In this document: one piece after another, positions 1 to 64,000 of the stretch
Layout: each line of letters begins with the position of its first letter
How positions within the stretch are numbered: the first letter of the stretch is position 1
DNA from: Capsaspora owczarzaki ATCC 30864
Taxonomy: Eukaryota; Opisthokonta; Filasterea
NCBI RefSeq assembly: GCF_000151315.2
Contig: NW_011887295.1
Span: 186,001 to 250,000 of the forward strand
Direction: 5' to 3'
Length of the DNA stretch: 64,000 bases
Notes under the pieces: generated by a model
Seen by the model: the letters and a program-made list of their open reading frames with translations, nothing else
What the model was told of the DNA's origin: nothing
Databases searched by the model: none
Made by a program: the position numbers and the translations under genes

Positions 1-1699
1 ACAATGAGCGCGTGCACTCTTCCGCATTGCCAGTTCGACTGGAGTGGCCTTTTTGAAAAGTACTCACGTGGTCGGAATCCAAGCAACAGAGTACGTAAAC
101 TCGATGCTCTTGTCGGGCATCAAATCAAAGATTTCCACGGGATTTTCAGAGTCCATTGTGACGTTGGCATACACAATGCGCTGCGTTTTGTCGGAATTGT
201 TTTGCCCGGTGCCAGGGAGAGAACAGGGCGAAAATCAAAATGAGCGAAACGAGCCGACATCAAAACTGACATGCAACGGCTCAGAACTGGCTACATACAT
301 CGCCGTTGTACTCAAAATAGAAATGGTAGTGGCGCCAGAGGAACATTCGATGTGTATGAGGGAAGGTCACCTCTTCCAGCCGTCCAATCGAGCCCCAAAC
401 CGGAAGATCGTCTGCGTGCATCATGAAAAAGTCAGCATTTTCCATCCCCCTTCATTGTCTCCCACCAGGCATTTCCTCCCTTACCGATGGAAAACTCGAA
501 AAAGTACAGCTCCTCAATGGCCTCGCGCAAATCCTGGACGTCGCGCTTGGAGAGCATGACCGTGTCGCACAGCACAGCGTTGTCGACATTGACTGCATTT
601 TTGTTTTTGTTTTGTTGGTTGTTGGTTGTTTTTCATCCAACGAAAACAAACAAACAAAATACAGCTCAGAGTGAGATTGAGTTGTTGTTTCTCGTCGTAG
701 GATTCGGGGGTTTTTGGGGTGGCATCTCGACTTCTGAGAACATGTGCTGCGCCCTTGGCAACCAAACATACCACCAAACTTGATGTCAAACGGCGTGTTG
801 GCCTGCTTCCAGCCAGTAAGCGCCTCGCCCAGCGAGATCTTCTTGTAGACGATCGGCTTTGGCTGGCAGAATGGCAGCGAGTAGAAGTCGTACGTCTCGG
901 ACGGGTTGTAGTAGGGGCCGACCTGTTTGTTGTCCCAAAAACAAAAAACGACGTTGAGCGAGGTGCAGATTTCAATGAGTTCTGCGCCGATTCAACGCAT
1001 GGATGTGGGAGGGGGGAAGCCTGATGAGGGGATTGCGATGATGCATCTATGATGCAGAAATGGGGTTTCTTTGCTCGAGGCAGCAGCGAGGACACGACAC
1101 TACGAGTAGCACAGCAAAGCATTGCTTGATCATTGACGTGGAGCTGCTGCTCAATCTCTGCCCCCCCCCTCCCGCCGTGCGCCCTTCGCCTCTATAAACA
1201 CCAACGCACTCCTTACGAACTTGCACTTTCTAGATTGGATGCAAGTATGCGCTGAGCGAGCACTCAATGCAACGCACTGAGAAAGCCACATCGCTGTGCA
1301 CGCCCTGCCACAACGCCCCGGTTCGCCCCCTCCGCCACCCCCGAGCCTCACACCGCCTCGCCACACCAAACTCAAAACAGAGGGACTCGCTCATCAACCA
1401 AATGCACCCATCGACGCTTCCGAACGGCTGTGTGGCTGCTGCGACGCCGAGCGAAAAAGAAAAACCGGTCATCGTCTTTGCTTTGCGCGTGGCATTCTGT
1501 GATCACGCTTGCGCTGAGTTGGCCGAGTGGGGGCTGAGCAGGGAGCTGAGCTGAGCTGAGGTGAGCTTGCCTTGTTGACAAAGACAGGGACGCTGGCAGC
1601 GTGCGCGTACGCAGAGCCCTTGCTCGCCTCGACGCCCGGCGCAACGCAGCCCGCAAACAGCACTGCAGCGAGCAGCACAAGCCGACAGCTCAAGTGCAT
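1..1699 (-). CDS. TM9SF/EMP70 family protein (nonaspanin), 5' part, continues beyond the left edge
   Basis: This is the N-terminal part of a transmembrane 9 superfamily protein. The family sits in Golgi and endosomal membranes, helps sort membrane proteins, and normally has a large luminal N-terminus followed by nine membrane spans. Exons read from the start codon at 1699: 1571-1699, 772-922, 485-592, 299-411 and 68-180. After that an intron leaves the window, so the nine spans are not seen. Exon 1 gives a signal peptide (Leu/Ala-rich core). Exon 2 gives the family block VGPYYNPSETYDFYSLPFC. Exons 3-5 give DDLPVWG, FEYNGDRIVYANVT and FTYSVAW, all hallmarks of the luminal domain. Phases match at every junction. 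The first intron (923-1570, 648 bases) is long for this window and uses a GC donor. The family call is firm; which paralogue cannot be told from this part. Confidence 0.9.
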
Positions 1700-2370
1700 T
1701 CGGAAACAAGGAAAAAGAAAAAAAGTGAATGGATCAACATTTAAAAAAGAGTTGAAGCTTATCAGCGAGAATATAGCTGAGCTGAGATGATTGAAAAGGT
1801 TTTCATTTTCTGAGCAAACAAAAAAAAACAAGGAGGGAACTCGACAAAAACAAACTGAAAGCACATTCAATACATGCAGAAACGAGAAACGACAAGGACT
1901 AACCGAAGACAACAAAACAGGAAAGGGGGGAAGGAGAGGGAGAGACGAGAGCAAGTCTCAGTTGAAAAGCAAAGACAAACAGCTGCAGGGGCGGTGTTTG
2001 ATCCAGCCGTCCAACACAGAGCACAAAAAGATAACGGGTGTCGGTGGGAGACGCCCAAAGGAAGAGTGAGACAACAAAGTGAAAGAGAGCGAGTGCAGAA
2101 ACAAGCACGAAAAGCCGAAGGAACAGCCGAAGGAACAGCCGAAAAAACACAATGCTGCAGTTCATGACAGCAAGAAAGCAAAAGCACCCAAAGGAGTGTC
2201 GGAGAACGGAAAGTGCGTGGCAGAGAAAGAAAAAAACGCAAAGACAAAAAAAATCCGAAATAGAACAAACCGAGACAAGAGAGAAAAAAAAACGAAAAAT
2301 GACAAGTAAATAAAAAACGGGAAAAAAAAAAAACAGCACCAAAAAACGAGGCAAGTGCGGTCGCACACGA
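1700..2370. other. Intergenic stretch between TM9SF start and bZIP stop
   Basis: No coding exon, RNA gene or repeat family is recognisable. The plus strand is strongly purine-rich (runs of A, AG and GAAA), so the transcribed minus strand is pyrimidine-rich. It should hold the TM9SF promoter and leader and the bZIP 3' UTR. Open frames here are low-complexity Phe/Leu/Ser products of the C/T-rich strand. Confidence 0.5.
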
Positions 2371-5073
2371 CTACACGGCGTCAATGATGGCAAAGGCGCT
2401 GGTCGACGGCGTGGAGGAGGTCGAGGAGGAGGAGGCCTGCGGAGACTTGCCATTCCCGCCGAGCACAGACTCGATGCCAGCACGCACCCGTGTCGGGGAC
2501 TGCAGGATCTTTGAGTTGGCGAGCTGGGCGTGGGTTTGCGGCTGCATGAGCATGGCAGGCGGCTGGGACGCCCCGTACGGCACCAGACCGTACTGGGCCA
2601 GTTGCTGGCGTTGCATCATGTTCTCGTGCTCGAGTTCTTGGATGCGAAGCCGCAAGAGCTCGCAGGTGCCTTCGAGCTCAATGTTGGTATCGGCGAGCGT
2701 GCGGAGCTCTTCCTTCTTGCGCTCCCGGAAGCGAGCGCTTGCCAGGGCGGTCTTGGTGGTCGCGTGAGGGCGACGACGCATGCGGCCGGGCGTGCGGGAA
2801 ACGACCTGTTGCTGGCCGCCGTTCTCGTCGTCGTTCGAGTGTTCGTGCAACCCGCCTGGGAAGCCGTAGCCCTCGTTGCCGCTGTCGTCGTCGCCGCTGG
2901 CCGAGGCCATGTTGTGCAACCGTTCGTCGCTGGGGTGCGTGCCAAGGTAGCCACGGTCGGCGTCGTCGTGCCCGTCGGCGCCGGTGCTCATACCCGTAAT
3001 GGACGACGTTGACAGCTTTCGGCGCGAGCCGAGCGAGTGGCGCCGGACGGCAGGCGCTGGCGTCGGCTGGAATGATTGGTCGACATTTTCGAGCATGGCC
3101 ACGGATGAGGAGCGCTTGGCGCGCACGGCCGGCAGCTGGAACTGGCTGGACACGTGGCCCGGCGACAGCGACGACGACGCGTACGACGCGGATGACGCGT
3201 AGGATGCAGAATGCGACTTTTGCTGCTGGGCAGCCTGCTGCGCCTGCATGTGTGCCTGCAGCTGGATTTGGATTTGGGCTTGAGCCAAGGCATGGCGGTC
3301 GGTCTGCTGCTGGTGCAACTGTAGCAGCTGCTGGCTGAGCTGGTCCTGCTGCTGCAGATTCGCACGGCTGCTGATGTTGGTGGGATTGTGCGTCTCGAGG
3401 TCGCGGAAGAGTGCTTGCTGCTCCCCGGCCTCGACGAACGAGGAGAGCATCTCGGTGACACTCAGATCGGTGTCGTCAAAGCCCTGGCCGAGTCGGCCCA
3501 CCTGGAATGGTTGCTTTTGCTGCGAGGAGGAGGAGGAGGAGGAGGGCTGTTGTTGCCACTGCGAGCTTGCTTGCATTCGAGCCACCGCCAGCATGGCTCC
3601 GTTTGAATTCGGCTCGTCCGTCAGGTCGGCTATTGGGTCGGTGGCCGAGATGGACAGGCTGTTGAGCCAGCCGGCAAAGTTCGAGTTGACGCCGGGCGAC
3701 AGGGACATTTGGAGCTGGGCAAGAACGTACTGCTGGCGCAGCTGCAGGAGGTGCTCAAACTCGGCTGGGTAGTAGCGCTGGAACTGGTCCAGCGGCATCA
3801 TCTGCTGGGCAGCAGCAACGCCGTCGACAAACGCCTTGGCACTGGCTTGGACTGCATTTCCGCCGCGGGTGCCGCCGTCCGCAAGGGTGAGTGCCTGAGC
3901 ATGGTGCGCGTCCGACAAAAGAGTCGCCGCGTCGGTCCCGCCTGCTGCTGCTGCTGCTGCTGCTGCAGTCCTTGATGATCCCGCGGCGTTGTCCGACCCC
4001 GATAACGCTGCAGCGGTATCCATGGCATTTGCAGTCGCAGCGCCGGCAGACGGGACGCCGAGGGTCGCGGCGGACGAAGATAAACGCCCCCAGCGACTGC
4101 CCAAACCGGTCCGCTTTTGCTGTTGCTGCGGCTGCTGTTGTTGTTGTTGCTGCTCTTGTTGCTGCTCTTCCTGTAGTAGCTGCAGTTGCAGCTGATGTAG
4201 TTGTTGCTGTTGCTGCAGATGCTGCAGTTGCTGCTGTAGCATGGAGCTGTATTGCTGCTGCTGCTGCTGCTGATGATGAGCGGCGGAAGAAGCAGAGTCG
4301 GAAAAAGGTTGCTGGGAGAAAAGGTCTGGATTTGTCGGCAATGGGTCGAGCTGCATTGCGAGCTCGAACGCGGATACAGGCGCAGTGTACGACGCAGCAG
4401 CTGCAGCAGCAGCAGCGTTGGACGGAGCATTCGCAGCGGATGCAGCAGAGGAGGACGAGGCAGACGACGACGAGGCGAGGTGGGGGGGAATTGGAGGCGG
4501 ATTTTGTTGCTGACCGATGACATTCGCATCAGATCTAATCATCATGCTAATGTTACCAAGGCCCTGCTGCTGCTGGAACGCCATTGCGCTTTGGTTGTTG
4601 CTGGTGCTGCTGGTGCTGGTGCTGTTGTTGGTGTACGCAATGCTGTTGTTGATGCTGCTGCTGTTGCTGCTGTTGCTGGGGTGGTGCTGAGACAACGAGA
4701 CGGCTGTTGTTGGGCTGCTCATGGACATGTTTCGGTCGGCGTTGCTGCTCGAGTTTGCGCTGCTCGCCGTGCTTGTCGCGCTGCTGCTGTGGCTCATGCT
4801 GGTGGCTGGCGTTGCGCTTGTTGCTGTTGTCGATGTGCTTGCGCTCGAGCTCGAGCTGGACAGGCTGCTCAGGCTGCTGCTGCTGCCTTGCACGCCAACA
4901 TTGTTTTTGGCCGCTTTTCCATATTGGGGGAGTGGACGGCCGCCATTGCTGCTGCTCATGCTGCTGCTGCTGCCACCGAGACCCGCGCCGCTGCTGCGTG
5001 CGGCGGTGCGGCGGCTGCAGCGGCTTCCACATCGAAGCGTGCGGCGGTGCGGCGGCTGCAGCGGCTTCCACAT
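2371..5073 (-). CDS. Gln/Ser-rich bZIP transcription factor
   Basis: One exon encodes 900 residues. Residues 1-750 are low complexity, with many Ser, Ala and Gln/His runs, as in a transactivation region. A bZIP domain lies near the C-terminus: basic region about 765-788 (TKTALASARFRERKKEEL) followed by a leucine zipper to about 825 (spaced Leu residues in ELEGTCELLRLRIQELEHEN). It should bind DNA as a dimer in the nucleus. The basic region resembles the ASARFR type of fungal CYS3/GCN4-like and ATF4-like factors, but the near-invariant Asn is Thr. The start is uncertain. The ATG at 5073 lies inside a 41-base tandem duplication, upstream ATGs near 5098 are out of frame, and a second in-frame ATG at 4959 would give an 862-residue protein. 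A 33-base T tract on the coding strand sits about 40 bases upstream. Confidence 0.9.
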   Translation of the reverse strand: MWKPLQPPHRRTLRCGSRCSRRTAARSSGAGLGGSSSSMSSSNGGRPLPQYGKAAKNNVGVQGSSSSLSSLSSSSSSASTSTTATSATPATSMSHSSSATSTASSANSSSNADRNMSMSSPTTAVSLSQHHPSNSSNSSSINNSIAYTNNSTSTSSTSNNQSAMAFQQQQGLGNISMMIRSDANVIGQQQNPPPIPPHLASSSSASSSSAASAANAPSNAAAAAAAASYTAPVSAFELAMQLDPLPTNPDLFSQQPFSDSASSAAHHQQQQQQQYSSMLQQQLQHLQQQQQLHQLQLQLLQEEQQQEQQQQQQQPQQQQKRTGLGSRWGRLSSSAATLGVPSAGAATANAMDTAAALSGSDNAAGSSRTAAAAAAAAGGTDAATLLSDAHHAQALTLADGGTRGGNAVQASAKAFVDGVAAAQQMMPLDQFQRYYPAEFEHLLQLRQQYVLAQLQMSLSPGVNSNFAGWLNSLSISATDPIADLTDEPNSNGAMLAVARMQASSQWQQQPSSSSSSSQQKQPFQVGRLGQGFDDTDLSVTEMLSSFVEAGEQQALFRDLETHNPTNISSRANLQQQDQLSQQLLQLHQQQTDRHALAQAQIQIQLQAHMQAQQAAQQQKSHSASYASSASYASSSLSPGHVSSQFQLPAVRAKRSSSVAMLENVDQSFQPTPAPAVRRHSLGSRRKLSTSSITGMSTGADGHDDADRGYLGTHPSDERLHNMASASGDDDSGNEGYGFPGGLHEHSNDDENGGQQQVVSRTPGRMRRRPHATTKTALASARFRERKKEELRTLADTNIELEGTCELLRLRIQELEHENMMQRQQLAQYGLVPYGASQPPAMLMQPQTHAQLANSKILQSPTRVRAGIESVLGGNGKSPQASSSSTSSTPSTSAFAIIDAV

Positions 5074-5077
5074 CGAC
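4996..5077. repeat. 41-base direct tandem duplication over the bZIP start
   Basis: Two adjacent copies (4996-5036 and 5037-5077) begin gcgtgcggcggtgcggcggc and continue into the same ctgcagcggcttccacatcga sequence. They differ at the last base read (a versus c). The unit is not a multiple of three, so copy number changes which ATG is in frame with the bZIP reading frame. Each copy contains one ATG on the minus strand. Confidence 0.95.
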
Positions 5078-5108
5078 GCTTCCGAGTCCCATCTTCATCT
5101 TCTTCCCC

Positions 5109-5112
<4 letters not shown>

Positions 5113-5145
<33 letters not shown>
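5113..5145 (-). promoter_or_regulatory. T tract (33 bases, coding strand) upstream of the bZIP start
   Basis: An uninterrupted A run on the plus strand reads as 33 T on the coding strand, ending about 40 bases before the ATG at 5073. Similar tracts precede the CSRP, GT92, huntingtin and MscS genes. It could be a nucleosome-excluding promoter element or the pyrimidine tract of a 5' UTR intron; the sequence alone does not decide. Confidence 0.4.
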
Positions 5146-5148
<3 letters not shown>

Positions 5149-6286
5149 GTTGGTCAAAAAAAATGAACAAAAAGAAAAGAAAGTGTGTTAATTGTTAGCA
5201 GAAAAATAAAAAAGAAAAAAGAAAAAAAATAACACTAACAAAATATAACAAAATAAAAAAAAATCAAAAGGAGAACTGATTTTTTAGTTTTTTGTTGTTT
5301 TATTTGTTTTCACAAACAACAAACGCTATGAAAAATGGTGCGCGTTTGGTGCGACAATAAAAAGCGAGATGTTGGCAAGGAGATGAAGCTGAAATCAAGC
5401 GAGAGAGAAAAGGGAGAAAAGGGAGAAAAGGGAGAAAAAGCAGAGGGAAAACAAGTGGAATTTTTTGTTGTTATTTTGTTGTTGGTGACGAGATTTTCTT
5501 TTCTTTTTTTCACAACAAGGTGTGAGTCACCCACAAAGAAGGACTTTTGCTCGCAATGCCATCAAAAGGCCAACGAAAGGGTGATGCGACCGTGTGAGTG
5601 GCAAGGCACGATTGCCAAAACAACACAAGGAAATGAGTCAAAAATCAAAAGGGCCAAAGGAATGAACAACAAGGTGAGGGGCGCGAGCACAATAAAGTAT
5701 CAGTCATGAAACAAAAAAAAAAGTGAAAAAAAACAAGTGAAAAAAAAAAAAGGATCTCGATCTGCGTCAGACCCCCTTTTCCCCTTGGAATCAATCACGC
5801 GTCACGCGTCGGATGGAACCAATTGGGAGAGCGATGGAGGAGATTGGAGGGGGTTGGAGATCTGGGCTGTTCGGTAAGCAGCAGCGAGAATTGAAACGGG
5901 GACACGTCTTAAAACAAAAACGCGTGATAGATCTACCTCGCTCAGCATTTGTCGTTCGTGGAAAGAGCATCACGGAGAGCACAATCCCGACCTCTCACTC
6001 CAATCGAACGGAAGGAAGTCGACATGATCCTGCTCGCTTTGCCATCGGAACGGCAAAAGCGTTCGCGCATCATCGCGACGAGAAAATCGTTGTTGTTTTG
6101 GTTCTTGTTCTTGTTCTTGTTTTGTTTTGTTCTGGTTGTTTTGCTTTGTTCAGCTCTCAGCCTCCCACGGAAACAAACTCGCTCAAAGACCTACAGTACT
6201 CTGCTCAACTTGATACGCGATTGTTCACGCAAAAGCTGTTGTTTTATTTCACCAGCTCGACAGTACACTGCACGCCTTGCAGCTCT
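5146..6286. other. Intergenic stretch, 5' flank of bZIP and 3' flank of the secreted-protein gene
   Basis: No gene seen. The stretch contains A-rich sequence (5150-5270), a short ggagaaaa tandem near 5407-5440 and a gttctt repeat near 6100-6125. Plus-strand tttatt at 6243-6248 is an AATAAA polyadenylation signal on the minus strand, about 40 bases after the stop of the 6287 gene. Confidence 0.5.
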
Positions 6287-7604
6287 TCAAAACACAATGT
6301 CAACAGAGACGGGAGAGTTGATCTTGGCAACAGCCGAGCAGAGAGGTGGGTTTTGACCGTCGGTGCCAATCTGCCAGTTGGCCGAGGTGAGCTGGCCGGA
6401 AACGTAGAGGGCGAGGTTGCGGAAGTTGAGCACATTGTTGGGGGCGGCGGGGAAGTGGGTGCACTTGCTCAGCTCGTAAACTTCGAGCGTGTTGTAGATC
6501 CAAGGCTGGGTGGTCAGCAGCGACTTGGTCACGGTGATGTCCGTCTTCTGGTTGAGGGTCTGGTCGAGCGAGTTGATGTACCAGGACTCGGGGCCGGTGC
6601 GGGTCATGTTGCCAAAGATGGTGTCGTTCGCGTTGATGCGGATCAGCGGGCTCCACACCGTGCCAGTGCCCAGCGTGACGTACCACGACGACAGAGTCCA
6701 GTAGTTGCCACCGCCGGCAGACGACGGGCCGTACTGGGCGACGGGCTGGATAATGTCAAAGCCCTCGGACGGGCGGGTTTGCGGCGGGACCCAGTCAATG
6801 TTCTGCAGGCCGGTGAAGAAGAAGATGGTCTGGCCATTGTAATCCTGGGGCGCGGCAGGGATGTTGAAGGTGCCGAGGTAGGCAGTAACGTTACCAGCGT
6901 TCTGCTTGGTGTATGCCTGCCAGCCGTTCGCCGTCTCCTCGACATTGCCATCGTCATTGATCAGAACGCGGTTGCCACCAACAGCACCACCAGCAGCAGC
7001 AGCTTGCTTGACCTCGCGCATCGAGTTGAATGTCGGGTAGCTGCACTTGTCCTTGCGGATGATGGTGCCATCAGGATGGATGAGCGTCAGGCCCTCGTCG
7101 CTGCGGACGACCTCCGATCCAGCGGGGACCTGCAACAATAAACGTGCCCATTAGTTTGTTTTTCAAAACCAGCGCCATGTTCATCGTTCATCGTGTTCAA
7201 CCAGAGTGAGTGTTGAGTATGCGCTCCAATTGGCTGGAAATTGGTCGCCTCGTCTGCATCCTTCCGCGCTCTTCGCTCGCAGACGATCGCCACTCGCAAA
7301 TCCACTCTTAAAGGGGTCCGACAAACCTCTCCCCATCCATCAAACAAGGGCGGGGCGGTCTTGAACATTGACCCCTTCCTTCCTTCGGAGAGGTGGACGG
7401 CCACTGACTCCCAATCTCAATCACAAGACCCGCTCACTCAACCATTCAGCAATACGCTCAAGCAATTGGGTGACCGAAACGCACGCCGTGGACGCAGGAC
7501 GAGTGCTGGTAGCCAGCAGGGGTCAGAACGTAGTCGGACGACAGGGGCAGCGCGGTGGCTGCGGCAACGGCAAACAAGGCCAAGAGACCAAGTGCGCGGA
7601 GCAT
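6287..7604 (-). CDS. Secreted protein of unknown family
   Basis: Two exons, 7485-7604 and 6287-7129, encode 320 residues. The donor GTGCGT and acceptor GCAG join HG to VPAGSEVV in phase. Residues 1-18 (MLRALGLLALFAVAAATA) are a clear signal peptide, and no other membrane span is seen, so the product should be secreted or luminal. The body is rich in Trp, Tyr, Asn and Gly, with blocks such as GWQAYTKQ, QPVAQYG, YWTLSSWYV and WSPLIRI. This is typical of a beta-rich extracellular domain, possibly lectin-like. I believe similar tryptophan-rich extracellular proteins exist in other microbes but cannot name a family. Cys residues are few (about four in the mature part). The start at 7604 was chosen because it puts the signal peptide at the N-terminus. 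A minus-strand AATAAA follows at 6248-6243. Confidence 0.8.
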
Positions 7605-7927
7605 TTGGAACAAGGATAAAAAAAGAGAGTAGAGTGAGTTTGTAAACATGCTCACTCAATTTGTACAGTCAGAGACAACTGATGGGGCCGATATGGAATC
7701 ATGATCGTGGTAGGTACTGTAACGAGCGAAAAAGAGGGGGTCGTAGGAGAAAGAGAGTTTTTTTCAAAAAAAAAATTAAACAAATGCTCAACCAAACAAC
7801 AACTGTCCCGATTCCGAGTGTTGGGGGGGGTGTGTGGAAGCGACGACGACAAAGAAGAAAAAGAGGCTAAGAAAACAAAAAGACAGAAAAAAAACAGAGC
7901 AAACTCGCGCAAAACTCGCAGTTTGTT
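7605..7927. other. Short intergenic stretch between the secreted-protein and aquaporin genes
   Basis: Both neighbours are on the minus strand, so this holds the promoter of the 7604 gene and the aquaporin 3' UTR. It contains A-rich plus-strand runs (for example 7768-7777). Nothing else is seen. Confidence 0.5.
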
Positions 7928-9239
7928 TTACTGCATAACAGCAGCGTGCGCAAAGAATTGCTGAATCAAGCCGGCAACAGCAGCGCCAAGGAAATCGCCA
8001 AGCCAGTAGACCCATTGGTCGGTCCAGGTCCAGCTAACAATGGCTGTCGACGTTCAAAGGCAAGCAAAGGAAGCAATACAAGTTAGAGAATGCAGGAGGT
8101 CGAAAACAAACTCGGGCAGACAACACAACCCCTTGTCAATAGAAACATACCGGGGCCAAGAGTACGGGCGGGGTTGAAAGCACCGCCGGAAACAGAGCCG
8201 CCGAGCAGGCAGAGGAAACCGAGAGTGAGACCGATGGCCAACGGGGCGAAACCGGCCTTGGTGTTGCCGGTCGTCGTGTAAATGGTCAGGTTCTTGGCAC
8301 CAGTGCCCTTGGTGTCGTCCTTGTCAGTCACCACCTTGACGTTGTTGCTGTCGACGGTTTCGAAAGCAGTGGCGAAAATGACGTAGACCAGGATGAAGGT
8401 CAGGATAAACTCCATCAACAGGGCCTGGATCAGGTTGACGCCGTCTGGCACAGTCACGACGACGTGAGCAGCAGCATTTTCGTAGGGGAAAAGGGCGACA
8501 AGAAGCGCGCTAGCGATAATCGAGGCGAGGATCTGAGCAGCCCAGTACAGACCGCCTACCAAGAATGGGTGCAAGCAGACAAAGTCGAGACAAGCAAGGT
8601 GTGAGTGACCCAGATCAGATCTAGCAAGGGGGGGGGGGCCTCGAGTTTGTAGCTCGAGGTGGTGCGCAAAAGGCGACGCCACAAATTGTAAAAACAAAAA
8701 AAAAACCAAACACCAAACGCTTTGAAGACAAAACGTACTCTTGAATGGCGAGGTCTTTTGAGTAACGAGGGTGGCAAACGTAACGGCGGGATTGAAATGA
8801 GCACCAGACACGTCGGCAAAGGCGTAAATGATGGCGACAGCGCAAAATCCAGTGACAATGGCGCCCATCAGGCTGCCAGTTGCAGCGGCGACGGGGCCGC
8901 CCGTGCCGTAGTTGAGGCCCGCAGCCATGACTGTGAACAAAAAGATGGTTGTGCAGACCAGCTCACCAAGCACGGCGCGGATTAGCTACAAGCAGAGAGA
9001 GGAAAAACAGAACGAAGTGAGCAAGTCACAAATCAGCCTTGATCGCGGCAATGCAACGCTTTGTGGAACGTTACAATTTTGCGGCGCTTGCCCTTCTCGA
9101 TAGGGTCGTTACGGTCGTAGACCGGCTGCGCTTCGACATCGGCAGCGGCCGCAGAAGCGCGCGAGTGGCTCAGCGGATCCCTCAACTCGACATCGTCGTC
9201 GTGGCTGTTGAGCGCTTGGAAGTTTCGCTCTGCGGACAT
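7928..9239 (-). CDS. Aquaporin (MIP family water/solute channel)
   Basis: Four exons (9075-9239, 8739-8985, 8151-8555, 7928-8043) encode 310 residues with matching phases. The protein is a membrane channel for water or small neutral solutes. Residues 1-55 are a polar, acidic cytoplasmic N-terminus. The six-span MIP fold follows. The first pore loop carries HFNPAVTF and the second AFNPARTLGPA, so both NPA motifs are intact, with the arginine of the selectivity filter directly after the second. Exon 4 holds the last span (WVYWLGDFLGAAVAGLI). The loop between spans 4 and 5 is longer than usual (about 35 polar residues after ATAFETVDS). Both NPA motifs being canonical favours an ordinary aquaporin over an aquaglyceroporin, but transport cannot be fixed by eye. 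Several T tracts (coding strand) lie 300-730 bases upstream. Confidence 0.93.
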
Positions 9240-10741
9240 TGGAGAAGAGCCCGTGTGATCTGTCGTTACGTCAAGCAAACATGTCGGGTTTGGAAACAAA
9301 GCAAGACCAAGAACAAGAACAAAGTCAGGTTGCTGCAGGTTGTGGGAAAGCATGAAAAGCGACCAAGCGGCAAGAACATGAGCTTGAACCGCGATCTGGG
9401 GGGTCGCATTGTCCAACCGGACAGTCAGAGCCGGCTCTGAAGCTGGTGATTGAATACTGTATGCAATCCTCATCCATGACCAGACCCTGGGACCCCATCG
9501 CACTTGACAAGGAGAAAGTGATGGAAGGACGTAAAAATGCGGCTTTTCAAAAAAAAAAAAAAAAAAAAGGACACGCCATGCCCAATCCATCACTGCACTG
9601 CTGCGAGTGGTTCGACAGGGCAGCATCATGACTTGGTGGAATGCGAGCAGAGAGAGAGAGAGGTGTCTGTGATTGAATGGCACTCGACAGCAGAGGATCG
9701 CGTCTGCAATGTTAACCCAAAAAAAAAAAAAAAAAGAACTCAAAAAAAAAAAAACGAGAAAAAACTTGATTGTGTTTCAAGCCAGGGAGAACCGAGTGCG
9801 AAGCTGCGGGAATCGGAATCAGACGCTTGGACACTGCTGGCAGTGAGATGGGCAAAGCAGTGGTAGTGGAAGGCAGGCAGGCAGCGACGCCGCGGCAGCA
9901 ACGGTACTGGCCGAGGTGCAATAAAGCAATGGAGAGAACATTGTTTGAAAAAAAAAAAAAAAAAAAAAAAAGGACAAACGGTCGGACGAAAAGCATGGAA
10001 CACTCGCGGTTTTGTGGGATGGACGGGGAACGGAACGCCGAGGCGAGGCAAGCAAAACGGAGGAAGCGAGATGCAGTAGAGTATAACATGGAGGGGGAAG
10101 GCGGGGGGGGCTTTGTGTGGACAGGCGGTAGAACGAGAGGAAAAAAAGGGTCACAAACCAGAAAGCAAAGGCCGCGATTGCATAAAAAAGAGTAGCGAAG
10201 AAGAATCGCTTGAACAAAAAAAAAAACGTACCAACAAATAAAGAATGCTCGCCTTGACACTAAAATGTGTCAATGGAGGTGTCAAATGGAGGAGAATCGA
10301 GTGAGGAGTTGATGGAGATGGACGATCGATGGAGATGGAGAAGAAAAACAAGCAAAGTACAGTGGGGAAAAAAAAAAGAGAGACACACTCAGATCTGCCA
10401 AAAGCCGGGTCCAGAATCCGTCATTTTGGAAGGGACCCGAGAGGTTTGTGAACGGTCTGCAAGCAGTACTGATGAATAGAGCTCTGTGCAATGACTCGGC
10501 ATGACGAGTCTGTCTGCAGCGGAGCAGAAAACGCCAAAAGAAGATGGATTGAACCAAAGCAAAAACAAAAAGTTATGCACAAGCGGAACTCCAACGCGAG
10601 GAGGCAATGCTTTGGGAGTACAATAAACAACAATAAACAACAAAAACGCGTGTAGAACAATTTACTAGCAGTACAGGGCACAATGAGAGAGGCAGGGGGC
10701 GGGCGGGGAACTCGACCACCATATACATTTCTGGAGCGCGG
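9240..10741. other. Intergenic stretch upstream of aquaporin
   Basis: No gene recognised over about 1.5 kb. Long plus-strand A runs lie at 9549-9568, about 9720-9753 and 9949-9971 (T tracts for the minus-strand aquaporin gene). The right part should be the 3' UTR of the LRR receptor gene. Open frames are Phe-rich products of the T tracts or lack coding character. Confidence 0.5.
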
Positions 10742-13615
10742 TTACTTGACAGTAGCGTACTCGGCACCAGCAGGCTCTGAGGTTGACAGCTGGTTTGTGG
10801 CGACAACCACAGAGGCATAGGCAGTGGCTGGTCCGCCGGCCACAGGTCGCGATGAGTCATGCAATGCGGGCTGCACATAGTTCACGTCCGTGGTCAAGCT
10901 GGAATACTTCACCGACGTCGCGACCGCGTACTCGGAAGGTGGTTTGACGTCGTCGTAGTGGACAGAGGCATAAGTCGATGCCTCTTGTCTGGGCGCAAGC
11001 GTAGAGTACTGTTCTTCGGCGGCAGCTGGCTGCTGCTGCTTGATGGAGTTGGGACCGGCGAGATGCACCATCGGATGCACGGTTGGTTCGTAAATTGGAA
11101 ACCGCCTGCTCTTCGATCGGTTTCGACGCAGGATTGCGACCAAGAGAAGGATCAACAGGAGAGCAATCGCCCCACCCACGGCGGCGCCAACAATCGTGGG
11201 AAGGTCAGAGTCGTCGGTCTTTTTCGAGGAAGGCGTAGCAGATGCAGTTGGACTGTGAACCGATGCGACTGAAGCGGCTGAAACTGCGGACGCAGCCGAT
11301 GCGATGGATGCCACCGATGCGGCCGACGCAGCCGACGCGGCCGACGTAATCGACACAATCGATGCGGCAGACTTGGCAGAAACAGCAGATTCGGACGCAA
11401 CCACACTTGCGCGAACGCACAAGCCATTGTACACCTCAAATCCGTTGGCGCACTGCACGCAATTGGTGCTCGATGTGCAGTTGAGACACTCTGCGGGACA
11501 GCAATTTTCTGCGCCAGCGCCAATGCAAGTGACGCATTCAAAGGAGCAAGCTGAAAGCCGCACGCCAATGTCAGATTTCAGACACACCCAAGCATCCATC
11601 CCAACCTTAAAGCAGTAGTACTACCTGAAGGAAAAGCCGCTGTGCCATAGGTACTGGGTGGAGCCCACGTATTATTTCCAAAAGTAAAGTTGTTGGGCAC
11701 AAGAATAACGGATGCCAAGCTGGCCTTGTCCCAGAAAAGCCCGGGAGGAAGGGTGGTCATCGGGTTTCCGTAAAGAAACCTGCAGAAAACAGAGCGTGTT
11801 AATTCATAAAACTCTCACTCGTGGACGCAGTCGTCTACTTACAAAACGAACAGTTGGGTCAAAGGCTCGAACGCGTTCGAATCGAGGTTTTCCAGGCGAT
11901 TTTTTGACAAATCTCTACATCGCTCGAAACATTAGCTCAAACCCAGATTCACATAGGAGGACAATGTACACATATCACATACAGCCAGGACAGTTGACCA
12001 ATATTGCTAAATAAGTCCGGGGTCACTGTCGTGAGATTATTTCCAGACAAATCGCTACGCGACCAGACAAACTGGGTGAGTCATACACGCTATCATCCAA
12101 AGATCAGCCGAAAACAACCTTGGCAAGCGCAACGCTTACAGGGAAGTCAATCCTGGAGTGTACTGAAAGTGCTCTGCGTCGAACCAAGTGATTTCATTCT
12201 TTGCGAGAGATCTACGAGACTAGACGGTGAATGGACTCGCTCAAACGAGAACACACGAACCATGCCCCTCCGCCACCATGCTCTTACAATGTCGACAGCA
12301 AGGGAAAGGACTGGAGGAAACCGGGCGAGATTTCTACGATTGAGCATTCAGCGAGCCTCCTGAAAACAGAGCCAGGTCGCGGTCAGAGAGATGCACAAAC
12401 GCACACACACACACTCACTCACTCACTCACTCACTCACTCACTCACTCACTCACTCACTCACTCACTCACTCACTCACTCACTCACTCACTCACTCACTC
12501 ACTCACTCACACACTCCTACACTTACAACTCTGCCAGTTGGTTGTATAAGTACGGTGAATTCTCCAGGGATGTGAGGGTCGGAATTCTGCTGTAATCGCT
12601 GTCAACAGCAGTGCGAGTCAAAACGTGCAGTCGGTGCTATTCGGTGAGACAAGAGCAGTGCAAGAACGTCAGCTTCTTGTTTTTCGATGTGGTACATACA
12701 GCTTTGTGAGAGATGTGACAGACTGCAGCGCGTTCCAGTCAAATTGGGAGAGCAGCGTGCCACTTAAATCCCTGCGGCACCAAAACGATCAAACGATGAG
12801 AAATCAAATCGAGTAGTAAATCCAAAGCTCGAGTTACACGTCGCAAACTGACAGATCCATCAAATTCGGAATGTTGGAAAACAAGTCTTCCTCCAGAGTT
12901 TCGAGGGGGTTGTCACGCAATTTGCTGGTAGCGTCAAACACAGTGAGGGCAAATGAACCAGCGTCAAGCAGCAACGCAGCCAAGAAATCAACTCATACAG
13001 GGTTCTCAGGTTTGGGATGGGTGCGAACAAGCCGCGGGAAATGCTAGTCAGGCTTCCCCCGCTCAAATCTCTGCAGAGAACCAAACTTGAGCAATCCATC
13101 TAGATCTGGACTCGATCTAAACAACGACGCTTACAAGTATTGAAGATTTGTCAGTCCGGTAAATGTTGCCTGATCGTCAAGGAGTTGAAGTGACGATGAT
13201 TGAATAGTCCTGAGCGCAATGTGAGTACTTTGGGCATACATAGCGTGAATTGTACATGAGCGGGACTTACAGTCGGGTCAAGCTGGTCAAAGTGGCGAAC
13301 GCACTCAATGGTAGCACTGTCAGTGGAAGCCCAGAGAGGTCCCTGTCACACGCAAATTACTCAATGTGTGATTCATGACTGGCGCGATTCAACTTTCACA
13401 CGACACACAACTTGAATCACGTACAGCCGAAGAGTATTCGTGGGGATGTTCGTAGGGATGCCCTGAGAGACATCGCAAGTAGTAACCATCTGGTCTTCGC
13501 AAAAGCAAGCCGGGGTCGGTCCAGAGCATGCCTCGAGCGCGCCGACAAAAGTCACAGCGTTGAGCAGCACGACGGCGACCGCCACCATGAAGCTCGCGTC
13601 CGAACGGTGTCTCAT
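10742..13615 (-). CDS. LRR transmembrane receptor-like protein with tyrosine-motif cytoplasmic tail
   Basis: Twelve exons encode about 601 residues. Exon 1 (13425-13615) gives a signal peptide and a Cys-rich cap (CSGPTPACFCEDQMVTTC). Exons 2-10 each encode one leucine-rich repeat; eight are exactly 72 bases and one is 75, all bounded by phase-2 introns that split the same leucine codon. Exon 11 (about 11625-11779) ends the repeat domain. Exon 12 (10742-11550) holds a Cys-rich module (CSFECVTCIGAGAENCCPAE onward), an Ala/Ser/Val stalk, one membrane span (IVGAAVGGAIALLLILLLVA) and a basic stop-transfer. It ends in a tail of about 110 residues with nine tyrosines, including YSTL, YASV, YDDV, YSSL, YASV and YATV. 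No kinase domain is present. The likely role is a cell-surface receptor or adhesion protein whose tail is phosphorylated and read by SH2 proteins; that role is inference. Confidence 0.85.
12413..12510. repeat. (ACTC)n microsatellite, about 24 copies
   Basis: A nearly perfect tetranucleotide tract lies inside an intron of the LRR receptor gene, between the exons for two neighbouring repeats, and is preceded by a short (AC)n. On the transcribed strand it reads (GAGT)n. Confidence 0.97.
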
Positions 13616-14572
13616 GCTGACGATCTAGCCACTCAAACAAACAAACAAAAACAAGCACAAGCGAGACAAGTGAGCGCGGATGACGCATTGCAATTTGGCC
13701 ACTGGGAGTTCGATTACAGAAGGGTTGAGTGTCGGAGGTTGGATAAACTCGGATGACCACAAATTAGAACCACAACAACCCGCAAACGGGTGAAAACAGA
13801 GTCCATCGTCACGACCAGTCACCCCCCCCCCACCAGCGGCAACAAGCGTAGTGAGAATAGTTGAAGTGATGAAAAGGAAAACAGTGAACGAGGCAAGGGG
13901 GAAAGGAAGCACCGCCCCTCCGCGGGAGAGCGTCAACTACGCAGATGACCCAGCAACAGGCAACGAGCGGCACCTTTTCTCTCACCCCGCTGTTACTGAC
14001 TTGCCCCCGCTCCCGGATGCAATGTAGCACGAATCAGCATGAATGAGGGTGAAATGGAGGTGTGAATGGGATGTGAAGCGCAAGTGCAAACTGATCTGCG
14101 ACTCAATACCAAAAAAAAAAAAAAAAAAACAATGACTGAAAATGGAAACAAATTGTGTTGTTATTTTGTGCGGAACTTTTATTCACATTTCGACGTTTCG
14201 ATAACTTGATTTACCGCTGCGTTCCATTTCGGCCACGTTTGAATTGCAGAGACGCAACACACAGCTGCAACAGCAGATGGCACTCTGTTAATGCATGCAT
14301 ATACACATATGCACGGCGAGGCACAGGCAACGAACAGCTTCACACGAAAGGGAAGAAGAAACTCAAAAAGCAAAAAGTGCCGCCAAAAACACAATAAAAA
14401 CGATAAAACCCGCCGTCAACTATTTCCAAATCTCGATGCAAAGGCTCCGCACCAGAGTTGCAGGGGGAAAGTGCGTGATGGCGGCCAGTAGAAAAAGCAA
14501 TAAAGAAAGCCGCGCTATCAGGAGCAAGATCACTTTCCGCGCACCAAAAAGAGTGAGGGGGTGACGCGTGGC

Positions 14573-14621
14573 TGATAGCGCAATCACCGACAGACAGGCC
14601 CCTTGCCGACGTGATTGCGCA
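14573..14621. repeat. Inverted repeat gcgcaatcac ... gtgattgcgc
   Basis: Perfect 10-base arms lie near 14578-14587 and 14611-14620 around a 23-base spacer. The overlapping 9-mer tgatagcgc (about 14573) is also the reverse complement of gcgctatca at about 14512-14520. This could be a binding-site array or a hairpin; no function is shown. Confidence 0.6.
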
Positions 14622-15016
14622 GAATAGAAACTGCATAATTGTGTAACTCACATCACTTAGTAACAAGCATGTCATTCTTGAAGCAGGAAAAAAAAAAAGC
14701 GAGTCCTCAGACCAGAAAACAACAATCATTGAACAATACAGTCAAAACAACAAAACGGGCAAAAAGCAAAAGCTTTTGTTACACCTGAGCTGAGCTGAGA
14801 GAGGAGAACCGCTTGAAGCAGCAGAGTCACTGCTGGGGCTGGCAACAGCGGGGCCTTGCACAGCGGCTGCATGGGCCGGACAGAGCCAACGAAGCTCACC
14901 GGTGGCCATGACGACTCGTGGATAGTAAAGCATCGTCTTTTGGAATGAAAGGCCGAGGTGGACCGGTCGCCGACCAGCGAGTTATTGCCTTTCGAAGCTG
15001 GTGTGAGATCTTTTAT

Positions 15017-15140
<124 letters not shown>

Positions 15141-15336
15141 GGGGGGGCACTACGCGTGCGCTTCGTACTTCCCATGGTCGCGCTTCGCGCCAGTGCAGCG
15201 CAGTTTTTTTGTTTTGTTTTTTAGTTGTTGTTGTCACACCCCAACCCATATCTGTTAGCTCAGTGCTCAATATACTTCGTATCTACCTATTCCTCCCTCT
15301 CGGGTGTAACAGTTGTTTTGTTTTCTGTTTATCCCG

Positions 15337-16608
15337 ATGTCGGCTCCGGCTCCAGCTGCGGCTCCAGCTGCGGCCCCGGATCAGCAGCAGCCAGCTTTTC
15401 GGGGTGTGTTTGGTTTCATCGGCGGCGCGGTCGCCAAGGCGATCTCCACCACATTCATCGTTTTGGTTGTGGCGGCTTTTGTTGCTCAGCACGTGCTGGA
15501 CGACAAGAAGACAATTATGGACGCCAAGACCCACTCGCCCGAAGTCGTTCTCGCTCGCATGCTCGCTCGCTTCGAGGCCGGCTCCGTGATCCCGCCCTTC
15601 GAGAAATACCACGTCAATCGTCCAGAGGCCGTTGCTATGCTTCAAGGGGTGCTGCGCCCCGCGCTGTTGAAGGACTACACGGTCGTCATTGGCGAAGTAG
15701 GCTGCGGCAAGACCACCGCCGTCCTCGACGCCATCCGAGCCAACAGCACTGGCATTGTCTACCACATCGTCGGCGCTGAGCTCCCCGTTGACGTGCCGAA
15801 ACGACTGGCGGGGTCTCTCGCGTTCGCGTTCAACCAGTTCACCTTCACAGCAGGCTACTTCAAAGACCGTGGTATTGAACTGCATGAAGTAACATCGGCA
15901 GAAGAACCGTTCAAGAGCTGGGTGTTGCTCAGTCTCAGTCTGAGGGACGTTGCGCAACAGTTCAAGACCAAGCACGGTCACCCTGCCACGCTGGTCATCG
16001 ACGCTGTGGACCAGATCGCCCAGCAGGGTCCAGCACTGTTGCATGCGATTCAAGATTTTGCCAAGGCGGCTGCTGACGAGCAGCTGCTCAATGTTGTTCT
16101 CGTCACCTGCGATGGTTCGAATCTGCCTGAGCTCAAGGCATCGTCAGCAATGACTCGTGCTCGCGTTGTCGAAGTGAGTGATATCACCGACGAACAAGCT
16201 GTCGATTTTCTGCTGCATCGTGGCGTCAACGAGGATGCGGCAAAACGCGCGGTTGCTGAGATTGCTGGCGGGCGTTTTGTTCTGCTCAACAGCCTGGTGT
16301 TTGAGCTTCAGTTCAAGACTGTGGAACAGATCTTTCTGAAGTTCCACATTGGCACTCGAGGTGCCCTGCGTCGACTTTTCGGCGACTTGGCGCAGATATC
16401 GCCTCCCGTGAGCAGCACCTTTTGTCGTCTCTGTCGAGGTGCTCAGCATGTCGATGATGTGGAGGAGGCTCTTGGTCTCGACCTCACCAAGAAACTCCTC
16501 GCCACCAACATCAACATTCTTGCCTACCATCCCAACAAGACCTACACCCTTCACTCGCGCCACGTTCAGCGCTCCGTGGCTGCCCTGCTGAACTGCACGA
16601 GATCGTAG
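15337..16608 (+). CDS. Membrane-anchored P-loop (AAA/STAND-like) ATPase
   Basis: A single exon encodes 423 residues. After an Ala/Pro-rich start there is one hydrophobic segment (TTFIVLVVAAFVAQHVL, about 38-54), probably a membrane anchor. The body is a P-loop NTPase: Walker A GEVGCGKTT (about 119-127) and Walker B TLVIDAVDQ (about 215-223). A later segment (ITDEQAVDFLLHRGVNEDA, then GGRFVLLNSL) looks like the lid helices of archaeal-type or STAND ATPases. The length and the single anchor suggest a protein fixed to a membrane with its ATPase domain on one face; which membrane is unknown. I cannot assign a named family or substrate. The start at 15337 is the first true ATG. An AATAAA signal follows at 16723-16728. 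Confidence 0.85.
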   Translation: MSAPAPAAAPAAAPDQQQPAFRGVFGFIGGAVAKAISTTFIVLVVAAFVAQHVLDDKKTIMDAKTHSPEVVLARMLARFEAGSVIPPFEKYHVNRPEAVAMLQGVLRPALLKDYTVVIGEVGCGKTTAVLDAIRANSTGIVYHIVGAELPVDVPKRLAGSLAFAFNQFTFTAGYFKDRGIELHEVTSAEEPFKSWVLLSLSLRDVAQQFKTKHGHPATLVIDAVDQIAQQGPALLHAIQDFAKAAADEQLLNVVLVTCDGSNLPELKASSAMTRARVVEVSDITDEQAVDFLLHRGVNEDAAKRAVAEIAGGRFVLLNSLVFELQFKTVEQIFLKFHIGTRGALRRLFGDLAQISPPVSSTFCRLCRGAQHVDDVEEALGLDLTKKLLATNINILAYHPNKTYTLHSRHVQRSVAALLNCTRS

Positions 16609-16722
16609 GGCCGTCCCTTGTTTCTGGCTTCTTGAGCCATCTTCAATTGTTGACCCTCTGTCAACCTCGCCTCGTGTGTTGCTGTCGTTCTCAGCATCTG
16701 GACTTGAAGACGTCGCTCTGAG

Positions 16723-16728
16723 AATAAA
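16723..16728 (+). terminator. AATAAA polyadenylation signal of the P-loop ATPase gene
   Basis: Canonical hexamer about 115 bases after the stop codon, on the coding strand. Confidence 0.6.
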
Positions 16729-17035
16729 GCCAATTGTATAGCTTATTGGCACGATCTGCTCGTTGAGTGGACGACTTGCTGTGCATGGTTGTGTGATATT
16801 ATGAGTGCTTGTGGTGTCACCTTTTGTTCTTCAAAACAAAACCACCACCCGGACTTCCCCGAAATCTGTTGAGTTCGAGATACGAGAAGAATGTGTCTTT
16901 GACTGCTTCGTGTGGTTTGAGGGGCTTGACGATGCTGTACAAGCCACTAAGCCCCTTGAGCACTTGAAAACCAGCCACATCTGGCAGATTCGAATCCAAC
17001 CTCACTGCCAGGTACCCTTGTCTCTGGCTGGACAT

Positions 17036-17398
17036 TCACGCTGAATGTCCGTTTCCAGTCATTCTTTCACGACCACTGTAAGCCCTTGGTAGGGTTAGCC
17101 AGGCAATGCTGTTGTAGAAAGTGTGTTTTACTTCGCCTTGCAGACTGAATACAAAGACATCAACGCCGAGTCTTCTTCGCAAAGAACGCCGAGTCTTCTT
17201 CGCAAAGAACGACCCAGCCGGGACCGCAGAGCCTGCGGGTCCTGACATCCACTGGATTTGTTTCTTGGTCTGCTTTGCATTTTCATTGTTTTCTTGGTAA
17301 ACGAGAATTTGAAAAATCGAATTCCCCAATTCCGATAATTTCGCATCTGTCTGGTCTGGTTGGCTTCTAATGGCTTCAAGCATGGCTTTGATCGTCAA
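17036..17398 (-). CDS. Uncertain open reading frame, 120 residues
   Basis: A single ATG-started frame begins MTIKAMLEAIRSQPDQTDAK, with a hydrophilic, helix-like first half (residues such as LGNSIFQILVYQENNENAKQ). It does not look like low-complexity noise, but I recognise no family. A 23-base tandem duplication (17162-17207) shifts the frame in its middle, so either the downstream half or the upstream half may be out of its original frame. It may be a gene remnant. There are no convincing splice sites or promoter. Treat as a weak candidate. Confidence 0.25.
   Translation of the reverse strand: MTIKAMLEAIRSQPDQTDAKLSELGNSIFQILVYQENNENAKQTKKQIQWMSGPAGSAVPAGSFFAKKTRRSLRRRLGVDVFVFSLQGEVKHTFYNSIAWLTLPRAYSGRERMTGNGHSA
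17162..17207. repeat. 23-base tandem duplication
   Basis: Two perfect adjacent copies of a 23-base unit beginning aacgccgagtcttcttcgca. The unit length is not a multiple of three. Confidence 0.95.
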
Positions 17399-17766
17399 GT
17401 CGCAAGCGAGTCACTCCGCGTCGTTCTTTCAGCAGGTGAGCCTCTCAACTCCAAAATAACACAATCAAAAACGTTGTTGACGAAAACAGAAATCGCTCAC
17501 CAATCCGAGCACCAAGGTTCACGCAGCCACTCGGACGGTCGTGTCGTGTTGTCCGGAGATCCTGATTGAGGCTTGACCAGCGGTTTAAATCCGGGGGCGA
17601 GCTTCTGGTAGCAAGCGCTCCACTGGCATTGTTGTGTAGCAGGGCGCGATGTCTTGCATGAAAATCAGCTGGTTTTTTTTTTCAGAGGTCCCACAGGCAG
17701 CCAGGCTTGAGAGTGTTCATGAGGGTTTGGAGGGGCATCGCGTTGCAGAAACGGGACAAGAAAACT

Positions 17767-18310
17767 CGAGAAATGCTCATTTTGCCTCGTCCATCTGTAC
17801 GAATGCTCTGTACGCTTCTTGTATGAAGCAGATCGCCCCGCCGATGCTACCCACGGCTAGACCGATTGTTCCTGCACAGGTATAGTGCAATCTCGTTGAG
17901 GAAGATGACGTTCAGCCAGTCGTTGGCGTCCAACGCTAGTGGGAGTGAGCATGCGAATCTGGCTGTCGCATTTCATAGACCAGCGCCGCAAAAATACCCT
18001 TCCGTGGTAGTCCGTTCGCTGTTGCTGCTGCGCATACATCACAAAGCCTTCCGTTTGCGCATGGTGGCGGCAACTTTGGATGCTGAGATGCTCTCGCCGG
18101 AGGTGATTTGCGCAACACTTTTCAAGAGGTGAGACGACTGAAGCTTGCTAGGGGCGAGAGCCAGTGCGATCGCGCGTCATGCCCCTTCCCAAGAAGCAAC
18201 AAGCCATGCCATGTACCTTTGAATAGTTAGTGGCGAGCTCGGTGGCGATCTGCTCGTAGGCGAGGCCGCTATCGCGCAGCTCGAGGAAATTGGATCGCTT
18301 CACCTCTCGC
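17767..18310 (-). pseudogene. Coding-like exon fragments (possible small gene or pseudogene)
   Basis: Three minus-strand segments look coding. The first (about 18220-18310) reads KRSNFLELRDSGLAYEQIAT then ELATNYSK and ends at a GTACAT donor; it resembles a helix-turn-helix. The second, after a CTTCAG acceptor, reads SSHLLKSVAQITSGESISAS and stops at 18039. The third (about 17767-17960) reads LDANDWLNVIFLNEIALY and then, in a frame shifted by one base, AGTIGLAVGSIGGAICFIQE with a stop at about 17767. The first ATG and upstream exon are not found. It may be one small gene with introns I have mis-placed, or a decayed gene. No family is recognised. Confidence 0.3.
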
Positions 18311-19839
18311 GACTCTCACTCGCACTGGGTTCGACGGGTTTGGCTTTGTTGTATTTTATGATCTTAGCTGCTGCTGTGTGGATGCATGCGGCGTGCTTGG
18401 CCCATGGGAGGATGAAGAGTGACGAATCGACCGAAAAGAAAACCAAAACAAAAAACCGTTCAAAACATGAGAGTTGTTTTGGCTCGCCTGCGGTTTTGCG
18501 TCACTGTCGCGCTAAATGAGAAACCCTGACACCCGCGTTCGCATTCACTCATGAGATAAATAGTATATTGATACAACAAGTGCATTGAGCGTAGCCGGGT
18601 AGTGACGGGCTCCGGCTTGAGGAACGTCAACAACAAAGCGGACAAAACTCTCTCATCGCCTTGAGCTGTGCATGGTTTTTCTTTTGTTTTAGGGGGGGGG
18701 GGTCGATGATCGGTACATGAGCACAGCGACAGGAGGCACCGAACCAGGTGTATAGAGTCAGAACAAGGGCGTTATGATTGTCTTGCTGTAAATCCGTGGA
18801 TTGTGCCTGCAGGCGCTTGGGTCGAGCTACACCAGAATTCGGTCGAACAGAGATCCTTGTTTTGACCTGCGCCTTGGCCCCTTCCCCACCCCCTCAAAAA
18901 AAAAGTCGACGCGGGTCGGTCAGTCGGCTGGACTCGAGGTGAGCTGAGTGTTTGTCAGGACGTAGAGCCGCGTGCGTCGAGCCGACGAACGCAGCCAGCA
19001 GTTGTTAACGCTCGATTTAGTATGTCAATGCTGAAGGATTGGCCTGGTTTTTTTTCTTTTCTGTTGTTTTTTTTTTTTTCGGAGAAATTCAATCAAAAGA
19101 ATTACTCATAACTCAATGCAGAACAGTCGCTCCCTGGCCAGTCGCTCCAAAGAAAAACCAGAAGCACAATCCAACTTCTAACTGAGTCATTTTGGCGGGT
19201 GGCAGTTCGATAAACACGCACAACGTAGCACGCGACTCGGCAAAGTTATTTTAAGCGCGTGTCACGCAAATTCCGTCACGTTCGCCCCTTCACCACATGC
19301 GCCCCACCCACCGCGTTGACGTCACAAAAGACGTATGTCTGTGAGTCGCATATACTGCTTAGCTAGGCCAGTTCGGCTCTGTCTTTGTTGCTAATTTCGA
19401 TCGTGCAATTGTGAAATTTGATGTCAATTTTTGCTCCTTAGGGGAGAACACACCCCAGACATGAGTCGGCGAGTCCAGTTTTTAAGGAGTGCCACAACAA
19501 CCTTTTATAATGGTTTGCTACAACAGTTTTTAATTGTTAACGTGTGCTTTTTGCAACAATAATTCGGCTAAATTGAAAATTCTCCAGTCGTCCATTCACC
19601 TCTCCTTGTCTTTCGCGTTTTCGCACCCGCCTCGTTTCGCCTTCGCCCCCGACCGATTGACGCTCGTTAGGACGGGACACACATACACCCACGGAGTCTG
19701 ACTCTGACATACAAGAGCCAGGAAGGAAGCCAATCCATCACTTTCTGTTGTGTTTTTTTTTTTGTTTTTTTTTTTTTGGCGTGTTTCTTTTTTGTTTCTT
19801 TTGATTCGTACACCGAAATCGAAGCGGCTGTTATCCGGA
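18311..19839. other. Intergenic stretch upstream of the GT92 gene
   Basis: No gene seen over about 1.5 kb. It contains a G run (about 18693-18702), T tracts at about 19047-19079 and 19753-19777, and a perfect CRE-type palindrome TGACGTCA at 19317-19324, about 520 bases before the GT92 start. The last 100 bases are T-rich. Confidence 0.5.
19317..19324. promoter_or_regulatory. TGACGTCA palindrome (CRE-type bZIP site)
   Basis: A perfect 8-base match to the cAMP-response element bound by CREB/ATF bZIP dimers. A second copy lies at 36303-36310, directly upstream of the ankyrin gene start. An 8-mer occurs by chance about once per 65 kb, so this is only a candidate. Confidence 0.3.
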
Positions 19840-20937
19840 ATGGCAAGTGACCTTCGACAAACCCAACGGCGGTGGTGCGCAACGAGTTCCAACTCGCCCG
19901 TAACGCGGCGCATCCGAATTGCAATTGTGCTGCTGGTCGTGTTTGGCGTGCTCTGGTGGCTGCTTCAGATGGCGTCGAGCGACCGCTTGCACCCGATTGA
20001 GCAGAGCGAAGCCCTCTTCCACGCCGTCTACGGGACGCCAATGCCAACGCGCGATTTCCAGTGTTCCGAGTCGAGCCGCTTCCAGTACCGGCTCACAGCG
20101 TTCGCCATCTTCCGAGACGCCGACAAGTACCTCAAGGAGTGGATCGAGTTCCACAGACTGGTCGGCTTCGACCATTTTCTGATGTACAACAACAACTCGA
20201 CGGACAACTACCGCGAAGTGCTCGTTCCGTACATGCGCGCTGGACTCGTCACGCTGATAGATTTCCCGACCGTCTTGACGCACGATATCGCGGGCTATCG
20301 CATCCAGAACACGCAAAAGGTCGGCATCATTGATGGCGTGCAGCGCTTCCGTTGCCTGACGCGCTACATGGGCATCTTTGACATTGACGAGTTCTTCTTC
20401 CCAACGTCGCCCGATCAGTCGTTGCACACATTGCTGCAAAAGTTCGTGGGCAGCGGCAAATGCGGCGGGCTTGCGGCCTGGCGACTCAACTTTGGCTCCA
20501 ACAACCACACGACGACTCCGCCCGGCCTGGTCCTGGAAGAGTACACGCGTCGCAGCAATGAAGTCATCACTGGCAAGAAGGTCTTGTTCAACCCGAGGCA
20601 GATGGCCGGCCTGCACAACACCCACAGCCTGTTCTTTTACGACGGCAAACCCCTGTGCGATGAAAAGTTCCGTGAGCTCGAGTACACGACCTTCTCTGAC
20701 CACGAGGCCAAGGCCATCCGCGAGGTCGACGTTCTGCGAATCAACCACTACTATACCAAGAGCTACCAGGACTGGGACGAGCGGTTGAAGCGCGGCACCA
20801 TCAGCGGCAACAATAACGACTTTAGCTGGCAGCTGTTTTTGGAGGCCGACAACAACGAGTATCTCGACACTACCGTTGCGCGCTACCTTCCACTCTTGAG
20901 GCAAGCAATGCATGATCCAGCCTTTGTCGCCAGCTAA
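19840..20937 (+). CDS. Glycosyltransferase family 92 (DUF23) type II membrane protein
   Basis: A single exon encodes 365 residues. A short basic cytoplasmic tail is followed by one anchor (IRIAIVLLVVFGVLWWLLQM, about 26-45), so it is a type II Golgi protein. The luminal domain carries GT92/DUF23 hallmarks: EWIEFHRLVGFDHFLMYNNN, the acidic donor-binding motif FDIDEFFFP (a DxD-type site), AAWRLNFGSNNH, and the late block INHYYTKSYQDW. Characterised GT92 enzymes add beta-1,4-linked galactose to glycans or to pectic galactan. The acceptor here is unknown. The length fits a compact family member. The start at 19840 was preferred over upstream non-ATG extensions because it gives a typical short tail. 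Two T tracts lie 60-90 bases upstream. Confidence 0.9.
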   Translation: MASDLRQTQRRWCATSSNSPVTRRIRIAIVLLVVFGVLWWLLQMASSDRLHPIEQSEALFHAVYGTPMPTRDFQCSESSRFQYRLTAFAIFRDADKYLKEWIEFHRLVGFDHFLMYNNNSTDNYREVLVPYMRAGLVTLIDFPTVLTHDIAGYRIQNTQKVGIIDGVQRFRCLTRYMGIFDIDEFFFPTSPDQSLHTLLQKFVGSGKCGGLAAWRLNFGSNNHTTTPPGLVLEEYTRRSNEVITGKKVLFNPRQMAGLHNTHSLFFYDGKPLCDEKFRELEYTTFSDHEAKAIREVDVLRINHYYTKSYQDWDERLKRGTISGNNNDFSWQLFLEADNNEYLDTTVARYLPLLRQAMHDPAFVAS

Positions 20938-21902
20938 GCATCAGTTACTCAGTGCCTGTTTTGAGATACTCAATGAATTTTTGAGGTGATTTGTTGTTTC
21001 AGAAAAAAAAAACCCTCAGATTAAAACCATGTTCGTTGTAGTCCTTGTTAGTTCCGTGCAGCACTGGAGCAGGGGGAAGGGGAGTTGCACGTTCACCCTG
21101 TTGGCCCCACTTTGCCGACACAACTACGCTCAAGCGCTGTGCCAGGTAAACAATGAATGAAACGCTTCTCACCCAACACACAGTCAGCCAATTCCCGACC
21201 CCCGGACCCCCAGCCAGGCACAATGAGAGCGTACAGGCTTCCAGCATGCAAGCCGTGATCGCGTCGCAGCACTCGGACACAAGCAGGTCTGCAGCGTGCA
21301 GCGGGCTACAGCAAAACAAAAAAAAAAAAGCGCCGAGTTTTGATGCTTTGGAGCCAAGTTTCCCTTCGGTTTGAGCTGCGTGCGCTGTCGTACTGGGTTG
21401 GTGCGAGCGTGCTACTCTCTGTCGCGCACATCGACACTGGGCGGGTTGGCGCTGGCGAGGTCGACAAGCGATGGAGAGAGGAAGCAAGTGAGATGTCGCT
21501 TTCTTTGGTGTGTGCTCTTCCCCCAGTGCGTTTGGTCTTGTGTGGGGGGTCTCTCTGCGCCCTGTGTTCTGAGTGACGACGTTGAGAGTGTGCTTCGATC
21601 GAGGGAACGAAGGACGGAGCGGGTTGTTGGCGCGTGAACAGAAGCGACGCGAGAAGCGCAAAAAGCCACCCACTTTGACTGAAAACAAACAAGATGATCG
21701 AGAGATCATGTGAGAAAAACGACTGAGATGACAGAAATGACCGACCGAAGGCGAGAAATGGCTCGAGTCAGAAAACAGCCGAATGTACTGTATTGGAGCT
21801 GTGTTTGGACACACCTGCTTGGATCACAACCCAAGCAGAAACAGAGACAATGCAAAATACACGAAGCCCCATGCATGCATGCACGCATCGATGCCGAGGA
21901 TT
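20938..21902. other. Intergenic stretch between convergent GT92 and Cys-rich protein genes
   Basis: About 1 kb with no supported gene. A 271-residue minus-strand frame (20999-21814) runs through it but lacks a domain and has an irregular composition; see rejected items. The ends should be the 3' UTRs of the flanking genes. Confidence 0.45.
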
Positions 21903-22791
21903 TTAGAACATCTTCGACATGAACATGGCAACCAAAAACGCAGACATCATGGCGAGAGTGGGGACTTGGAGAAGGCCAGCAGCGCTCTTCTTTGCAACCA
22001 CAAAGTACTTTCCTTGAGCGGTTTGGCACTGGTCGAAGCTGCCAATGGCGTTGAATTCGCAGTTGTTGCAGTTCGCTGTTACAGCAAACATAAAAACAAA
22101 CAAACAACAAAGGCACGTGTCTGTCAGCATTTGCAACCACGACGCAGTCCCCCATCCCCCACAAGACAACGACAAGACATCTACTCATTCTTTGCTTACA
22201 GTTGCACTCGCCCAGCAGAGCAACCTTGTCGTTGCCAAGGTGAACAAAGCCAAAGGAATAGGGAAGGCTCGCGTTGGTCACGCAGGCAAACTCATCATCG
22301 CTCTCCAAGTTGATCGAGTACGAAGCCGATCGGCAGTTGGCATCGGTGAAGAATTGCACCTTCGGGTGCTCGGGGGCGGTCGGAGGCGACTCCACAAGGT
22401 AGACTCGGGTGGAGGCAGAAAAGTCACGGGCAAAGTTGACGCTAAAGCAGGAGTTGCCCAGTTGATTGCCAAACATTCCCACGTTGCATGTGTTGCAGGT
22501 CGAGTCGCACTGGCCCTTGACATCGAAGCTGTTGTCCGCCACCGTCGCATTGACTTGGAAGTAATCGGTGGTTCCGGGGACCTGGAGGCACTCGCCCGAT
22601 GTAATTTCGATGGGAGTCTTGTCATCGAATCCGAGCGGGACATTGCAGGGGAAATGATCCGGGTAAAAAGCGACCAGGAGCTTGGGGGGAGGGGTGGTCG
22701 AGGCGGGGGCGGCCTGAGCGAGGCTCACCGAGCCGGCCACGAGAGCGAGACACACGAGCAGGGTGGATGCAGCAGTGTTACGGTGATTCAT
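21903..22791 (-). CDS. Secreted Cys-rich protein, probably GPI-anchored
   Basis: Two exons (22200-22791 and 21903-22075) encode 254 residues; donor GTAAGC and acceptor AACAG join in phase. The N-terminus is a signal peptide (STLLVCLALVAGSVSLAQA). The C-terminus is small residues followed by a hydrophobic tail ending the protein (LAMMSAFLVAMFMSKMF), the pattern of a GPI attachment signal. Two similar Cys motifs are present, CDSTCNTCNVGMFGNQLGNS and CNSNCNNCEFNAIGSFDQCQ, each C-x3-C-x2-C with a later Cys, suggesting an internal repeat with disulphides. The family is not recognised. It is likely a cell-surface protein of the outer leaflet. The small intron lies between the two motifs. No regulatory signal was identified beyond a pyrimidine-rich coding-strand leader. 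Confidence 0.8.
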
Positions 22792-24104
22792 GATTTTTGT
22801 GTTTAGGAAGTGCAGACCAGAACAAAAAGTGAAGAACAAAAAAACGACTGAACTGCATTTACATCTAATCGCCGTTCCCTTTTTAAAAGCCTGCAGATTC
22901 GGCGAATATTCCACTCCCACGCGTTCACTTCGGAAATAGCATCAGAAGAAGCGATCGCATTTGCTTCGCCAAATCGCATCACGTTCGCCATCCATGCTGC
23001 ACGCGACTGCGTGCCAGGTGAGCTGTCGATGATGCATATCACCGTCTCCATGCTCCTCATCCCTCCCCCTACACCCCTTTTGTCCCTTTTTGCTGAAGCG
23101 ATTGCAATTAACGGTTTCGATCCCAATGGAAACCATCGCCAGGCCACCGGTATTTTCGTCGCGGCCGTTGTGACGTCGACAGAGACTCACCCTAAATGTA
23201 CACTTCGCACTCCCTCGCTCGGACGTGACGTTACCTGGTGTTGTGACGCTGTTTGTTTTGGACGCATCTGTTTTGCTCAGCCCCTGCGGCATTGAGGCAG
23301 ACTGCGCACCGACCCCAGTTGCGCCAACACTGACAGGCTTCGACGTTTAATTTTCAAGTGAGTGTTAAATGTGCTTCGATCAGTGTTTTTAATGTGCTTC
23401 GATAACAAACACTCAAAATTATTGCTTCGATAACGCAGACTTCAAGTTGTGACAACACGTCCACGCAGACGGACAGGAATAGCATCGATCAGGCGGATGT
23501 GGTTTTGCGTAAATCCTAAATACATGAGCAATGCTTGTGTCGCTGGTAGCTTTCGCAGTCAAGCTTACTTGCGTTGTGAAGCAGAGATTGCTGCTGGCTG
23601 GGTTGGTTGTCGGCCGTAGACGAGTATTTCCCAGACGCGCGCGCGCGCGGTGTCTAGGACCAACAAACTCTGCATGGCAACGACAAAAGTGCGTGAGCAG
23701 ACTAACAACCTCGCTCAGCAGACTAGCAACCTCGCTCACACCTTTGTAAACCCTATTCCACCAGAAATACAGTACAGTACGCAGACCACAGCAAACCGAA
23801 GAACGCTCAAACCCTACCGAGAGAATCGATCAACTCTTGCCAGCGTGACTGCAGCATGGAATCGAATGGTACCAGTCATATCATATAGTCAAAGGCATGC
23901 TCTTCATGAAGCAGGCAAAATACGTGCTCGGGCTCAGGCGCGAAGCTGAAACGGGCGAAAAGCAGTGAAACTTCAACCATTTGGCACAACCTCGAGCTGC
24001 TTGCTCTGCCGCTGGTGAAGTGGACAGCTGCAGGTTTCGATATTGCTTTTTAATTTCCCCATCACTCTCGTTTTGTTTGCCTTCGAAGGTTGAATGCAAT
24101 TCCG
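22792..24104. other. Intergenic stretch between divergent Cys-rich protein and TAPT1 genes
   Basis: No gene recognised over 1.3 kb. It contains three copies of a ttgcttcgat/gtgcttcgat motif (about 23369-23433), a short (CG)n (about 23637-23649) and a 21-base imperfect direct repeat (acaacctcgctcagcagact, about 23705-23740). Both promoters must lie here. Confidence 0.45.
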
Positions 24105-26212
24105 ATGGACATTGCTCAAGCCACTGCCAGCTTGCTGCACCGCCGAGCGGCTGCGAACGCTGCTGCCACGGCTGCCAACCCCGCGACCCATTCCACACCC
24201 GACTCAGATAGTGCACTGCGTCCAATGAGCACCATTGGCATCGACAAAGCCCGCGAGCACCAGGATGCAGCCTCGTCTGCCGCGACCAATTCCAAGCAGC
24301 CAGCGTCGTCAACCACTCCGTCGCCCGCGTCATCCGCGCACAGTCTGGACTCGCCACTGGCTGAAAGTCGACGCGGATCCAAGCAGAACAAGTTCTCACG
24401 GCAGACCAGTCTCGAGCGAGGTAATCCCCCGAAATTTGTCGCCAATTCGACCCAAACCTTCTTTCCCCATTTGCGAGATTCCATGACCGATTTGCACTCG
24501 AGTCGACGTCTCGTCCTCGGATGTCGTGAAACTGGCACCGTGAAACGGAGCGTTCTAATGGAGTGGAGTCGAATGCATGGCCGAATGAGCGTCAATTTCA
24601 GCTCACGTCTGGTTGTTTGATTTGCCACACAGAACTTCTTCCGCATTTGAGACCAACAGACTCGACCTCCAAGAAACCAAAGCGCGTGGATGGGAGTGCC
24701 AGCACGGATGCGCAAAAACCAGAGTCTCAATCGGACTCGTCTTCGGATGACGAGGTCGAGCAGGATGGCTGGTTCAGCCTCGATGCTCGTCTCCATGGCG
24801 TGCCCTACATGAATCCGCCAGCCGTGATCAGTGGAGCGCTATATGCTCCTCCAGAAATGCAGAGATTGATCTTGCTCGGCAACGCAATCTGCCTTGATGT
24901 GCTCTTGTACTGCTTCACAGTGCTTCCCCTGCGAGTCGCAGCCTCGCTATTCCGCCTCATGCGGTATCCCTCCCGGCGCTCTGCCACTCAAATATACGCC
25001 ACGATCCAGGTGAGTTAAAATGGTGCTGTGCTAGAAACAGGGCCTTGTCATTTGCATTCACGTCTTGTTGGTTTGTTTTTTCGGTTTTGTTTTTTGTTTT
25101 GTTTTGTTTTTTCGTTCCCCACCTCCGGCTCCGCCTCCCCCCCCCGGACATCCAACCTCAATCCACCAAACTAGGGTGCCATCGTCCTCTGTGCCGTGAT
25201 TGCGGTTGATCAGTTGGACGTCTCAGAAACGGCCTACTACTTTATGCGCAGCCAAATGAACTGGGCCAAGCTGTACAGCTGCTTCCAGCTATTCTCCGCG
25301 TTGGACATCCTGGTGGAGCAGTGCGGGCGACGCATCACTGGCTCGCTTGTGTGGTCTGTTCTCAATCGGTCGCAGCGACTGCTGATGGCTATCGTGACAT
25401 TCATTTACGTCTTTGCCCACGCATCGATCATTCTCGTTCAGATTGCAAGCGTGCATGTTGCGCTCGATCAGGGCTCCGAGCTGCTGTCTCTGATGCTATC
25501 CGTACAGCTGGTGGAGCTCAAAGCGGCAATGGTGACATCCATGACCCGTGTTCAGCTCTTCAAAACGTGCTTGACCGACATTGCCCAACAATTCCGCTGG
25601 CTCATCATCCTGTTCACCATCTATGTCGACAAGCTGTCGCGCTATACGCCTGAAAAGATGAAAACCTCCATGCCACTCTTCCTGCAGGGCGCAACAGTCG
25701 TGCTCGCGGGCACCATGCTCATCAATTGCATCAAACACGCCATGTATGCGCTCAACAACACAACTTGGGACATCAAAACCCTCTATCGCTCATTTGGGAC
25801 GTTGCTCCTGCAACCTTTTGAGGCAGGCAAGCTCATCTCGGACAAATCGAAACACCTTTCGCAGCACTTTGATTTCGTCTCGCTGCCCTACACTGTCATC
25901 GCCGTACGGCTGTTCACCATCTGTGTGGGACGCTCCTCGATGCCCCTCTTCGTCGGTCTGGGGTGTTTTGCCGCGCTCTGTGCCTTCAAGTTCACCATCC
26001 GGTTTGCGCTCCGATCACTATCGCAAAGCATTGCGCAACGACGCGCTCGCCAGCAAAACGCCCTCCGTCGCCTCTCGACAACCATTTCACTAGTCATGGG
26101 TCTCAACCAGGCCATGAAGCACAAAATGGACGCCGATCGCGACCACGGTATTCTCGAAGAAGAGACTGCCAGCATGGTTGACGTGGATGAAGAACCGGCG
26201 CACTTGGACTGA
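24105..26212 (+). CDS. TAPT1: TAPT1/Emp65 family multi-span membrane protein
   Basis: Three exons (24105-24420, 24633-25009, 25175-26212) encode 576 residues in matching phases. Human TAPT1 and yeast Emp65 are conserved membrane proteins linked to ER and Golgi function and, in animals, to cilia and skeletal development. The first 180 residues are Ser/Thr/Ala-rich and variable. The conserved part begins near PPEMQRLILLGNAICLDVLL and FTVLPLRV. It continues through MNWAKLYSCFQLFSALDILV, the FAHASIILVQ span, ELKAAMVTSM (family NFVEIKGSV-like block), FTIYVDK and TMLINCIKHAMYA. At least six hydrophobic segments are visible. The tail is acidic. The start at 24105 is the first in-frame ATG. The gene converges on the RIN-like gene, with only about 110 bases between stops. 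Confidence 0.9.
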
Positions 26213-26245
26213 GTTGTTTTGTTTGAGGGGGAGGGGGGACACGTT

Positions 26246-26251
26246 AATAAA
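26246..26251 (+). terminator. AATAAA polyadenylation signal of TAPT1
   Basis: Canonical hexamer about 34 bases after the stop codon and about 70 bases before the stop of the convergent RIN-like gene. Confidence 0.6.
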
Positions 26252-26322
26252 GAAAACCTCGAATAGATGTATTCTCAGACCAATCGACCAGTGGACGCAA
26301 AAGTACGACTCTCGATGATGGC

Positions 26323-29300
26323 CTAGTCGCGCAATCGACGAAAGATGATCTGATACAAATCATCGCTGCCTTCAAGGGGCCAGTTGCCTTTCACAGCTTG
26401 AGGCTGCTGAGAATCCTCCAGACCAAACTCTGTCGTTGGACATTCAATTGACAGACATGCATCCAGAGAGGTTGAGTTTGCGACAGGAACAGCAGACCAC
26501 CACAAAAAACGTCATTTTGGCACTCATCGCTTACCAACACCATTTCGCAGCTCAAACAAGCCATAGCGCCCCGGCGGCAGTCGCATCTTTTCTACGATGA
26601 GCGTAATCGCTTCTCGCGCAGAGGTGAGCGGTCGGACGGGCAGGGTCTTGAATACGCGCAGGTCGTCGTCGGAAAAGTACACTCGAAGAAATCCCTGCAT
26701 GTCGGCGACGCGGGGCGCGCGTGCTGGTACGGTATTCTTGCTGCTGGATGTTGCTGCGCTGGCGGCCAGAGCAATGGCCTCCGAGGGGGGTGCAGCCAGT
26801 GGCTGGGCAGCTTGCAACGTTTTGACAACATGGATTGCACTGCTCAGCACCGTCAGGTAGTACCCGCCTTCGCCGGTCAACAGGGCAGGATCCAGGAGAC
26901 CCCACATGTACTCGGCCTCGACTTCCGCAGTATCGAGGCCAGACAGCGCAAGAACATAGATGAAAATCGGCAGAAAGTCTGTGCAGGGGGGAACGGGCGT
27001 GTGAGCACAGATCTTCTTGAAACGGCAAACAGAACGAGGGTACGCGGATCATACCATCTGCTCCGAGGACGACAGAAAATGGCTCATTTGACCCAGCTCC
27101 TTCCGACGCTGCAGGCGCGGATTCTTGGATCTGGTTGGTTTTGGGGGGGGGAGTTGTTAAACAAAAACACCAAAAGGTCGGATGAGATGATCTGGCGACA
27201 TGCGCCGCACACTGTTCAAAGGTGGTCTGCAAAGGTTACAAGACTGTGGATGGACGTCACGGTGGCAAGCAGGTATTCAAGCTTCCGCAGCGGCAGCGTC
27301 ACGCGATACATTTTCTGAAGGCAAGCGATCGCTGGTCCCCATCCAGCGGCAGGCACGAATTTGTCCTACCAAGCCAGACCAGAGTGAGGGTTAGCACATT
27401 CCCTCGTTCGAAAAGAGGTCTGCCACGCTTTTTTTTTCGTTGCACCACTGTACCCGAATTCCGACTTGGGCCGGGGTTTGCATTGCGATTTCGCGGCTGT
27501 TTGCGGCAAACTGCTGAATCGACCCTTTGATTTGCAGCTCAGTCATGAGACGACGGCAAATGTAAGGCTTGAGGGGCGCAATAATGCTTTGCTGAAGTGC
27601 GCCTTCGATAATGGCATCCACGTTCAACATCATAATCGCAGGGTCCTGCCAAAAAAAAAGCGATAGCGAGTGAGTAACGTTCTCGAACAGCGCAGCGAAA
27701 TGGCCAGTATCGCCAAACCTTGGCAAACTTGGCAACAATGCCCTCGACATCGCGACCTCGTTTGTCGACAATATAGTTGGTCATGCCATCAACGAATTGG
27801 CGCACCTAACCAAATACCACAATGAGAGTAAGAGAATGATTGCATGGGATCACTCACAGACCATTGCGGCAGCACGGATCTCACATTCGAACAGAGCATT
27901 TGCGCAGTCGTGTCCTTGCTCTCTCGTGTGCATTCCAAAAAGTGGGCGATTGTGCGGCCCTCGGGTGTGTTTTTGCTTGTCGTGGTTCTGGAAATACATG
28001 AAGGGGGGGGGGAAAGCGTCCGAAAAAGTCAGCAACCGTAACTTGATGTCACAAGCCGACCACCAAAATAGATCGAAAGTGGCTCATACTTGGAAAAGAA
28101 CGAGACGAGTCCCTGGGCAACATTGTTTCGGCTCTTCATGCGTTTGAAGGCCATTTGTTTGACTAGGTGATCCAAAAACGACCCAGAAAAGTGAACCAGA
28201 CCATTCAACACAGCAGTGAACGACATGCTTACCGAAATCTGTGACTGGAGTGATTGTAAACTTCCCCTTTGGCTTTTCGGCATCTAGCTCCCAGACAACC
28301 ACGACGACGACGATGATGGAACACACAACGAAACAAAAGTGAGTCGATGGTGGACAACTTCGACCGGAACACAGTCACTCACCTTTGCTCTTGGAAGTCT
28401 GTGTGAACGAGCTCTTGGCAGCGGGGCGAGCTTCAGAGCTCGGTATGCTACCACCGGCGGCTGCGGTGGCGGCAGCTATCTGAGAAGTAGCGTTCGAGCT
28501 CCCCATTGCAGCGGGCGCCGGTGGAGGTTTGGGCAACTGCTTGAATGAAAGCGATCCCGAGCTCGTCAGTTCGGCTGGCGGGTCGGCTGGATCGGCTGGC
28601 GGGTCGGCTGGGTCGGGCTGAATGGATTTGTTGGACAGGTTTGCGTACTCCTGTATCACTTTGCCGACACGTTGAAGGTGAGGGTTGACTCGAACTTCCA
28701 CTCGATCGTAAATGGCGGAAGTATGCCGGCCTCCCAGAGCAGGATTGGGGCGGACTTCGACTGCAACAAGCGTGAGGAGGAAACCCGAGAATCAGCATTG
28801 TGCGACAAACACTCCCTTTTGCACCAATCAAACAAGACCGCACATCCCTCCTCCTCCTCCTCCCCTCCTCCACCAACAAGTATTTGCAAAAGTAACGCAC
28901 TCAAAGAAGCGTAGGGATGATCTTGCGGGAAATCATAGTCCGAATTCGCGACCTCGCTTGAACGAGAACTTGCTTGATTGGTGCGATTGACAGCGGCGTA
29001 CAGGGGTTCTGGCTTTGCTTCTGCTGGTTCGTTGGACACATCAATCGGATCTTGATCGCCAATGGTCACGCCATACTCGGCCTCGAGTTTGCGCAACTCG
29101 GCTTGGACCGCGGCCTCAATTTCATCGCCTTCAGCATCCGGATCATTCCGAGCCGCCGCGTCGTCGTTGGACGGGGAATCTTGCTCTGAAACGATTGGCT
29201 CAATCATCTCAGAGAAGTCAACAACGTCAACAGGATCAGCAGCGGATGGCGCGTCGCCGTGTTGCTCGGCAACCGGTGCGAGTCCGTCCATCACCGAGTC

Positions 29301-29960
29301 GCCAAACTTCAACGAGAAGAAGGACTCTAGTAACAGTCGATCGCTCGTCCGTCGAGCGCGCTTGATGGCATGCATCGAATCGGTCGTCTGAGCAGCTTCG
29401 TGAGAGTGAAGGTTGCTCTCAGTCGTCCCCAGGCCAATTCCAGACGGCATCGCAGTCTCCGCAGCATTCGTATTCGTATTCGTATTCGTATCCCTATTCG
29501 TATTCGTACTCGCACTTGTACTCGCAGTTGCAGCAGTCGGGATGGTGCTCGTCATCACGGGGCGAGTTGCAACCTTCCTTTCTTGACCAGTCGAGAGGCT
29601 CTGCGAGCGGGCACTCCCGCGCTGCCCACCAGCCACACTGACGCGGGCACTGTTCACCAACCCAGGCGCACTGCCCAAGCTTGGGCTTGTGAGTCGGGAC
29701 ATGAGGTCGCTCTCGTCGTCGTCGTCGTCGTCGAGATTGCCGCTGTTCAGGAGGGCATACGCAGACTGCCGTTGCGCCAGAATGAACGAGTCTGCAGACG
29801 CGTAGATGCCGCGCATAATGTCGTCCAGATCAGCAGCAATACTGCGCACTGCATCCGTGAATTGCATGCGACTCAGCATGCTCGGCGCACTAGCACCAGC
29901 AGCTGGAGCGGGAGCGGGAGCGAGTTGGACGGAGGCTGAAATCGTATGCGAACGCTGCAT
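26323..29960 (-). CDS. RIN-like Rab5 exchange factor (VPS9 plus Ras-association domain)
   Basis: Eleven exons encode 907 residues: 28901-29960, 28383-28760, 28233-28283, 28090-28162, 27858-27987, 27719-27805, 27454-27645, 27240-27365, 27055-27130, 26535-26978, 26323-26429. Phases match throughout. The first 480 residues are low complexity (Ser, Thr, Asp, a TNTN hexanucleotide-coded run). A RIN-homology-like block follows (KNTPEGRTIAHFLECTRE ... VRQFVDGMTNYIV). The VPS9 domain runs through IIAPLKPYICRRL, the diagnostic GADDFLPIFIYVLALSGL and LLDPALLTGEGGYYLTVLSS. The C-terminus reads as a Ras-association domain (FKTLPVRPLTSAREAITLIV ... YQIIFRRLRD). Animal RIN proteins load Rab5 with GTP on early endosomes in response to Ras. 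No SH2 domain is seen, unlike animal RIN1-3, so the input from tyrosine kinases may be missing. Confidence 0.88.
29466..29512. repeat. attcgt hexanucleotide tract in the RIN-like gene
   Basis: Imperfect tandem attcgt units (plus strand), interrupted by one variant unit. On the coding strand they encode alternating Thr and Asn in the low-complexity N-terminal region. Confidence 0.9.
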
Positions 29961-30215
29961 TTGGCAACTCAAGCTTCGAAACGGCAAAAGGCAATACCAG
30001 AAGAGAAGACTGGACAGCACGAGTCGAGTCAGTTGTGAGGAACGGCTGTTTAATTGTGCTTCGACTGGGTTTGTACGAAGAAGGCCGGAGATGCAAAGTA
30101 CAGGAAGTACCGTGTTGAAGCTACTGTACAGTAAAATCTACTGAACGACGAAACACGGCGGAATTTAGACTTGCGCAGCGTGACTAAAATATACATAGTA
30201 ATGTAAAATCAAGGA

Positions 30216-32395
30216 CTACCACATAAAGCGCTGAGGAACACCGGGCTCGCTGGGCCACTCGAACGAACGAGATAAAAAGAGATATAGGGTAATGGCGTTA
30301 ACGAGTGCAAAAAACAACACCTCCATCACTGCCTCCTGTAGCGTCGGCCGAAGGTGCAGTCGATAGAGCATAAATGGCACTACGAAATAGCGGAACTCGA
30401 TGAGTGGTGCGGGTACGATGGTCAGGGAGGTGGCTCCAGCCCAGAGTGCAATCCAAACGAGCGAGTTTCCATCATTTCCTGTTTTGGTGCGAACATGAAG
30501 AATCAAACCAACGAGTCAATCCTCTCTTGCTCAACGCTGAGGCAACGTTTTTTTGGACGCGTGCTGAAGACAAAGCACTTACGCAGTCTTCGCCACATAA
30601 ACCAGAATGCTGCAAGGTACGCGGGTACGAGCAAGTACTTGCCCCACTCGTAGCGCATGTACCATCGCCTCCAGATGTAGAACGTATAGTGACGATTGTC
30701 AGAGAGTAGATAGTCGTGGGCAAATCTGTCGTAGTCCAAGATTTGTTCAAGCTCGTTGAGAACTGAATTTCCCTGCCTCAAGACGCCAGGAACAATTTAC
30801 GTACGTGAAATGGTGCACAGTCCATAGTCCAGCAACACAAGCTCCAAGAACAAGGGTCACTCGGAGGAAATGGCGGAGCATCGAATCGTGCTGCCACCGA
30901 CGAACAAGTTGGCGTGCATCGAGCAGCGAAAACTGCAGCAAGACAGGCCAGGAGAACACCAGCGCAAACAAGGCAAAGTAGAATACTTGCACGGCGTGGA
31001 CACGAGATTGGTGATGGGTTTTATCGCCTGGTGGGGGCGCGAGAACGAGTGAGCCAACAGCTACAAAAACACTCACACTTGCACATCTACTGGTGTCATG
31101 AGGTGACTTACCAACCACAATACTCCCATTCCAGACGATAAATGCAAGAAAGAGCAAGCCCACGAGCACATAGGGCAGGCTCAAGCGAATGTATACTTTC
31201 AGGTTGGCTCGAACGACACGAACGGCAGCTTGAGTGACAGCGATGGGCGATTCAGAGTAGGCACGGCGTGGTACGTTTACAGCAACTCTCTGTGCAAGCA
31301 TGACTGCCGCCGCAAAGGCAACCCAGACAATATTGGATTGTCGGAGGAGCACGGCACAAGCGCCGGCCTGTTTTGTCCAAACAGCAAGACAAAACGAGCC
31401 ACAACAAATTGATTGAGCGCCCATCGTTCGAAACAAAGAAGCTCCTCACACCCGCTTCAGGAACTCACCAGAGCAGAGGACAGCGAGGATTCTCGGAGAG
31501 CAAGTGCGTAGCACAGCAGCACAAAGCACAATGAGCCGCCATCCGTATAATACAGAAAATCGAAAAAGAAGAGCAGCGGGAAGAGCGATATGCCGAGAGT
31601 CTGAATCGCCAAGAATCTCCTCCGAGTCGGGTCGGCATGAGAACTTGCCGATGAATGCTCGGAACTGACGTGGAGGCTGGAGGACGACGGTGTGCTTGGC
31701 TCGTCTTCGTCGTCGCTCTCCTTGTCACCCGTTCGAGCTAGTTGGATTGCTCGTGGCACCAGTGCATGACGTGCTTGCGATGCGAGTCTCAAGCAAAGAA
31801 AAATCAGCGCGCCATTCGCCAAGGCAAAGAACAGATTGACCGCGCGTAAACTGGCGACAGTGCAAGCAGCGTCCGCTCCAACGATGGCAATCCACGGTGC
31901 AAGCAAGATGTACGACGCTAGATATCTGTAGAGCGTATCGCAGCCGAGGTTGATGAAGCTTTCGGGCTGCAAAAGCTGATCAAAATTTGACGCAAATTGA
32001 ACATCTTACAATCCTGGCAAGGTGGTGATCATTGGATCCCATTCGGTGAATCGTCCTTGGCAGTACTTTTTTGCCTGTGGGATGTGGAATATTTCGTCCT
32101 ACGAATCAGGCATTCGCAATGAGTGAGTGTGTGAGCTATGCGTTTGTGCGACGCGGTAACGGGGTGGAGGAGCATCAGTGCAAGTCGATGCGTTCCCGTC
32201 GCTCCATCCAAGCGACGTCAGTTGGCGCGTTTTTGTTACCATGTAAGCTGATGGCACGGATGACGACACGCCAAGCCAAGCGTAGGCGACCAGTGCAGCG
32301 GTGAGCGCAATCGCAAGCACGAGCGCTGGGACAAGGCTGCTGGCTTGCGGCTGCTTGTGCCGTCGTCCCCACTGCGCTGAACTGCGGCCATCCAT
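30216..32395 (-). CDS. ALG10: Dolichyl-P-Glc alpha-1,2-glucosyltransferase
   Basis: Seven exons encode about 556 residues: 32240-32395, 32010-32098, 31469-31958, 31112-31367, 30801-31027, 30583-30772, 30216-30478. ALG10 adds the last glucose to the lipid-linked oligosaccharide in the ER lumen, the signal for efficient N-glycan transfer. Diagnostic blocks are [77 protein letters not shown] and the ending [14 protein letters not shown], which match the family closely up to the last residues. Many hydrophobic spans are visible. The family is about 470 residues in human; the extra length is mainly an acidic Ser-rich insert (about residue 150-180, [20 protein letters not shown]). The acceptor of exon 3 is less sure than the others. 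The start lies 211 bases from the divergent carrier gene. Confidence 0.93.
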
Positions 32396-32606
32396 TGACG
32401 GCAGCCTTGTGTTTCAATTCGAGATTGGTAGAGTTAATGGACAGACAGAGAGAGAGAGGAATCGAGCGAACGAGAAAAAGATAGAAAAAGAGACGACTGA
32501 GAATTGCAAAAACCAAATTCGAGCGAATCTTCTCAGACAATGACAAAACAAGGACAAACAAAAAAGACACGAATTTCAAAGACGACTGCATTGGCAACTT
32601 TACAGC
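32396..32606. promoter_or_regulatory. Shared divergent promoter of ALG10 and the mitochondrial carrier
   Basis: Only 211 bases separate the two start codons. The stretch is purine-rich on the plus strand (agagagaga, gaaaaag) and has no TATA-like box at a sensible distance. Both promoters and leaders must fit here, which suggests a bidirectional promoter. Confidence 0.5.
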
Positions 32607-33981
32607 ATGACAGTATATCGACCAAAGGTAATGTCACTCCACTCTTTCAATTTTGCTTTGATCTCAACGCAGCAGCAGCAACAGCAACAAGAGCAGCCGC
32701 CAAAGCCAAAGCCGGTGGTGCTGAAGCCAATCTCGAACATTGCGACATTCGCATTCGGTGGCCTTGCTGTGAGTTGAAGCAGCAAAAACGAGCAGAGCGA
32801 ACGGAGCGAGCAGCGTTTGGGGATGTGGAACGAGCGTGACATTGATCAGCCATGATCATCATCATTCATACAGAGTCTCACTCAACCACTCACAACAATG
32901 CACTTTGCTTTTGCTTTTGCGTTAGGGAATGGGCGCAACGTGCTTTGTGCAGCCGTTCGATGTCGTCAAGAACAGGCTGCAAGTGAGCGGTGCAGGCGGC
33001 AACTCGTTCAACGCGCTCGCTTCCATCCTCAAGACCGAGGGCATCGCAGGTATCTACAGCGGGTAAGAAATACACGTGTCAAGAGAAGGGGCCTCTATTC
33101 AAGCTCGTTGTGATGTTGTGATGGTGATCGACTTACCCTTTGCGTTGGTTGCCGGCGTTTTATGGACCGCTTGTGAATCGGCAGACTGTCGGCGGGCTTG
33201 CTGCGCCAGGCAACGTATACCACGACACGTCTCGGCGTGTACAATAGCATTTCAGAGCGCATGGTTGCACAGCACAACGGCGCAGCTCTGCCATTCGTTT
33301 ATAAGCTCGGAGTCGGCATGTTTGCCGGAGGAGTTGGCTCGATGGTCGGCGTTCCAGCCGAGATTGCCCTCATTCGCATGTCCACTGACGGCCGGTTGCC
33401 GGTGGAGAAGCGCCGTGGCTACAAGAACGCTTTCGACGCGATTGCCCGTATCAGCCGCGAGGAGGGTGTCCTGACCTTGTGGCGTGGCGCCACCCCGACC
33501 GTCATCCGTGCCTGCGTGCTGAATGCCACCCAGTTGGCCTCCTACTCTCAGGCCAAAGAGATGCTCCAGACCTACATGAGCATGCGTGACGGCATTCCGC
33601 TCCACACTGGCGCGAGTCTCATTTCGGGCCTGCTATCCACCATTGTGTCCATGCCAATCGACATTGCCAAGACCCGCTTGCAAAACATGCATGACAAGGA
33701 GTATTCTGGCGTGCTTGATGTAAGATTTAGTTTGAGACTTGCTTGTCGGCCACGGTGGCAAGTTTGGGTTTGACTCACACAATGCGGATTTGTTTGTTGG
33801 GTCTGTAACTCTGTTCTGCCTCTGTTCTCTTGGACAGGTGTGGCGCAAGACAGTCCGAAAGGAGGGTGTTTTGGCTCTGTGGCGAGGATTTACTCCTTAC
33901 TATCTGCGATTGGGTCCTCATACTGTCGTTACTTTTATTTTGCTTGAGCAGCTCAACAAGCTCTACCGCTCAGTGTTTTAA
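32607..33981 (+). CDS. SLC25A11: Mitochondrial 2-oxoglutarate/malate-type carrier (SLC25 family)
   Basis: Five exons (32607-32627, 32673-32768, 32926-33062, 33185-33719, 33838-33981) encode 310 residues, close to the 314 of human SLC25A11. The carrier exchanges 2-oxoglutarate for malate across the inner mitochondrial membrane as part of the malate-aspartate shuttle. The three carrier repeats are present with their signatures PFDVVKNR, PAEIALIRM and PIDIAKTR. The PAEIALIRM second signature and blocks such as TRLGVYNSI and ALIRMSTDGRLP favour the oxoglutarate or dicarboxylate subgroup. The N-terminal matrix tail is Gln/Pro-rich (QQQQQQEQPPKPKP). Exon 1 is only 21 bases (MTVYRPK), so the start depends on that small exon; the next possible Met lies within the conserved domain, which supports it. 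The gene converges on the ankyrin gene, stops 245 bases apart. Confidence 0.92.
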
Positions 33982-34226
33982 GCTGGATTGTTTTTGTGTT
34001 GATTGCATGTTTTGCGTTGTGTGCTTTGGTTTGTGCCTTCTTGAAGGTCGAAAAAAGCTTCCCGAACAACGATCGATAACAACCAAACCGCGATGTCCGA
34101 ACAACAACCAAACTGAGCGATGAACGTACAATGCTTGGAACTGTATCACACGAATCAGCATTTGAAACTATCAACAAATCACACCGAGTTAACAACAACA
34201 AGAGCATTCAACGCAAAGCCAAGGTC

Positions 34227-36299
34227 TCAGGTTCGTCGATGCCGTTGCCGCGTCAATACTGCCACAAGCCACAGCACAGGGAGACGGACATGTTGGCCAA
34301 TCCATCGCAAAAGCCGAGTCCCAAACGATTCTACGGCTCGACCGATGGTAACGGGAGGCGGAGCGGGATGGGTGGTCGGCTGGTCAGGGTTGGCATTTGG
34401 CGCAGCGATAAGAATTCTGAGCATGGCGACATTGTTCCGCTCGACAATGTCGTGTAGGAGCGACGTGGTGGATCCTGTTGGAATGTAGGAGGGACTGACT
34501 CCAAAATCGAACAGCAACAGTCGCAGAACAACCATCTTGGGCCGCGTTGTGTGCACCCAGTACCTTAGGGCATAGTTGCACTGCTCCAGCATGTGTGCCC
34601 GTCCCAAGAACTTTTCAACAAAGTCAATTGCCATTGCAATGCTCTCCTTGGGATTCGGAGCGAGAGATGCTGCCAGCACGGTTTGCCGATCAACATTGTC
34701 TGCCAGCTCCATCAGAATGGTGGCCGTTTCATGTTGCCCACCCATTAGAGCAAGCAAGGCGCCTCGGCTGGCACGCTGCTTGAGCATGCGCGTGTGCTCT
34801 TCATCCTTGGGAACATGTGCGACAATCATACGCAATAGCTGCGCATTGCCAGTCTCGGCAGCAACCTCCAGAGCAGTGACACAGCTGGCCTGCGCCGAGG
34901 GCGACGAGGACGCACAAAACACTTCAAGTGGGTTCATCTTGTGGACGGTTAGCAGCAGGTTGACCAGCTCTAGCTGCTCCGCCATGCATGCCAGCATCAA
35001 CACGGATGTTTGAGAGTCGACTTGGAAACTGGTCAAGCGACTCGAAGTGACGCTCAGCTTTGGAACTTGATACAGCTTGTGCAAGTCCTCCGTTGTGGGA
35101 GGCTGCAGTCGGAATGATGGCTGTGACGATGACGATCGTGAAAAGACACTTTCCAAGGTCACCTCGGACTCGGACGGGGTCTTCTCCGACGCCTCATTGG
35201 GCTCGTAGTGTGTGCCGGGAGGCAGCACGATCGCCACCAGACTGCACATATCCCCTCGCGCAGCGCACAATGCCAGGCGTGTCAACGGGCTAAAGCATGG
35301 CTCAAACCGTGAGTGCATCTCCCTTGAGAGCACGGCGCCGTGCGCGAGCAACATGCAAGCAAACCGCCACGCCGAAGTCATCCAGGCCAAGTCGACCAGG
35401 GAACGCTGCTCAGGAATCCGGAAGGACAAGGAGATGTCGGCGCCGCTCTCGAGCAGCGCTGCAAGGAGCCCCTTGACACACGCCGGGTCGCGCAAGAGCG
35501 CAAACAGCCCCGGCGTGGATTTGTCAGCAGCTCGGTGGTCGACATTCGCCCCGTGTTCGACCAGCGTGATGACTGCGGCGTTGGACGGGGCATAGAACAA
35601 TGCGGTGTGGCCGAGCGAATCCTGCTCGTTGGGATTTGCGCCGTGCTCGAGCAAGAGAGAGACCATCTCGAGCGTGGGTGCCAGGTGCAACATTGGCGTC
35701 AATGGGCTCGCATACGGCGCGAGCATTTGTTCCGAGCTTGACTGATCGCCACGTCGGATTTCTCGCCAGCCGGCCATAGCCTTGCTCGATATCGCCTGAT
35801 GGTGGTCGATCAGAGTGGCACCGACCGAATTCAGGGCAGCAAGCAGTTGCTCGGACATCGGGTGGTACTTGGCACCGGGACTGTCGACTGATGATGATGC
35901 TGATGATGATGATGCAGCAGCTTGGGGAGGCGGGGTTGGGTTGCCTCCTCGGTCCGATTTGGACAACCGGTCGCACAGCATGGCGCGCAGCCCGGATCGC
36001 AGTGCCTGTCTCACCACTGTGACATCCCCGTCAAAGATGGCTTGAGCCAATTGTTGTGCTTTGGCTTGACCGAGCGCTGCGTACACGTCACTGGATGACC
36101 ATGCGTGTTGATGGAGATGCACAAAATCGTCGGCGGTCACCCAGGCGAGCTCCGTCGGACTCGAACTTTCGCTCGCCTCGAGGCTGGACTGGGCACTGTG
36201 TCGCTGTACGACCTGGTCGAACAAGCCTCGGGCACTGCTGGATGACGGCTGGCTCTTCACCGGCGCGCTCGAGCCCGGTCGCTTGATGTCTTTGAGCAT
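34227..36299 (-). CDS. Ankyrin-repeat protein
   Basis: A single exon encodes 690 residues. The first 250 residues are variable and Ser-rich. Ankyrin repeats are clear in the middle, for example APTLEMVSLLLEHGANPNEQ, then DSLGHTALFYAP and LVEHGANVDHRAADKSTPGL, followed by LLESGADISLSF and MLLAHGAVLS. Later repeats (QTSVLMLACMAEQLELVNLL, ALEVAAETGNAQLLRMIVAH) continue towards a last one near TTSLLHDIVERNNVAMLRIL. The C-terminus is basic. Ankyrin repeats bind other proteins; no catalytic, SOCS-box or membrane segment is recognised, so the partner is unknown. The start at 36299 was chosen because upstream in-frame sequence has no ATG. A perfect TGACGTCA lies at 36303-36310, four bases upstream of that ATG. 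Confidence 0.85.
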   Translation of the reverse strand: MLKDIKRPGSSAPVKSQPSSSSARGLFDQVVQRHSAQSSLEASESSSPTELAWVTADDFVHLHQHAWSSSDVYAALGQAKAQQLAQAIFDGDVTVVRQALRSGLRAMLCDRLSKSDRGGNPTPPPQAAASSSSASSSVDSPGAKYHPMSEQLLAALNSVGATLIDHHQAISSKAMAGWREIRRGDQSSSEQMLAPYASPLTPMLHLAPTLEMVSLLLEHGANPNEQDSLGHTALFYAPSNAAVITLVEHGANVDHRAADKSTPGLFALLRDPACVKGLLAALLESGADISLSFRIPEQRSLVDLAWMTSAWRFACMLLAHGAVLSREMHSRFEPCFSPLTRLALCAARGDMCSLVAIVLPPGTHYEPNEASEKTPSESEVTLESVFSRSSSSQPSFRLQPPTTEDLHKLYQVPKLSVTSSRLTSFQVDSQTSVLMLACMAEQLELVNLLLTVHKMNPLEVFCASSSPSAQASCVTALEVAAETGNAQLLRMIVAHVPKDEEHTRMLKQRASRGALLALMGGQHETATILMELADNVDRQTVLAASLAPNPKESIAMAIDFVEKFLGRAHMLEQCNYALRYWVHTTRPKMVVLRLLLFDFGVSPSYIPTGSTTSLLHDIVERNNVAMLRILIAAPNANPDQPTTHPAPPPVTIGRAVESFGTRLLRWIGQHVRLPVLWLVAVLTRQRHRRT

Positions 36300-37017
36300 T
36301 GTTGACGTCAGCGAGCTGATCACACCTTTGCACTGCTTTTTGTTTGTTTTTTGTTGGGTCAGTTCTCGCCCTGTGCCACTCCACCCTTGTGGACTATGAC
36401 AGGATTGAGTGTGTAGCAAGGAGTTTGGCGACACGACGTTGGTTTTTGCAAGCAACCCAATCGGTGATTCTTGAAGGCAGTCTTGGAACGCGGCAATCTG
36501 GGCAAAATGGGAGTTTTTGCTAAATTTGAATGTGTGCCAGGGTTTGTTGTTGAAACGAGACTGAGTTTGAGAGATGGCGTTTGACGTCTGCTATGATTGC
36601 GATGAGTGCTGAATGACAAATCAACGCTGGGCAATGCTGCTTGCGGGTTGCACTATGCTGGTTTGTCCGCCAAGCTGAACGCAGGCATGCGTTGTCATCC
36701 CTTGCGGTCTCCACTACTTCAAAATCGATATCACCATCATCAAAATCATCACCGTGTGGTCTGCTGCTGGAGCGGACAACATGACAGAGGCTAGACTACC
36801 AATCGACCCGGTCAACAACCTCAGGCAACGACGTTCGCTCGCAGTTCAAGCCGAGGCATTTGTTTCCAATCGGAAGGCTCAGATGGATTGCAGATGGATT
36901 GCTTTCAGTTGAAAAATCTCGGTTCGTTTGGGAACAAAGCATCACAGACGAAAGCCGAAACTACAGCAACCGAAATTGTCACGACGGAAGAGGGGCCCTC
37001 AAGTGTTGACGGAAATC
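36300..37017. other. Intergenic stretch between ankyrin start and CSRP stop
   Basis: Both neighbours are on the minus strand. No exon, RNA or repeat was recognised apart from the TGACGTCA site at 36303-36310 and a short catcatcaaaatcatca stretch near 36733. It should be the ankyrin promoter and the CSRP 3' UTR. Confidence 0.5.
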
Positions 37018-38659
37018 TCATTGAGTGTTGGTGAGAGCACTGTAAACGAAGGACAGAAGTGCAGAGACACGAACGGTGAGCACACAAAAACGGTATTGCA
37101 ATTCAACAAAATTCAACAAAATTCAACCAGAAAAGCATAAACTCACCCAGCGCCCTGGCCGTAGCCAAAGCCCTTCGGGCCAAAGAACTTGCCGTGGCAC
37201 GCCCTAGAGGTAGAGAAGAAAGAACATGACAAGTTAAGTGCAACAGTTGGAACCAAAAAAAAACGAGTTCGTCTGGAATGATTGAACGGGTAACTCACTT
37301 GCAGTAGATCTGACCACTGTTGTCAGCCACTGTGGTCGAATCAAGACCCTTTCGGCAGTTGGCGCACATGAAGCACGACTTGTGCCATGAGCTACCAGCG
37401 CCAATGATCTGGACAAACGGAAGCGAACGGAAAGCAACAGGAAACGGATTTGTCAGTCAACTGCACATCAACGCACGCCATGCAGCATCAAAAACCAACG
37501 CGGTAAAGGCATATACCTTCTCGGCCAAGTAGACGGCCTTGCCGCAGCGAGGGCACTCGCCGTTCGCGCCCGACGAGACGTTCACAATGCGACCCTCCTC
37601 GTCGACGGTGGGGCCCGAGCTGGCGGGACCGGCTGCTGAGCCGCCGACCTGGCGACCGTTGTCCATGCTGAGGGTGCCAGCGCCACCGCCATAGCCGTAG
37701 CCCTGTGGTTATCAGTTAAAGCGACAAACGTTTGGAAGTGAGTAACGTTCTCCATCCCTCAAACCCCACTTTCCCCTCCACCCCTCCACCCCTCCACCCC
37801 TCCACTCCTCGAGGCGTTAGTGTAGAGATGCTTGGTGAGTCTTTTGAATGGCTATGTGTTTTTTGCGGTCACCATCGTTTTTTTTTTTTTTCTTGTCCAA
37901 CCGCAAAACACTGGTTCTCTCTCTCTCTCGACTTCTTCCCGCCCTTCGCTTTGGCTCTTCTTTTGCATTTTGGTCACTCCAATCGAACGCACTCATCGCC
38001 ACAACCCACCCAGCAGTCAACAGCAAAAACCCAGCATCCAAAATCCAACAATGCATTTCAATGCCAAATCGCTTTCCCTCTTTGGAATGCTGGTCCTTTT
38101 TTTTTTTTTTTTTTCGTTTCCCTTTGTTTGGTTGGCTGGGGGGGGGGGTTGGCTTGTCTCCCTGCAAGAAGTGGGGGAGCAGCTCATCCCATCAGCTTGA
38201 AATCACGAAATGCACTTGCCTTGGGTCCGAACTCTCTGCCAAAACAGAAGCGCCAAAGCAATCGAGTCAGCCAAAAATTAAAAAAAAAATGTATTGAATT
38301 GTATTTGTTTTGCATTGTCGTGCTTACTTTCCGTAGCAGCTCTTGCAGTAGACCTGGCCGTCCTTGTCGGTGGCAGTGGTGCTGTCGAGGCGCTTGTTGC
38401 ACACCTTGCAGAGGAAGCACGCCTTGTGCCACTTGTGGCCTGTCAAAAAAAGCAAAGCAAAAGCAACAATAATAAAAAAAAAAAACAGTGAGATTTTCAT
38501 TCTCTCGCGTTTCGCTCCATAGAGCGAGAGAGGATGATCGCAAGCAAGCGAGAGACACATAAAGTGAGAGGAGATTGTTTTTGCTTTGTTACCGCAGGCG
38601 AGGATCTCTTCAGCCATGTAGACTGCTTTGGTGCATCGAGGGCAAATGTTGCTCGCCAT
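37018..38659 (-). CDS. CSRP: Cysteine- and glycine-rich protein (two LIM domains)
   Basis: Seven exons (38593-38659, 38328-38439, 38220-38235, 37517-37702, 37299-37408, 37147-37203, 37018-37039) encode 189 residues, against 193 in human CSRP1. Each half has a LIM domain with all zinc ligands: [18 protein letters not shown], then [19 protein letters not shown] and YCKSCYGK; and [13 protein letters not shown], then [17 protein letters not shown] and YCKACHGK. Each LIM is followed by the Gly-rich motif typical of CRPs ([14 protein letters not shown] and [20 protein letters not shown]). The last block matches vertebrate CSRP endings closely. CRPs bind alpha-actinin and zyxin on actin bundles and can enter the nucleus. 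Exon 3 is a 16-base microexon with a GC donor, and exon 7 has 22 bases. A 17-base T tract (coding strand) ends 20 bases before the ATG. Confidence 0.94.
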
Positions 38660-38959
38660 TGTGCTGTCAAAAAATCACAAAAAAAAAAAAAAAAAGAGTG
38701 ACGGGTTTACATAGGAGATGCATTGAGAAGCATTGCATTGGGAGATGCATTGAGAAACGATCCAGCATTACATTCGGAGATGCATTGAGAAGCAATCTCC
38801 TACTGTGCCGTCCTGTACTGGAGGCTCAAACTCGATCCAAACGCCTGGATTCTGCTCCGACTTGCATTGAACTTGCATTGCACGATTGAAAAACTGTTTC
38901 AGTGCTCACTTATTGTTTTCGTACCAGTACTTCTTTGTGCTTTGCTTCTGAGACGCACA
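38660..38959. promoter_or_regulatory. Divergent CSRP/PRP40 promoter with three direct repeats
   Basis: 300 bases separate the two start codons. Within them ggagatgcattgagaa occurs three times (about 38714-38729, 38741-38756 and 38776-38791), each containing the palindrome atgcat. An A run (38679-38695) lies next to the CSRP start. The repeats could be binding sites shared by both genes. Confidence 0.5.
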
Positions 38960-41515
38960 ATGAATCCGCTCTTTCCAATGCCGCCGCCGGGTCCGAACGG
39001 CCTCTTCCCGCTCCCGCCCGCCTTCCCTCCGCAGCAGCATCAGCATCACCAGCAGCACCAGCATCACCAGCAGATGCCAATGCACATGGGCGGCATGCCC
39101 CCAGCTGCAGCAGGCGCAGGTGGCTGGGCTCCAATCCCGTCTGCTGACTTTGCTCCACCTGGCCCAGCCATGCAGCTCGAGGGCATCCGGCCGTTCTCCA
39201 TGGGCCCGGTAACGCAACTCCTTTTTTTGCATGCTGCTTGTGGAGGATGGTGTTTCGGCGTGGCCTGGGCCTTGTTGTGCTGGATGGGATGAGAAGATCG
39301 ATGCTCCAACGTCACTCTCTCAAACCCCATCGCTCACCCTGTTTGCTGCTGCTGCTGCTGCTTGCTGCTTGCTGCTTGTGTCTTGTTCTGTCTTGCTCAC
39401 TGATTGACTGGATCAAATCGTCTCGCAGCCCGTGGCGTATGGATCGGGACGGCCAGCGCCGATCGGACCAGCTGGCTTTGGCGCTGCGCCTGCGCTGCTT
39501 GGCCAGCCGCCGCAACAGCAGCAGCAGCAACAGATGCCTGCCGCGGGTGTCTGGCACAACGCAATCACAAAGCAGTCTGTGTGGGAGAAGCCGAACGAGC
39601 TCAAGACGATCGAGGAGCGCGTGCTGGCGGATATTCCGTGGACGGAGCACCAGAACGACCAGGGCCGACCCTACTACCACAACAAGCAGACCAAGGAGAC
39701 GACGTGGACGTTGCCTGAGCAGCTCAAGGTCGCACGGGAGCGCATCGCGCAGCTCAAAGCCGAGGCGGATGCACGACCTCCTGCCGTTGTCGCCCCGATG
39801 CTGCCTCCAGTCGCTGCCGATGGGGGTCCCGCGCGTGCAGCTCACGGCGAGATGGCCCCAATGACGGGAGTCGAACCGCTGGCGACTGTCGGTGGTGGCC
39901 AGGCTCCAAACCTCGCTGCCGCCGCTGGAAGTGCTGCTGGTGGACCAACCTCCTCCGCGTCTGCTGGCGCCCTGCCCTCCCTCGACCCCTCTTTTGGTGC
40001 CTCGTCGCTGCCGGAAATTGTCGTCCCCATCTCGGAAGAAGCAAGGGCAGAGCTGCGGAAGATGCGAGAGCGCTTTTCCGCGCCGAACGCCACGGTGGAC
40101 TCGCTGGGCGTCTCCCCTGCGGATGCCAAGCGACTCTTCAAGGAAGTCCTGCGCGAGCGAGGAATTGGCTCGACGTGGACGTGGGAGAATACGCTCAAGC
40201 AGCTGACGACCGATCCGCTGCTCAATTTGCTCAAGACTCCCGGCGAACGCAAGCAGGCCTTGAACGAGTACAAGACGGTCCGTGTCAAGGAGGAGAAGGA
40301 GGAGAGCTATCGCCGCCAAAAGCTGGCACGCGCAGAGCTGCGCACCTTCTTTGAAAAGGCCCCACAGATCTCGTCTCGGCTGCACTGGCAAGACGCGGCA
40401 ACCCAGTTCCGCGATCTGCCAGTGTTCCGAGCGGTTGAAGGCGATTCCTCGCGACGCGAGGCGTTCGAGGCGGCCATGTCTGTCATCCGCGACCGCGAGC
40501 GTGAGCAAGCCCGCATCCAGCGCACCGAGTCGCTGGCGCGTGTCAGCAAGATGTACGCTGAAATCCCCAACTTTTCCTTCCGCACGCTGTGGGCCGAGGC
40601 CTACGAACACTTTCGAACGTTTGAAGACACGCTGCCCGAGAAGGACCCGATTCGACAACTGCTCAATCTGGATCTCTTGCAGTGCTTCCAGGAAGCGATT
40701 GCCGAGCACGAGAAAGAGCAAGAACAGGTGAACCGTGGTCAGCGCGATGTCATTCGTCGCGAGCAGCGCAAAATCCGCGATGGCTATCAGGTCAGTGGAA
40801 ATGTTTGAAGTTTTGTGAGAGGTTGCTCCTCGAGTGAAAACGTCCCGTTTATTCATAACGTGTGGTGGCTTTTTTTTTTTCTGTCTTTTTTTTTTTTTTT
40901 TTTTCTTGCTTCTTTGATTCCGGGTGCTTTTGCGTGTGCTGTTGTTGTAGGCTTTGCTCGACGAGCTCGAGAACATTGGCATCATTTCGGCCACCTCCAA
41001 ATGGAAGGACGTGTATTCTGCGCTGCGTGTTGAGCCACGGTTTACCGCCGTCTTGCCGTTGTCTGCAGCACCGTTCGCTTTGTCATCTTGCTCGTCTGCC
41101 TTGGATTTGTTCAAGCTTCATTTGGAGAAGCTGCAAGTGAAAGCAGAGCAAGAACGCCAGTTGGTCATTACGACGCTGAAGGTTTGTAGAACTTGAGTGG
41201 TTGATTCTTTTCTTCTTTTTTTCAAAATTTAGGTTCACGAGTGCTCAGCCCGCGATCGGATTCTAACGTACCACGACGATGAAATACTTTTGGTTTTGCA
41301 GGATTTGCGCGTGGAGATCACCGCCACATCCAGCTTCCAGGACTTTTTCACACTCGCCGCGTCGGATCCACGATTGAAGGCGTTGAGCAGCTCGAACCTC
41401 GCCTCTATTCACTCTCAGGTGAGTCGCGCAGTTGTATCGTGGCATAGTGCATGGATTGTAATGCTGATTTTGGCACAAGACTGACTTTGACTGTTGTTGT
41501 TGTTGTTGATGTTGT

Positions 41516-41607
<92 letters not shown>

Positions 41608-42299
41608 CTTTATTGGTGTTGTTTCGCTTCTTCCGTGACTTGCAGTTGGTCGCAAAGGCAAAGGCGGAAACTTCCGAACGAGAGCGCCTCGATGAACTGC
41701 GCCAGCAAAAGCGCGCGAAAGCGTTCATGAAAATGCTCCGTGGTGCCAATCCACCGCTGAGCGCGAGCTCTACCTACGACGAGATTGTTCAAAGGTTTGG
41801 TCAGAATCCTGCCTTCCTGGTCATTCCCACGGACGAGCAGCGGCTTGAGCTGATGGCTCGAACAATCCACCAGATTGAAAATCAAGAGGTGAGAAGAAGG
41901 CGCGGTTGTGTCCCTCCGTTGGTTGTTTTGTGATTGTCCTCCTAGTACTCACGCGGGATGCTTGTATGTTGTTCTTGATATCAGGAGGGCCAGGTCAGCG
42001 ACGACGAAAATGAGCAAGAGAGGGAAAGTTCGCGTGAACCTCGGCGCCATTCTTCAAGCAGGCAACGCCGTTCTCGATCCTACTCACGCTCGCCTTCGCG
42101 CTCACGCTCCCCCTCCCCGTCGAGCTCGCGGTCTCGCTCGCGCTCGCGTTCACCCGGCCGTAGAAAGCACGATCGTCGTCGCGATGATCGCCATCGCTCC
42201 TCCAGCCGAAGTCACAGCCGATCCCACCATTCGTCTCGCTCGCGATCTGATCGTCGTCGTCGATACAGCTCCGATTCTGGCAGTGACTCGGACAGATAA
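38960..42299 (+). CDS. PRPF40: U1 snRNP-associated splicing factor PRP40 (WW and FF domains, RS tail)
   Basis: Six exons (38960-39208, 39429-40790, 40951-41181, 41302-41418, 41646-41888, 41985-42299) encode 838 residues, all junctions in phase. PRP40 bridges the 5' splice site (U1 snRNP) and the branch-site protein during early spliceosome assembly. The N-terminus is Pro/Gln/His-rich. Two WW domains follow: the first is short (GVWHNAITKQSVWEKPNEL, its N-terminal strand is not obvious), the second complete (PWTEHQNDQGRPYYHNKQTK). Several FF domains follow, for example LFKEVLRERGIGSTWTWENT, RTFFEKAPQISSRLHWQDAA and LLDELENIGIISATSKWKDV. The C-terminus is an RS domain (RSRSPSPSSSRSRSRSRSPG). A CTG repeat lies in intron 4. 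The gene converges on cyclin L, stops 295 bases apart. Confidence 0.92.
41521..41605 (+). repeat. (CTG)n trinucleotide repeat, about 28 units, in a PRP40 intron
   Basis: An uninterrupted CTG tract on the transcribed sense strand, preceded by several GTT units, ending about 40 bases before the 3' splice site at 41645. If the intron were kept, one frame would read poly-Leu and another poly-Ala. Confidence 0.97.
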
Positions 42300-42594
42300 A
42301 ACTGAGCCTGTGGATGCTGTTGCTAGTATTCGTCGGTCGGGGCTGTCGTGCACAATCCAATACAGCTTTTGTAACTCTTTCCCGCATCCCCTTGTTGTTT
42401 CAATTTGTCAATCTGCGCATACTCTGAATAGAGTACCAATGTTGCGAATAGCGTGACCGCATGAAAAACACAAACTTCTTTGCCGGCGTCGTGGGGACGT
42501 TCTACAGGATCAACATACAATTTCGCCTTGAACTAGCGTGACTCAACTGCCAAAATGCGATAGAACGGAATGTATTTCAACAAGTAAACCAGCA

Positions 42595-43486
42595 CTATCG
42601 GCGAGACCGGTATCGATCTCGCTCACGTTCGTGCTCGCGCTCTCGGCCTCGATCTTCGCGGTCGCGGTCGTAGGCAGAATGCCTCGATCGGGATCGATCG
42701 TACGAATCTCGACCACGGTCACGATCGCGATCCTCTCGGTGGCGATCATGGCGAGAACTGTCCCGTTTTCGGTCGTCTGGACGAGAGTGGCCTCGACCAG
42801 GACTGTTGCTTCGGTGTCGTCGCCCAGGGGATCTACTGCGGCTGCGACTGCGGCTGCGGCTGGGGCTGGGGCTACGGCTACGGCTGCGATTGCGGCTGGG
42901 GCTACGGCTTCGGCTACGACGACGACTGGAACGGAGAGCTTCGCCGCCTGCAACGGCCGAAGCTGGAGCTGACGGTTCGGACGGGTTCTCGGCTACTTTT
43001 TCAGCTGCGGGGGGCTTTTGGTGCGCGCTCACTCCTGCCGGAGATGCTTGTTGGGCGGATGGGGATTCCGATCGGGGAATGGCAGCGGCAGCTGTCGGCA
43101 TCTTCATGGAAACGTGAACAGGCAGAGGATACGAGGCCATGTTTTTGGCGCGGGCGAGCACTGTGGCAAGCCGCTGTTCGATCTCGAGGATGGGCCGCCG
43201 TTGGCGACGATATAGAGTCAACAGCAATCGGCAGATGGTGTTGATATCCTCGAGTTTCGCATCAAACGCCTCCCACCACGGGGGATTGAGTGGAAGCGCA
43301 ATGCCTTCCTTGCAGCAAGCTAGATGAATCGCGGCACATGCAATTGTTTCTGGAGAAAAGCGCACACATGCATTGGTGCGCATGCTGTCATTAATGTAAT
43401 TCCACGCGCGCTGGATGATGGAGACTGGCGGCGCGACATATACGGGAAGAAGAAGTTCTTCTTCCTGTTGTTGTTGTTGTTTCTGT

Positions 43487-43519
<33 letters not shown>

Positions 43520-44355
43520 GGTTGGTCGTGCTCGCCCTCCCTCTCGTTGGAAGACTTGTCGGCCTTGTTGTCGTCTTCTTCGGTACACATCAAATCCATT
43601 TGCAAGCCCAACGTATTCCAGTAGGTTGGAAGCAGTTTGTGCGGGTGGCGCGTTACGTGAACGCAAAATCCGAGATCCTTGAGCACCCTGCGCTCTGCCG
43701 TGATGATGGCACCCCGAGTGTCGAGGTACATTTCCGACGCGATATCAAGCGGTACCGGTCGGAAGGACGACGCGGGCGCACTAGTGCAATCTGCCGTGGC
43801 AGCAGCGATGGCTTGTGCTGTGCGCCGTAGCTTTGTCTGGAAGACGTGATGAAACACGTTGATGAGGTCTCGAATGCGTCTTGGGTTTTCCTCAATCTTG
43901 GCAGCGAGGTACAGGCACGCCATTGCGGTGACATCGTAGCGATGTCGCATGAACGACTTTTTGTAGAAGAAGCGTTGGAAGAGCTGCTGCGCGGTCGCCA
44001 TCGCCACCTGCCCAGACCAGACCAGACCAGCCCAGAGCGTCCACGACAAGATCGAGTCGACCAGGTTTGATCAAGAATCCAACAGAGACGAAGAACGGGG
44101 AGTAGGGGAAATGTTCGACAGTGAGTAGTATGACAGCAAGAGGAGCAGGCTCAAACTGTTGATCGTTACCTGAGGCAGCTTGAGGAGCACTCCGCACGTC
44201 TGGATGAGCTCGCAGCCAAGCAAGCGGAGATCCTCTTCGAGTGCAACGTCGATGCCGTCTTGCTGCGACGGAGTGTCTGCGAGCATGGATTCAGGCAGCA
44301 ACGGCGTCTCTGGCGTCAGAATCACATAGTCCTCGTTCTCAGCCAGCTCAGCCAT
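42595..44355 (-). CDS. CCNL: Cyclin L (RS-domain cyclin of splicing/transcription)
   Basis: Two exons (44170-44355 and 42595-44007) encode 532 residues. Cyclin L pairs with CDK11 (and CDK12-like kinases) and acts in pre-mRNA splicing and transcription in nuclear speckles. The cyclin box begins in exon 1 (LLGCELIQTCGVLLKLPQ) and continues with VAMATAQQLFQRFFYKKSFM, DVTAMACLYLAAKIEENPRR and IRDLINVFHHVF. The second fold carries SIIQRAWNYINDSMRTNACV and IACAAIHLACC. A Gln run (about 12 plus 5) interrupts the region between the folds. The tail is an RS/RD domain (SRSRSRSRSPGRRHRSNSPG), as in animal and plant cyclin L. Its neighbour PRP40 also ends in an RS domain and also serves splicing. Confidence 0.93.
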
Positions 44356-44706
44356 CTTCGGATGTTGCCCTATTCAACAATTCACAAAGAGAACAAAAAA
44401 AAAAGACTGGATATTGAAAGAGATTGAATAAAGTGAGATTGAAAATTGTCTGGGGGAAAAGAGCTCAGAACAAACAAGCTCAGAACAAACCAAGCTCAAA
44501 GTAGTTCTCTGAGACTAATCCTTCAAGAACGGTTCCCACCCCCCCCCCTCACCTCCAACTGCTGCTCCACCTCGTTTTCAATGTTGCATTGTCATGCAAA
44601 TCCATGCTCGATATTTGGTTGTTTTCTGTTTTGTTTGGCTCAGTCGTTTGGTGTTTGCTCAACTGTCTCCTGTCGCTGTCGCGCACTTCAACGTCAAATC
44701 ACTACT

Positions 44707-46441
44707 ATGCTGCAATTGCCTGCGTCGCTCGCTCGAGTCGTCGCGCCGACGGTGAGTCGCATTGTGCACATTGCGCGACCCACATTCAGCGCGATGGACA
44801 CGCTTGACATGCAAGCACTCGTCTCGGCAAAGAAGGCCAGCAAGATTGCCGCTGCCGGGGCGAGGTTGCCGCCGCCCGCCAGCGTCATGCGGGAGCTCCA
44901 AGAGGACAGGTCGCCATTCAAACTGCCGCGGGATCCTCAAGTGACGGCGGCGACCACGAAGACGACAATGATGGGAGAGCAGCAGGCAGGCGGGAACTCG
45001 CCAAGACACGAAACAATGGCAAGGGCAACGAATGGTACGACTACTACAACTACTACTTCTACTCGTACCAGCAACCCATCTCAAGCTCCAACGGCGACGT
45101 CAAGTAGCGCGACGACATGGGAAGAGTCATCCGCGGATCGGGCAATTCTGGACTACAATTGGATGCAGGATCAGCTCGCAGAGTCGTTTGGAAAATATGA
45201 AAAGGACACGGGTCGTGCTCTGGACTTGCCAACGTCATTGGGTGCAAGCACGACTGTGCAGCTCATGGAGAACGAATGGATGAGGAATGCGCTGGCGGAA
45301 GTATACGCAACGGACACGGACGAGTCCAGGGTGTGCTACCGCGGATCGGTTCGATTTGGTGGCGCAACTGGCCGGACAAGTGCTCGGTTTTATGCCTTTC
45401 CAATCGGACAAAACCCAAACGGAGCAACAGAAGCTTGCATGATTGCAATGCCGTCAGTATCGACTGTGCTCTCTGCCGTAACTACCAAGTCTGTCGGCCT
45501 TCTCTCGACGGAAGCCAGGCTGTCGACCGATGCCATGATGCGAGGCACCTGGGTGCATGAGGTAGGTCATTGTGAACACTTTGGGCTTGATTTGGGAAGA
45601 CGTTGAGAGATTTGTTTTGAGGGATTTGTTTTGAGGGATGTGTGGTGAGGGAAATTCACTTTTCGCTCCTCGCGGTCGATTTTTTTGTGTGTGTGTTTGG
45701 CTTGTGTGTATTGTGCGTGTGGGTGGGTTGCATCGCCTATAGGCCCTCGAAAATCGTGTCCGAGCGCTCTTCCCAAACATGCAGCCGTCCAGACAAATGT
45801 TCAACCTAAAGGAGCCTTGCAAAACTAACGTGGAGAACGTCCAGTTTGTGCCAGAGAAACGATCGCACGACCTCAGGTCACCACCGGCCGACACCCAGCT
45901 AGAGGTTGATTCTATGGTCGCTCGAATATGGAGCGAGATTGGTGATCGAATTTCCGATGTCAGTTTCGCCGAAACGGTCGTCGTCCATCCGACATTGGGG
46001 TACGCCGGTACCATCGACTGCGTCGCCAAAGTTGACGGCCAGTGGACCATCGTTGATTGGAAAACATTCGGGGAAGACATGTCGCGCTCTCAAGAACGAT
46101 ACACTTATCAAGTCGCCGCGTACCTGGATGCCTTCAACAACGACCCGTACTTTCGCCGCTTGGGCCATCCGCCAGCAACTCGGTGCATCGTTGCCGGCGC
46201 CAGCAACACTGGCTATATCGAGGTCAATGTGACATTAGCTGAGGCGACTGCGGCAATGGCCAACGTTCGCACCAAAGCCACGACCTTCCTTCGCTATTTC
46301 AATGAGGTTGCACACAGCTCTCCCGGCAAACTCGCCCAGTCCACAACCACCTTCAGAATAGCCTTGAATGGAGATTCCGAAGCCACCCCAGCTCCCGCCA
46401 CCTCACGCCGCAGCAGCAGCAGCTCGTTCTGGCTCCCGTAA
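44707..46441 (+). CDS. MGME1: Mitochondrial genome maintenance exonuclease 1 (PD-(D/E)XK nuclease)
   Basis: Two exons (44707-45561, 45743-46441) encode 517 residues. MGME1 is a single-strand DNA exonuclease that processes flaps in mitochondrial DNA replication. The conserved core starts with PSVSTVLSAVTTKS and RGTWVHEALENRVRALFP. The nuclease motif is GYAGTIDCVAKVDGQWTIVD followed by WKT, so the catalytic Asp (GTID), Asp and Lys (VDWK) are all present. YTYQVAAYLDAFN matches the QxxxY helix of the family. The N-terminus (MLQLPASLARVVAPTVSRIV) is basic and amphipathic, as in a mitochondrial targeting peptide. An in-frame ATG at 44581 is an alternative start, but its leader is Cys-rich and less targeting-like. 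A low-complexity Thr/Ser insert (about 110-140) makes it longer than the roughly 344-residue human protein. Confidence 0.88.
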
Positions 46442-46600
46442 ACTTGCCCGACAAAAACAAAAACAAAAAAGTTGGCACAGTCGCATGCGATCCATTTGAT
46501 CTTGCAAATACAAATTATTTTGACTGCGTTTAATACTAGTTTGGCTTTGCTCGATTTTGTTTGTTCGCATGAGATGGATAAAATGCCCAATCCTTTTTCC

Positions 46601-46637
46601 TTTTTTTTTTTTTTTTTTTTTTTTCTTTTTTTTTTTT
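46601..46637 (+). promoter_or_regulatory. T tract upstream of the huntingtin start
   Basis: 24 T, one C, then 12 T on the coding strand, about 110 bases before the ATG at 46746. The sequence gtgagtttag follows directly, so a 5' UTR intron acceptor is a possible alternative to a promoter element. Confidence 0.4.
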
Positions 46638-46745
46638 GGAGTGAGTTTAGCATTGCGCGTTCAGTTTGTGTGTGTGTTTGCCATTGCTCATCGTCCATCT
46701 GTGCTTCTGCCCATCTCCGCCTCTTCCTCAGACAAGCAGCATCCC

Positions 46746-49700
46746 ATGGCAAGCAGTGGCCCTGCGGCTGGGCTTGCTGCGCTGGCGGCGACGTCCGCGG
46801 ATCGCGCTGTGCGAGCGTACGAGCTGCTCGCCCCGAACGGCGCAACATACACGGACTCTGCGACGATCGTCTCCGCCGCAGTCACTGGCATTGCGCCGGG
46901 CGGAGGTCCTCGTGGTGCAACTGGCCCAAACCCAGCCGGAGCGAGCGTCGCCCGGTCGCAGTCCGACCAACGCAAACGCAGGTAAAGCCGCCAAACTTCC
47001 GAGAAAGAGATGGCTCAAGTGCTCAGACACCCGACCCCAATCTGCTTGGATCCATGTCGGAAATAGCATGGTTGAGTCGGAGGCGGGGTGTGTTTGTGCT
47101 TTCGTTTCAATGTTGATTTCTAACGACACTTTGTGATCTTGACGACTTCTGCTTGTTCAGTTCGGGTTTCTTTGAAGCAGCTCGAAATGTTGTCAAGTCG
47201 TCCAGCTCGGCATCGTCGTCGTCGTCGTCGTCGTCGTCGTCATCGTCATCGTCATCGGCAAGCACGACCCAGACTCAAGCTCAAGCATCCGCTAGTAGGA
47301 CTCGCGCAGAACGGGCTGCTGCTTGCAAGACGCTCTGCGAACTCGCCATCGCGGCACCTCAGAAAGCTCCGAACGATTTCCCAAAGATTCTCGCAGTTGC
47401 TGTCGCAGGTATTGACATCTGTGGTTGATGTCATTTGTGCCAATACGGATGTTGCGTCTGTTTCTCACTGTTTACTGCACATTCGATGGCTGGCTGCTTC
47501 AGGTCTCATGCATGGTTTGAATGATGCGGAAACGGATGTGCGCACAGCCGCCGATGAAAGTTTGAATCGCATCATCAAGTCGGTGATGGACTTTCACCTT
47601 GCTCGCGTTCAGGTAGCTTTGTCTCTCTCCCCCCCCCCGCCTCTCCCCTCACAAACGTTCTCGCGTTTTCTGGTGCTCACTCTGATGAGCTCTCTTTCTG
47701 CATTTCGTATAGGTGGAAATCTTCAAGGAGGTCAAGAATTTCAACGCCCCATCTCGGTCACTACGCACCGCCCTCACAAAGTTTGCCGACCTCGCGCATC
47801 TCATCAAGCCCTCCAAGCACAAAATGTTTGTGACTTCGCTGTTGCCAGCGCTGACGCGTGTGATCCAGCGCAACGATGAGGCCGTTCAGGAAACGCTGGC
47901 CGCTTGCATTCAAAAGCTGCTGTTTGTGTTTGCGCCCCATCTCGCTCAGGCAGACATGTCGGCATTGGTAGAGCTGTTCATGTACAGCATTGGCGGCCCT
48001 TCCTCTGTCATTCGACGCACTGCAGCAATTTCGATCGCCTGTCTGTGTCGCAACGCCAAAAGCCCCGGCGCCCTCATTCACGACACCGTCAAGGCCCTGC
48101 TAGACTTTCCATTCAAACCTCGCGTTTCCGCCAACGCACCGGCTGTCGACGATGCGATTGGCTTGCCGAACCGAATTCTGGGACTCCTGCTCGGTTTGCG
48201 GTATGTGCTGACCGTGGCTGCCGACATTAATGTCGCTGCAGACGCGCTGCGTGGCGGCCTGGGCCCGCGGTTGACTGCGCTGATTCTCGCCTGCCTCGTG
48301 CACCCCAACCATAATATCGTCACGTCCACGCTGGAACTGTTGCAGACATTGCTTCGAATCACACCGCACGACATGTTTGGAGCCGTCTTTTTCGCTGCTG
48401 GGAGCAACCCGCTTGTGCCGCCGCCCACCGAATCAGCCAAGAGCGCCCCCGTGTCTGCGAGCGAGTCCTCCGCTGGCCCCACGACCACCACCGGTGAAGT
48501 TCGAGTTGTTGGACTGCCTGCCTTGCTGAAGATTGTCTGCCGAATTTGCTCCTTCCTCATTGGCGACCCGGCCACTCTCAAGCCCATCCGAATCTCTGTG
48601 CGCTCGCTGGCCCTGTCCGCTTTGGCCCAGGTGGTTCTTGTCGATCCGTCTGTGTTTTACACGCGGCTTTCTGTCCAAACATTGCCACTGCCGTTGCCCA
48701 AAGGCGCCGCCCCTGCACCTCCCGCATCGCCCGCTCCGGAGGCGGGTGCGTCCGAGCTGACCCACGACTGCTACGTGTACCAGGTGCTCTGCTATCTGAC
48801 CCATAGCGACCCGTTGCTCCGCGGTCATGTGTGTCTCATCTTGGGCTCCTTTATCAGCTCGACGCTGCGCCAGGGCGGTTTTGTCATTGCTCATAGCTTT
48901 GGGCTCGTCACCCTTCCCACTCCGACACCGGAAAATGAGGAACGATATGCAGCCGATCCTGCATTGCGCGCGTCGCACCAACGCAAGTACCTCCTGCAGC
49001 AAGAACTCAAGCAGCAGCAACAAGAGCCGCAGCTCCAGCGAATGCTTGCATCTGGAGCGCACCATGCTGCGCTCGCGTCTCTCTTGCATGACACTTTTCC
49101 GCGGCCGACATTCCGCTCGTTGTGCGATTTGCTCGTCTTGTTGCTGAGCGACGCATCCTCGACCGTTCGCCGCCTCGCATGCAGCGCCATTGACCAATGT
49201 CTTCCGTCAATCCTGTCATGCTCGGCCGGCGTCATTGGCTTGGACATGCTGCACGCGGTCTGTGCTCTTCGGAACGATGCGTACTGGTTGGTCAAGGTGG
49301 ACTTGATCTCGGTTCTCGCCAGCCTCGACTGGAAGGTTGTCGCATGCCTCGAGGACAAGATCAAAGACATGCACCACTTGTCCGAGACAACACCGGGCGC
49401 CAGGGCTGGCGAATCGGTGGCTGGTATCGACACCCAGGCCGACGGTAACAGCGTGGACACGCCATATTTGCTGGCCCTCGGTGTGCGCGCCAAGTATCCT
49501 GGCCTGCCAAACTACCAAGCTGACGCACTCGATGTTGTCGTCTCGCTGTTGGGAGACGATGATGGGCGCGTGCGCGATCACGCCGCGTCGCAGCTGGCAC
49601 GGATGACCCCGCACCTCTTCTTCCGCGCTGACTGGCCAAACCAGACCCCTGTGGATGCCTTGATGCACACAGATGCTATTCGCTACGTCAGCTTGGTGTC

Positions 49701-52700
49701 GGTCGAAGATGTGAGTGCCGCCGAGCTCATGTCCTGGCCGCAGCTCTCATTCGCCTCCAACGCCCCGAGTAGCAGCGGGTCAAGCGGTGGCGGCGGCGCT
49801 GGTGCTGGTGGCGGTGGCGCAGCTGGAGGAGGCGCCAATAGCGGAGGCACGGGAGGAAGCGGTGCCACTGGCGTCAACTCTGGAGCCGCCTTCCCTTCCT
49901 CGTCGCCGTTTGCCAACCCATCTGTGCTTTCCTCCCTGTCGAGCGCACCGGCTGGCCATTTCCCTGCAGACCACACATACGCGGGAGCTCGTGCAAACTT
50001 GACCCGTGTGATGCGCATGTTGGTTGAGCGGCTCGTCGCAGCGCCTTCCCGGCACATGCTGACCGGTCTGTACGTTGCCTTCCGTTGCTTTGCAGCGCAG
50101 CACGGAAACGCGTCGTTGGCCGATTGGCTGTCTCTTGCGCCAGGTGTCGCTCGAGCCCCCGAGACCACTCGGTCAATCACTGACTGCATTGGCGACACTG
50201 TGCCGTTGGCCTTGGATCACCTCTCGACATCGTGGATTGGACTCGAGTTGTCTGCGCACGCTGACGTGCTGTACGTCATTGCGAATCTCATCCGCGATGC
50301 CGACATGGTTGCCATCGCACCCTTTTGGCAAGCCATCCTCGTGCACTCGCTGCGCATCATCAACATGGCTGCGCACGTCATCCGGGGCGTGCCTGCGTCT
50401 TCCTTCTCGGCCCCTGACTCGCTCAAGGTCAAGGAAAAAGAGCGCGACAAGGAGGAGAAGCGAGAGCGCAAAGACAAGGAAAAGCAAGCCAAGCGGAAGG
50501 AAAGCTTGCGCGAGACGGCCTTGCACCACTCGGCAACCGCAGTGTCAAACTCTGACGCGACTCAACCATCGTCTGCAGTTCCAAGCACGCCTCCTCGCGT
50601 TCCGTACGCTGTTGGCGGCACGGCCTCGCCTCATCACATCCCGACCCCAGATCTGGGCAACTCACCCATGCAGCCTGTCACTGGGGCCCATCGCCACGCC
50701 AATGTTCACTTGCAGAGTGCAGTGATGCAGTCGCGGTTTCAACAACAGATGGCCCAAGAGCAGGAAGCGCAAGGCTTGCCCGCCAGCGGTCCACCTAAGC
50801 TGCAACACGGGCAGCAAGCTCAACAGCATCAGCAGCAGCAGCATCAACAACAACAGCAACACCTACCGCAACAACAACAACAACATCAACAACAGTTCTT
50901 GTCGGGTGCTCTCGGCGACTTTGCACATGTTGATCAATGCCTGCGCTTGTACGAAACAATGTACAGCACCTTTGAGACGTCGCTGGTCACGCTGGACCTC
51001 AGCGCGCCGAACAAGTTTACGCAAATCACTTGCGCTGCCCTGGAAACGCTTGCCGTGTTGGTTCGCGTGGTGGGCCGCGACCACGCTGCCGCGTACGCGG
51101 AAGAAATCATTCAGTATCTCGAAACGGTCATCACCGTCGAGCCTGCCGCCGTGCTGCTCTGCGTCCACGAGCTGCTGTGGTGTCTCTTTGGCGCAGACAC
51201 GGCCAAGGTGCGGCCCATTCCCTCTCTGTTTGTCGGCTCTGAATCTGCGCTCGTGGCGCAGCTGAATGAGCCAGCCACCGTCACACTCGACCCTAGGTCT
51301 GTGTTTTGCACCGTGTTTGAACTTCCAACCAAGGTTTTGAGCCAGTCGCTGGACGTTGCCCCTCCGCAGCGCCCAACGATCGCGTCCTCCACGCCCTCGG
51401 TGGCAGCCACGGCTGCCACTTCAACAACCAAGGTCCGAACGACCTCCAGAGTCAATCTGGTGCACGCAACGCACAATGCGGCGCTCGATGCTGCCACGTC
51501 TGCTGCGCCAACAGGAGCGGCCAAGCCTGCACCACACACTGGCAGGCCATTGTCAGCCATGCTCAACACGGCGGTGGCGGCCTCCACGGCGTCTCTGTCA
51601 GTGGGGTCGTCTCTCTCCCGACGCGGCTCGTCTGTCGGCGCTGATTCTGCACCAGCTTCCCCGAGCGTGAGTCGAAACTCGTCGTTCAATACCGGAACAT
51701 CCAGCGCGTTGTCTTCGCACGGAGCTGGTGCGAGCATCTTTGACGGACCTCCGTCATTTTTGGCAAAAACCCACGCGACTGGATCGTCCAGCACGGTGGC
51801 AGCTGCCATGTCGCCCATTTCAGTCGCGCGAATTGCGCTTCCCGTCGCCGGCACTGCCATTCCCTTGACCTATGGCCAGCAGCTGCCCATCCGCCCGCCT
51901 GCCAAAGTTGAAAAGAGCGCCATTCAAGGGCTGGTCCGCTTGTTTGAGCCCCTTGTCCTGACCGCCATGAATCAGTACTGGAGCACAAGCTCCGTCCCGC
52001 TGCAGCAAAGCATCCTGTTCCTGCTTTGTCAATTGGTCGAACTCCGGGTCAATTACTCCCTTCTCGACAACGACAATGCGTTTATTCTGTTCATTCTGAA
52101 GCAGTTTGACCACATGTTGGCCGGCCGGTTGCGTGACGCCGAGTCTCTGCTGCCGTTCATTTTCCAATTCTTCCTGCTGCTGTCGCGCGACCAACCCTCT
52201 CTTCGCGACGTGATGGACATGAACAAGCTGATGACCCTTGTCGAGCGGAGCACGGCTTGTGATTTCCTCGACCTCGACCGCGCCCTGCTTGCAGTGCAGC
52301 CTCTCGTCCAAGAGCTCTTCTTGTCGCCAGGCGCTATTCGCTATGCGCACCAACAAGAGCAAGAGCGGCAACGAAATATGGCGCACACGGATGGCACGTC
52401 AGCCCCGTCCTCCTCCTCCTCCTCCTCCGTTGGTCAGCAGGGCCCCGCTCAGCAGCGTTCGAGAAAAGAGGCAGATTGGCTCGTCCATCGCGAAAGCCTG
52501 TTGCGACTGCTGCTTCGTCATGCAACCCGCACTCCGGCATTGCGCATGCTGACGCTGATTCTCCGCGCGCTGCGATCGTGCGACCTTGATCGCTACGCCC
52601 GTGTCTCCAAGTCCATCATGGAGACGCTCCTGCCACCGTTGGCTCAGGGCAAGCTTCAGCTCGGCAAGCAAGCGCACCTTGTCAACTTTTGCAACCTCAT

Positions 52701-55700
52701 TGATACCATTTCGCCCACCGCGTTGAGGCCCGCGGCCTTGCTCCTGCGAGGGCTTTTCAATGTCGTGTCGCTGAGCAATCCGCTTTTGCAGCAGTCCTCA
52801 ACGCCAGCCGCCTCGACAGAGTCGCCGATCGCAAGCACGCTTCCTGGCCATCTGGATGCAACGTCGTCCGCGACCGCCCCAGTCCATTCAGGGCATGGTG
52901 CGTCTGCTTCCCAGTCCGTTCTTACCTGGATTCCGCCAATTCTCGGCCTGCTGCGCGCCATATGTCGTGCAGTGAGCTCTTCGACCTTGCAGCCGTTCGC
53001 CCTCGAGCAACTGGATGTGACTCGCTACGCCAAATCCTTCTTGTCGTCGAGCCCCGAGACTGCCACAACGGAAGACGTGCTGGTTGTCATGGTTTTCGAT
53101 GTGATTGGGCGCGTGGCTGGCCAGCTTGCGTCCGAATTGATTGTGTCTCGATCCTCATGCTGGCTGCTTGGCCAGTTGCTGCAGTACACGCTGTTCTTGC
53201 TCACAACGTCCGCGATTGCCCCGCAGCTCCAGCGCTCGCTGCGGCATCTCGACCCGCAGTGGGTCTACATGGTCCACGGATTGATCTGCAGGCAAGGGCG
53301 ACATGAGCCGATCGTTGTGCTGCACTGGTTCCAGCTGATGGTTGTTTGTGGCTGGACCAACGCCGACGACCAGGGTGGCTTCTCGCTGGCCGCCTGGGAG
53401 TGGGTCTGCGGTACCGACGCCAATGCGGTGGCCGAGATTGTAAACGCCTCGGAGAGCGTACTCCATCGTGCAGCCTTCCGCTTCTGGTACTCGCGGATGG
53501 CCTCCGTCCTTCAAAGCCACCAGGTACTGCGAAATCACCAAGAGTCATCTGGCGCTGCTGCCGTTTGGCAGGCGTCAGCCACCCACAGTCACGAGCAGCA
53601 GCTCTCGGTCTCTCTGGTGCAGTCGCAGCTCGGCCAAATTGTGTCCTCGTCTGCTTGGTGTCGCGAGCTTGTGCGCTTTTCCGACATGCCCGAGGTCAAG
53701 GTCATCCTGGCTGCCGTCCGAGAAAGCGCGTGGCTCTCTGTCACTTTTGTCAAGTCGCTTGCAGACACCACTGGCTCGTTCTCTGAGGCTGTGATTGCAG
53801 CTGTCGGCGTGGCTCAGACGAATCACTCTGCGTGGAGCAAATCAAATCCGTTTGCCGAGCTGGCCGCAGCCGAGGCGGATGCCGTGGCCAAGGCTGCTGC
53901 CGATGCCAGCGCCGCAACAAAGCGCTGGCCGCTGCACATGACCTGCAGCCTCCGCGATCTGCGCATGTACATTGACTGTCTTTCGCAACTCAAGCCCAGC
54001 GTTGAGCTGGCAGTCTTTGTGATTGATCAACTGGCCGCTTCGCACCATCCCTACCTGCGCACTCGATGCGCGCGTCTCCTTGAAGAGGTTGTCAAGACAG
54101 TGCGCGCAACCCGTTCTGTTGGCGATGCAGACTATCTGCAGCTTGTTGGCCTGGTCCATGACAAACTGCTGCGTGCCATGCAGCGCTCGCAGATGGTGGC
54201 CACATCTTACGCGTCGGTTCAAGGCCAGTTGGCCTCAATGTCCGCGTCGGCAACTGCAAACGGCACCCCGCCCCAGGTCTCTCCGCTCCAACAGTCGCCC
54301 TCTTCTGATACTCGCGCCAGGAGCGTTTCGGTACTCACCGCGTCGACCATTCCAGTGGACTTGCCGCTGGCAATTTCCGATCTCGATCGTGACCAGTTTG
54401 CCGAGCTCGTCCGGTGCATTACCTCGCTTCCGCCCGCTGTGGGACCCAGCGACCGTGTCGTGCCAAACACGCTTCACCGTGTTGTCACCTTGCCGCTGGC
54501 CTCGCCTCGCACCGCTTGTCTGGCGCTGTCAGAGCTTGACTATGCCACGTTGCTTGCGCTCATGCAACACCCTCAGTTCCGCACCGAGCTGCTTGCCGAA
54601 TGCATGCTGGTTGGAGCTGATTCCGTCATGAGTCGCTTTGCAGCGATGGACATGGGCTTTAACGAGTGGAGCGACTTGACGGCAACCGAAAATGCCTCGC
54701 AGCTCTTCCGTAGCGATCTGCTGCTTGCAGCGATGGACGCCACGTTGCTCTTGATTGATCGGGTCGTGCAAAAGCTGCTCGCCGATTCCGTCGAGTCCGA
54801 CTCGCACGTGGCATCTGCTGTCGCTCTTGCGGAGAGCGAGACGCAGTGGTCGCATCTTGTCGACCTATGCCAAGCCGCCACCAACGTTGTGCAGCATGCC
54901 CTACCCGTGCTGACACCGTCCACGTTGCCCACTCCGCCCTTGCGGCCGCTGTCTCCGGCACAAGCTCAGTCGCTTGGCATATTTGGAACGATTGTTCTCG
55001 ATGTGCTTGTGGAACGCTTGCGACGAGGGCTCGCCTCTCCTGGCCAGGCCACCATCCTTATCGAGTGTCACAGTACACTTTTGCGGCATCCCTCAGTGCT
55101 GGCCTTCCTTGCCTCGCATGAAGCGGCGCGTTGGGCTGCTGCTTCCATGGATGCCGCCTATCTCTTGTACCACGCCTTGCTGCGGCAGGAGCGTGTCCCA
55201 TCGCGAACCCATCCGCTCCTAATTGCCTCCGCGCCGCCGTCCATCGCAAAAGTGTCGACGTTCACCCCGCCCTCGAGCTCTGTGTCAGCAACCGCACCCG
55301 AGGGTCTGTTGAGCGCGCCGAACGAAGTCAACGCAACGCCCTCACCCACCTACCCAGTGCCGCTTTCCAGTGCCACATCCTCGTCGAACTTTATCGCAAA
55401 CCAGCCATTGCAGCGGATGGCCCAACTCGTGTCGCTTTTGAGCAGCGCCTTGGAAATTCCACCCGTGATTCGCCACGGCAACGGCATTCCTGAATTGCAC
55501 AAGCGTGTCTTGCAGCCAGTGTTTGTGCTGCAGTCCTTCCGCGAGCTTGTGATGCGTTTGGCTCGCGTCGACTTGCCCATGATCCACGCGCAGTGCCTGG
55601 CCCTCACCCAGCGGCGACCGATGGATGGCGGCGATGGCGACGATGACGACGACATGTACAGCATTATGGATGGTGGCGTCGCCATTCCCCGAACCATTCT

Positions 55701-58568
55701 TGACACGGAGTTTTTGGAAGACTTTGACGTCCTGTTTAGCTTCTTGGAGCGTGTGGCCGCCTTGGGCTGGACGTCCCAGCGGCAGTATGAAGAGGCGTGG
55801 GCGTCCCTGCTCAGTGTGCTGGGCTCCAGTCTACCGGACGAAGAGATGAGCGCTGAGGCTGAGGTACTGCTGCGGGGGCGGATGGCGGGGGTTCGTGGGG
55901 TTTGCGGGAAAGGCTGTTCATTGCTGATAGCGAATATCTCAGAAAAATTGTTTGTTTGACATTTGCTCACTCATCACCAACCCGGATTTCTTGTTTCCTT
56001 TGATTCCAACAGAGAGAAGGCGTCTTCACGACGTGTGTCGCCATTCGCGGCTTGACAACCATTCTGCTGCAAACTGCAACTCAGCCAACGCCGGGAGATC
56101 CTTTGGGTGTTGTCAAGCACATTCGCCGTGATCGCAACATGCCGTGGCTCCGCACCAAGGCTGGACGGAAGCTCCTTTTGGCGCGCAACTTGATGGACAG
56201 CGACGCTCAGTGGCATCCGCTGCGCGAGAGTGCCACCTCTGTGCCCTTCCCAGTCAAGCCTCTGGCCGTGCTGGTCGACATGAATGCATCTGCCTTCCAT
56301 AGCAATACGGAGCGTGTTCCAGGTGGCTTTGGCTCTGGTGCGTTAGGACTGTACTCGGGCCAGATTGCTGCGAGCGTGCTTCGCGCCCGCTTCCACCGGA
56401 CTGCTTCGTCTGCAGCCGCTGCTGTCGCAGGTGTCGGTCAGCACCCCAGTGGACCTGACGGAGTGCGAAGCGGCTATGTTGCGGGTAGCAGCGTGGCGTA
56501 CGCAGTGGACGCGCAGATGACCTGGCCCGTTCCGGCGTGGCGTCCGTCCGAGTTTAACATTGACGCAGCGCGCGCCGGTGACAAGCCCATTGATTTGTCA
56601 TCGTACATGCGGATTATTCTGGAATTGTTCGGACACCGCATGCGGGGCGGTCCTGGTCGCTCGCTGCTTGTACTTAGCGAGGTGGTCAAGGCTGTTTTGC
56701 TCCTCAGCGACCTGTTCACGACGCGAAGCCAGTGGGAGTGGATGCTCAACACGTTTGTCGAGTTTCACCAGTTGCATCCCGCTGAAGATGTCATTGTCTT
56801 GCAGCACGTGGTGGTTGGTATTTGCAAAGCGTTGGCAGTCTTGCGCGTGCCTTGGCTGCCTTCAGCAACCGTTCCACTGTCGTCTGCTGCCGGCGGTGCC
56901 AGCGGAGTGAGCAGTACCCCTGGTGGATCTTCAACCTTGTTGAACGTGCCTGGCGCGCAGAGCTCGTCGGGACTATCACGTTCTGCCAGCAGCGTGTCGA
57001 CCCGCAGCATCAGCAGCGCGGCCACTGATGCCTCGTTGCTTTCGCGCACGCCTTCGTTGGCATCCAATCACAGTGCTGGTTCTGGTCGCTCCGTCTCAGC
57101 CGGCAACTACACGCCTCAGCAGCAGCAGCAGCAGCAGCAAGATTTGGCCCACATTCATCTCGACACCGTTGTGCGCATCGTTACGGATGCACTCGCATCA
57201 TCCCACGTTTGCATGCATATGGCAGCGCTGAACGGCGTGCTCTACTTGCTCGAGGCCCGTGTGCGTCCGATTGTCGTCGCCCTCATCCCCATCCTGTTTG
57301 AATACTTGCTGAGTGCGCTTGCACGCTCGATCGTTCCGCGCCACCAGCTGCTCATCATCTCGTGCATTGTCGCAATGAACGAGCAGGCGTCCAAAGAGTG
57401 CGAGGACAATGATTTCGTGACGCACAGTGTCACGGCGTTGCTCACCATTGCGATTGACGACGCGCACAAGTCAGACGTGGTCTTTGCTGCGGCCGTGAAT
57501 GGCCTTGAGCGTCTGTTTGTCTCGTACAAGCTGGGTGTCAAGGTGCGTGAGACGATTGCAACGCTCTGCGCGGACAAGTCCAACAGCAGCATGTTTTCGC
57601 GAGCCCAGCATGCGCTATTTGCAACACTGGCGGCCATGTATGTCGGAACCGACAAGAGCAGCACTGTCATTGGTGACTATGGGTCTGACAGCAACGACCG
57701 AGCCCCCGAGGTCGAGGTCTCGGAACCCGAGGAAGAACAGCTGCCCTCCATTCAGGTCATGGAGCGTGTGTCTGGATTCCTCTCAAAGATTCGCAAGGGC
57801 TTCCGTCACGAAGCGCGCGTCGTGTCGCGTGTTGTGCCCGTCCTGCTGATTGACTTTTTGCCAACCCAGCAAATCATCTCCACGGTCATGGGCGAGTTCC
57901 TCAGCAACCAGCAAGCCCATCCCGAGCTCCTTGCGGGCATTGTCTTTTCAGTGTTTTACCAGCTGCAGCTGCGGCGCCAGTACGACAGTGTCAAGAACTG
58001 GGTGCTTCTGTCGCTGCACAGCTTTACGCAAAAGGAGCCCCAGTCCCGCGCCCTCTGGAGCCTGACCTGTCTGTTTATCAGCGTTTCTCAGAACAAGTGG
58101 ATTCGTGCGCTGTACGGGAATTGGGATGGGTTTTTTTCTTTGTGTGTGCGGAATGTCTTCGTGTTTGTTTACTTTTTGCTTTGGTTGTTTGATCACACAG
58201 GTACCCGCTCGTTGTGAGTCGACCGGGCTTGGTAGACCACGATGATTTGCGCTTCTTTTACTCTGCCGCCCTGGACTTTTATCTTCATCAGGTGAGTCTT
58301 GTCGTCTCGGTGTCTGTCTGCGTTGTTTGTTGAAGACTTTGTTTTTTTGACAAATGTGGCGGCTCACAAGCACTGCGTTCTTGCTTTGTTCGTCCCCGCT
58401 GTACCCTCCTCCTCCTCCTCCTCCTCCTCCTCCTCTTCTCAGGATCTCATTCCTTCCGAAAAGGCCCGATTCATGTCCGTGTTTGCGTCGTTCAAGGGCT
58501 CCTCGCCCTACGAGCATCTCGTTCAGCTTTGCCAGCAGCAAGAGGCCTCTCCTTCCCCCGCGCTATAA
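46746..58568 (+). CDS. HTT: Huntingtin orthologue
   Basis: Seven exons (46746-46981, 47161-47408, 47503-47612, 47713-55863, 56013-58111, 58201-58291, 58443-58568) encode 3,686 residues; human huntingtin has 3,144. Huntingtin is a HEAT-repeat scaffold for vesicle transport, autophagy and cytoskeletal links, bound by HAP40 in animals. The N-terminal HEAT region matches human HTT closely: DAETDVRTAADESLNRIIKS, RSLRTALTKFADLAHLIKPS, EAVQETLAAC, SSVIRRTAAISIACLCRNA and HNIVTSTLELLQTLLRITP. The C-terminus also matches: YPLVVSRPGLVDHDDLRFFY, ALDFYLHQ and FASFKGSSPYEHLVQLC. Exon 2 begins with a short amphipathic segment (FFEAARNVVKS) followed by a run of about 15 Ser coded by TCG/TCA, where animals have polyGln. 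Extra length comes from a Gly-rich insert (about residue 880-920), a charged KEKERDKEEKRERK segment and Gln/His runs (about 1207-1262). Exon 4 alone is 8,151 bases. Confidence 0.93.
47205..47257 (+). repeat. TCG/TCA codon repeat (polySer) in huntingtin exon 2
   Basis: Nine TCG codons, then alternating TCA and TCG, giving about 15 Ser after an initial SSSSA. It sits between the putative N17-like helix and the first HEAT repeat. Confidence 0.95.
50818..50895 (+). repeat. Gln/His codon-repeat region in huntingtin exon 4
   Basis: CAG, CAA and CAT codons alternate to give HQQQQHQQQQQH and similar runs, interrupted by Leu-Pro. It lies in a linker between HEAT segments, far from the N-terminus. Confidence 0.9.
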
Positions 58569-58699
58569 AACAGCAACACGCGTCGCCGATCTCGTTGCTT
58601 TTGGTTTGTTTTTTCTCATCCCTTTTTGTTTGCTTTGTATGTTGTCATTCTGTTTTTGAAACAAAAAAGTTCGTCATTCATTTTTTAGCTTTCTTTTTA

Positions 58700-58730
<31 letters not shown>

Positions 58731-58857
58731 TGAAGCGGCTTCTTGGATTTTTTTCCCATTCTCTCAATCTCGCGCAAATCTCGCGCAAATCTCCACAACT
58801 CGGACATCACAACCATCACACACACTCTCTCTATAATACATCTCCATCTATTACGCA
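58569..58857. promoter_or_regulatory. Huntingtin 3' UTR and MscS promoter, with a 29-base T tract
   Basis: Only 289 bases separate the huntingtin stop from the next start on the same strand. A T run at 58703-58731 lies about 127 bases upstream of the MscS ATG. A short direct repeat (tctcgcgcaaa, twice, about 58767-58790) follows it. Confidence 0.45.
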
Positions 58858-61800
58858 ATGGGCGACGACGGCGCTGGCGATGGCGATGGCGATGGGATGG
58901 ACGCCTTCCATGCGACTGACGTCGATGGCAGCGATGCCGTGTCGAACGCCGAACTCGTCCGCCGTCGGGCTCGAGCTGCGGCCACCCGCGATGGCAATGA
59001 TAGTGATAGCGACAGTGACGATAGTGATGATGATAATGATGATGGCAACAGCGGCGGCGGCGGCGGCGGCGGGGGGCTCAAGGACTTGACACCGTTGCAG
59101 CAGCAGCAGCCACACCCGCCATCCCTCCGCCAGCCCCATCCACATCAGCCACTTTACCACCAGCAGCAGCAGTCACTCCAGAGCCAGCCATCGCATCAGC
59201 AGGCACACCGTGGGCTGCAGCACCAGCAGCACCTGTCGCACTCGCTGCATCGCCTGAACGCAGTCCAATCGACCGACTCCTCCTCTGGCTCTGGCGCAGC
59301 GAGCCCGGCGTTCTTCACCACTGCTGCAGGCGGCTCGCCAACGCAACAACAGCAGCAACTGGTGCGACGACTCTCGCAATTGTCGCAAGTCGCCGTCGAG
59401 CCACTGTCGTCCATGGTATCGTCGTCGCAGCCAATGACGCAGACGCTGCCGCCCTTCACACTCAACCTCAGCCACCACAGCTCGCCCGTGCTTCAGCCTC
59501 AGCCGAGCATTGCAGTGCCAGTGCCACCACTCGGAGACCCTGCTGCTGCTACTGCTACTACTGCTGCTCTTCCTCCGCCCGCACTTGCGACAACGATGGC
59601 TGCTGCTTCGGCAATACCGCCGACAACGACCGCAGCGCTCGTCCACGCACAGCAGTCCGTCCAGGTCCAGGAATCCAGTCCACGAGCAACGATAGGACAT
59701 GTCTTTACGCACATTGTTGCGCGAGATGACTCGTCGGACGACGACGACGACGGCGAGGATCCATTCCAACTTGGGCTGCCAACGAGGACGAACGAACAGA
59801 ACAAGAACAAGAACAAGAACAACAACATGTCGCGACCAGTGCGCACGCTGCAGACTGCTGCAAGCGCCTCTGGTTTAGAACCAACAACCGCAGCTGAGGC
59901 TCATCGCATGAATGCAGCTGCATCAACAGCTACAGCCACAGCTGCTGGTGCGTCGGAGCCTCTGCGGGTCCCTCAGAGCGTCGACACTGTCGTTTCAGGT
60001 GCGGAGGATGACGACGCTCAGTCGCTGATTGGGAAGGAAATCAAGCCACGCCCAAGAAGCATCTTCCTCAAGAACATTGCCGCGCATAGCACGTCGCATG
60101 TCGACATGCCACCGCCGCCAAGTGCAACGTCTCAAGGGGGCGGCGGGTTTTTCAGCTCTCTGCGCACCCCAAAGCCAGGCGTGTCGTCGATGGACGGGGG
60201 AACCAACCAGTCCAGCCCGGGATTTTTGAGCTCACTCTTTCGAAAGTCCGTCGCCCAGCAAGACGAGGTTGTCGCCCCAAAGCTCGATGGCGAGAGTCGG
60301 AGCGTCACGTTTGCCGCTGCCCCGACGCAGATGAACACGATTCTAGAAGAGGCTGGCAATGCGACTGAAGCGGCCGCCGCTGCTGCTGCTGCTGCTGCTG
60401 CTGCTGCCTCGACGACCACCATCACACCTTCCGAGTCTTTCGTCTCGTTGACTTCAGTCGAATCCGCTGCGTCTGGCCAGAATGAGGCCACTCTGAAATC
60501 TACTTTGGATGCAATTGCACAGGATGTGCAAGTCCCTCCGCCAACAGAATTTGACTGGGAAACGGACATGTCCGGCTCTGCCCCTACCAAGAGAAATCGT
60601 GGACGCTGCACGCTTCCGCCCTGGGGTTTCCGTGTCTTGTTTTGGATTGCGCTGGCAATCGTTCTTATCATTCCGGGCGTCGTTTGCTACGAGTACTTCC
60701 CATCCGCCTCCGTCGCGGGCGCAAAAGTGTACGCCTGGGTGCTGTTCTTTGCGATTGTCGCCGTCACCTATCTTGGGTCGTTGCTGCTCCTGACTGGCGT
60801 GTCCGCGGTGGTGGAGCACATTTTCCTCTTGCGCTCCAATTTTCTCTACTTTTACAATGCCATCATCTTCCCAGTCCACATGTTCTTGTGGTCCACCATC
60901 GTGCTCATTGCCTGGGAAACCCTCTTCCGCTCGTCCTGGGCGAGCAATTATGGAACCGATTTCGATCGTGACAAGCTGTGGTTTGTCACACGCATTCTCG
61001 TTGCGTTCATGGTGTCGGCGGTTGCGTTTTGTCTCAAGGTCATTCTGATCAAGCGACTGGCCTTCCACTTCCACAAGGAGGCCTATTTTGAGCGTATTCA
61101 GGATGCGCTCTTCTCCGAGTATGCGCTTCAAGCCTTGAGCGAGAAGGAAAAATACGCCAAGCCCATCAGCGAGGAGGAGACACACTCACCTGCACCATTC
61201 ACGCGAGAGCCCTCCACTCTCACACTGAACAATGGTGACGACGATTGGCAAAGCGGACCTCGCATTTCGCTGAAAGGCTGGCGAACCCCAGGCAGCCGCG
61301 GGACGAGCGCGCTTTCGCTGTTTCGACGGCATACTGCAAAGAATGTCCACCAAACGTTGCCGTCCGAGGACCGAATTGGACTCGTCGACCCTGCTGGGAC
61401 GGCAGCATGCGCGGAACCCGACGAGGCGGAAGCTCAACACCACGCCAAGGCAAATCCGTCGGGCTCGCCTGTCGATAATGGAGATGCAGAGCACATCATG
61501 ATGCCCACCATCAAGCCTGCCCCACCACCACCGCCACCTGCCAGTCAAGTCACGAGCAATGGAGCTGCTCCAACCGACTGCGATCATTCATCGACGCTCA
61601 TCAAGTCGAGCAGCTCGAGCTCCAACATGCCTGCCTCGCCATCCGTCACCAAGGTGCGACAAGACAGCATTGCAGGCCGCCTGACCTCGATGAAGCCCAA
61701 GCAAGTCAACACGCACGTGCTGGACAAGTTGGTGCGCTTCGTGCGCAAGAACAAGATTCAACTGACTCCAATCCACGAACGCATCGGCAACTCGTCTGAA

Positions 61801-62805
61801 ATCAAGTCAAGCAACGAAGCCCGCCGTTTGGCCAAGGCGCTCTTCAACCACGTAAAGTCTCCCGAGCTCGACTACCTCACGTTGGATGATTTCCAGTGCA
61901 TTTTGAAGCCGGACATGGCAGTGCGCGCCTTCAAGCTGTTCGATCACGACATGGACGGCAAAATCACCAAAGCAGAAGCCAAAGAGACAGTCTTGAACAT
62001 TTACAAGGAGCGCAAGGCTCTGGCTGCCGGTCTGTCCGACGCCAAGACGGCCGTGCGCAAGCTCGATAACGTCTTTACGGTGCTGCTGTGCTTTATTCTC
62101 TTGTTTGTGTGGCTCGCCATCCTCGGCGTCGACGTCACCAACTTTTTCCTGACGCTGTCCACCTTCTTGCTCGCCTTCACCTTTGTGTTTGGAAACTCTG
62201 TCAAGGAGCTGTACGAGTCGGTGGTCTTTTTGTTTGTCAACCATCCGTTCGACGTTCAAGACCGCGTCTTTTTCAACAATGAGAATTGCTTTGTGACGGA
62301 AATCCACCTGATGAACACTGTCTTTACGCGCTGGGACGGAATGGTGATTTCCTATCCCAACGCCGTGTTGAACAAGCTGCCGATTCAAAATGCTCGTCGG
62401 TCGACCGACATGCTCGAGGTAATTGACCTGCAAATCCACGTCTCGACCCCGGCCGCCAAGATTGAGGAGATGCAAACGCGCTTTGCCACCTATCTGCGCG
62501 AAACTGCTGCAGACTGGTATGCGCTGCCCGTCATCTTTTCCGTCGTTGAGCTCGAAAACACCAATCGTCTCAAGCTGTCTCTTGGTGGCAAGACACGCTT
62601 CTCGTGGCAAGACGGTGGCGCCCGTGCCAAACGAAAGACGGATCTGATCATGTTCATGAAACGCGTTTGCGAGGAGCTTGACATTCACTACTATCAGCCC
62701 GAAAGTCTGCTACATGCGCGAGTTCACTCCCAGGCACCGATGTCACAGCAACCCTCGTTTGAGCAATGGCAGCAGTACCAGCAGTTCCTCCAATGGCAGC
62801 AGTTC

Positions 62806-62836
<31 letters not shown>

Positions 62837-62925
62837 CGGTGGGCCCGCAGCCACCCATGGGAATGGCGCCTTTCGCCTCAGCCGGAGGTCAGCAATTTGA
62901 CTTTGCTCCCGAACCCAAGTGGTGA
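58858..62925 (+). CDS. EF-hand MscS-type mechanosensitive channel
   Basis: A single exon encodes 1,355 residues. The first 570 residues are low complexity (acidic, Gln, Ala, Ser runs). Four hydrophobic spans follow at about 585-740 (WGFRVLFWIALAIVLIIPGV; VYAWVLFFAIVAVTYLGSLL; YNAIIFPVHMFLWSTIVLIA; ILVAFMVSAVAFCLKVILI). A cytoplasmic linker and a canonical EF-hand loop (DHDMDGKITKAE, about 1029-1040) come next. The MscS core follows: NVFTVLLCFILLFVWLAILG, then the pore-helix region LSTFLLAFTFVFGNSVKELY and the beta domain HPFDVQDRVFFNNE. This order (four spans, EF-hand, MscS) matches the fungal Msy1/Msy2 organisation, ER channels that help cells survive hypo-osmotic swelling and control calcium. 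The C-terminus is Gln-rich. The start at 58858 opens an acidic leader and is the first ATG after the T tract. Confidence 0.92.
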
Positions 62926-63339
62926 AAAAAAATGGACAGCAATTCCAGAGGCTTTTGTTTGTTTGTTTGTTTGTTGCATGTTGGGTGGCTTTTTTTGAGT
63001 ATTCTATTGGTTGGTTTTATTCCAATACTGTACTACGTAGAATCTATATCTCTCATCTTGACCCAAAATCTCGTTCAACGTATCCGACATAAAGCGAATC
63101 GCATCGCACCAGCGATTCCAACCAAAAAAGAAAAAGAAAGAAAACAAAAGGACTGCTTAAAAAAAAAAAAACTCTAGACGGGGTCGGTTTGTATCCATAT
63201 TCGCATTAGTATTCATTATTAGCAACATCCAAATTATTGCTGCTGATCACAACGATGCGAAATTCGAGTTTTTGGGTGCAGTTTCTGTTTTGGATGATGG
63301 GTTGGCGGACTTCATCTTCGATTTGCCCTGTCACCAGTC
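62926..63339. other. Intergenic stretch, MscS 3' UTR to tRNA gene
   Basis: No gene recognised. It contains a gttt tandem (about 62957-62974) and A runs (about 63126-63170). No AATAAA was found close to the stop. Confidence 0.5.
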
Positions 63340-63411
63340 TCGAGCATAGTTCAGTAGTAGAATTTTCCGTTTGGGTCGGAAGGGTCGTGGGTTCAATCCC
63401 CACTGCTCCCC
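63340..63411 (+). tRNA. tRNA-Pro (UGG)-like gene with mismatched acceptor end
   Basis: A 72-base cloverleaf can be folded. D arm gttc/gaat, anticodon arm ttccg-TTTGGGT-cggaa with anticodon TGG, five-base variable loop, T arm gtggg-TTCAATC-cccac, and 3' acceptor strand tgctccc plus discriminator c. A T run follows (63415-63420), fitting Pol III termination. The 5' acceptor strand reads tcgagca, so pairs 3-7 form but pairs 1-72 and 2-71 are T-C and C-C mismatches. The D loop is short and lacks a clear GG. The variable and T arms look more bacterial or mitochondrial than nuclear. It may be a working tRNA, an inserted mitochondrial copy or a decayed gene. Confidence 0.65.
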
Positions 63412-63625
63412 TAATTTTTTGCCGATTTTTCTTTCGTGTTTTTTTTTAAGTTTGTTTTTTTGTTTTTTTGAGGGTTTTTTTTTTTCATTGATCATCTGTT
63501 CAGCACGGACAAAACAACCATAACAAAAAAAAACCATCGCCAATTCGAAAATCAATGAAGAGATCAAAGGTGAAAGGGGAAAAAGAAAACCACGAAAGTG
63601 GTTTGCGAGCAGAAGCAAAAAAAGA

Positions 63626-63742
63626 GTTACAACAAGCAGTATTCCCGCGTGGTCTCCCACCGCAGTACTAACTACTCTCATGGTGGTTTAACTTCGCAGA
63701 GCGGAACGGGATGCGGTGCATTCCACCAGATATGGCCGTAAC
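63626..63742 (-). rRNA. 5S ribosomal RNA
   Basis: Reading the minus strand from 63742, the sequence starts GTTACGGCCATA and ends in TTGTTGTAAC, so the ends pair as 5S helix I. Inside are the conserved GAAGTTAA segment (internal Pol III promoter, box A region) and TAGTACTGCGGTGGGAGAC (box C region) near the 3' half. The length of about 117 bases is right. A run of T (minus strand, about 63623-63617) follows the 3' end as the Pol III terminator. Only one copy is in the window. Confidence 0.95.
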
Positions 63743-64000
63743 TGAAATACGGCAGTTGGGTGTTTGATTCATATGTGAACGTGTTGTTCTGAGAGCAGTT
63801 GACTGTGTGTGTCTATCGGTCGGTCACTGCGTCCGCGCTTCGCGTATCCGCCGAAGGGTTCGGTTTTTGATTGAAATTGTACTGTACTGCGATGACAAGC
63901 ACAACCATTGATGCACAATGAGCATGCCCAAATGCGAAATCGAACTAGAACCGCCAGATTCCGTAGTTGTCTTCAAACACGAACACGCCCGATTTCCAGC
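63743..64000. other. Right end of window, upstream of the 5S gene
   Basis: No gene or repeat recognised in these 258 bases. Confidence 0.5.

Follow-up and report, generated by a model that had tools for sequence, protein, structure and literature searches.

Does the long, seven-exon gene found in the window (the whole stretch of Capsaspora owczarzaki DNA that was analysed, 64,000 nucleotides) encode a true orthologue of animal huntingtin (HTT), or a HEAT-repeat protein of some other kind, and what might such a protein do in a single-celled organism? The normal role of huntingtin is still debated (Myre et al. 2011, PMC3084204). C. owczarzaki, a single-celled relative of animals, has both huntingtin and its partner HAP40, and the disruption of genes in it has been published (PMC9170242); it is therefore well suited to studying the function of the two proteins before nervous systems existed. 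On the evidence set out below, the gene is identified as the huntingtin orthologue of C. owczarzaki, apparently present in a single copy, with a probability of about 0.96.

The gene model extends over positions 46746-58568 of the forward strand (Table 1), and its exons splice to 11,061 nt, corresponding to 3,686 codons and a stop codon, with no internal stop in any of the 3,686 codons. All six introns begin with GT and end with AG, and they range from 89 to 179 bp in length. When the splicing was recomputed, both the coordinates and the length of 3,686 amino acids given in an earlier note on this DNA proved to be exact. That note had also placed blocks from the two ends of huntingtin on one gene, and this is borne out at the level of predicted exons: all of the blocks that it quoted are in frame in a single collinear model, with DAETDVRTAADESLNRIIKS at residues 169-188 (exon 3), ALDFYLHQ at residues 3638-3645 (exon 6) and SSPYEHLVQL at residues 3665-3674 (exon 7). 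Because the alignment to human HTT starts at residue 122, neither exon 1, nor the exon 1/2 junction, nor the start codon has homology support, and exon 1 and the start codon are predicted only from an uninterrupted reading frame followed by an intron of the GT-AG type.

Table 1. Exons and coding repeat of the predicted huntingtin gene (positions in the window; residue numbers are those of the spliced product)
Feature	Position	Strand	Remarks
Huntingtin exon 1	46746..46981	+	Predicted start codon at 46746; residues 1-78 and 2 further nt; open frame, GT donor at 46982
Huntingtin exon 2	47161..47408	+	Amphipathic stretch 80-92; serine run 97-111 (TCG repeat); huntingtin homology begins
Huntingtin exon 3	47503..47612	+	DAETDVRTAADESLNRIIKS; start of N-HEAT; Htt_N-HEAT_1 at residues 163-314
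Huntingtin exon 4	47713..55863	+	2,717 codons covering N-HEAT, a bridge region that was not recognised and the beginning of C-HEAT
Q/H-rich coding repeat in exon 4	50821..50894	+	Within product residues 1203-1262 (29 Q in 60)
Huntingtin exon 5	56013..58111	+	C-HEAT; 699 complete codons and 2 nt; 8 Q at residues 3284-3291
Huntingtin exon 6	58201..58291	+	ALDFYLHQ; human HTT alignment crosses both of its junctions
Huntingtin exon 7 and stop codon	58443..58568	+	SSPYEHLVQL

The identity of the product is carried by profile and sequence searches. Three huntingtin HEAT families of Pfam are matched above their cut-offs, and they occur in order along the product: Htt_N-HEAT_1 in the first 400 residues (172.9 bits against a cut-off of 31.2, E = 7.5e-51), Htt_N-HEAT in exon 4 (274.4 bits against 26.2, E = 3.2e-81) and Htt_C-HEAT in exon 5 (232.9 bits against 25.3, E = 8e-69). 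Exon 4 additionally matches Htt_N-HEAT_1 (114.8 bits) and positions 336-385 of the Htt_C-HEAT profile. Searches of the PDB with phmmer are consistent with these assignments. With exon 4 as the query and a threshold of E ≤ 1, 18 matches were returned, the top ten of which are all huntingtin, nine of them at E 1.4e-74 or better and the tenth (8sah, C-HEAT only) at 1.6e-5; the other eight stand at E 0.024 or worse. Huntingtin likewise accounts for all ten matches of exon 5 at E ≤ 1 and, at E ≤ 0.001, for nine of nine with the first 400 residues and ten of ten with the last 186, whilst human HTT itself is matched at E = 6.6e-91 by exon 4 and at E = 1.4e-66 by exon 5. The aligned stretches of exon 4 are collinear with the human chain 6ez8_A from position 164 to 1654 and then at 2423-2473, and those of exon 5 continue to 3067. 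Some stretches are weak when taken singly (among those listed, 702-790 at E 0.5 and 995-1103 at E 2.4), and two of the 11 listed for exon 4 have negative scores, namely 1129-1169 and an out-of-order glutamine stretch that falls on the human polyglutamine at 17-35. The earlier statement that the two ends match animal huntingtin ‘block by block’ is fair, but between the ends the bridge and several loops are without detectable alignment.

Two other readings of the locus have to be weighed against orthology. A generic HEAT/ARM scaffold, such as GCN1, a CLASP/TOG protein, tubulin chaperone D or Furry, might resemble huntingtin through its repeats only, and the first 400 residues do give weak matches to GCN1_N, ARM_TBCD_2nd, CLASP_N and ARM_LIN_2nd (E 1.2e-4 to 8.4e-3), the first of which is weakly matched by exon 4 too. 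All of these families nevertheless fall below their curated cut-offs (GCN1_N, for example, reaches 22.3 bits against 26.3), whereas the huntingtin families score 173-274 bits; every PDB match of the last 186 residues at E ≤ 0.001 is a huntingtin chain, and no Furry family appears among the matches of this general Pfam search. A generic HEAT protein is therefore rejected as a candidate, GCN1_N, HEAT, HEAT_2, ARM_TBCD_2nd, CLASP_N and ARM_LIN_2nd all lying below their cut-offs, and its probability is close to nil. The earlier proposal of true orthology is upheld by this Pfam check, in which Htt_N-HEAT_1, Htt_N-HEAT and Htt_C-HEAT all exceed their cut-offs; no other HEAT family in Pfam outscored them, the comparison running one way, from the Capsaspora product.

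The other reading is that the model joins what are really two neighbouring genes, or that it describes a gene in decay. In its favour, the exon 4/5 junction (intron 55864-56012) is spanned by no single alignment, and the neighbouring match of exon 5 is weak (E 2.3). Against this, the end of exon 4 and the start of exon 5 both lie inside one C-HEAT domain: the exon 4 match ends at position 386 of 8sah and the exon 5 match starts at 409, so that the two are separated by 19 residues in the product and by 22 in 8sah, with the exon 5 side of this comparison being the weak match just mentioned. Four of the six exon junctions are aligned directly to human huntingtin and hold both frame and homology, the N-terminal alignment (residues 122-381) crossing the 2/3 and 3/4 junctions and the C-terminal alignment (positions 3-173 within the final 186 residues) crossing the 5/6 and 6/7 junctions, and the whole reading frame is uninterrupted. 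A fused or decayed locus is accordingly judged very improbable, although slightly less so than a generic HEAT protein. With regard to copy number, a profile search of the genome (27,456,641 bases) returned three stretches for Htt_N-HEAT and three for Htt_C-HEAT, all six at the huntingtin locus, and no second huntingtin locus was found in the 27.5-Mb genome (Htt_N-HEAT at E ≤ 0.001, Htt_C-HEAT at E ≤ 1) by this search, which scored only the best candidates and which a very diverged second copy could escape.

The arms of the protein are recognisable, and the bridge between them was not recognised by the searches used. No Pfam match to the bridge was obtained at E ≤ 10 with the slices 52600-55863 and 52600-54300, and phmmer with the slice 52600-54999 returned, at E ≤ 10, only two unrelated kinase sequences (E 1.6). 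Across the whole genome, the bridge profile PF20925 finds nothing at E ≤ 10; it is also silent in 14 of 14 control genomes, so this silence does not show that the bridge is absent. For a segment of 426 residues from exon 4, AlphaFold2 run on the single sequence gave mostly helices, at low confidence (mean pLDDT 52.6). Judged by its sequence, the product would most likely form a large α-solenoid of HEAT repeats in which N-HEAT and C-HEAT arms are joined by a divergent bridge.

The N-terminus differs in its low-complexity content. No run of five or more glutamines is found near the N-terminus of the protein; residues 97-111 form a 15-residue serine run encoded by a TCG repeat. An N-terminal polyglutamine is a trait of the human protein and not a requirement of the family, the Dictyostelium tract being at position 533. 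Further tracts lie within the body of the protein: a Gly/Ser-rich insert at residues 880-930, the Q-rich segment at 1203-1262, which falls between the segments matched to positions 1103 and 1220 of 6ez8, and the run of eight glutamines in exon 5. The hydrophobic moment of SGFFEAARNVVKS is the highest among 150 windows of 13 residues and is matched by 175 of 10,000 shuffles. That of human N17 is matched by 1,031 of 10,000; the hydrophobic moment therefore separates little, and no homology to N17 is claimed. It is doubtful, but conceivable, that the N-terminus keeps the layout of animal exon 1, with an amphipathic helix (residues 80-92) followed by a serine homopolymer and then by the HEAT arm. 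If this were true, the module of helix and low-complexity tract would be older than animals, with polyglutamine being one later filling, and, taken with a conserved HAP40 and a bridge altered so far that it is no longer recognisable, it would make Capsaspora a test of which parts of huntingtin are ancient.

The earlier note had proposed a search for a homologue of HAP40 (F8A1) in the same genome, and one is present. The human HAP40 protein (the query being identical to 6ez8_B at 371 of 371 residues) gave four weak hits in the genome, at E 9.6e-4, 6.5e-3, 0.01 and 2.98, three of which are collinear exons on contig C7 and one of which lies on contig C11. By reading C7:1305000-1310000, a model of ten exons encoding 315 amino acids was built (G000:C7:1306489-1308327; L017 1490-3328), with introns of 74-146 bp that are all GT..AG. 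Residues 5-306 of the predicted protein are identical to human HAP40 at 125 of 341 aligned positions (37%; BLASTP 139 bits), and the Smith-Waterman score of the model against human HAP40 is 469, whereas none of 500 shuffles scored above 68. In the PDB, human HAP40 is the best match (3.1e-49), whilst 13 entries other than HAP40 stand at E 0.14 or worse, γ-SNAP among them at 0.9. In the human complex, the HAP40 acids E316, E317, E331 and D333 contact the HTT bridge (Seefelder et al. 2020, PMC7725122); three of these four are kept in Capsaspora, where E, E and D stand opposite E316, E317 and D333, and A stands opposite E331. Unlike its human counterpart, Capsaspora HAP40 is without the proline-rich insert, which has been described as found only in mammals (PMC7725122).

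Stretches of the SNAP family were also encountered elsewhere in the genome and were not taken as HAP40: five on contig C2 (best E 6.9e-44), presumably α-SNAP, and one on contig C12 (E 4e-6), read as γ-SNAP from its frames. Human HAP40 itself scores 23.1 bits against the SNAP family, below the cut-off of 25. On contig C11, a weak HAP40-like match (G000:C11:405724-406023, reverse strand; L015) shows 38% identity over query residues 182-277, at E 0.01, and contains one stop.

What the pair may do in Capsaspora can be approached through homology, with the human HTT-HAP40 complex as a guide. HAP40 has been suggested to coordinate the domains of HTT, the bridge of which carries a basic patch facing HAP40, and work cited in the same paper has HAP40 recruiting HTT and RAB5 to early endosomes (PMC7725122). 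In Dictyostelium, where huntingtin has been described, deleted and phenotyped, its loss disturbs the actin cytoskeleton, adhesion and osmotic defence (Myre et al. 2011, PMC3084204). It is because of this recruitment to endosomes and these defects that a HAP40-bound scaffold with a trafficking and cytoskeletal role is considered the most likely function, and a reasonably probable one: the two HEAT arms would close around HAP40, a TPR protein whose gene lies elsewhere in the genome, and the stable scaffold so formed would in turn link endosome or vesicle membranes to the transport and cytoskeletal machinery. If its bridge has diverged, huntingtin might instead act without HAP40 in the Capsaspora lineage, for example mainly as a scaffold in osmotic stress and for actin. 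The failure of PF20925, the Pfam slices and the phmmer slice to recognise the bridge would fit such a role, as would the osmotic, actin and adhesion defects of the Dictyostelium hd-null cells; the HAP40 gene, however, has been kept, with similarity over nearly its full length, and HTT and HAP40 have been reported together in all organisms examined except two parabasalids with HAP40 only (PMC7725122). A role free of HAP40 is for these reasons thought unlikely, and the HAP40-bound scaffold is preferred. No functional study of Capsaspora huntingtin was found in the literature pairing huntingtin with Capsaspora or Filasterea, although one may exist.

Several other genes were noted in the window. 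A frame with WW and FF domains, PRPF40-like by reading, lies at 39432-40808 on the forward strand and ends about 6 kb upstream of huntingtin. Human PRPF40A is the huntingtin interactor HYPA, and the proximity of the PRPF40-like frame to huntingtin is probably a coincidence. A frame resembling PD-(D/E)XK nucleases (45779-46441, forward strand) lies about 300 bases upstream of huntingtin, and a mechanosensitive channel of the MscS type (58858-62925, forward strand), in which EF-hand scores are just below the cut-offs, lies directly downstream. Further away are a protein with a cyclin box and an arginine/serine-rich tail, cyclin-L-like by reading (42595-44049, reverse strand), a member of the aquaporin (MIP) family (8083-8973, reverse strand) and a family-92 glycosyltransferase (19750-20937, forward strand).

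Primers published for C. owczarzaki (PMC9170242) were compared with the assembly. The forward and reverse GAPDH primers both match exactly, on opposite strands and 532 bases apart from end to end. A reading frame of 376 residues, actin by reading of its translation, has exact matches to the actin terminator primer on one side and to the actin promoter primer on the other, and one more 20-mer matches exactly in the DNA separating the frame from the promoter primer. A 90-base coYki homology arm, and a 20-base coYki primer for which up to two mismatches were allowed, have no match. On balance, these results point to C. owczarzaki or a very close strain, and a different filasterean near to Capsaspora is unlikely.

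The presence of huntingtin and HAP40 in Capsaspora is real, and it is already known. Both were reported in this species by Seefelder et al. (2020, PMC7725122), who name HTT in the filasterean C. owczarzaki, in choanoflagellates, in ichthyosporeans and in amoebozoans, list potential homologues in Naegleria and Guillardia, and describe the co-occurrence of HTT and HAP40 in unikonts. The suggestion that this gene has a new bearing on when huntingtin arose is consequently not sustained, the occurrence of huntingtin in Capsaspora and in other protists being already in print (PMC7725122; PMC3084204). What is added here to the published presence of the two genes is the exon structure of huntingtin, the positions of its low-complexity tracts and a gene model for HAP40 in which three of the four contact acids are retained.

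Compared with known systems, the protein described here belongs to the same family and the same species as the Capsaspora HTT of Seefelder et al. (2020); passages of that paper on HTT and HAP40 do not describe the Capsaspora exons or low-complexity tracts, both of which are given here. Like the human protein in its complex with HAP40 (PDB 6ez8, 8sah and others), Capsaspora huntingtin has collinear N-HEAT and C-HEAT arms, and its C-terminal alignment extends as far as position 3127 of chain 6ez8_A, which has 3138. Unlike human HTT, it is longer, it has a serine run in place of the N-terminal polyglutamine, it carries extra Gly-, Ser- and Gln-rich inserts, and its bridge is unrecognisable by the searches used. 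The hd gene of Dictyostelium discoideum, compared here by its published description (PMC3084204), likewise encodes a protist huntingtin as a single gene of few exons (four, against seven in Capsaspora) and with polyglutamine that is not N-terminal; its product is 3,095 amino acids long, against 3,686 in Capsaspora, and the polyglutamine at 533 is a tract of 19 residues.
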